Shown here in pieces: positions 1 through 25,221 of a stretch of DNA of 25,221 nucleotides. The notes under the pieces were generated by a model. That model made no database searches, had not been told where the DNA came from, and saw only the letters and a program-made list of their open reading frames with translations. Source of the stretch: a virus. The number at the start of each line of letters is the position of its first letter. The stretch's first letter is position 1. A program made the position numbers and the translations under genes. Location of the stretch: IMG/VR virus record IMGVR_UViG_3300043465_002249, positions 1 to 25,221 of that record, one strand, 5' to 3'.

Positions 1-718
1 TGCGGAGGGCGACGCGGGGGGACTGGGCGGCGGCCTGCTGGACGGCGGCGAAGCCGGGGAGGTTCAGCAAGGCCTGCAGGGCGTACAGGAAGGGGTGTTC
101 TTCCGGCGGGTAGTCCGGGAGCATGACGGGGGTGACGATGCTGTCTGCGGGGCGATGGAGGGCGTCGAGGCAATCAGTGATTCGGAGGCCGCGGAAGGTG
201 GTGGAGTATTCCGGCAGGCCTACGAGGGGACTGCCATCAATGCCATTGATGAGGGTGGGCAGCGGCACAAAGCCGCAGGCGATGAGGGCGGCGGCGGCGT
301 CGATGTTTCTGATGGAGAACCGGGCGGGCGGCGGCTCGATGAAGGAGGCGGACGTGGCTGGCTCAAGGAAGCGGCCACGCTGCTGCCAGTAGAGTGGGGC
401 GGTGCCTGTCTGCACCCACTGCTGCACGGCGGCGCGGGCGGTCAGGGCGGCCATGCAGGCGGCGAAGCGGGTGTAGTCGCTGGAGTATTCCACGCCCTGC
501 TCCCAGCCGCGGCAGATGCTCTGGGCCTCGGTAAGGCGGTCCTCGACCCACCAGGTCATTTCATCACCGAAGTCTCCCACGAGGGCGTCGGCGGAAACCT
601 TCCACCCGCAGGTGGCGAGGGCGACCGCGTAAGGGTGGGTGCCGATGGCGCGGCTGAGGCGGACGAGGGGGGTGTCTGGCGCGTTGCGGCTGGGGATGCT
701 GAGTGGGAGGCGTTGCAT
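1..718 (-). CDS. Unknown late tail-region protein, cut by the left edge
   Basis: An open minus-strand frame runs from an ATG at 718 to the window edge without a stop, giving 239 visible codons beginning MQRLPLSIPSRNAPDT. I do not recognise the family. The visible part has no signal peptide or membrane segment and looks soluble, with Trp/Tyr-containing stretches such as MTWWVEDR and LYWQQRG. It follows the tail-tube-position gene, where lambda-like phages keep tail assembly chaperones and then the tape measure; a tail role is inferred from position only. The start has no Shine-Dalgarno but lies just after a CACGCACAC run resembling leaders of other uncoupled genes here. A GC hairpin lies between it and the preceding gene. 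The left part and true length cannot be seen. Confidence 0.75.
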   Translation of the reverse strand, partial: MQRLPLSIPSRNAPDTPLVRLSRAIGTHPYAVALATCGWKVSADALVGDFGDEMTWWVEDRLTEAQSICRGWEQGVEYSSDYTRFAACMAALTARAAVQQWVQTGTAPLYWQQRGRFLEPATSASFIEPPPARFSIRNIDAAAALIACGFVPLPTLINGIDGSPLVGLPEYSTTFRGLRITDCLDALHRPADSIVTPVMLPDYPPEEHPFLYALQALLNLPGFAAVQQAAAQSPRVALR

Positions 719-740
719 GTGTGCGTGCGGGAAAATGAGT

Positions 741-780
741 GAGGGCCGGTCCGGGCCTATGATCCCCGGGACCGGCCCTC
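741..780 (-). terminator. GC-rich hairpin between late genes, attenuator or terminator
   Basis: The 12-base arms GAGGGCCGGTCC (741-752) and GGACCGGCCCTC (769-780) are perfect inverted complements around a 16-base loop. The structure begins 22 nt after the stop of the gene ending at 802 and precedes the next start at 718. On the minus strand it is followed by ACTCATTTTCC, not a clean U tract, so partial termination or 3'-end protection of the upstream message is more likely than full termination. Confidence 0.6.
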
Positions 781-801
781 AGTTGATGGTGTCAGGAGGG
801 A

Positions 802-1269
802 TCAGACGGCATCCGTGTCCTGAATGATCTGGACGTCGGTGGAGGGGTTCCAGCGGAGGGTGAGTTCGAAGGTGACCTTTTGAAGGTCTCCCGGCGTGGC
901 CGTGCGGTTAGGGTTCCCCATGATCCACACGCCCGTGGTCGGAAATCCGTGGGCGAGGTCTGCGGTGTAGCTGGCGACGACCGAAGGCGCGAGGGCTGCG
1001 CCAGGGTGGCCGTTGTTGACGATGCCGGAGACTTGGAGGTTCTCGGCATCCACATTGCACTTGATTTGAGGGTTGCTGTGGATGTCGACGATGCCCTCGT
1101 GGCCGCGGTGGTCTTTTTTCCGGATCACGTCCCGGGTGGGGGTGACGGTGAAGGTATTCAGCAGCAGCCCGGCGATGGGAGCGGCTAGGCCGAAGGCGGC
1201 GGACTGGAAGGAGGAATCACGGGTCCGCACGACAAGGGCGGCGAGGGGGTTGACGGCGGTGGCTGGCAT
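802..1269 (-). CDS. Small beta-rich late protein, tail-tube position
   Basis: This is a 155-residue protein starting MPATAVNPLAALVVRTRD. The ATG at 1269 lies 29 nt after the preceding stop; the same frame stays open further upstream, but that would overlap the previous gene. The body alternates polar and hydrophobic residues (VTFELTLRWNPSTDVQII), as expected of a beta-sheet protein, with no signal peptide or membrane segment. The first residues match the start of the neighbouring upstream gene (MPPVPINPLAAIVARSR), so the two share at least an N-terminal element. Position after U- and V-like genes suggests a tail tube or tube-associated subunit; this is inference from gene order. A strong hairpin follows the stop. 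Confidence 0.75.
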   Translation of the reverse strand: MPATAVNPLAALVVRTRDSSFQSAAFGLAAPIAGLLLNTFTVTPTRDVIRKKDHRGHEGIVDIHSNPQIKCNVDAENLQVSGIVNNGHPGAALAPSVVASYTADLAHGFPTTGVWIMGNPNRTATPGDLQKVTFELTLRWNPSTDVQIIQDTDAV

Positions 1270-1298
1270 GGCTTTGGGCTTTGCTGGGGGTGTCAATC

Positions 1299-2324
1299 TC
1301 AGGCCATGAAGAGGCCGGTGATGGAGGCGAGGGGGTTGGCTGGGCGCGTCCACGCGGGGCCGACGCCGGGGGTGGGCTCGGAGATCCAACCCGAATCGCT
1401 GCTCCAGAGGGCGGCGCGGGCATGGCTGGTGCCGGGACGTGTGGTCGGCGGGGTGGTGCCGCACCAGTAGCCGGCGGCGACGATGGTGGTGGCTCCAATG
1501 GCGGTGCTGGCATCGTACCAGTAGGGGATGAGGATCTCGGTGTCGTGATTCGAAGACGGGACCAGATCCTCGCTGGTGTAGAGCCATGCGGCGGAGGTGT
1601 GGGCATAGACGCCGGTGATGGTGATGCCGTCTGCGATGGAACCGGCAGCGGTCTCGTCTCCGGGAGGGGCGATAGGGCTGCTGCCAGCGTGGTCTGAAAT
1701 GGCATACGCAAGGGCAGGGGGAAGGCCGCTGGCCAGCAGGCTGGAGAGGCCGGGCTCGGCTCCCGACTTCACGCGGAGGAATCGGTTCATGGTGCCGCCT
1801 GCGTCTTTCCAGTACACGGAGAGGGCGTGGTAGGGGCCGGACTCGCCACCGCCGGAAATGGCGGGATAGCTGCCGGTGTCGAGGTCGATGAAGATGTGCT
1901 CGATGGTGAAGGAGCACCGCATGGCGTCTCCCGGAATGGGATCCTGCTGGGGGTCGCCGTAGATGAGCCGGCCGACGCGGGCTCCTTCGTACTCGGTCTG
2001 GAACTGGAATGGGGCGCGGCCGTTGAGGAAAGCGAGGGCCCGGTCGCTCAGGTTCCGGCCGGGGTGGTAGTTGGCGAGGTTTTCGCCGGTGGGATCCAGC
2101 GCGGTGGCGGTGACGGAGTAGATGAGCTGGGGAGAGTGGCGGACAAAAGCGATGAGGTTGCCGTCCGTGCCATATCGCCGCCATTCCTGACGGCTGGCGC
2201 GGGCGGTGCAGCTTTCCACCAGCAGGGCGTCCTCGGCGCGAAGGGTATTGATTGCGGCGGGGTCGACGGGGACGCGGCTGCGGGCGACGATGGCGGCGAG
2301 GGGATTGATGGGGACGGGTGGCAT
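1299..2324 (-). CDS. Putative major tail / tail-tube-like protein
   Basis: This is a 341-residue protein beginning MPPVPINPLAAIVARSR. The family is not recognised with certainty. It is long, soluble, beta-rich, and glycine- and threonine-rich towards the C-terminus. By position after the U-like gene it corresponds to the lambda V (tail tube) slot, where long V-like proteins can carry an extra surface domain; the second half here (about residues 190-330) may be such a domain, but that is inference. The protein ends ANPLASITGLFMA, so the NPLAA/S element seen at its N-terminus reappears at its C-terminus, just upstream of the next gene, which also starts with it. The ATG at 2324 follows the previous stop by six bases (TGATCTCCCATGCC), with no Shine-Dalgarno. 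Confidence 0.75.
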   Translation of the reverse strand: MPPVPINPLAAIVARSRVPVDPAAINTLRAEDALLVESCTARASRQEWRRYGTDGNLIAFVRHSPQLIYSVTATALDPTGENLANYHPGRNLSDRALAFLNGRAPFQFQTEYEGARVGRLIYGDPQQDPIPGDAMRCSFTIEHIFIDLDTGSYPAISGGGESGPYHALSVYWKDAGGTMNRFLRVKSGAEPGLSSLLASGLPPALAYAISDHAGSSPIAPPGDETAAGSIADGITITGVYAHTSAAWLYTSEDLVPSSNHDTEILIPYWYDASTAIGATTIVAAGYWCGTTPPTTRPGTSHARAALWSSDSGWISEPTPGVGPAWTRPANPLASITGLFMA

Positions 2325-2336
2325 GGGAGATCAGGC
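2320..2336. repeat. 17-bp gene-junction repeat, copy 1
   Basis: GGCATGGGAGATCAGGC (plus-strand reading) is identical at 2893-2909. Each copy spans the stop of one gene and the ATGCC start of the next on the minus strand, read there as stop TGA, TCTCCC, then ATG. Confidence 0.7.
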
Positions 2337-2897
2337 AGAGAGGCCGCCGCAGGTGACGCGGAAGCCGATGGAGACGAATGGGCGGCCTTCGTTGTCCTGA
2401 AGGCGGTCGATGGTGCCTTCGGCGAAGTTGTTTTCCTCGATGCTGCCAGCCACCAGCAGTGTGGAATCTGTGAGGCGTTCCGCGGCGCGGGAGATGCCGC
2501 CGCCGGGGATCTGGATGTCGTTGGTGAGGAGATTTTTGACGAAGGAGACGATGGCCTCGCCCTCGGCGGAGTCCCAGAGATCCCGTTCCCAGAGGAGGTC
2601 GACTTTTACCGCGATGTTCCAGAGACCTTCGAAGGCGTCGACTTTGCGGGTGGGCTGTTCCTCGATGATGAGGACGATGGAGGGCGCGCCGATGTCGATT
2701 TCCTGCGTGTCATCGTACCGGTAGATGCGCAGGCCCGCGGGGAAGACGGCGTGGCCGGCAGGACAGCCGGTATCGACGGCCCATGTGCTGTCCGGCTGGC
2801 TGTCTGCGATGCCGGTGATGCCGGTGCGGAGGACGCGATCCAGAGCGGCGAGGAGCCGGGTTTCCGGCGGGGTGGCGAGGAGGGAGTAGGAGGGCAT
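2331..2897 (-). CDS. Putative tail terminator / minor tail protein (U-position)
   Basis: This is a 188-residue soluble protein, MPSYSLLATPPETRLLAALDR onwards. Helical N-terminal residues (TRLLAALDRVLRTGITG) are followed by beta-rich segments (PSIVLIIEEQP, NIAVKVDLLWE) and a final strand VSIGFRVTCGG. Size, alpha/beta make-up and place directly before the tube-like gene fit the tail-terminator or minor tail protein slot (lambda U). I have no diagnostic motif, so the role is positional inference. The start at 2897 lies six bases after the preceding stop in a junction identical to the one at its own 3' end. Confidence 0.75.
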   Translation of the reverse strand: MPSYSLLATPPETRLLAALDRVLRTGITGIADSQPDSTWAVDTGCPAGHAVFPAGLRIYRYDDTQEIDIGAPSIVLIIEEQPTRKVDAFEGLWNIAVKVDLLWERDLWDSAEGEAIVSFVKNLLTNDIQIPGGGISRAAERLTDSTLLVAGSIEENNFAEGTIDRLQDNEGRPFVSIGFRVTCGGLSA

Positions 2898-2909
2898 GGG
2901 AGATCAGGC
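2893..2909. repeat. 17-bp gene-junction repeat, copy 2
   Basis: Identical to 2320-2336. It covers the stop of the gene ending at 2904 and the ATG of the gene starting at 2897, so two successive late genes share exactly the same stop/start joint. Confidence 0.7.
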
Positions 2910-3620
2910 GGCGCGGGCGGTGAAGCCGGTGGCGATGGCGGCCTCGCGGAGGTTCCGCTCAGCGTAGAGGCCGAGGAGGCGGTCGACTTCGGCGGCGCTC
3001 GAATTGAACGCCTCAGGGGCGATGCCGACGATGCCCTTGGCGCGGGAGCCGAAGGCGGAGGCGAAGTTTTCCACAAGGATGTCGGCGGTGTCTGCCTTCA
3101 GCTTCTGCTCATAGCTGCCAGGGGGCTTCCGGTACTTTGGCAGCTTCCGGCCCTCGCGGCGGACGCGGCCGACGTCGGCGGTGGCATCCATGGCGGGGCC
3201 CATCCCGGCGCGGTGGATGCGGGCGCCAGCCATCCGGCCGCGGACGAACTTGCCGACGATGCGGTAGAAGTCGGACCGGGGAGCGGTGCGGGCGTTCCGG
3301 TAATTCAGCATCCCGACGATCTTGGATGCGATGGTGCCGCGCCATTGGTCGGCGGGGCGGAAGCGCTTGGTCTTCCGGTTTTTGAGGTTGGTGCGGGCAC
3401 CGATGGAGGCGGTGGCCATGACGGTGTAGCCGGTGACGACGCGGCTGAGGGCGGCGCGGATCTTCCCCGGCTCGGCGGCGGCGATCTTGTGCAGAGCGAA
3501 GGACACCCACAGGCGCATCGCATACCTCGCGGTCTGATGGAAATGCCGGCCGCTGATCTGGCGGGAGGCCCCGAAAAGGGTGAGATTGGTGATGGCGGAC
3601 GAATCGACAATTTTCAGCAT
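2904..3620 (-). CDS. Basic tail-completion / minor tail protein (Z-position)
   Basis: This is a 238-residue, strongly basic protein starting MLKIVDSSAITNLTLFGASR. Many Arg/Lys patches (NRKTKRFRPADQWRG, VRREGRKLPKYRKPPG) run through the middle and the C-terminal third is helical. There is no signal or membrane segment. It sits where lambda places Z (tail completion) between FII and U, and similarly basic neck/tail-completion proteins are common there; the assignment is positional. I chose ATG 3620 rather than the longer open frame to 3845 because the longer form would overlap the previous gene by about 180 nt, and 3620 is preceded by a CA-rich leader (CTTTCACACAAGAAA). The upstream leader is one copy of the 37-bp repeat. 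Confidence 0.75.
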   Translation of the reverse strand: MLKIVDSSAITNLTLFGASRQISGRHFHQTARYAMRLWVSFALHKIAAAEPGKIRAALSRVVTGYTVMATASIGARTNLKNRKTKRFRPADQWRGTIASKIVGMLNYRNARTAPRSDFYRIVGKFVRGRMAGARIHRAGMGPAMDATADVGRVRREGRKLPKYRKPPGSYEQKLKADTADILVENFASAFGSRAKGIVGIAPEAFNSSAAEVDRLLGLYAERNLREAAIATGFTARAA

Positions 3621-3630
3621 TTTCTTGTGT

Positions 3631-3667
3631 GAAAGTTCGGGTGGTACGCAGGGTGGGCAGGAATCAG
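3631..3667. repeat. 37-bp direct repeat, left copy flanking the capsid cassette
   Basis: This copy matches 7308-7344 at 36 of 37 positions (one C/T difference at position 8). On the minus strand it begins with the stop of the upstream gene (3664-3666) and ends 10 bases before the ATG of the downstream gene. Core readable on the plus strand: GGTGGTACGCAGGGTGGGCA. Confidence 0.85.
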
Positions 3668-4050
3668 TGACGCTCGACTTCGATGCGCCAGTGGGTGTGA
3701 TAGGATGCCTTGTCGGCGGAGGTGATCCGGAACTTCTGCGCTGGGGCGGCGGGATCCTGAATCCAGACGCCGGAGGAATTCCGCACGGCATTGCCGAAGA
3801 GGAGGATGTCGTCAGGCCGGGGCTCAAACGGCAGGGAGGCGGCATCCACCTCGATGGTGCGGGTGTCGGCCGGGAGGCTCAGCACGCCAGCCAGTCCACG
3901 CGAGCGGCCGCGGGCGACGGAGCTGGTGCACGGCACCACGACGGTGTACGACGTGCCGCCTTTCGTGGCGGGGAGGAAGAGGTAGGTGCCCTCGCCGAAG
4001 ACTCGCTGGGTCTCGCGCCGAAGGAAGCCGAAGATGTTGCGGGGTTGCAT
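3664..4050 (-). CDS. Head-tail joining protein candidate (FII-position)
   Basis: This is a 128-residue protein starting MQPRNIFGFLRRETQRVFG. After a short basic helix the rest looks beta-rich (GTSYTVVVPCTSS, TRTIEVDAASLPF, KFRITSADKAS, HWRIEVERH). Size and place between the major capsid region and the tail-completion gene match small head-tail connectors such as lambda FII (about 117 residues). No catalytic motif, signal or membrane segment is present. The start ATG at 4050 has no visible Shine-Dalgarno; it follows a 68-nt spacer containing a strong GC hairpin. Its stop lies inside the left copy of the 37-bp repeat. Confidence 0.72.
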   Translation of the reverse strand: MQPRNIFGFLRRETQRVFGEGTYLFLPATKGGTSYTVVVPCTSSVARGRSRGLAGVLSLPADTRTIEVDAASLPFEPRPDDILLFGNAVRNSSGVWIQDPAAPAQKFRITSADKASYHTHWRIEVERH

Positions 4051-4068
4051 AGGCTAGGAACGGAAACA

Positions 4069-4095
4069 CCCCGGCCCGGACGAACCGGACCGGGG
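4069..4095 (-). terminator. GC-rich hairpin in the late operon
   Basis: The arms CCCCGGCCCGG (4069-4079) and CCGGACCGGGG (4085-4095) form an 11-bp stem with one G-U type pair and a 5-base loop. It lies in the 68-nt spacer after the gene ending at 4119. On the minus strand it is followed by TGTTTCCG, a weak U run. It shares the GGCCCGGAC core with the hairpin at 741-780. It may lower transcription past the capsid genes. Confidence 0.55.
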
Positions 4096-4118
4096 CGCAC
4101 TCGCACACACAGGGTTTC

Positions 4119-4493
4119 TCACTTTCTCCGCTTCCCGCTGATCCCAGCGGGTGCGGGACTGTCAGGATCGGGATCTTCTGAAGGGGTGTCGGTGGTGGTT
4201 TCGGCGGGCTCGATGTCGGCGGTTTCGACGGGTTCGATCACGGGCTCCGGCCCGGCTGGTTGATCGCTGGCAACTTCCGAGGATTCCTCGGCAGCTGGCT
4301 CGACCACCCAGGCCGAGGCGGATTGTTTCCCGTTCTTCCGCAGTTCCACCGGGTTCCGGATGATCCCGAAACGGACGGCAGAACTGGCGGCCATGGCTGC
4401 ATCCGCCTCCGAGCTGACCCGGCCCATGTAGACCGGGAACGGTTTGGCGGATGGGCCGGGGCCGTCGTACCCCACAACAATAAGCAGCTTCAT
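4119..4493 (-). CDS. Small protein downstream of major capsid (FI-position), acidic tail
   Basis: This is a 124-residue protein. The N-terminal part MKLLIVVGYDGPGPSAKPFPVYMG to about residue 65 is compact, with a beta-type start. Residues about 66-118 are acidic and Pro/Glu/Thr-rich low complexity (EPVIEPVETADIEPAETTTD), ending in the basic GKRRK. It follows the major capsid gene by 29 nt, the slot of lambda FI or a decoration-type protein. The early hydrophobic residues are too short for a convincing signal peptide. Function is not recognised; a capsid accessory role is inferred from position only. Confidence 0.72.
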   Translation of the reverse strand: MKLLIVVGYDGPGPSAKPFPVYMGRVSSEADAAMAASSAVRFGIIRNPVELRKNGKQSASAWVVEPAAEESSEVASDQPAGPEPVIEPVETADIEPAETTTDTPSEDPDPDSPAPAGISGKRRK

Positions 4494-4522
4494 GAGTCAG
4501 GATGGATGGGTGGAGGAGTGTC

Positions 4523-5728
4523 TCAGGCGGTGCGAATGAGGAGACCCCCGTTGTCCGTGGCGTAGCCGACTGGGTTGGTGCCACCTTGACGACCGGCAAC
4601 ATCACCCCACAGAAGGACGGGCATGAAGGTGAGATCTCCGGTGCTTGGATCTTGAAACTTCACAGCCGACATTGTGATCCCGCTGTCAGGATCGCGCACG
4701 GTGTCGAATGCGAGGATGCTGGGGATGCCGAGAGATTGCATGATGGCATCCTGAGCGCCGTGATCTTCCGGACCGGCAAGGAAGACAATGCCGGAGGTGT
4801 CGGTGGCCAAAGCGGACACGTTTTCGCCAGCGGTCAGAACCACGTTGGTGGCATCCGTCGTCACATCCACAGAGGTTCCGGCAATGGCGTTTGCAACAGT
4901 CGTGCAAAGATACCCGCTGTCCGCCCCGAGACGGTGGAAGAAGTAGTAGTTCAAGGCCGTCAGCCCTGCACCGTTGGTGATGGAGTTCAGAATCACGCGC
5001 TGCCCGGTTTGGAAACCGTGCGCGGTTTTCGCATAGATATTGGTCGAGGCGGTAATGGCCCCGCCAGTAACCGCCGTGCCGTTGCCGGTGGGCATGTCTG
5101 GATATTCCTGAATCAGGGCAAATCCATGGGTTCCGCGCCAGCTGCGGTACCCGTCTTCTCCCTGCAGCTGACCGGCAAAGTCGCGGGACGTAAGGCGGGT
5201 GTCGGCTTGGAGAGCATCGGCCACGTTGCTGTTCACGACCATGGAGCGGCCCATGCGGGCGGCTCCTTGAATGTTCAGCTGTTTGGTGGCAGCAATCAGC
5301 ATGTCGACATCCGAATCCGCCGCCGCATAGGTGATGGCGTTGCTGAAATTCCGGCTCGTGGCATTGGCCAGCAGATCATCAATGAATGCTTTTCCAACCG
5401 CATAACCTGCGCCGCGGATGACTTCATCGTAGGCGGCTTTATCGTCCGCGATGGCGTCAATGTTTTTCATGATCAACCGAGCGCCCATCCGGCTAGTGAC
5501 AGTGACAGGGACATCTGTGAGGAGGTTCCGCGCATCGTTACCGGTGACGGCATAGGTGGTGGTGACGTTTTCCGCAACCGGCACAGTGGCGATGTGACCG
5601 GTGTAGGTTTTATTCAGGCGAATCCCGGAAGATTGGAAATTTTTGCTGAAATTGAGGGCCAGAGGAATCGACTTCCGGAAAGATCCAATGACATCCGCGA
5701 GGATTTCGGTAGGAGTAAGAGTGGGCAT
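4523..5728 (-). CDS. Major capsid protein, HK97-fold type with an inserted domain
   Basis: This is a 401-residue protein, MPTLTPTEILADVIGSFRKS onwards. It has the expected size and place (after protease and scaffold-like genes) of the shell subunit. Features typical of the coat family are an N-terminal helical arm, a Val/Thr-rich stretch (TGHIATVPVAENVTTTYAV, about 44-61), a long helix around 95-120 (DDKAAYDEVIRGAGYAVGKA) and a P-domain-like segment with VVNSNVADAL near 164-173. Residues about 213-305 look like a separate beta-rich insert (TAHGFQTGQRVIL...YYFF...SGYLCTTV), after which the core resumes at GIVFLAGPEDHG. It most resembles P22-like coats in layout, but I cannot fix the subfamily. 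Start ATG 5728 follows an A-rich leader (AATTAAAACA) without a Shine-Dalgarno. Confidence 0.85.
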   Translation of the reverse strand: MPTLTPTEILADVIGSFRKSIPLALNFSKNFQSSGIRLNKTYTGHIATVPVAENVTTTYAVTGNDARNLLTDVPVTVTSRMGARLIMKNIDAIADDKAAYDEVIRGAGYAVGKAFIDDLLANATSRNFSNAITYAAADSDVDMLIAATKQLNIQGAARMGRSMVVNSNVADALQADTRLTSRDFAGQLQGEDGYRSWRGTHGFALIQEYPDMPTGNGTAVTGGAITASTNIYAKTAHGFQTGQRVILNSITNGAGLTALNYYFFHRLGADSGYLCTTVANAIAGTSVDVTTDATNVVLTAGENVSALATDTSGIVFLAGPEDHGAQDAIMQSLGIPSILAFDTVRDPDSGITMSAVKFQDPSTGDLTFMPVLLWGDVAGRQGGTNPVGYATDNGGLLIRTA

Positions 5729-5767
5729 TGTTTTAATTGGGCAGGGATGACGAGGACGGGCGGGTGA

Positions 5768-6382
5768 TCAGTTGGCGTTGCGGAGTTTGCGGGCTTGAGC
5801 GGCGAGTTCGCCGCGTTTGATGGGATCGGTGGTGGCGGCGATTTCGGCGCGGATGGCTTCCAGTTGCTCGGCTTTGCTGGAGCCGGTGGATGCAGGGGTC
5901 TGGGTGATGCGGGCGGCTGGGATGCCGAGTTTGCTGACGGTGTTGGCCACCTCGCCGGAGACGGCGGCGGCGAAGGCGGCGGCAGCGGATTGGCCAGGAG
6001 CGGCACCGCGGTCGATGGATTGGAGGTAAGCCCCGATGCGCTCAAGGTCTGCACGCTGGGCGGCGACTTCGGCGCGGAGGTTGGTGATGGTGGCATCGCG
6101 TTCTTCAACGGCGGCGCGGAGGTCGACCAGCTCCCGCTCGGCGGCGTTGATGCTGGCGGTGAGGGTATTCCGGGAACTGGCGTAGCTGCGGATCCGCTCA
6201 AGGAAGGTGGGCTCGTCTTCCTTGCGGGCGACCGGTGCGGGCGCGGCAGCGGCGGCGGGAACCGGTTGCTGCGGGACTGGGGCGGCGGCTCCGGGCGCAG
6301 CGCCGGGGTCGGACTCGGCGCGGAGGGTGTGGCTAGTCCAAAGGAAAGCCGAGAGGGCAAGGAGCAGAAAGCGGAGGCGCAT
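5768..6382 (-). CDS. Coiled-coil protein with signal peptide in the scaffold position
   Basis: This is a 204-residue protein. Residues 1-22 (MRLRFLLLALSAFLWTSHTLRA) have the n/h/c layout of a signal peptide ending in an Ala-type cleavage site. An Ala/Pro linker (about 25-52) follows, then a long coiled coil (about 58-120, ELVDLRAAVEERDATITNLR) and a basic helical C-terminus (ELAAQARKLRNAN). Between the S49 protease and the coat gene one expects a scaffold or decoration protein, and the coiled coil fits a scaffold. A secretion signal does not, since capsids assemble in the cytoplasm. Either translation starts later, or the hydrophobic start has another use, or the protein is not a scaffold. 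A 47-nt spacer separates it from the protease stop; no Shine-Dalgarno is seen. Confidence 0.75.
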   Translation of the reverse strand: MRLRFLLLALSAFLWTSHTLRAESDPGAAPGAAAPVPQQPVPAAAAAPAPVARKEDEPTFLERIRSYASSRNTLTASINAAERELVDLRAAVEERDATITNLRAEVAAQRADLERIGAYLQSIDRGAAPGQSAAAAFAAAVSGEVANTVSKLGIPAARITQTPASTGSSKAEQLEAIRAEIAATTDPIKRGELAAQARKLRNAN

Positions 6383-6429
6383 GGGACCGGTTTGTTATGG
6401 GTGGTTTGGTGTGGACGTTGCCGGGGACG

Positions 6430-7296
6430 TCAAAGGCCCAGCATGGCGGCGAGGAATTCTTCGAAGGTGGGGATGGTGGCGGTGTCGGCCATTCCCTTGG
6501 GAGCGAGGCGGGCTTCCCATGCCTGTCCCTGCATGGCGGCGGGCTTCAGTTTCCGGCGGTCGGACATCCACGTTTTGAACTCGGTGCTGTACTGCTGGAC
6601 GGTGGCAGCCATGTGTTCATCATGCGCATCGGTGATCGGGCCCATGCCGATGCCTTTGAGTGCGGAGTCGGCGGTGTAGACGCGGCGGTCGACTCCCACC
6701 TTTTGCCAGAAGCCGGTGGAGTCGGAAAGAGTGGCGACGGTGCCGATGGAGCCGATGTAGGCACCAGGCGCGGCATGGATGGCCTGAGTGGCTGCGGCCA
6801 GATACATTCCGGCAGACGCTGCAAGGCGCTGGGTGTATGTCAGCACCTGCATTTTCGGGCGTTGCGCGGGCAGGGACATCAGCGCATCGGCCGCGGCGCG
6901 GAGGCCGAGGACTGATCCGCCAGGGGTATCCATGAGGAGGACGAGGGCGGAGACGGCGGGATTTCCGGCGACGGTGGCGACGGTGCTGTGGATGCGGTCG
7001 AGGTTAAACAGCCCGTACCATTCCTCAGCAGCGGCCGAGATCCCGGACACGATGGCCCCGCGGATGGGCTGGACGGCGATGATGGTGGATCCGTGGGCGA
7101 CGTACTGCAGATCATTCGGATGGATGTCCTGCGGGCCGGAATCCCGCGGCCCGGCGCTGACGGGCATGGGGGCGATGCGGCAGCGGCCGCTGGCGTAATC
7201 CCGCAGGAGGGAGGGAACGTCGAGGGCGAGCGGGTGATTGGCGGCGGAGGCAATGCCTGCCACGGTCAGGAGGGAATGAAGGTCGAGTTTTTCCAT
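6430..7296 (-). CDS. S49-family head maturation protease (lambda gpC-like)
   Basis: This is a 288-residue serine protease of the SppA/S49 type that trims head proteins during prohead maturation. The ClpP-like core is clear: VSALVLLMDTPGGSVLG (115-131) for the oxyanion/substrate strand, nucleophile Ser161 in RLAASAGMYLA, IGSIGTV (181-187), and general base Lys214 in SALKGIGMG, the usual S49 Ser-Lys dyad. The final residues (EEFLAAMLGL) are helical. I place the start at ATG 7296 rather than the open frame to 7422, because the latter overlaps the portal gene and 7296 has a CCAACAAA leader. The spacer upstream is the right copy of the 37-bp repeat. No separate in-frame scaffold start (as for lambda Nu3) is obvious. 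Confidence 0.9.
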   Translation of the reverse strand: MEKLDLHSLLTVAGIASAANHPLALDVPSLLRDYASGRCRIAPMPVSAGPRDSGPQDIHPNDLQYVAHGSTIIAVQPIRGAIVSGISAAAEEWYGLFNLDRIHSTVATVAGNPAVSALVLLMDTPGGSVLGLRAAADALMSLPAQRPKMQVLTYTQRLAASAGMYLAAATQAIHAAPGAYIGSIGTVATLSDSTGFWQKVGVDRRVYTADSALKGIGMGPITDAHDEHMAATVQQYSTEFKTWMSDRRKLKPAAMQGQAWEARLAPKGMADTATIPTFEEFLAAMLGL

Positions 7297-7307
7297 TTTG
7301 TTGGAGC

Positions 7308-7344
7308 GAAAGTTTGGGTGGTACGCAGGGTGGGCAGGAATCAG
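7308..7344. repeat. 37-bp direct repeat, right copy flanking the capsid cassette
   Basis: Matches 3631-3667 at 36 of 37 positions. It includes the portal stop codon (7341-7343) and runs to 11 bases before the protease ATG at 7296, the same arrangement relative to a stop and start as the other copy. Confidence 0.85.
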
Positions 7345-8843
7345 GCGGCGGCGGGAGCGGCGGCGGGAGGGGTGACTGGCGCACCGAGGATCAGGGCGGG
7401 GTCGACGCCGATGGCGGCGCACTCGTCCCGGATCATCTTGATCTCAGCGACCCGCTGGCGGACTTGATCCTGCCAGTTCTCTCCCTGCTCGCCATACTCG
7501 GTGGCGAGATTGGTGAGGCCCCGGTCGAGGCGGGAGCGCTGGGCGGAGGCGTCGCGGCCGTCGTCGATGGTGGCGCTCCGCGGATAGTTGACCACATGCC
7601 GCCACCACCGGGGATCGGAGCACCGGGGAAGCTGCTTGGTGCGCATGCCCCACTCGACGCGGCGGAGGTAGTCGACGGTGAGGAAGGATACCTGGCGATC
7701 CAGCCAGACGTTCCGCCATTCCTGAGCCTGACGCAAAACGAACCGGACGCCGGGGCCGCCCACTTTGTCGAGATGGAAGAGCAGCTCGACGGGGACGCCC
7801 AATCCCATGGCAATTTGGGCATAGATATCCTCTTTGACGGCGGCTGGTGAGGGAAATTCGCGGCCGTCGGTGAGGGGTTTGATGGAGTGGCCCGCGGGGA
7901 GGTTGGCGATTTCGCCGCGGTCGATGACTTCGTTGACGGTGCGAGGGATGGCGGTGCCGGTGGTGACGCCGGCAGCGGGGCGGCCAATGTCGGCGAGGTT
8001 ATCCTCCCGCTTCCGGCCGGAGACGGGCGCGATCTCGGCCATGACGGTGCCCGGCTGGCGCTCGATGACGAGGCCGAAGAGGCCGTGGACTTTCAAGATC
8101 TTCCGCAGATCATTGTCGATCTCGCGGTAGTCAAGGATTTGAGGGATGGCGTGGATGAGTGCGGGCGTGCCACGGGTGGCGCTGTGGGTCTCGTAGTTGG
8201 CGAACAGGTGGGCGGCTCCAACGGGGATCTGGAAGTCGATGACTTCGCGGGAGGATGGGGACTCGCGCCGGATGTTATAGGCGAGGGGTCGATAGTTGGG
8301 GCCCAAACGGACGCCGTCGAACCAGTCGCCGGGGACGTCGGTGGAGGGGTTTTCGATGAGGGCGGACTCGACCGCGATGACGATGGGCGCACCGTTGTCG
8401 TCGGTGGCGTGGACGGCTAGGAGGTCACCATCCCGGAAGACGCCGAAGAGGGCGTTGATGAGAAACTCGGAAGCGGTGAGTTTGCCCGTGGCGTCGTAGG
8501 AGCCGGGGCGGCGTTCGAAGTTATCGGTCCACCACTCGGAGACGGCGGAGTTGAAGGCGTCGTCGGTGGTGTTTGGCCGCATGCTGACGGAGCCGACCCA
8601 GCGGGCGAGGTCTTTAGTGGCTTTTCTTGCGGGCGGGACATTCCAGGCCGCCCACTGGCTGCGACGGCGGGCTTCCCGGCGGGTGAGGTTGGCAAACTGC
8701 TGTTTTCCGGTGAGGTTCGGAAACCAGATGTAGCCGCGGTCGGCCGAATTGTCGGCGGCGGAGATCCCGGAATTCCACGCCTCCGGGGCGGTGGAAGGCG
8801 CGGGACTTTGCGAGGGCGGGCGAAGGGTGCGTTTGCGGCTCAT
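7341..8843 (-). CDS. Phage portal protein, lambda family
   Basis: This is a 500-residue portal subunit, the dodecameric ring at the capsid vertex through which DNA enters and leaves. It fits the lambda-type portal family: a Trp-containing N-terminal region with RRSQWAAWNVPPARKATKDLARWVG, then WWTDNFE, LTASEFLINALFGVFRDGDLLAVHA (about 125-150), DGVRLGPNYRPLAYNI and FQIPVGAAHLF (about 208-218), the last resembling the conserved IPA..ihl region of lambda-type portals. The C-terminus is Ala/Pro-rich (PVTPPAAAPAAA). Length is usual for the family. Its ATG (8843) overlaps the previous stop as ATGA. The gene lies directly downstream of terminase and the small gpW-position gene, as in lambda. Confidence 0.9.
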   Translation of the reverse strand: MSRKRTLRPPSQSPAPSTAPEAWNSGISAADNSADRGYIWFPNLTGKQQFANLTRREARRRSQWAAWNVPPARKATKDLARWVGSVSMRPNTTDDAFNSAVSEWWTDNFERRPGSYDATGKLTASEFLINALFGVFRDGDLLAVHATDDNGAPIVIAVESALIENPSTDVPGDWFDGVRLGPNYRPLAYNIRRESPSSREVIDFQIPVGAAHLFANYETHSATRGTPALIHAIPQILDYREIDNDLRKILKVHGLFGLVIERQPGTVMAEIAPVSGRKREDNLADIGRPAAGVTTGTAIPRTVNEVIDRGEIANLPAGHSIKPLTDGREFPSPAAVKEDIYAQIAMGLGVPVELLFHLDKVGGPGVRFVLRQAQEWRNVWLDRQVSFLTVDYLRRVEWGMRTKQLPRCSDPRWWRHVVNYPRSATIDDGRDASAQRSRLDRGLTNLATEYGEQGENWQDQVRQRVAEIKMIRDECAAIGVDPALILGAPVTPPAAAPAAA

Positions 8844-9127
8844 TGGATGCGACGGAGGGAAAAGTCGACGCCGAGATTAACAGGGGCGCGGGTAGCTCCG
8901 GGAGTGTTCCCGGAAGCGGAATCTGTCAGGAGGTCGAGGGCGGCATTGCAGTCTTCGATGACCTGCTCGCAGTTCTCGATGCTGATGGTCATGGACGAGC
9001 CCTCGTAGTTCCGGGTGGATGTGCCGCCTTCGAGGCGGACATCGAGGGCGAGCTTTCGCATGCCACGGATCTCCTCGGCGGTGTAGGTTTCAGAGAGGGC
9101 GCGGACGGTGGCAGGCGAGGCGGGCAT
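8840..9127 (-). CDS. Small protein between terminase and portal (gpW-position)
   Basis: This is a 95-residue protein, MPASPATVRALSETYTAEEIRGMR onwards. It has a helical N-terminus (TAEEIRGMRKLALDVRLEG), a central GSSMTISIENCEQVIEDCNAALDLL segment and a polar tail ending FSLRRIQ. In lambda-like phages this slot holds gpW, the head-completion protein (68 residues). The size is near and the position exact, but similarity is not clear to me, so the role is positional inference. ATG 9127 lies 17 nt after the terminase stop; a longer open frame to 9454 is rejected because it would lie inside terminase. It is coupled to the portal gene by an ATGA overlap. Confidence 0.75.
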   Translation of the reverse strand: MPASPATVRALSETYTAEEIRGMRKLALDVRLEGGTSTRNYEGSSMTISIENCEQVIEDCNAALDLLTDSASGNTPGATRAPVNLGVDFSLRRIQ

Positions 9128-9144
9128 GGCTGTTGCGGGGGCGG

Positions 9145-11172
9145 TCAAACTTGGGTTCGTTCGTCGCGGTCGACGGCGTCGATGACCACCAGGCCGTATT
9201 TGAGAAGGTCGGCCTTGTCGTTGGGCCGGGAGGCGTGGCGCTTCCGCCACTTCAGCTCGCGCACGCCGCCTTTGTTCGCTTTGTCGTAGTAATGCTCCAT
9301 GTTCCCAATTTCGGCGAGGACGTCGGCCGGGGTGTCGACGGGCAGGTAGACGGGGGGACGGGTGATGAGGCCGCAGGCGGGTTTGGCGATGCGCTCGATG
9401 TGCAGCTCGTGCTCCCAGTGATCGGCTTTGATGCCCATGATTCGAACCTTGCATTCATTTTGGTATTGGTCCCGTCCCGGGTATTCCTTGGTCCAGCGGG
9501 GGGAGACGCGCGCCATTCTATCGTTGGCGGCGGCGCGGCCACGGATGGCGCACCAGCGAATGTCGCCACCGTTTGTGCTGCCGCCCATGGCGGAAATAAA
9601 TCCAATGACAAGGTCTTCGCGGTAGCCGGTGTCGAGACAGGCGATAGCGACGTGCCACGGGTTGTCAGGATCGTCTTTGTCCCGGAATGGTCTGGACTCG
9701 ATGACGGAGGGGAGGTCGTCCAGTTCGGGGACGGTGCCCCAGTCGAGGGCCCACAGGGAGCCATCCCATTCGGCGACCCAGATCATCCACTCGACGGAGC
9801 CAATGACGCCGACTTCGTTGCCTTGCCCGCGCTGAATGTCGGCAGTGAGGCCGAGGAAGCGGATCTCGGCGGAGGTGAGCGGGATCTTCAGCTCGGGCTG
9901 ACCATCGTAGCGGAGGCGGCGGTAGCCTCGGCGAAGTTTGCCGACGGCTTCTTCGACGGGCTTGGTGGCTTTGAATCGTTCAAAGGCTCGACCAAGGAAC
10001 TCGGTCCAGAAGGCTTTGAGCGCTTCGCCCCCGGCCTCGGTGGCAGAAATAAAAGCGTTGGCGATGGCTCCCCAGCGGCGGGCGGCAAAGGCAAGATTGA
10101 GCAGGCTGGAAACGGATAGGCTGCGGTGAGCGACGTCGGGGGAAAGGTTGGTGGCGACGATGCGGCGGCGGGCGATCATGTCAGCCTTGGAGGATTCGTC
10201 GATGCGTTGTTTGCACCCGGCGCACTCGTAGAAGGTTTCGGTGAGGACGCGGTCGCGGTTCCAGACGGGTTTTGCCTCGGCTTCGGAGAAGGGGAGGGAT
10301 TCCTTGCAGTGATCGAATCGGAGGTTTTCCAGCACCAGTTCCTGAAAGTGGCCGCAGTGAGGGCAGGGGACTTCCACCCGTTCCTGCGTGCCACGCAGGT
10401 AGGAGGCGTGGATGACGGTTTCCCGGGTGACGATGGGCGTGCGGCGGCCGGTGACGGGGTCTTCGTCGTGTTCGAGCGCGATGTCCGGAGTGGAAAATGC
10501 TAGTTGTTTGGCGTCGTCGTCAGCGGTGATCCGGCCTTCGAGGAGTTTCAAAGAGGGCATGTCGTCGATGAGGTCGTGCTTGGCGACTTCATCGGCGACG
10601 GTGAGGGACGCGGGCTTACTGACAAATTCCGAGGAGGACTGACCGCCGCCGAGGTAAAGGGTGCCGCGGCTGTACCGGATGGCCATGGCGGTGCTGCCTT
10701 TCTCGTTTTTTTCGGCGCGGAGGGAAGGGTAGGCGTCGAGGACTGGGCTGAGGCGATCCCGCGCAAAATCCCGGGCCTGCTGCCTGCAATCGGTCACAAA
10801 GATCATGTTTCCGCCGCGATGCTTTGCCCACCAGGCTATCCCGTGCAGGGCGATGGAGGAGCAGCCTGACTGGGAATCTTTGAGGATGGAAGCGGTGCGG
10901 TTGCGGATGCGGCGGGTGCTGCCGTCGGCGAACAGGATGTCGGTGTGCGGTTCCCGGAGAAAGTCGAAAACCCAGTCGGCGAGGACGGGGAATTGGGAAA
11001 ACTCCCACGTTTTCCCAGCCGCGGCGGCCATACGATTGTGCTGTGCGGGGATCGGGAGCTTGTGACCTTCGACCCAATCGCGGATGCCGGGCTCAGGTTC
11101 CAGCACGGGATTTTCCCGGATCAGCTCGATCCATTGGCCAATCAGGGTGCGACTGAGATGACGGTCACTCAT
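9145..11172 (-). CDS. terL: Terminase large subunit, GpA family
   Basis: This is the 675-residue DNA-packaging motor and nuclease. The ATPase domain has a Walker-A-like KDSQSGCSS (98-106), aligning with the degenerate P-loop of GpA terminases, followed by NMIFVTDCRQQARDF and the Walker-B TVADEV (191-196). A zinc ribbon follows with CPHC (270-273) and CAGC (317-320). The nuclease domain shows ADIQ with Asp445 and the LDTGY motif with Asp514, the spacing of the RNase-H-like GpA nuclease. Length matches the family (about 640-690). GpA enzymes usually serve cos-type packaging, which points to a cohesive-end phage. ATG 11172 overlaps the upstream stop as ATGA, coupling it to the putative small subunit. 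Confidence 0.93.
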   Translation of the reverse strand: MSDRHLSRTLIGQWIELIRENPVLEPEPGIRDWVEGHKLPIPAQHNRMAAAAGKTWEFSQFPVLADWVFDFLREPHTDILFADGSTRRIRNRTASILKDSQSGCSSIALHGIAWWAKHRGGNMIFVTDCRQQARDFARDRLSPVLDAYPSLRAEKNEKGSTAMAIRYSRGTLYLGGGQSSSEFVSKPASLTVADEVAKHDLIDDMPSLKLLEGRITADDDAKQLAFSTPDIALEHDEDPVTGRRTPIVTRETVIHASYLRGTQERVEVPCPHCGHFQELVLENLRFDHCKESLPFSEAEAKPVWNRDRVLTETFYECAGCKQRIDESSKADMIARRRIVATNLSPDVAHRSLSVSSLLNLAFAARRWGAIANAFISATEAGGEALKAFWTEFLGRAFERFKATKPVEEAVGKLRRGYRRLRYDGQPELKIPLTSAEIRFLGLTADIQRGQGNEVGVIGSVEWMIWVAEWDGSLWALDWGTVPELDDLPSVIESRPFRDKDDPDNPWHVAIACLDTGYREDLVIGFISAMGGSTNGGDIRWCAIRGRAAANDRMARVSPRWTKEYPGRDQYQNECKVRIMGIKADHWEHELHIERIAKPACGLITRPPVYLPVDTPADVLAEIGNMEHYYDKANKGGVRELKWRKRHASRPNDKADLLKYGLVVIDAVDRDERTQV

Positions 11173-12065
11173 GCCGCGAGAAGGGATTCAAGGGTGGCCG
11201 GAGTTTTGCCGAAGGCATCTCGCACTGCCGCCGTTGCCACTTCCGGGGAAACGTGAGCGGATAGGCCCACCACCAGCGCCTGCGCCAGCGCCGGCAGAAA
11301 GCGGACGATGGCGGAATTCACATCGGCAGGGTCGAGCAACTCGCGCATTTTTTCGGCGCGGGCCCTTTGCATGATCAGCAACTCGGACGCTTCCGACCAC
11401 CGGCGCCGGTGGGCGTCCAGCTCTACATCCGATGCCTTTGCCTCTACGGCCGCTTGATATCGGCGATGCAGCCTTGCCTCGTCGTCCTGCAACCGGGCCA
11501 GCACGCTGCGGGAGCTGAGTTCCTCGGCGGTGTAGTCTGCCTCAGCCGCGCCAGCCGGGGGCGCATCGGTAGCTGGCGCGGGCGGCGGAGTCGGCGATTG
11601 GGGAGGGGCTTGGGCTTTGGCCGCCGCTTGCAGCAACACATCGGGCGGCGCGTGCTTCAGGTGCTTAGCTGCACGGGCGGCTTCGTACCACTGGAGCAGC
11701 GCTACCGGATCTCCCAACGGGGCCGGGATGCCGATTTCAGCCCCCAGCTTTCTCCATCGTTGCAGGCGGCGCTCCACTGCTTCGCTGTAGGAGTCGGCAT
11801 AGAGAAGGACGTAGGCCGCAGCCCCCCGACCGGATACCACCGGCGCAGCATCCAACCGGAATCCATCCGCCTCAGGTTCCACCGGCGTCGATGACTTCTC
11901 GATCAGCTCCAGATACCGACCCCAGTCTCCGGAGTCCGGCATAATTTTCCCGCGGCCGACCAGGCGCTTCAAGGCATCCAGTTCGGCCGCCTCGCGTGCG
12001 GTCAGAGAGGAGGCATCCATGCCTTTTGCCCGCCCCGTCAACGGTTCAGCCGCCAATTCCGACAC
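11169..12065 (-). CDS. Probable terminase small subunit
   Basis: This is a 298-residue protein directly upstream of, and ATGA-coupled to, the large terminase gene, the usual place of the DNA-recognition subunit. The visible layout is a helical N-terminal half with TAREAAELDALKRLVGRGK and AVERRLQRWRKLGAEIGIP (about 97-115), the latter like the helix plus wing of Nu1/excisionase-type DNA-binding domains. A Pro/Ala-rich linker (about 152-173) follows, then a long charged coiled coil (about 175-245) and a helical end. The family is not certain. The frame opens at GTG 12065; ATG 12020 (MDASSLTAREAAELD) is an equally plausible start. It heads the late transcript, behind a 500-bp non-coding region. 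Confidence 0.72.
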   Translation of the reverse strand: MSELAAEPLTGRAKGMDASSLTAREAAELDALKRLVGRGKIMPDSGDWGRYLELIEKSSTPVEPEADGFRLDAAPVVSGRGAAAYVLLYADSYSEAVERRLQRWRKLGAEIGIPAPLGDPVALLQWYEAARAAKHLKHAPPDVLLQAAAKAQAPPQSPTPPPAPATDAPPAGAAEADYTAEELSSRSVLARLQDDEARLHRRYQAAVEAKASDVELDAHRRRWSEASELLIMQRARAEKMRELLDPADVNSAIVRFLPALAQALVVGLSAHVSPEVATAAVRDAFGKTPATLESLLAA

Positions 12066-12308
12066 AAACTTTTCAGGTTTCAGGCGCGCCCGTTGATTGC
12101 GGGTCGGGAAACTCGCTTCGAAAAACGCACAGAAAAAAAGATTCCTTACCCTCCAACGGCGACTTTGCCCGCCCGGATTCCCGACAGCCCGCCGACACCA
12201 GCAGATGAAAGGAGATCAGAACCCGACAGATTGCGCACCTTTCGGAGGCCCTTTTGCTGAAACCCTCAAACTCCCCCATTCTGGAATATCTCAAGAGACG
12301 GTATGAAA

Positions 12309-12331
12309 GGTGTGTAAGGTACGAACACACC
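12309..12331. promoter_or_regulatory. Dyad upstream of the late operon, operator candidate
   Basis: GGTGTGT (12309-12315) and ACACACC (12325-12331) are perfect 7-base inverted arms separated by nine bases. The 23-bp dyad has operator-like geometry (arms about two turns overall) and lies in the non-coding region before the late genes. Binding protein unknown; the zinc-finger/HTH protein or the HTH protein of the early operon would be candidates for a late activator. Confidence 0.45.
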
Positions 12332-12517
12332 ATTAGAATCAACGGTTTGCGAAGGTTAAAATCACCATCGCCTGCACACCTTGGCAGACCTCAGCGCATC
12401 ATCCGCCGCCAACGGCGGCACTTCTTCCCCCTCCGAACGATCAAAACAGCGCACCTTGCACACGTCCGCGAACCTCGCACAGGGCAGGGGAACGGGGAGG
12501 TCCGCAGGCAAAACGAA

Positions 12518-12545
12518 GGGGCGCGCACCCATCGGCACGCGCCCC
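12518..12545 (-). terminator. Intrinsic terminator of the early operon
   Basis: On the minus strand GGGGCGCGTGCC pairs with GGTGCGCGCCCC over 12 bp (two G-U pairs) around a GATG tetraloop, followed by TTCGTTTTGCC. It starts 26 nt after the stop of the helicase gene, so it ends the replication operon before the late region. Confidence 0.85.
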
Positions 12546-12571
12546 CATCACTCAACCTAGCCCACGCCCTC

Positions 12572-14317
12572 CTACTGCTGCACGCAGACGTATGTCGCCT
12601 GCCTCGCGCCCTCACGGCTTCCAAACTGATAGTTCCGCCCACCACCATCCACAAACATCAGCCCATTCATCAGCCGCTTGATCGTCGCCCCGAACCGCGT
12701 CGCCATTGCCCGGTCAAGGAATGCCGCAGCCTGCTCCCGCTTCTCCTCCGGCGTTGCCTCCCGTCGGCTCACATCCCCATCCTCATCCACCACCTCAGTC
12801 GGCTTCCACCTCCCTTTGCCCGCATCGAGATCCCGGAAGACATCATCCAGCGTACCCAAGGCCTCGACGAACAGCCCGGCCTTCCTCGCCAACGGCACCA
12901 GATCCGCCAGCTTCACCTGCTGCACCCGCCGCCCCTCCACCAACCGATCCAGCGCGATCCTCGCCAACTCCCGCGCATCAGCCAGCAGAGGATTCCCCTG
13001 CGCCGCCGCAGGCTTTTCGGTCGGATCACCCAATGCGGCATGGATCACCACCTTCGGCACCACACGACACCACCCTTCAAATGATCCGATCTTCCTCGCC
13101 AACTGCGCCGGCCGCACCTGCTCCATCACCTCAGCATGCCGCACCAAGGCCCAGAGCGCCGCCAGTATCTTCGACCGGTTCGGCTCGTCTGCCAGCCACT
13201 CCTCCGTCATGTCGATGGCGTCCTCAGGTAGCACCCGCTGATCATACTGGACCGGCTGGAACAGATCAGCGATCAGCGAGCGCCGATACAAGTCATCCGA
13301 GTACGTCAGCTGATTCCCCGTCACCAAAGTCACCGCCCTCAGTGGCACCGAAAACCGATCCTTGCCCCCCATCACCCGACCCGCCCACCGACTCGCCGTG
13401 ATCCACGAGTTCAGCATCCCCGATTTCAAAAACCCCGTCTGGTCATCAAAAAAGAGATAGGGCGAGAAATCCTGCGCCGCCGAGTCCATCTCCTTTTTGA
13501 AGTCTTCGACGCGCTCCCACCAAGTCGCGACCGCCGCGCCCCCGAAGACCGGGATCAGACACATCTGCGCCAACCGCGTCTTCCCGCTCGCCACTTGGTT
13601 CGCGTTCCAGATCAGCATCGGCGGCCTCGCACCTGCTGGCATCATCCCCATCATGTAGACCGTCAGCATCGCCGCCACATGCACAGCCTTCGACCGCTCC
13701 CCGTCGAACGGGAAATACTTCAGCATCTCCAGGATGAAAAGCCGCGCCTCGTCAGGATCCATCTCCTCACTGTAATCCAGCCCCGCCTGCAAAGTGAAAA
13801 TCCCACTCTCCGCATCATAGCCCGGCTGCAGCAACTCCACCACCCCACTCCGCCTCCTCACCGGGAGCTTCACCGGGTTGATCCCATTGAGCACCGGGAT
13901 CTTGCAGCGGAAGGCATCACTGGCCAGTATCTCCTCCGCCTTCTGCCGATTCATGCTCACATATTTCTTTTCCCCGTGCGCAGGCTTCCAGAACGACACC
14001 CAGTCATCCACCCAGCTCACAAACCTCGACGCCTTCATCAGAGCAAACCGCCCAGTCCCTTCATCCACCGTCACCAGTTCCTCGCCCGCACGGTACAGCC
14101 CACTGGCCCGTAGATGCTGCGCCAGCTCATGTGCCAACAGCCCGATCCGGTCGCCCAGATAGATCTGCGGCACAGAGTTCGCCACCTCCTTCGGCACCTC
14201 CATCCCGGCCGATTCCATCCACGGCTGCAGCTTCGCGATGGCGTCACGGATTTCGGGAGGGAGCTTGTTGGAATTGTCAGGCGGCGGCGGAGGGGGAGGA
14301 TTGGATTCCAGAGACAT
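12572..14317 (-). CDS. AAA+/SF3-like replicative helicase, last gene of the early operon
   Basis: This is a 581-residue ATPase likely acting as the phage replicative helicase or loader. It opens with a polyproline run (NPPPPPPPDN). The ATPase core has a P-loop NQVASGKTRLAQ (240-251) after the hydrophobic strand PPMLIW, a Walker B YLFFDD (287-292), and a sensor-like strand ending in Asn, TLVTGNQ (330-336), then an Arg pair in DLYRRSLIADLF (342-353). That order matches D5/SF3-type phage helicases paired with AEP primases. The C-terminal part is helical with a late VRNLM-like basic region (RFGATIKRLMNG). ATG 14317 has a CGCACACAC leader; the gene overlaps the end of the primase gene by 41 nt. 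A strong terminator follows. Helicase activity is inferred from motifs and neighbour. Confidence 0.8.
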   Translation of the reverse strand: MSLESNPPPPPPPDNSNKLPPEIRDAIAKLQPWMESAGMEVPKEVANSVPQIYLGDRIGLLAHELAQHLRASGLYRAGEELVTVDEGTGRFALMKASRFVSWVDDWVSFWKPAHGEKKYVSMNRQKAEEILASDAFRCKIPVLNGINPVKLPVRRRSGVVELLQPGYDAESGIFTLQAGLDYSEEMDPDEARLFILEMLKYFPFDGERSKAVHVAAMLTVYMMGMMPAGARPPMLIWNANQVASGKTRLAQMCLIPVFGGAAVATWWERVEDFKKEMDSAAQDFSPYLFFDDQTGFLKSGMLNSWITASRWAGRVMGGKDRFSVPLRAVTLVTGNQLTYSDDLYRRSLIADLFQPVQYDQRVLPEDAIDMTEEWLADEPNRSKILAALWALVRHAEVMEQVRPAQLARKIGSFEGWCRVVPKVVIHAALGDPTEKPAAAQGNPLLADARELARIALDRLVEGRRVQQVKLADLVPLARKAGLFVEALGTLDDVFRDLDAGKGRWKPTEVVDEDGDVSRREATPEEKREQAAAFLDRAMATRFGATIKRLMNGLMFVDGGGRNYQFGSREGARQATYVCVQQ

Positions 14318-15455
14318 CAGTGTGTGCGCGTATCACCGGCAGACTGAGCACCGGGGCCCAGTCCGCCAGAGGGTTCAAAAATAACAACTTCTGCATCCGC
14401 GGGGAGGGGTACCTCTCATACTGCCCATCCTTCTCCCGACCCTGCCGCAGACACCCCGGCAGCCTCGTCAACCTCACCGCAGAAAACACCCCCTTGTCCG
14501 CCCCCAGCCGAGTCAGCACCGGCTTCATCCAGTCCCGCAGCAGATCCCAGTTCGCCTTGCTCGCCATATCCACCCTCACCAGAGCATGCACCGACCGGCC
14601 CCCGCTCGTGTACATCGCCATCATCCGCATCGGCAACTGCACCAGCAGATTCAGCCACGCCTCCTCGATGCCCTCCTCATCAGACTCGATCACCAGCGTC
14701 CTCCACGACGTCACCGCCGACGCCGACCGCCGCGAAAACTTACCCCCATTCGGATGCCACAGCCCATCCACGGGCTGGCAAAGCCACCACACCCCGCACC
14801 GGGCCGAGACGATCCGCTTCGGCGTCTCATCCACCCCACCCACCCGCTTCGCCCGCTCGCCCCGCTTTTCCCCCAGCTCATACCACCCCCGCTTCTCCAT
14901 GTCCTCACACTTCCAGAAAATGAACTGCCCCTGACTCCGCTCATTAACGAACACCAGAGCCTTCTCCCCAGTCATCAGCACCTGCTCCAGAAACCCACCG
15001 GGAGACACTTCCGCCACATCTACCGGCGACCGCTGCGCCAGCCACCTCGCCCCGATCTTCACCGGCCGCTGCTCACCCCTCAATGCCACAGGATCATACG
15101 GCCGCCAGTTCCGCCCATCCTCCACAGCCACCACAGGCCCAGATTCCGCCTCCGCCGCCGCCCGCTCAGAGCGCCCCTTGCTATCCACCCTATCACCCAG
15201 CAAATGCCCCCGCGGATTCTTGTGCACGCCCCCCTGCGCCTGCTTCAGCTTGTGCTCCAGCTCCTTCAGACTCCACTTCGGCTGGCATCGCTCGTTGTAC
15301 TCGATCAACAACGCCCACGCCTCAGTCCAGGCCAGAGCGAACCCGTGAATGAGAGCCACAGCCACCTTGAAGGTCGCCGTGTGGCCACCGCTGCCAGAGA
15401 CAGCCGCGTCCATCCTGCTCACATACTTCCGGGCCCGCTCCAGCACGTCAGTCAC
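14277..15455 (-). CDS. Archaeo-eukaryotic-type primase
   Basis: This is a 392-residue protein with two recognisable parts. Residues 1-75 (SGSGGHTATFKVAVALIHGF, EYNERCQPKWSLKELEHKLKQA) match a helical domain commonly found in phage and plasmid primase-helicase proteins. The C-terminal part carries AEP-like motifs: the acidic ESDE (257-260, motif I), SGGRSVHALVRV (284-295, motif II with the catalytic His) and SAVRLTRLPGCLR (325-337, motif III). Its role would be primer synthesis for phage replication. The domain order, helical domain first, is noteworthy because it often follows the AEP domain. Start is GTG 15455 in a GTGA overlap with the upstream stop; the longer open frame to 15530 adds only glycine-rich sequence. 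It is followed directly by the helicase. Confidence 0.8.
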   Translation of the reverse strand: MTDVLERARKYVSRMDAAVSGSGGHTATFKVAVALIHGFALAWTEAWALLIEYNERCQPKWSLKELEHKLKQAQGGVHKNPRGHLLGDRVDSKGRSERAAAEAESGPVVAVEDGRNWRPYDPVALRGEQRPVKIGARWLAQRSPVDVAEVSPGGFLEQVLMTGEKALVFVNERSQGQFIFWKCEDMEKRGWYELGEKRGERAKRVGGVDETPKRIVSARCGVWWLCQPVDGLWHPNGGKFSRRSASAVTSWRTLVIESDEEGIEEAWLNLLVQLPMRMMAMYTSGGRSVHALVRVDMASKANWDLLRDWMKPVLTRLGADKGVFSAVRLTRLPGCLRQGREKDGQYERYPSPRMQKLLFLNPLADWAPVLSLPVIRAHTDVSGIQSSPSAAA

Positions 15456-16063
15456 GCCACCGCCCTCCCATCTACTTCCACCACCACCGCCTTCGCCGAC
15501 AGGCCCGCCTCCTTCACCACAGCCGCCCACCGCTTCACAGATACCGTCAGCAGATTCTCATCCGGCAGGCCCAGAGCCTTCGCACAGAGCATTTGCCAGT
15601 CCTTCTCCTTCACAGCCTTTCCGGCCTCAATCCGCCGCCATGTCGTGTACGAGATCCCAGCCGCATCAGCCGCACGCTCCACTGGCAAATGGGTCTTTTT
15701 GCCACAGACAGAAGTCGAGAGCCGCAGCCAATGGATCCGCTTTCCGGGCGTGTCCTGCTCCTCCGACGGCAGCACCGCCACCTTCATGCCCTTCGCCCCG
15801 TAAGTCTTGCAGTAGGAGTCGCAGTAGGTGATGTCATCCCATGCCCGCCGACGCAGCGTCGCGTGAGGATGGAAGACAGTGTCGCACGCCGGGCACACCT
15901 TGCTGGCAGACGATCTCCACTCCCCCATGATCCGCCGCCGCCGCACGGCAGAACAATCGTAAGAGCACGTCGTCTGCTTTTCCCACGCCGACTTCGATTG
16001 ATGCAGCGGCTTCCTCATCACCCGGAAGCACCCATCGCAGACCTTCGTCTTCACCGCACTCAC
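15452..16063 (-). CDS. Zinc-finger / XRE-HTH DNA-binding protein
   Basis: This is a 203-residue protein with two Cys4 clusters of identical spacing: C9-x2-C12 with C33-x3-C37, and C57-x2-C60 with C81-x3-C85. Between and after them are basic stretches (VRRRRIMGEWR, ATLRRRAW). The C-terminal half carries a Cro/CI-like helix-turn-helix, LPVERAADAAGISYTTWRRIEAGKAVKEKDWQMLCAKALGL. The architecture implies a sequence-specific DNA-binding regulator, possibly of late genes, or a protein that directs the primase to an origin; it lies immediately before the primase with a GTGA overlap. Start is GTG 16063; the longer frame to 16198 adds Ala/Gly-rich residues overlapping the upstream gene. The exact family is not recognised. 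Confidence 0.78.
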   Translation of the reverse strand: MSAVKTKVCDGCFRVMRKPLHQSKSAWEKQTTCSYDCSAVRRRRIMGEWRSSASKVCPACDTVFHPHATLRRRAWDDITYCDSYCKTYGAKGMKVAVLPSEEQDTPGKRIHWLRLSTSVCGKKTHLPVERAADAAGISYTTWRRIEAGKAVKEKDWQMLCAKALGLPDENLLTVSVKRWAAVVKEAGLSAKAVVVEVDGRAVA

Positions 16064-16464
16064 GCCACACCCCCCTCCTGCGCGTCCGCCAGTTCCACGA
16101 ACGCCCGCAACTGCGCCGCAGAGCGTAGGGAAGCATCCAGCAGGCTCCGCAGCAGCGCCAGCTGCTTCCACGGCACATCCGCGCACTCCATAGCCCATCG
16201 CAGGTAGTTGCTCAGATCCAGCGCTTCCTCATAGGCATGCGCCGCCCGCTTCGCAAACACCGCCGGATTCTCCGCCAGCGTTTGCGCATACTTCGCCACC
16301 CCCAGATGCTGCCTCCTCGCGATGTCCCCAACGATCCTTTCCTCCAGCCCCGGCCGCACCTCAGCGCCGAGCGACTCACGGAAAAGCACCTCCGCCTGAA
16401 GCACCGGAAACCTCAGCAGCCGCGTCACCATCTCCTCGATCCCCGTGGGTGCAAGCACACTCAC
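16060..16464 (-). CDS. MazG-like all-alpha NTP pyrophosphohydrolase candidate
   Basis: This is a 134-residue all-helical protein. The segment RRQHLGVAKYAQTLAENPAVF...AAHAYEEALDLSNYLRWAM (about 50-95) has the layout seen in phage MazG/dUTPase-like proteins: an H-x-G-x-x-KY element, then an EE-x-x-D acidic motif that would bind Mg2+ (AYEEALDLSNYL). Such enzymes hydrolyse non-canonical or host (d)NTPs, which fits an operon with clamp and primase. The assignment rests on this motif only. Start is GTG 16464 (GTGA overlap with the previous stop) and its stop overlaps the start of the zinc-finger gene in the same way. Confidence 0.6.
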   Translation of the reverse strand: MSVLAPTGIEEMVTRLLRFPVLQAEVLFRESLGAEVRPGLEERIVGDIARRQHLGVAKYAQTLAENPAVFAKRAAHAYEEALDLSNYLRWAMECADVPWKQLALLRSLLDASLRSAAQLRAFVELADAQEGGVA

Positions 16465-16676
16465 AGCACCACCCCCTTCTTTCCCGCCGCGATCATGGCG
16501 TCCGCATAGATATACTTAGCCTGCTCTCGCGTGGTTGTGGCCCAGATCCCATCCTCGCGCTGATAGGACCGGTTTTCGTAGCGGGAGATATCCTCTTCCG
16601 TAGCCGAAGAGGCAAACAAATCCCGGACACTCATTTTAGAGACCGGCCCGCCGTCGTCAATTTCCTCAGGGCTCAC
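16461..16676 (-). CDS. Small hypothetical early protein, 71 aa
   Basis: A 71-residue soluble protein containing SVRDLFASSATEEDISRYENRSYQ and ending KYIYADAMIAAGKKG. The MSVRDLFA...AADAMI layout resembles small unknown phage proteins with the shape 'MSIRDYFAA...ADAML' found in replication regions; no function is established to my knowledge. Start GTG 16676 and stop are both in GTGA overlaps with the neighbours. ATG 16634 (MSVRDLFA) is a possible internal start. Confidence 0.7.
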   Translation of the reverse strand: MSPEEIDDGGPVSKMSVRDLFASSATEEDISRYENRSYQREDGIWATTTREQAKYIYADAMIAAGKKGVVL

Positions 16677-16924
16677 AGCACACCCCCCTTCACACGCTGA
16701 AACACCTCGCGAGCCTTCGCCAGATCCTCACCGGACACCATCACCGCCGGCACAGTCACCAGAGGCTCCAGCACCGCCAGCAATGCCGACGCCTGCTCCC
16801 GCAGCGCACGGCAATGCGCCACCAGTTCATCCTGCATCAGCCGCCCCTCAGGATCCCCCACAGCTTCGCGAATGTCCGCCAGCAGCTTCACCACCGCGTT
16901 CACCTCAGGCTCCCAGCCACTCAT
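16673..16924 (-). CDS. Small helical early protein, 83 aa
   Basis: An 83-residue, mostly helical protein starting MSGWEPEVNAVVKLLADIREAVG, with heptad-like spacing through LVAHCRALREQASALLAVLEPLV and a closing KAREVFQRVKGGVL. No motif identifies a function. It is coupled to the sliding clamp gene upstream by an ATGA overlap and to the next small gene downstream by GTGA, so it is made together with replication proteins. Confidence 0.7.
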   Translation of the reverse strand: MSGWEPEVNAVVKLLADIREAVGDPEGRLMQDELVAHCRALREQASALLAVLEPLVTVPAVMVSGEDLAKAREVFQRVKGGVL

Positions 16925-18240
16925 GCTGCACCCCCCTCGTTGCGCAGAGGCATCAGCACGCCCGTGTACTCCAGCCCCTGATCCGCCGCCGTCAGATTGG
17001 ACCGCCAGACTAGCGGCCCTTTTCCCCGCGCAGGGCCCACGTCCAACTCGCCCTGCTCACCCACACCCAGCACAGCCGCATATTCCGGATTCACGCGCAA
17101 CTCAAGCCGCGCAGCCATCATATCGTCCGCGGAGATCAACTCCGCCGTCTCCTCCCACAGGCCTACATCCGGCGCGGAAGCCCGCACCGTCACCGCCCGG
17201 CCCGCCGCCACGATCTCCACCCCCGTCGGCACCAGCATCCCAGCACGGTCACACATTTCCACCAACACCCCGCCATTCAGCTTTACCGGCTCCACCGGGC
17301 CCCCGGGGATCACCTGATAGAAATTCGGATAGTCCCCCTCGATCACCTTTGTCCACAATTCCAGCCCGCAGCCGCCCGTCACTAGCGAGATTGCGAACAC
17401 CTTCGGCTCCTCACCCGCATTGGCCGCATCCTTCTGATGCGTCCGCAGCAGCCCCACCTCCTTCCCATCAGACAGCGCCCCCAGCAGCAGCCGCACCGCA
17501 GATGTCGGCAGGATCACGTCCCAATGCTTCTCCAGCAACGCCCCCTTCACCACCCGTTCTACCACCGCCAGCCGCCTCCCATCCGTCGCCACCGCCACCA
17601 CCAACTCATCCCCCCGGAACCTCAGCAGCACCCCATTGAGCACATACCGCGTCTCATCCTTGCTCACCGCACCGGACACCGCCCCCAGCGCCTTCTTCAG
17701 CACCCCATCCACCAACTCCACCGGATGCTCCCCGCTGACACGCCCGGCCTCCAATGGATTCGGCGGGAAATCCTCCGCCGCCAACACACACAACTCCGCC
17801 TTCCACGCACCCGCACGCACCAGCAGATTCTCTCCCATGTCGATGATCACCTCCGTCGCCTCCACCTCCCCCAGCAGCTTCGCCAGGGCCGCGGCCGAGA
17901 CTGCCACCGCCGCCGGATGCCCCATCGCACCACTCACGATCGGCACCCAGACCGATGCCCACACGTCGCAATTCGTGCACGCCAGCTGCATCGCCGCACT
18001 CCCCTCCGGGATCCGCATCAGCACACAACTCAGGATCGGGAGCGTCTTGCCAGTGGCCCGCCGCACCATCCCCAGCGCGTCCGCCAGCTGCCCCGCGTTC
18101 ATCACCACTGCCTTCGGCCCCGGCAGCACCTCGGCCACCGCCACCGCCTCCTTCTTCTTACGCTCCCGCTTCGGCTTGTCCGCCACGGCCGCAGCCGCTA
18201 TCTCGGCCTTTCGGGCCTCGTCATCAGTGATCTCTTTCAT
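16921..18240 (-). CDS. dnaN: DNA polymerase III beta sliding clamp (phage DnaN)
   Basis: This is a 439-residue clamp that encircles DNA and tethers the polymerase. Residues about 48-425 are recognisable as the three-domain beta clamp: GQLADALGMVRRATGKTLPILSCVLM (50-75), the D2 hallmark ETRYVLNGVLLRFRGDELVVAVATDGRRLAVVE (about 196-228) and the D3 hallmark KVIEGDYPNFYQVIP (about 300-314). The end, TGVLMPLRNEGG, keeps the MP-x-R closing motif slightly extended. A non-clamp N-terminal extension of about 45 residues is rich in Lys/Arg/Ala (KPKRERKKKEAVAV). ATG 18240 has an AACACAAAACCAACACAA leader instead of a Shine-Dalgarno, 54 nt from the previous stop. No polymerase gene is present, so it probably recruits host Pol III or Pol IV/V. 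Confidence 0.92.
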   Translation of the reverse strand: MKEITDDEARKAEIAAAAVADKPKRERKKKEAVAVAEVLPGPKAVVMNAGQLADALGMVRRATGKTLPILSCVLMRIPEGSAAMQLACTNCDVWASVWVPIVSGAMGHPAAVAVSAAALAKLLGEVEATEVIIDMGENLLVRAGAWKAELCVLAAEDFPPNPLEAGRVSGEHPVELVDGVLKKALGAVSGAVSKDETRYVLNGVLLRFRGDELVVAVATDGRRLAVVERVVKGALLEKHWDVILPTSAVRLLLGALSDGKEVGLLRTHQKDAANAGEEPKVFAISLVTGGCGLELWTKVIEGDYPNFYQVIPGGPVEPVKLNGGVLVEMCDRAGMLVPTGVEIVAAGRAVTVRASAPDVGLWEETAELISADDMMAARLELRVNPEYAAVLGVGEQGELDVGPARGKGPLVWRSNLTAADQGLEYTGVLMPLRNEGGAA

Positions 18241-18294
18241 CTCGTTGTGTTGGTTTTGTGTTTTGATAGGCCCCCTCGCGGGAACCGTGGAAAA

Positions 18295-19134
18295 TCAGTC
18301 CTCTCCCAGCCCCGCCGTGGACCGCAGCCCATCCGCCGCCCTCGCCCCCGCCTTTTTGAGCAGCTTCCGCTTCCGCACCTGCACGGCCTGACGACTCACC
18401 CCCAAGGCCTTCGCCAGCTCCGCATTGTTCCTCCACTTGCTGCCCGCCCCGCCGAGGAACGTGTGCAGCACCGCAGCCAACCGCGCCGACACCTCCTTTG
18501 GCGACAACACCTCCGCATCCAGCTCCCTACGGAAGATCCGGCAGTACTGCCCCCGCAGCCGATGCTTCCGCATCATCGCATCCGTCAGCAGCTGATACCG
18601 CGCCTCCGGATACACCGCCCTGATCATCTCACCCGCCTGGACCATCACCGCGCACGTCAGCCAGCTCACCTCCACACCCGCCACCGTCACCGCCCGCCCC
18701 GGGCCCCAGCACCGCACCAACCGCTCCCCGGCACCCACCCTGACTTCCTTCCACTGCCGCCACCGAGTCTTCGCCTGGAGCAGACCCGCGTGCAGATACC
18801 GCACCACCGCCAGCGCCACCGCCCGGTCATCCAGCGCCACCTCAGCCGCCCCCGCCACCGCCGCCAGATCCAGCTTCAGCGCCGCCGCGTCCGCACTCGC
18901 CCAGTCCACCGTCACCTCCGCCACAGATTCCCCCTGCCGCCTATCACCGGCCACCCGCTGCCGCTGCTCATACAGCCGCCGCCGCGCCCACGCCTTATGG
19001 AGCGACGGCAGACGATCCAGCACCCGCTGCGGCACCTTACCATCCATCTCCTCCTCGATCACATCCCACCGCACGCCAGCCTCCCGCCGACCGTCCGCAT
19101 ACTCACACAACGCATCCAGCTGCTCCTGATTCAC
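18295..19134 (-). CDS. Early protein with C-terminal helix-turn-helix
   Basis: This is a 279-residue, Arg- and Ala-rich helical protein whose family I do not recognise. The C-terminus is a clear helix-turn-helix, NNAELAKALGVSRQAVQVRKRKLLKKAG (236-263), of the type found in sigma-factor region 4 and simple regulators. The N-terminal half contains EYADGRREAGVRWDVIEEEMDGKVPQ and LPSLHKAWARRRLYEQRQRV. Lying directly before the clamp gene, it may be a replication-initiator or transcription protein; this is inference. Start GTG 19134 is in a GTGA overlap with the upstream stop; the longer frame to 19320 overlaps that gene and has an unlikely glycine-rich start. Confidence 0.75.
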   Translation of the reverse strand: MNQEQLDALCEYADGRREAGVRWDVIEEEMDGKVPQRVLDRLPSLHKAWARRRLYEQRQRVAGDRRQGESVAEVTVDWASADAAALKLDLAAVAGAAEVALDDRAVALAVVRYLHAGLLQAKTRWRQWKEVRVGAGERLVRCWGPGRAVTVAGVEVSWLTCAVMVQAGEMIRAVYPEARYQLLTDAMMRKHRLRGQYCRIFRRELDAEVLSPKEVSARLAAVLHTFLGGAGSKWRNNAELAKALGVSRQAVQVRKRKLLKKAGARAADGLRSTAGLGED

Positions 19135-19496
19135 GCCATCCTCCTCTCCTTCTGCCGTTCCCACTTCTGCTGCAGCCACTCCCGGGCCGCCGCGTAGTTG
19201 ATCAGCACCTTTGGCCGACCACTCCCCTCCGTCGTCTCCATCCAGCCAGCAAACCCAGCCCGGATCTCCGCCACCCAGTCCGCCTGAGTCAACGAGAACC
19301 ACGGGTCCACATTCCCGCACTCACCCCGGCCCGCACGCACCGGCCGGGGGAACCATTCCGGAATCACCCGCACCACGGCACCACCTTCCACCGCTTCCTT
19401 CACAGCCGCCTCCTTCAGCTGCTTCTGCATCTCCGGCAGGGCAGCGGCCAGCTCCGCCAGTTGGCGAGTCAATGCGCTCAGTTTGTCAGGTTCCAT
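19131..19496 (-). CDS. Hypothetical early protein, 121 aa
   Basis: A 121-residue protein with a helical N-terminus (KLSALTRQLAELAAALPEMQKQLKEAAVKEAV, coiled-coil like), a middle VVRVIPEWFPRP and a C-terminal LINYAAAREWLQQKWERQKERR. The C-terminal helix pair is basic and could bind nucleic acid, though no family is recognised. ATG 19496 lies two bases after the previous stop (TGATCATGG). Its stop overlaps the next GTG start. Confidence 0.72.
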   Translation of the reverse strand: MEPDKLSALTRQLAELAAALPEMQKQLKEAAVKEAVEGGAVVRVIPEWFPRPVRAGRGECGNVDPWFSLTQADWVAEIRAGFAGWMETTEGSGRPKVLINYAAAREWLQQKWERQKERRMA

Positions 19497-19498
19497 GA

Positions 19499-19714
19499 TC
19501 AATCAGTCAGATTTGAGTTTTCCGCCTCCGCAGCACCGGCGGCCGATGCCAGCACCATCCCGCCCGCCAGCAGCGCCCCGCAGAGCAGCACCAGCAGCCC
19601 CATCGCCAGACAGCCCCACCACGTCACCGGCTCCGCCTTGGCCGCGCCCTCACAGATCCACTCCATCGGCACCTCACAGCCATCCACCCAGTCATCATCA
19701 CTCACAGGCTCCAT
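19499..19714 (-). CDS. Small single-pass membrane protein
   Basis: A 71-residue protein, MEPVSDDDWVDGCEVPMEWIC onwards, with an acidic N-terminus and one strong membrane segment WWGCLAMGLLVLLCGALLAGGMVLASAAG (about 33-61). The acidic N-terminus and the short polar end ENSNLTD make it a candidate holin or superinfection-exclusion protein, but nothing specific shows this. I chose ATG 19714 because GGAAGGGGGG lies just upstream, one of the few Shine-Dalgarno-like sites in the window; ATG 19729 is an alternative. It overlaps the preceding gene by 13 nt. Confidence 0.65.
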   Translation of the reverse strand: MEPVSDDDWVDGCEVPMEWICEGAAKAEPVTWWGCLAMGLLVLLCGALLAGGMVLASAAGAAEAENSNLTD

Positions 19715-20031
19715 GGGCCCCCCTTCCATGCGGACGCATTCACCTGCTGCCACATCCTCGCCCCCACCTGCGAATCCCCACCCATGGCCCGCAGCACCGC
19801 ACCCTCTGCACTCACGGCCATCACCCCCGGCCCCCAGATGCTCACCTCCCCCAGATCCTCACCGTCCTCGAAGGCCTCACCCTCATGGACGAAGACCCAT
19901 TCCCCACAGCCATCCATCCACGCCCGATACCGCCCCGCCACCGCTATGGCATTCAGCGCCGACGCCCCGTGCAGCGCCCACAACACCCCCGGGAAGTCAT
20001 ATTCCGCCTCGTCACAGATCATCGTCGTCAT
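19702..20031 (-). CDS. Hypothetical early protein, 109 aa
   Basis: A 109-residue soluble, acidic, Trp- and Gly-containing protein: MTTMICDEAEYDFPGVLWAL, then RYRAWMDGCGEWVFVHEGEAFEDGEDLGEVSIWGPGVMAV. Strands and turns dominate the middle; no family is recognised. The start at ATG 20031 follows the upstream stop by five bases; ATG 20022 is an alternative. It runs into the small membrane protein gene with a 13-nt overlap. Confidence 0.65.
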   Translation of the reverse strand: MTTMICDEAEYDFPGVLWALHGASALNAIAVAGRYRAWMDGCGEWVFVHEGEAFEDGEDLGEVSIWGPGVMAVSAEGAVLRAMGGDSQVGARMWQQVNASAWKGGPWSL

Positions 20032-20036
20032 CGTGG

Positions 20037-20336
20037 TCAGGATTCCCAGTCCTTCGGGCAGCGCGGATCCTCCGCGGCCGGGGCACCCATCCCGGCCCAG
20101 ACCAACTGCCGCTGCGGATCATCCAGCCTCACCACAGCCACCTTCCCAGCCGCGATGGACTCCAACAACGCCCCCACCGACGCCATACTCTTCCCCGGCA
20201 CTATCCGGCGCACGCCCAGCTGCTCCGCCAGCATCGCCACCTTTGTGGCACGCTCCATCGTCGTCCGCACCGTCCAGTCCTGATTGCCTGTGCGCGGATA
20301 GCGCAGGTCAGGAAGCCTGTGTTTCGGCAGCTTCAT
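20037..20336 (-). CDS. Hypothetical early protein, 99 aa
   Basis: A 99-residue protein, MKLPKHRLPDLRYPRTGNQD onwards, with a helix-rich middle (TTMERATKVAMLAEQLGVRRIVPGKSMASVGALLESIAAGKVAVVRL) that could form a small DNA-binding fold. No family is recognised. ATG 20336 forms an ATGA overlap with the upstream stop, which decides the start over the TTG at 20342. Confidence 0.65.
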   Translation of the reverse strand: MKLPKHRLPDLRYPRTGNQDWTVRTTMERATKVAMLAEQLGVRRIVPGKSMASVGALLESIAAGKVAVVRLDDPQRQLVWAGMGAPAAEDPRCPKDWES

Positions 20337-20524
20337 GGCCAATTGTAGACCTCCGGTTCAGATCCCCCGGGCGCGAAGAACGGCGCCGCCGCCCGGCACT
20401 CCGCCGCCTTCGCCTCCGCCTGCAGCCGCAACACTTCCGCCGCCAGCACGCGCAATGCCTCCGCATTCAGCATCGGGCTGCAATGCCCCATCTCCGCCAC
20501 CGCCAACGCATCCGCCACACTCAC
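20333..20524 (-). CDS. Small hypothetical early protein, 63 aa
   Basis: A 63-residue Ala/Glu-rich protein, MSVADALAVAEMGHCSPMLNAE, with a helix ALRVLAAEVLRLQAEAKAAECRAA and a short end PEVYNWP. No function recognised. It starts at GTG 20524 in a GTGA overlap with the PEP-CTERM gene and ends in an ATGA overlap, so its translation is coupled on both sides. Confidence 0.62.
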   Translation of the reverse strand: MSVADALAVAEMGHCSPMLNAEALRVLAAEVLRLQAEAKAAECRAAAPFFAPGGSEPEVYNWP

Positions 20525-20802
20525 GCCACACCCCCTTTCCGCCGCCGCCGCAACACCACCAGCACACCCGCGCCCGCCACCAGCCCCGCCGACCCGGCAG
20601 GTTCCGGCACGGATTGATTCCCGCCGCCGGTCCAGTCACGCGACCAGTCATCACTCCAGTCAGAGGAACCCCGCGTCTCATCGCTCCACTCATCCCGGCT
20701 CCAGCTATCCTCCCGGCTGCTGCGGTCCCGCGTTTTGTCCCGCGTCTCTCCAGCACCCACAGCGCTCGCCAACGCAGCCAGCATCATAATCACCCTCTTC
20801 AT
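20521..20802 (-). CDS. Small PEP-CTERM secreted protein in the phage early operon
   Basis: This is a 93-residue protein with an exported-protein layout. Residues 1-18 are a signal peptide (MKRVIMMLAALASAVGAG). Residues 19-57 are a strongly biased Arg/Asp/Ser/Trp region with irregular repeats (SWSRDEWSDET, SSDWSDDWSRDW). Residues 65-90 are a PEP-CTERM tail: VPEP (65-68), a hydrophobic helix AGSAGLVAGAGVLVVL (69-84), then RRRRKG. In known systems the PEP-CTERM tail is the substrate of exosortase, a membrane transpeptidase used to sort or anchor surface proteins. The phage carries no visible exosortase, so the host would have to supply it. ATG 20802 is ATGA-coupled to the upstream gene. A surface or envelope role is inference. 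Confidence 0.85.
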   Translation of the reverse strand: MKRVIMMLAALASAVGAGETRDKTRDRSSREDSWSRDEWSDETRGSSDWSDDWSRDWTGGGNQSVPEPAGSAGLVAGAGVLVVLRRRRKGGVA

Positions 20803-21062
20803 GCCGCACCTCCCTCTACCCCCGCCAGCTTCTCCAGATCCACCTTCAGCCGACGCCTCCCCTCACGCACCGCCGCCAGTTCATTCTCTATCCCCTCCAG
20901 CCGATACCACTTCGCCCCCGGCACCGTCTCAAACCGCTGGATGGCTTCCACCTTCCCCTTCGGGACGAAGACAACATCCCAATCCCCCAGCCGCGCACCG
21001 CGGGCCGTGTACCCCAGCACCATTCCCGGCGCGACTGCTGCCTCTTTCTTCTTCGCGCTCAC
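20799..21062 (-). CDS. Hypothetical early protein, 87 aa
   Basis: An 87-residue basic protein beginning MSAKKKEAAVAPGMVLGYTARG. A beta-type middle (LGDWDVVFVPKGKVEAIQRFETVPGAKWYRL) is followed by a charged helix (ENELAAVREGRRRLKVDLEKLAG). No family is recognised. GTG 21062 in a GTGA overlap decides the start over the longer frame to 21125. Translationally coupled upstream and downstream. Confidence 0.68.
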   Translation of the reverse strand: MSAKKKEAAVAPGMVLGYTARGARLGDWDVVFVPKGKVEAIQRFETVPGAKWYRLEGIENELAAVREGRRRLKVDLEKLAGVEGGAA

Positions 21063-21496
21063 AGACCACCCCCTTCCACCGCAGCCTTCAGATCCGGAAA
21101 CACCGTCTCCTCCACCCACCCACACACATCCTCCACCGCCATCGACTCGTACTTCTGCTCCATGTCCCGCAGCACCGCCTTCACCGCCACCAGCTGCTCC
21201 CTCAATTCCTTCGTCCGGAGCCGCTCCATCACCAGCTCTCGCTCCAGCTGCGCCACCTTGCAGTCCCCCATGTGCCGGACCCGATCCGCAGACATCAGCA
21301 GCCCCCGCGGCGTTGCATCGGCTCCCACATCTGGATCGCCAAACGCCGGCCGCGGCGGCAACGCCTCCCGCACCCGCAGCTCCAGCGCCTCGACCGCTTG
21401 GAATCGGGCAGGATGTTGCGCCATCGGCACCATCGGCACCGGCCTCATCACCGCAGGCCGCGCCTGCCCCTTCAGGATTCGCTTCAGGATACTCAT
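21059..21496 (-). CDS. Helical early protein, 145 aa, with possible coiled coil
   Basis: A 145-residue protein, MSILKRILKGQARPAVMRPV onwards. A Met/Pro-rich stretch (RPVPMVPMAQHP) is followed by a long charged helix likely to form a coiled coil (CKVAQLERELVMERLRTKELREQLVAVKAVLRDMEQKYESM, about 83-123) and an end WVEETVFPDLKAAVEGGGL. No family is recognised. ATG 21496 forms an ATGA overlap with the upstream stop and fits better than the longer frame to 21688, which would cover the whole small membrane gene upstream. Confidence 0.7.
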   Translation of the reverse strand: MSILKRILKGQARPAVMRPVPMVPMAQHPARFQAVEALELRVREALPPRPAFGDPDVGADATPRGLLMSADRVRHMGDCKVAQLERELVMERLRTKELREQLVAVKAVLRDMEQKYESMAVEDVCGWVEETVFPDLKAAVEGGGL

Positions 21497-21660
21497 CGGG
21501 CGAGGAGTTTGAGGATGGTTGAGCCCACGAAGTAGATCGTCCCCGCCGCCGCCGCGCCGGAGATCAGGATCACACCCAGAACGGTCAGGCCCCGGCAGAT
21601 CCGGCCCACCTGCTCGCAGAGCCTGCCGCGGGAGTATTTGGATTGTCTCGTCGTCATCAT
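21493..21660 (-). CDS. Short single-pass membrane protein, 55 aa
   Basis: A 55-residue protein: a basic N-terminus (MMTTRQSKYSRGRLCEQVGR) followed by one membrane segment LTVLGVILISGAAAAGTIYFVGSTIL (about 25-50) and the end KLLAR. The positive-inside rule would keep the N-terminus in the cytoplasm. Its size and topology are compatible with a small phage membrane effector, but nothing specific is seen. The ATG at 21660 has a run of CA repeats (ACCACACACACAA) upstream instead of a Shine-Dalgarno, 58 nt after the preceding stop, and its end overlaps the next gene as ATGA. Confidence 0.7.
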   Translation of the reverse strand: MMTTRQSKYSRGRLCEQVGRICRGLTVLGVILISGAAAAGTIYFVGSTILKLLAR

Positions 21661-21718
21661 TTGTGTGTGTGGTTAGGGTTGCGGGCACGCGCCCGGATTC
21701 GGAGAGATCAAAGAGATT

Positions 21719-22216
21719 TCAGCGGCCATACCCGGCTAATAACTTGTCGTCATTCAGCCCCTCCCACTCCCGCCAGAGCAGCCGCCCACCACGCCTCGGC
21801 GACGGCTCCACCCCGCCGCCATCACTGCACATATCCAACCGCTTCAGCGCCTCACTGAACGCCCGGTCCTCCTCATCATTCGCAGCGGCCACCTGCGATT
21901 CTTCTTCCGCCAATTCCGACAGCGCCGCCGCCGCTCGCGTCAGCGCGCCCCGCGTATTCTCATAGTTCAGCCCGCAACTCGGCGCACCCACCCCAAGCAG
22001 CACCAACCGGTCCTCTTCATCATTCGCCGCCGCCTCATCAGACACCCGCACCCGCGCCACACCAGCCGCCGCCTCATCAGCCGCCCAGCGCTTCCTATCC
22101 GCTTCCCACTGCGCCAATCCCTCGCGCTGCGCCGCCTCCAGCGCATCCAGCCGCAGGCCTATCTCGGCCAATCCGGCTTCCAGCCTATCCAGCTTTTCTT
22201 CAGTGGTGAGTTCCAT
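21719..22216 (-). CDS. Coiled-coil early protein with an internal repeat
   Basis: A 165-residue acidic protein. Residues 1-50 form a coiled coil (TTEEKLDRLEAGLAEIGLRLDALEAAQREGLAQ). The nine-residue unit AAANDEEDR occurs twice, at about 62-70 (then LVLLGVG) and 109-117 (then AFSEAL), each in a helical context, so the protein may have arisen by an internal duplication. C-terminal residues RLLWREWEGLNDDKLLAGYGR are polar. No family is recognised. ATG 22216 has the CTTTCACCACACGCACACC leader and no Shine-Dalgarno. It begins the run of overlapping genes that ends with the clamp and primase genes, 172 nt after the RHH gene. Confidence 0.7.
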   Translation of the reverse strand: MELTTEEKLDRLEAGLAEIGLRLDALEAAQREGLAQWEADRKRWAADEAAAGVARVRVSDEAAANDEEDRLVLLGVGAPSCGLNYENTRGALTRAAAALSELAEEESQVAAANDEEDRAFSEALKRLDMCSDGGGVEPSPRRGGRLLWREWEGLNDDKLLAGYGR

Positions 22217-22240
22217 GGTGTGCGTGTGGTGAAAGTTTTC

Positions 22241-22312
22241 GCGGCCTGCGCGCCTCTTGGGCGCTCACGGGTGTTTTCCGTTATTGGATGGAGTCCCCCA
22301 GCCGCAGGCCGC
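22241..22312. promoter_or_regulatory. Structured leader candidate between the RHH gene and the early operon
   Basis: GCGGCCTGCG (22241-22250) and CGCAGGCCGC (22303-22312) are perfect 10-base inverted arms around a 52-base loop. The loop holds a smaller stem GCGCC/GGCGC at 22250-22264. A short alternative stem with arms ATGGAG and CTCCAT overlaps this region on the minus strand. It could be an attenuator, a protein-binding RNA element or an antitermination site for the early genes. No known riboswitch or terminator U tract fits. Confidence 0.45.
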
Positions 22313-22388
22313 CCCGGCTACCTCCATTGGCTCACACTTTGCCTTCTCAGGGTATCCACCCCCGGTACTGCGAGCCGTTGGCATTCCG

Positions 22389-22562
22389 TCAGGCCGCAGC
22401 CCGCACCTCAGCCGCCACGGCGACCAGTGCCTCCTTGATCAGCTGCACCAGCGGCACCCGCCGCTTCACCGCCTCAGCCTTCAGCGTCTCCCGCACCTCC
22501 TCCGGGAGAGCCTTGAGGATCTTGCTGGTTTCCACCTCGATTTCGACGTTATTTGCGCTCAT
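22389..22562 (-). CDS. 57-aa ribbon-helix-helix (Arc/CopG-like) regulator
   Basis: A short minus-strand gene of 57 residues, MSANNVEIEVETSKILKALP then EEVRETLKAEAVKRRVPLVQLIKEALVAVAAEV. The N-terminal strand VEIEVETSKI followed by helix EEVRETLKAEAVKR, the turn RVPL and helix VQLIKEALVAVA give the ribbon-helix-helix fold of small DNA-binding dimers. It is the first gene of the early direction and faces the plus-strand repressor across about 110 bp, the place of a Cro-like protein. Its ATG lies inside a TTTGCG/CGCAAA dyad, suggesting autoregulation. Followed by a 172-nt structured spacer before the early operon. Confidence 0.78.
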   Translation of the reverse strand: MSANNVEIEVETSKILKALPEEVRETLKAEAVKRRVPLVQLIKEALVAVAAEVRAAA

Positions 22563-22653
22563 GACGCAAAGAAATACACGGAAAGCGCATTCCGTCCACC
22601 TAAAAATACACGAAATTGCGCGTTACGGTTCCGGACTTGCGCGATTCGCGTAA
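22552..22653. promoter_or_regulatory. Divergent operator region with several dyads and repeats
   Basis: The spacer between the divergent RHH and HTH-RHH genes contains three dyads: TTTGCG-N7-CGCAAA (22552-22570), ACGGAAAGCGCATTCCGT (22578-22595, one mismatched central pair), and TTGCGCGATTCGCGTAA (22637-22653, near-perfect). The hexamer TTGCGC recurs at 22553, 22616 and 22637, spaced 63 and 21 bp (whole helical turns). The nonamer AAATACACG occurs at 22572-22580 and 22604-22612, followed by a shared GAAA..GCGC. No confident -35/-10 pair could be assigned on either strand; promoters for both operons must lie here. Confidence 0.65.
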
Positions 22654-22673
22654 TGGTGCATCCTCGCCCCATC

Positions 22674-23087
22674 ATGACACCCGATGAGATCAAAGACTGG
22701 CTCAAAGCCACCAACCGCACCCGAGACACCCTAGCCTCTGAGCTGGGGTACTCGAAACGCACAGTCGATAACTGGTTCACCTCTGGCGACATTCCTCTCC
22801 CTGCCATTCTTCACATTAAACGAATCCGAATGAGTGAGGACGGCGGGGCCAAACTTCGCTTTTCCCTGGACGAGTGGGATCAGATCGAGGCCGCCCGGAA
22901 ACTCGCCGGTTACGACGATCGCAGCCAATTCATGGTCGCCGCCCTCACATCATTCGCCTCCGGCATCACCAAGACCCCAGCCAGCTACCTCTCCATCGTC
23001 CCCGCAGATTCCTCCAAGGTCGCCGAAGACCCACCGGACACATCCCCACCACCACCGCCGAAGCCCCGCAAATCCGGTCGTTTTTGA
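22674..23087 (+). CDS. Probable phage repressor: XRE-like HTH fused to an RHH-like segment
   Basis: This is a 137-residue plus-strand protein. Residues 4-45 form a helix-turn-helix (EIKDWLKATNRTRDTLASELGYSKRTVDNWFTSG) of the XRE/Cro-CI style. Residues about 59-97 (AKLRFSLDEWDQIEAARKLAGYDDRSQFMVAALTSFA) have the strand-helix-turn-helix pattern of a ribbon-helix-helix domain. The tail (118-137) is Pro-rich and basic (PPPPPKPRKSGRF). There is no LexA/CI-type self-cleaving peptidase domain, so RecA-driven cleavage is unlikely; induction may use another signal or the 57-aa RHH protein. Two in-frame ATGs exist, 22653 and 22674; neither has a Shine-Dalgarno, and 22653 overlaps a dyad, so I prefer 22674. 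It is transcribed away from the early operon and is followed by one more gene and a terminator. Confidence 0.72.
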   Translation: MTPDEIKDWLKATNRTRDTLASELGYSKRTVDNWFTSGDIPLPAILHIKRIRMSEDGGAKLRFSLDEWDQIEAARKLAGYDDRSQFMVAALTSFASGITKTPASYLSIVPADSSKVAEDPPDTSPPPPPKPRKSGRF

Positions 23088-23115
23088 TCCTCCCCACATT
23101 CAACCAACCACAACA

Positions 23116-23625
23116 ATGAGCACACCACAATTCAGCATCGGAGACCGCGTGGAAGTCCGCGAAAACGAAGGCTTCGTCATCAAGGGAAAAGATATGTCAG
23201 GATTTCTGTTTTCCGGAACCGTCACCGCGTTGGATGTTGCCGGCGGGCAGATAGCCGTTCGCGACGACGAGGAGGGAGAGATTTTCCACTGCCGCCCCGA
23301 TGAACTCCGCCGCATCACCCCGCCACCACAAGACAGCCCCCACCATGCCCGCATCATTCGCGAAGAGTCCGCCAGGACCTTTGCCAGACTCCAGCGCCAC
23401 CCAGCGCTTCAGCCTGAAACCATAGCCGCCCATTACCTCGCGATGATGAACACGGCACTTCACCTGCAAAAGCTGATTGACTTTCAGAGGCAATCCCGGG
23501 AACCGTCTTCTGAGTCGGACCGAATCATTCAGGCCATGACGGCCCAGATCGCCGAGGCCCACCGCAAGGATTTCGGCATTGATCTGGATTGGTCATCCTT
23601 CCCCACATCTGCCGCCCAGCACTGA
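23116..23625 (+). CDS. Hypothetical protein downstream of the repressor
   Basis: This is a 169-residue plus-strand protein. Residues about 7-65 look like a small beta-barrel: IGDRVEVRENEGFVIKG, then GTVTALDVAGGQIAVRDDEEGEIFHCRPDELRRI, suggestive of an SH3-like or translation-type fold. Residues about 75-165 are helical (ESARTFARLQRHPAL, HYLAMMNTALHLQKLIDFQRQ) with an acidic end. The family is not recognised. It lies 28 nt after the repressor, with a CA-rich leader (CAACCAACCACAACA), so it is probably expressed in the lysogen. It could be lysogenic-conversion cargo or a second regulator; the function is unknown. Confidence 0.75.
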   Translation: MSTPQFSIGDRVEVRENEGFVIKGKDMSGFLFSGTVTALDVAGGQIAVRDDEEGEIFHCRPDELRRITPPPQDSPHHARIIREESARTFARLQRHPALQPETIAAHYLAMMNTALHLQKLIDFQRQSREPSSESDRIIQAMTAQIAEAHRKDFGIDLDWSSFPTSAAQH

Positions 23626-23652
23626 GCCAGCAGCGCTTCAGCCCACACAAAG

Positions 23653-23684
23653 AAACCCCGCCCGGTATCATCCGAGCGGGGTTT
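23653..23684. terminator. Bidirectional intrinsic terminator between convergent genes
   Basis: AAACCCCGCCCGG (23653-23665) pairs with CCGAGCGGGGTTT (23672-23684) with one mismatch and a TATCAT loop. A-rich and T-rich flanks on both sides make it usable from both strands, ending the plus-strand repressor operon and the minus-strand integrase operon. Confidence 0.9.
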
Positions 23685-23701
23685 TCCATTGTTGCGGGAT
23701 T

Positions 23702-24286
23702 CTACTTTTGAACGTGCAGCACCCGCTGAATCACCACCACCGCCTGCATCCCCGCGGCCGGATCTCCTTCATCGGACCCCATGGCATACAGAAAAATATC
23801 ATTCTCACGCATCACGGATTTCCCGGGCTGCACCACGTCCTTGTCAGATTCCGACGTGAAAAAGCACTGCTCGGTCGAGCGCCGCACCATGTTCCCATTC
23901 ACGTCCATCCACACCACCGCGCCCCACACCTCCTTCACAGGATAGGCCCCGGTGACCTCAAACCCGAACACGCGCACCGGCACCACCCTTCCGTCTGGCA
24001 GCTTCTTCGGCTTCACCCCCGCATGCGTCACCTTGATGCCGTTAGGCAAGCCCACCCGTTTCCATCCTTCCGCCCTCGCCTTGTCCAGCAATTCACTCCA
24101 CACCCGCACCTCTGGATCACCAAAGATCCCCAGCCGCCCTTTCTCAAACGCATCCTCCACCTGCTGCTCCGTTCTGGCCGCTTCTATGGCCGCCACCGCC
24201 GCCTTGTACGCTTCCCGCGCCCCAGCCAGCGCCGTCATGGCAGACACCCAGAGCCCCAGCACCACGATCAGCAGTTTCACATTCAT
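23702..24286 (-). CDS. Secreted hypothetical protein encoded next to the integrase
   Basis: A 194-residue protein with a signal peptide at residues 1-21 (MNVKLLIVVLGLWVSAMTALA, cleavage near ALAGA). A helical segment (REAYKAAVAAIEAARTEQQVEDAFEKG) is followed by a beta-rich domain (RVVPVRVFGFEVTG, EVWGAVVWMDVNGNMV, MQAVVVIQRVLHVQK). No family is recognised. ATG 24286 has GGTAGGGGG upstream and forms an ATGA overlap with the previous stop; GTG 24292 is less likely. Together with the integrase it forms a short minus-strand operon ending at the bidirectional terminator, so it is a candidate lysogeny-associated moron with a periplasmic or surface role. Confidence 0.75.
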   Translation of the reverse strand: MNVKLLIVVLGLWVSAMTALAGAREAYKAAVAAIEAARTEQQVEDAFEKGRLGIFGDPEVRVWSELLDKARAEGWKRVGLPNGIKVTHAGVKPKKLPDGRVVPVRVFGFEVTGAYPVKEVWGAVVWMDVNGNMVRRSTEQCFFTSESDKDVVQPGKSVMRENDIFLYAMGSDEGDPAAGMQAVVVIQRVLHVQK

Positions 24287-24498
24287 CCGCACCCCCTACC
24301 ATCTCCGCCCCGTTTTTCCAGCCGCAACTTTCCGGTCCGCCGCGTCAGGCACCGCCGCGCCATGCGGATTTCAGCCAGCAGATCCAGCGCCACGGCTTCC
24401 AGACGTTCCATCTGCTCATCAGCCGCCCGCCGCATCGCCGCCAGCTGCTGGCGCATCGGCTCGTTCGTCTCCTCCTGCGGTTTGCGGTGTCGGCTCAT
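24283..24498 (-). CDS. Small basic coiled-coil protein overlapping the integrase gene
   Basis: A 71-residue basic protein, MSRHRKPQEETNEPMRQQLA, then a helix RRAADEQMERLEAVALDLLAEIRMARRCL with coiled-coil spacing, and a basic end (RRTGKLRLEKRGG). Its start lies inside the 3' end of the integrase gene, an 80-nt overlap in another frame. Its stop is ATGA-coupled to the secreted-protein gene, which supports it being real. The role is unknown; size and charge are compatible with a recombination directionality factor, but no excisionase motif is seen. Confidence 0.58.
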   Translation of the reverse strand: MSRHRKPQEETNEPMRQQLAAMRRAADEQMERLEAVALDLLAEIRMARRCLTRRTGKLRLEKRGGDGRGCG

Positions 24499-25221
24499 TT
24501 ATTGACGTTGCCACATTCCCGGCAGGAGACGCAACAGGATTTCCACCCAGCACCGCCGCCGCCGCCCGGAGCGCATCCAGTCCCACGGTGGTGTAGATTT
24601 TGCCAGTGTCGCCACTATGTCCTATTAAGGCATCAATCACCGCCTTTGGCTGCCCCGCCTCCTCCAGCCACGTCCTCGCGGTATGCCTCAGGCTATGGAA
24701 GCTCAGCTCATGCTGTTCCCGCGTTGCCCCCGCATCATCCTCACGACGCTTCGGCTGCCGGCCATAGGGATTGATTGCCCGCAGCCCCGCCAACCAGAGC
24801 GCGTGAGCAAACGCCTTTGAGATGCTCCCCACATACCCCTTTGCCGCCTCCACTTCCGCCACCAGCTCCGGAAACACCGCCCCCCGCACAGCACTCCCGC
24901 ACCGCTCCGCCAGATCCCGCACCACATCCTCCGGCAGCGGCACCACCAGCCGCTTCGATGTTTTCCCAGTCGTCAGCACCCACAGCCCAGCACTCAGATC
25001 CAGCCGGGCCCAATCCATGCGGATCAGATCCCCCAGCCGTTGACCGGTCACCAGGCCCAGCCGCACCAGCAGCCGCCAATCCGGATCACACACCGCCAGC
25101 ACACGGCCAAGCTCCTCCCGGGTGAATGGCCTGCGCTTCCGCTCCTCCGGACTGCCCCTCTCCTTCTTCAGCGCCCGGAGGCCCTCGGTGGGATCCCGCC
25201 GCAGATAGCCCCGCGCCACCG
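24419..25221 (-). CDS. int: Tyrosine recombinase (phage integrase), cut by the right edge
   Basis: The catalytic domain of a tyrosine integrase, which joins attP and attB to insert or excise the prophage. Numbered from the visible codon at 25219, the active-site residues are all present: Arg61 in TGQRLGD, Lys86 in TTGKTSKR, His175 and Arg178 in HSLRHT, His201 in IGHSGD and nucleophile Tyr209 in GKIYTT. The first residues match the end of an N-terminal SAM-like core-binding domain (ARGYLRRDPTEGL), so the true start lies beyond the window; the GTG at 25219 is not taken as the start. A polar tail of about 57 residues after the tyrosine is longer than usual and overlaps the next gene. No att core can be identified without the other junction. 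Confidence 0.95.
   Translation of the reverse strand, partial: VARGYLRRDPTEGLRALKKERGSPEERKRRPFTREELGRVLAVCDPDWRLLVRLGLVTGQRLGDLIRMDWARLDLSAGLWVLTTGKTSKRLVVPLPEDVVRDLAERCGSAVRGAVFPELVAEVEAAKGYVGSISKAFAHALWLAGLRAINPYGRQPKRREDDAGATREQHELSFHSLRHTARTWLEEAGQPKAVIDALIGHSGDTGKIYTTVGLDALRAAAAVLGGNPVASPAGNVATSINEPTPQTAGGDERADAPAAGGDAAGG

Follow-up and report, generated by a model that had tools for sequence, protein, structure and literature searches.

The DNA analysed here, called the window throughout, is a 25,221-nucleotide stretch of the viral IMG/VR record IMGVR_UViG_3300043465_002249, and its late genes, like all the features described below, lie on the minus strand. Read in the direction of those genes, the portal gene (7341..8843; Pfam PF05136, 1e-22; PHROG 21) stands upstream of the first copy of a repeated element, E1 (7308..7344), and the first gene after E1 encodes an S49 head maturation protease (6430..7296; Pfam PF01343, 1.3e-13; PHROG 53, 6.6e-26). 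There follow a coiled-coil open reading frame (ORF) assigned to the scaffold position by gene order only (5768..6382), the major coat gene, type I in this group (4523..5728; PHROG 3437, 2.3e-7; PHROG 283, 4.1e-7), a small ORF that is swapped along with the coat gene in relatives (4119..4493), and T1, a terminator-like hairpin with a T-rich tail (4066..4098, coordinates transferred from the twin record G001; stem-loop of about -30 kcal/mol). Between T1 and the second copy of the element, E2 (3631..3667), lies the FII-position gene (3664..4050), placed by gene order and with homologues 54-73% identical in relatives. The first gene after E2 is the Z-position gene (2904..3620), likewise placed by gene order, 68-79% identical in clade 1 of the relatives described below and about 30% identical in clade 2. 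It is succeeded by the tail15 ORF (2331..2897), the tail2 ORF (1299..2324; 80-87% in clade 1), the tail2b ORF (802..1269), which is a partial paralogue of tail2 and appears as a second tblastn segment, and T2 (741..780), a terminator-like hairpin that ends the tail block, with -34.7 kcal/mol in its region.

The sequence-only reading of this DNA had placed exactly the head genes between the two repeats. Pfam or PHROGs back the names of the portal, the S49 protease and TerL, and weakly that of the coat (PHROG, 2e-7). For the coiled-coil, small, FII-position and Z-position ORFs, neither database returned a head or tail family, so their names come from gene order alone.

A repeat search of the window recovers E1 and E2 as a single family (D11, 48 nt at 88%). 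Exact matches to a 37-nt pattern containing one R fall at 3631-3667 and 7308-7344, each of them on the minus strand; no third copy is present in the window at three or fewer mismatches, and 0 of 100 dinucleotide shuffles gives two matches to the pattern. The reported 36/37 identity at the portal/protease and FII/Z joints is thereby reproduced, with two copies only, as is the description of each copy as spanning a stop codon and ending 10-11 bases before the next ATG: the portal TGA (7341-7343) lies inside E1 and the FII-position TGA (3664-3666) inside E2, and the gaps to the next ATG are 11 nt (7297-7307) and 10 nt (3621-3630), respectively. Because the late genes are on the minus strand, both copies stand 5' to a gene start, E1 to that of the protease gene and E2 to that of the Z-position gene. 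Within E1, two CCACCC half-sites (7333-7328 and 7321-7316, a period of 12) are followed by a T-rich tail (7314-7308); in E2 the half-sites are at 3656-3651 and 3644-3639 and the tail at 3637-3631. The twin record G001 (IMGVR_UViG_3300044675_007944; 35,130 bp), which is 99.98-100% identical to the window over the stretches compared, carries the same two copies and no third, so the repeat is not an artefact of a single contig.

Each copy of the element is paired with a downstream hairpin. T1 lies just upstream of the FII-position gene in nine of ten genomes, where its 75-nt region folds at -31.6 to -37.5 kcal/mol; in G009, T1 is present but an inserted ORF stands between it and that gene. T2 follows tail2b in all ten records that reach it, a count that takes in G004 and omits G008, for which no region was obtained, with folding energies of -32.1 to -39.4 kcal/mol. 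E1 precedes T1 and E2 precedes T2, so that, as far as the nucleotide sequence alone can tell, both stand as leaders upstream of terminators in the way expected of a nut site. In the window, the FII-position ATG comes 15 nt after the T1 hairpin, which leaves no space for a promoter, and the gene would therefore need either readthrough of T1 or a transcript that starts further upstream.

Scans of viral contigs with the protease, TerL, Z-position, tail2 and portal proteins or their alignments yielded 14 distinct IMG/VR records in two clades, clade 1 comprising G001 (with the window), G002, G003, G004, G005 and G006, and clade 2 comprising G007 to G014. Relative to the window, clade 2 is about 66% identical in TerL and about 30% in the Z-position protein where that is present. 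All 12 records that span both junctions carry a near-identical direct repeat at portal/protease and at FII/Z within the same genome; G013 and G014 are too short and reach the first junction only. The literal 37-mer is absent from the relatives, and its exact 25-mer core occurs outside the window in the twin record only. The sequence-only reading had counted such an absence against itself, and did not foresee a repeat pair fixed in place while its sequence changes. Seven repeat types are present among ten genomes, namely those of the window, G002, G003/G006, G005, G007, G008/G009/G010 and G011; the count is seven because G004 is a near-copy of G003 (99.9% identity) and because G012 and G014 equal G011 at the gene starts compared.

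Against named phages, the Z-position protein has no match, TerL shows about 26% identity or less among the matches listed, and the protease has distant matches. Scanning found no relatives in cellular genomes. For the portal, a single named phage matches, Akkermansia phage Moulinsart (26% identity), and on this ground there is a weak suggestion that the host is perhaps a member of the Verrucomicrobiota. Moulinsart carries a terminator-like hairpin where T1 would stand, ahead of its gene at 7411, and lacks the E pair; as far as these data show, E therefore belongs to this phage group.

To compare the two junctions across genomes, we scored the 55 nt upstream of the protease start against the 55 nt upstream of the Z start (the P-Z score) in ten genomes, with the window standing for G001, the near-copies G004 and G012 excluded, and the incomplete G013 and G014 likewise. 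Scores within a type run from 19 to 36. Across types, with one genome per type, the mean is 7.6 and the maximum 14 (up to 15 for G007 against the G008-G010 group in the full table), and shuffled sequences give a mean of 6.6 and a maximum of 11. Among the 5040 possible pairings of the seven types, the observed sum is reached by one, the true pairing, the seven types being not fully independent in that G007 resembles G010 and G003 and G005 have a common tail. Identity between the copies drops off sharply at the element edges, after about 20-37 nt. These comparisons suggest that the two copies changed together in the relatives, as parts of a matched control system might, and that they are probably not the scar of a gene swap.

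Every type can be parsed as two tandem direct half-sites, spaced at a period of 11 or, in the window and G002, of 12, and an immediately following T-rich tail (AACTTTTTCC, AAGATTTCC, AACTTTC and similar), with 6-26 nt between half-site 2 and the ATG. Both the parse and the period were picked after the data had been seen; on that footing, an internal period of 11 or 12 ranks first, alone or tied, in 7/7 types (Fisher 2.7e-8), and it beats dinucleotide shuffles in six of the seven (p 0.0007 to 0.036), the internal repeat of G003 alone giving p 0.26. From G003 to G005, both half-sites of E2 undergo C>G, T>G and T>A, and in E1 two of these three recur. Comparison of the window with G002 gives four changes present in each of the half-sites, at period 12 alone of the periods 6 to 16 tried. 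Such parallel change is the clearest support for what we take to be a half-site structure. The counts in clade 2 pairs are weak or mixed: period 8 outscores 11 in two of six comparisons (G007/G010 Z and G007/G011 Z), and another period ties with 11 in one of the six (G010/G011 P). Of the five full-length genomes, four (G003, G006, G010 and G011) have core strings of 9-10 nt that are confined to E. Folding of 21 elements revealed no consistent RNA hairpin in E (z from -1.9 to +1.3), and an Rfam covariance-model search of window positions 2000-9500 returned 0 matches at E-values up to 1.

We consider it probable that the E pair is a phage-specific cis-regulatory element located in the transcribed leaders of two late gene blocks. 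The sequence-only reading had offered, as its alternative, that two genes share a regulatory or RNA-processing element placed before them, and that alternative accords with the position, orientation and co-divergence of the copies and with the element-to-terminator layout. Each block would open with E and close with a strong terminator-like hairpin, the first running E1, protease, coiled-coil, coat, small ORF and T1, and the second E2, Z-position, tail15, tail2, tail2b and T2. A sequence-specific factor, most likely encoded by the phage, would recognise the tandem half-sites, which are spaced by roughly one turn of the helix (11-12 nt), and the T-rich tail, which is alike across the types, may be the target of something that all hosts possess. 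The sequences themselves show exactly two copies per genome, at fixed positions and in the same orientation, together with their co-divergence, the tandem half-sites and the order of E and T; binding by a factor, its encoding by the phage and its action on the blocks we infer.

Among the steps at which such an element could act, control of transcription elongation past T1 and T2, as lambda N exerts it through nut, is the likeliest, if still a tentative choice; it is favoured because the FII-position gene starts so close after T1 that readthrough would be needed. A processive elongation factor has no obvious need for a second site. Translational or RNA-processing control of both block leaders comes next and is rather unlikely, and a DNA roadblock as at stoperators is a distinctly long shot.

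The search for a reader applied Pfam, PHROGs and NCBIfam to selected early ORFs, and among these it identified no N-like factor or other reader, returning a weak AsnC-type HTH match (window 18295-19134, minus strand) and XRE-type HTH matches. The AsnC-type HTH gene is near-identical in G003 and G006, which have a common E, and different elsewhere, a distribution compatible with its product being a candidate reader of E. The same pattern also mirrors general kinship, and the AlphaFold model of the protein is poor (pLDDT 62). The XRE protein is an unlikely reader, as the G003 copy is 37% identical to the best G006 match despite their common E. Pairing of E with a phage small RNA was likewise rejected: the phage sequences compared contain no complementary run of at least 11 nt except one 11-mer (window E2) and one 12-nt stretch amounting to two overlapping 11-mers (G006 E2), and neither recurs in other genomes. 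A small RNA from the host might still pair with E.

The same signature of co-divergence, with copies that agree within a genome and differ between genomes, is the classical mark of concerted evolution, and intragenomic recombination or gene conversion might by itself keep the copies alike with no binding factor at work. We regard this as improbable. The sharp end of identity after about 20-37 nt is short for homologous conversion, and half-sites within one copy change in step, which conversion between distant copies would not bring about. Both positions are moreover kept over a divergence deep enough to leave the Z-position protein at about 30% identity, and this would require selection on position.

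The E...T layout does look like two transcription units. E might comprise late promoters read by a phage-specific activator or sigma-like factor, with additional coat and tail transcripts that end at T1 and T2; tandem half-sites of 11 nt may resemble the sites of OmpR/PhoB-type activators. In five clade 2 genomes, however, only 6-7 nt separate the end of half-site 2 from the Z start codon. From that ATG onward the Z protein is conserved although some codons differ synonymously, which makes the ATG the most likely start of translation, and with E so close to this ATG a transcription start at the normal distance would fall inside the gene. A consensus scan of window positions 1-12600 found no sigma-70-like site. 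We judge promoter function improbable in its turn, and E is thus most simply a part of the transcribed leader.

Were the element to act in lysogeny, an immunity repressor could bind E and block elongation in the prophage, as at stoperators. Stoperator phages have an operator at the early promoter, and E has two sites per genome, with no similar site near early genes in the five full-length genomes. Stoperator phages are described as carrying numerous sites (PMC9283540). In its asymmetry, its single orientation, its gaps beside start codons and its phage-specific sequence, E does recall the stoperators of cluster A mycobacteriophages (PMC6550527); given the site number and distribution, we think this role very unlikely.

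The sequence-only reading had itself favoured boundary or linker sequences, that is, repeats whose homology would allow phages to swap the head module or to lose it. The repeats do bracket the capsid genes, E2 sits at the head/tail joint, with clade-to-clade protein identity of about 56% on the FII side and only about 30% on the Z side, and coat exchange does happen in the group: the two unrelated types of coat and small ORF (type I in G001, G002 and G008-G011; type II in G003-G007) cut across the TerL relationship. The edges of that swap, however, lie inside the bracket, at the coiled-coil gene and near T1, and not at E (G007/G010 and G001/G003). In G007 and G010, the clearest pair, the portal, E1, the protease and the coiled-coil gene up to its end lie in one continuous stretch of similar DNA; the similarity disappears in the coat and small ORF and returns just before T1. 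The protease, coiled-coil and FII-position genes inside the bracket follow the vertical lineage. The repeat sequence is common within a genome and not across types, where scores are near background, so that exchange partners of different types would have no homology there, and recombination between the copies of one genome would delete the coat. With exchange breakpoints away from the repeats and a joint sequence that differs between phages, E was rejected as a module-boundary sequence, and the claim that it serves head-module swapping is scarcely tenable.

The cis-regulatory reading, carried to its fullest form, is a late-gene control system in which a phage-encoded factor would act at exactly two cognate sites per genome, each with tandem half-sites 11-12 nt apart, and would set the transcription or translation of a capsid and a tail block, both closed by a strong terminator. 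The factor's specificity would be renewed by lineage while the positions stay fixed. We advance this fuller and previously undescribed system with some reserve, as conceivable but rather less likely than not. A literature search turned up no description of such a repeat pair, and carries little weight since it was thin on subscription papers.

Siphovirus structural genes are usually viewed as one late operon. Here the capsid block and the tail block each have a lineage-specific leader element at the front and a strong terminator-like hairpin at the end, and the element is renewed in sequence but stays in place. E would offer a testable case of co-evolution between site and factor outside immunity regions, and if the proposal is true the E types amount to some six or seven naturally occurring factor/site pairs that may be orthogonal. 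To distinguish a regulatory site from a repeat that looks like a recombination linker in one genome, one can ask whether relatives keep its sequence or its position only.

Lambda-type nut sites occur in few copies in leaders ahead of terminators, combine a phage-specific part with a more conserved one and depend on a phage factor. E resembles them in its few copies, its place in leaders ahead of terminators and its variable half-sites beside a steadier T-rich tail; unlike them, it has no boxB-type hairpin, carries tandem direct half-sites and lies among late structural genes. With the cluster A mycobacteriophage stoperators it shares asymmetry, a single orientation and divergence in step with the phage (PMC6550527), but it has two copies instead of many and none in the early region. 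The SAS and ESAS repeats of cluster K mycobacteriophages (PMC3203893) lie just upstream of the starts of particular gene families and are kept at the same genes across phages, with function unknown; SAS is one short sequence common to many genes, and ESAS has 17-bp inverted repeats. E is similarly repeated just upstream of start codons and kept at the same genes across phages, but on two genes, with direct half-sites and with a sequence that changes between phages. In the boundary-sequence model, as outlined in PMC3233612, a short sequence common to phages lies at the gene joints around a module; E is also short and at such joints, but differs between phages, and the observed swaps bypass it. 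E may thus function in the way of nut sites, stoperators or SAS, although, as tested, the definition of each fails to describe it.

Among relatives G001-G011, the coat gene and the small ORF that follows it occur together in two versions, which are distributed against the relationship given by the TerL protein. This distribution marks an exchange of the coat, with its limits at the gene for the coiled-coil protein and at T1, the terminator-like hairpin that closes the capsid block. The coiled-coil protein itself occupies the scaffold position (window 5768-6382, minus strand), and its N-terminus, judged by eye, is a hydrophobic, signal-peptide-like stretch, an unexpected start for an internal scaffold.

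A second exchange may have involved host recognition. In the window's phage, genes in the tail-tip or fibre position (17405-20388 in its twin, G001, and homologues) share only 38-57% identity with their counterparts in G003 and G006, the nearer relatives, yet 71-89% with those of G009-G011, which are distant phages of clade 2; this suggests that the host-recognition genes have been swapped.

A junction element distinct from the direct repeat pair E, reading TTTGACnnCCCCGG... or TTGAC...CGCAAAGG, recurs at gene junctions on the minus strand of the window (at about 6434-6416, 9148-9128 and 1298-1279). In most relatives it is repeated between terL and W, between the protease and coiled-coil genes, and between tail2 and its partial paralogue tail2b, and G006 carries additional copies upstream of other tail genes. 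From one phage to another, this element varies less than E does.

On the coding strand, late genes are C-rich and early genes G-rich, and the GC skew changes sign in the window near 11000-12000; the main genes of both regions nevertheless share one direction. The phage also encodes a homologue of the DNA polymerase III beta sliding clamp (16921-18240, minus strand; Pfam 6e-13).

Extra ORFs are inserted in two relatives: G009 carries one between T1 and the FII-position gene, and both G008 and G009 carry ORFs after terL, the start of this latter insert presumably resembling a DNA methyltransferase.

Follow-up and report, generated by a model that had tools for sequence, protein, structure and literature searches.

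The stretch of viral DNA analyzed here (the window, 25,221 bp) belongs to the record of a temperate phage, in which a candidate lysis-lysogeny switch and an integrase gene lie near the right end. The features at and around the switch were as follows.

21719..22216, minus strand: next gene of the leftward (lytic/early) operon; ORF, with weak and uninformative family matches
22389..22562, minus strand: gene for a 57-aa protein with only a putative ribbon-helix-helix (RHH) fold, in the Cro position, first gene of the leftward operon; ORF
22563..22673: divergent control region, 111 bp, between both start codons
22579..22594: operator-like site 1, CGGAAAGCGCATTCCG, near-perfect dyad
22611..22627: operator-like site 2, CGAAATTGCGCGTTACG, imperfect dyad; center-to-center distance to site 1, about 32 bp
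22632..22648: operator-like site 3, CGGACTTGCGCGATTCG, imperfect dyad; center-to-center distance to site 2, about 21 bp
22674..23087, plus strand: gene for the predicted helix-turn-helix (HTH)-RHH repressor, in the CI position, 137 aa, without peptidase; ORF (ATG at 22674), homology and AlphaFold model
22674..22838, plus strand: N-terminal HTH, residues 1-55; four helices and structural match
22842..22967, plus strand: predicted RHH segment, residues 57-98 (strand at ca. 58-63, helices 65-78 and 83-98); AlphaFold, and Pfam and PDB matches via relatives
22968..23084, plus strand: proline-rich tail, mostly of low confidence, occupying the place of the relatives' S24 peptidase
23116..23625, plus strand: gene for a 169-aa protein, downstream of the repressor and in its direction; ORF
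24419..25219, minus strand: tyrosine integrase, truncated by the window end; PF00589, 1.9e-17

A twin contig of 35,130 bp (L002) was identical to the window over the 8,548 bp compared and encoded an integrase of 444 aa. The 57-codon gene heads a series of leftward genes that runs toward replication and structural functions (the far functions were judged partly by eye), and it has a GC3 of 0.83 and codon positions like those of the neighboring genes. On the same strand, at 16921-18240, a 439-aa phage protein resembles the sliding clamp of DNA polymerase (DnaN), by eye only. The 169-aa protein, encoded in what is probably the repressor's operon, did not match any family of known function. A previous sequence-only reading had described the repressor and the small gene as facing each other; both ORFs were where it had placed them, but transcription of the two genes diverges from starts 111 bp apart, so that "divergent" is the correct word. 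Its suggestion that this is the position of a lysogeny switch was supported, the spacer has operator-like repeats, and the whole layout recurs in distant relatives.

The repressor was modeled with AlphaFold2 using a 15-sequence alignment of homologues. Four helices over residues 3-55 made up the HTH (pLDDT of 93-96 up to residue 50), which matched XRE/Cro-type domains of the Aca10/HigA2 type with Z of about 8 and gave weak matches to Phage_CI_repr and other HTH families. Where an RHH fold had been expected (residues 59-97), the model showed an extended stretch followed by helices 65-78 and 83-98, with pLDDT values of 90-94, and in the tail these values were 49-55 at residues 101-120. Scanned alone against Pfam, the window's own segment gave no match, and its assignment to the RHH fold is therefore based on the alignment with relatives and on the model. 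When the aligned RHH segments of 26 relatives were scanned singly, they matched mostly RHH families, NikA-like in 6 of the 26 (best, 2.6e-5) and otherwise DUF6290, TacA1, RHH_1, RHH_3, RHH_10, ParD and CopG_antitoxin. A profile of the same 26 segments matched the solved RHH antitoxins KacA (0.0014) and MazE6 (0.006) in the PDB; designed repeat proteins in the same match list were judged to be composition artifacts. Foldseek and VIA searches with the whole repressor model returned HTH proteins almost exclusively, but a whole-model search is dominated by the HTH, so that the missing RHH is no evidence against such a fold. As modeled and as compared with relatives, segment 57-98 fits a strand-helix-helix arrangement with the RHH sequence pattern, in agreement with the HTH-RHH fusion proposed earlier. 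The proposed lack of a self-cleaving domain was also confirmed, since no S24 peptidase (PF00717) was present in the window or in the 35-kb twin contig. At the outward strand position, the repressor RHHs had Asp or Glu in 12 of the 26 and Arg or Lys in 4, and an acidic residue there would suit dimerization more than DNA contact in many of them. The window repressor, with Lys and Arg at its outward strand positions, is a possible exception whose RHH may touch DNA.

The small protein matched no HTH family, and its best Pfam match was CopG_antitoxin at an E value of 0.0015, below Pfam's cut-off. In a Foldseek search with its model, nearly all matches were RHH proteins (VapB, PutA, CdbA, CopG, ParG, Arc, MazE6 and AmrZ), with no E value of <1 (Arc, 7.8), poor values that are explained by so short a protein. 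The N-terminal strand was modeled as a low-confidence helix in the monomer, in which the ribbon is not visible, and for this reason the protein was called RHH by its two helices and its family resemblance. A profile of 20 such small proteins weakly matched AvtR, PutA and MazE7. Trained without the tested locus and its close relatives, a leave-one-out profile ranked the window protein first of 61 neighborhood ORFs (E value of 8.6e-6). The fold matches, the CopG_antitoxin hit and this rank bear out the 57-residue RHH partner that had been read from the sequence.

The same arrangement was found again in Akkermansia phages, viral contigs and genomes of Verrucomicrobiota. In a tblastn search of 50,697 phages, the HTH-RHH repressor type appeared only in three Akkermansia phages, namely, Chambord and Chantilly, which have the order HTH-RHH-S24 (PF00717), and Moulinsart, with HTH-RHH only; the other matches were to the HTH alone or to short records without annotation. 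Among 84,980 prokaryote species scanned, there were six loci, all labeled Akkermansiaceae or Verrucomicrobiaceae, and viral contigs contributed 21 loci with the HTH-RHH family. Finding the relatives needed a four-sequence alignment, as the single-sequence query (P0001) had no match among genome contigs. Across genomes sampled from Verrucomicrobiota, the family was present in 31 of 289, with up to 15 copies per genome. Four of them (G001, G029, G087 and G116) had 12-15 HTH-RHH regulators each, some in tandem (e.g., G116 C1:1568239-1569610), and such high copy numbers suggest a lineage-specific expansion beyond prophages. The window terminase had no match in the 289 genomes and otherwise matched only distant phage terminases; the assignment of a host thus comes from the switch proteins alone, and the host of the window phage is probably a member of the Verrucomicrobiota.

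Beside phage-type copies of the repressor, the divergent small ORF was RHH-like in about 20 distinct loci (by eye), usually 80-160 bp from the repressor. These small proteins are very divergent in sequence, and in most loci examined, they occupy the Cro position. In 15 of 20 loci, the window included, leave-one-out profiles placed the small ORF at the top of the 21-77 ORFs compared; the locus sets were assembled by hand, which favors the hypothesis somewhat. There were departures from this layout: in L047, L051, L052 and L053, all HTH-RHH-S24, the divergent neighbor was a membrane-like protein of about 108 aa in place of the RHH protein; no small gene was recognized in the partner position of L009, L027 and L040; and the host-chromosomal copies L057 and L060-L062 were without a partner. 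Two of the small RHH-like ORFs are unannotated in GenBank (Moulinsart, L006, 3594-3869, minus strand; Chantilly, L005, 3662-3844, minus strand). Phanotate ORFs opposite to them in these records were judged to be miscalls. In Chambord, a further gene (WAK78975, 109 aa; L073, 1347-1676, minus strand; 4346-4675 in the record) is also related to the HTH-RHH repressors and lies close to the other side of the phage's regulatory region.

In the spacers, we searched for three similar near-palindromes against dinucleotide shuffles, with correction over five widths. The repeats of the window spacer had a p value of 0.03, weak when taken alone, and sites 2 and 3 are poor dyads; for site 3, the next best match within the window had 3 mismatches. 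Over all spacers, 14 of 21 reached a p value of 0.05 or less, with a combined p value of 7e-14 that treats the spacers as independent, though a few are related. A spacing of 31-34 bp was found in 10 of the 14 significant spacers, compared with 9% of the spacings in shuffles. Chambord had a p value of 0.05, and Chantilly and Moulinsart were not significant. A scan of the window spacer for sigma-70 promoters, little informative for this host, found none.

Which part of the repressor reads these sites was evaluated with five relatives of the Chambord type, which share 84-94% identity with the first of them over the first 110 residues. Their repressors vary at 8 of 15 recognition-helix positions versus 4 of 40 RHH positions (p = 0.0015), and their spacers vary at 57 of 76 central positions versus 14 of 53 flank positions. 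Loci L018, L019 and L021 have identical small proteins; between L021 and the other two, the repressor RHHs are nearly identical, while the HTHs and the spacer centers differ. Given that the operators change with the HTH and the RHH parts do not, the HTH is probably what recognizes the operators, and the function of both RHHs probably does not vary. The repressor RHH is probably the dimerization part.

From the domains of the two proteins, the recurring gene pair and the operator repeats, we infer that the locus is a temperate-phage lysis-lysogeny switch with an HTH-RHH repressor and an RHH-only gene in the Cro position (probability of about 0.72). The product of the plus-strand gene would be the prophage repressor, whose HTH would read the three related sites in the spacer and shut the leftward early promoter. 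Its RHH would most likely form a dimer or a higher complex; lambda CI dimerizes through its C-terminal domain. The RHH-only product would most likely act as a small dimer that binds to this spacer as well and turns down the repressor promoter once the leftward operon is on. In relatives, the S24 peptidase that follows the RHH would give RecA-type induction. As S24 is absent from the window, induction of this phage must take another route; spontaneous loss is one possibility, and interference from a different protein, perhaps the RHH-only product, is another.

The Akkermansia muciniphila YL44 phages fit this expectation. Two prophages of this strain are mitomycin-C inducible, with log2 changes of 4.41 and 4.19 (PMC8008629), and phage 2 of that study has 36,894 bp, the same as the Chantilly record. 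Chambord and Chantilly are marked as the phages of the mitomycin study, with Moulinsart unmarked; the latter was found in particles from untreated cultures, with a signal in vitro that was absent in vivo (PMC10197239). No S24 domain was found anywhere in the Moulinsart genome. Its other annotated "repressor" and "toxin" look, by eye, like a HicB/HicA pair. The S24-bearing phages were thus mitomycin induced and the S24-less one is without such a report, a contrast among three phages only, which fits because the architecture predicts it. By the same rule, the window phage should not be SOS inducible via its repressor.

The simplest form of the switch that we prefer is that the small protein is a plain Cro analogue making no contact with the repressor, its dimer binding sites of its own via the ribbon and shutting the repressor promoter. 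We give this form even odds. The position, size and apparent RHH fold of the small protein agree with it, and so does the conservation of the spacer flanks in the Chambord group, whose small proteins hardly vary. There is a precedent in P22, where the RHH proteins Arc and Mnt regulate the immI region. Against it, no RHH operator was identified, and the repeats that were found track the HTH and not the RHH.

An alternative that we regard as unlikely, though with several points in its favor, is anti-repression by mixed dimers, in which the RHH-only protein would pair with the repressor RHH, break the homodimer and lift repression. Mor of TP901-1 blocks CI in a similar way, but the contact would here be made through the dimerization domain. 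The profiles of the repressor RHH and the small protein matched with an hhalign probability of 91%, whereas none of 120 column-shuffled controls exceeded 1.2% and a comparison with the HTH part gave about 1%. The repressor and the small protein also co-diverge (mirror r, 0.66), although linkage alone would predict that. Moreover, a peptidase-less repressor needs another off-switch, and TP901-1 CI, which is also without a peptidase, is opposed by Mor (PMC11149083). However, cognate pairs of small protein and repressor RHH were not closer than non-cognate pairs (p = 0.72), which speaks against mixed dimers. It also indicates that the small protein is no recent copy of the repressor RHH, and within-phage paralogy of the two was discarded as unsupported. 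Furthermore, the small gene is retained where the repressor has S24, and so it is not there to replace self-cleavage. A doubtful variant is that the RHH-only protein swaps into the repressor RHH dimer, either splitting the paired HTHs (anti-repression) or redirecting them to other sites (co-repression); if true, S24-less phages would depend on RHH exchange, and not on SOS cleavage, for induction.

It is very unlikely, in our view, that the repressor segment is just a helical hairpin that happens to follow an ordinary HTH. The single-sequence matches were weak, with none for the window's own segment, and the whole-model search was dominated by the HTH, but many independent relatives matched RHH families and solved RHH antitoxins, the pLDDT of the segment was high, and its match to the small-protein profile was far above the shuffled controls. 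Least probable of all is that the small protein is an orphan type II antitoxin lying beside the repressor by chance, as its best Pfam match might indicate, since no toxin family was recognized among the neighboring ORFs scanned, the gene recurs divergently beside the same repressor type in unrelated phages, and the likely toxin-antitoxin pair of Moulinsart (HicA/HicB-like) lies elsewhere.

The molecular detail of lysogeny switches comes from few phages, mostly of Proteobacteria and Firmicutes. With the switch described here, phages and prophages of Akkermansia and other Verrucomicrobiota would have a distinct architecture. Its predictions cover the response of prophages to DNA damage (yes with S24, no without it) and the operator sequences, and it points to an overlooked small gene. 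It would also provide a natural series in which the DNA-reading, dimer and cleavage parts of a repressor come apart.

The window shares the features of the HTH-RHH(+/-S24) family, that is, an HTH followed by an RHH and a divergent small RHH-like gene. Chambord and Chantilly (ON453894 and ON453895) have the same HTH-RHH order, 31-32% identity and a divergent small RHH-like gene, but they carry a C-terminal S24 and are mitomycin-C inducible; their records give "transcriptional repressor" only, with the RHH not noted. The Moulinsart regulator (ON453896, WAK79094) is likewise HTH-RHH without a peptidase and faces an RHH-like ORF that the record leaves unannotated, although its identity to the window repressor is only 31%. 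As in lambda CI/Cro, a divergent repressor and a small lytic gene surround a shared control region, here a spacer of 111 bp, and the three related operators of lambda have a counterpart in three predicted operator-like repeats (p = 0.03). The parts differ, as Cro is an HTH protein whereas an RHH-like protein is in the Cro position of the window, and CI has HTH and S24 whereas the window repressor has an RHH and no S24. The earlier statement that the switch is built differently from CI/Cro is thus right for the parts and not for the layout, since the classic switch also has divergent genes and three operators.

RHH proteins also govern phage development in P22, but Arc and Mnt have no HTH fusion, and they act on an antirepressor gene, next to which P22 has a separate C2/Cro switch. 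By profile and fold match, the small protein resembles RHH proteins, Arc included, and it may be a stand-alone regulator of this type, although the strand that would read DNA does not appear in its monomer model. In TP901-1 (and phage phi13), a small protein opposes a peptidase-less HTH repressor at three palindromic sites, and the C-terminal domain is exchanged among phages while the partner gene is kept; however, Mor has an HTH fold and targets the HTH of CI, compared with the RHH-like partner in the window, and the dimer domain of CI is a helical hook and not an RHH. In the open literature searched, we found the RHH phage regulators Arc, Mnt (PMC10516654, PMC4634304) and YosL as well as CI:Mor, and neither an HTH-RHH lysogeny repressor nor an RHH-only Cro was described there. 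Because this layout is seen again in phages as well as prophages of Akkermansia and related bacteria, the switch looks like a real, so far undescribed version of CI/Cro.
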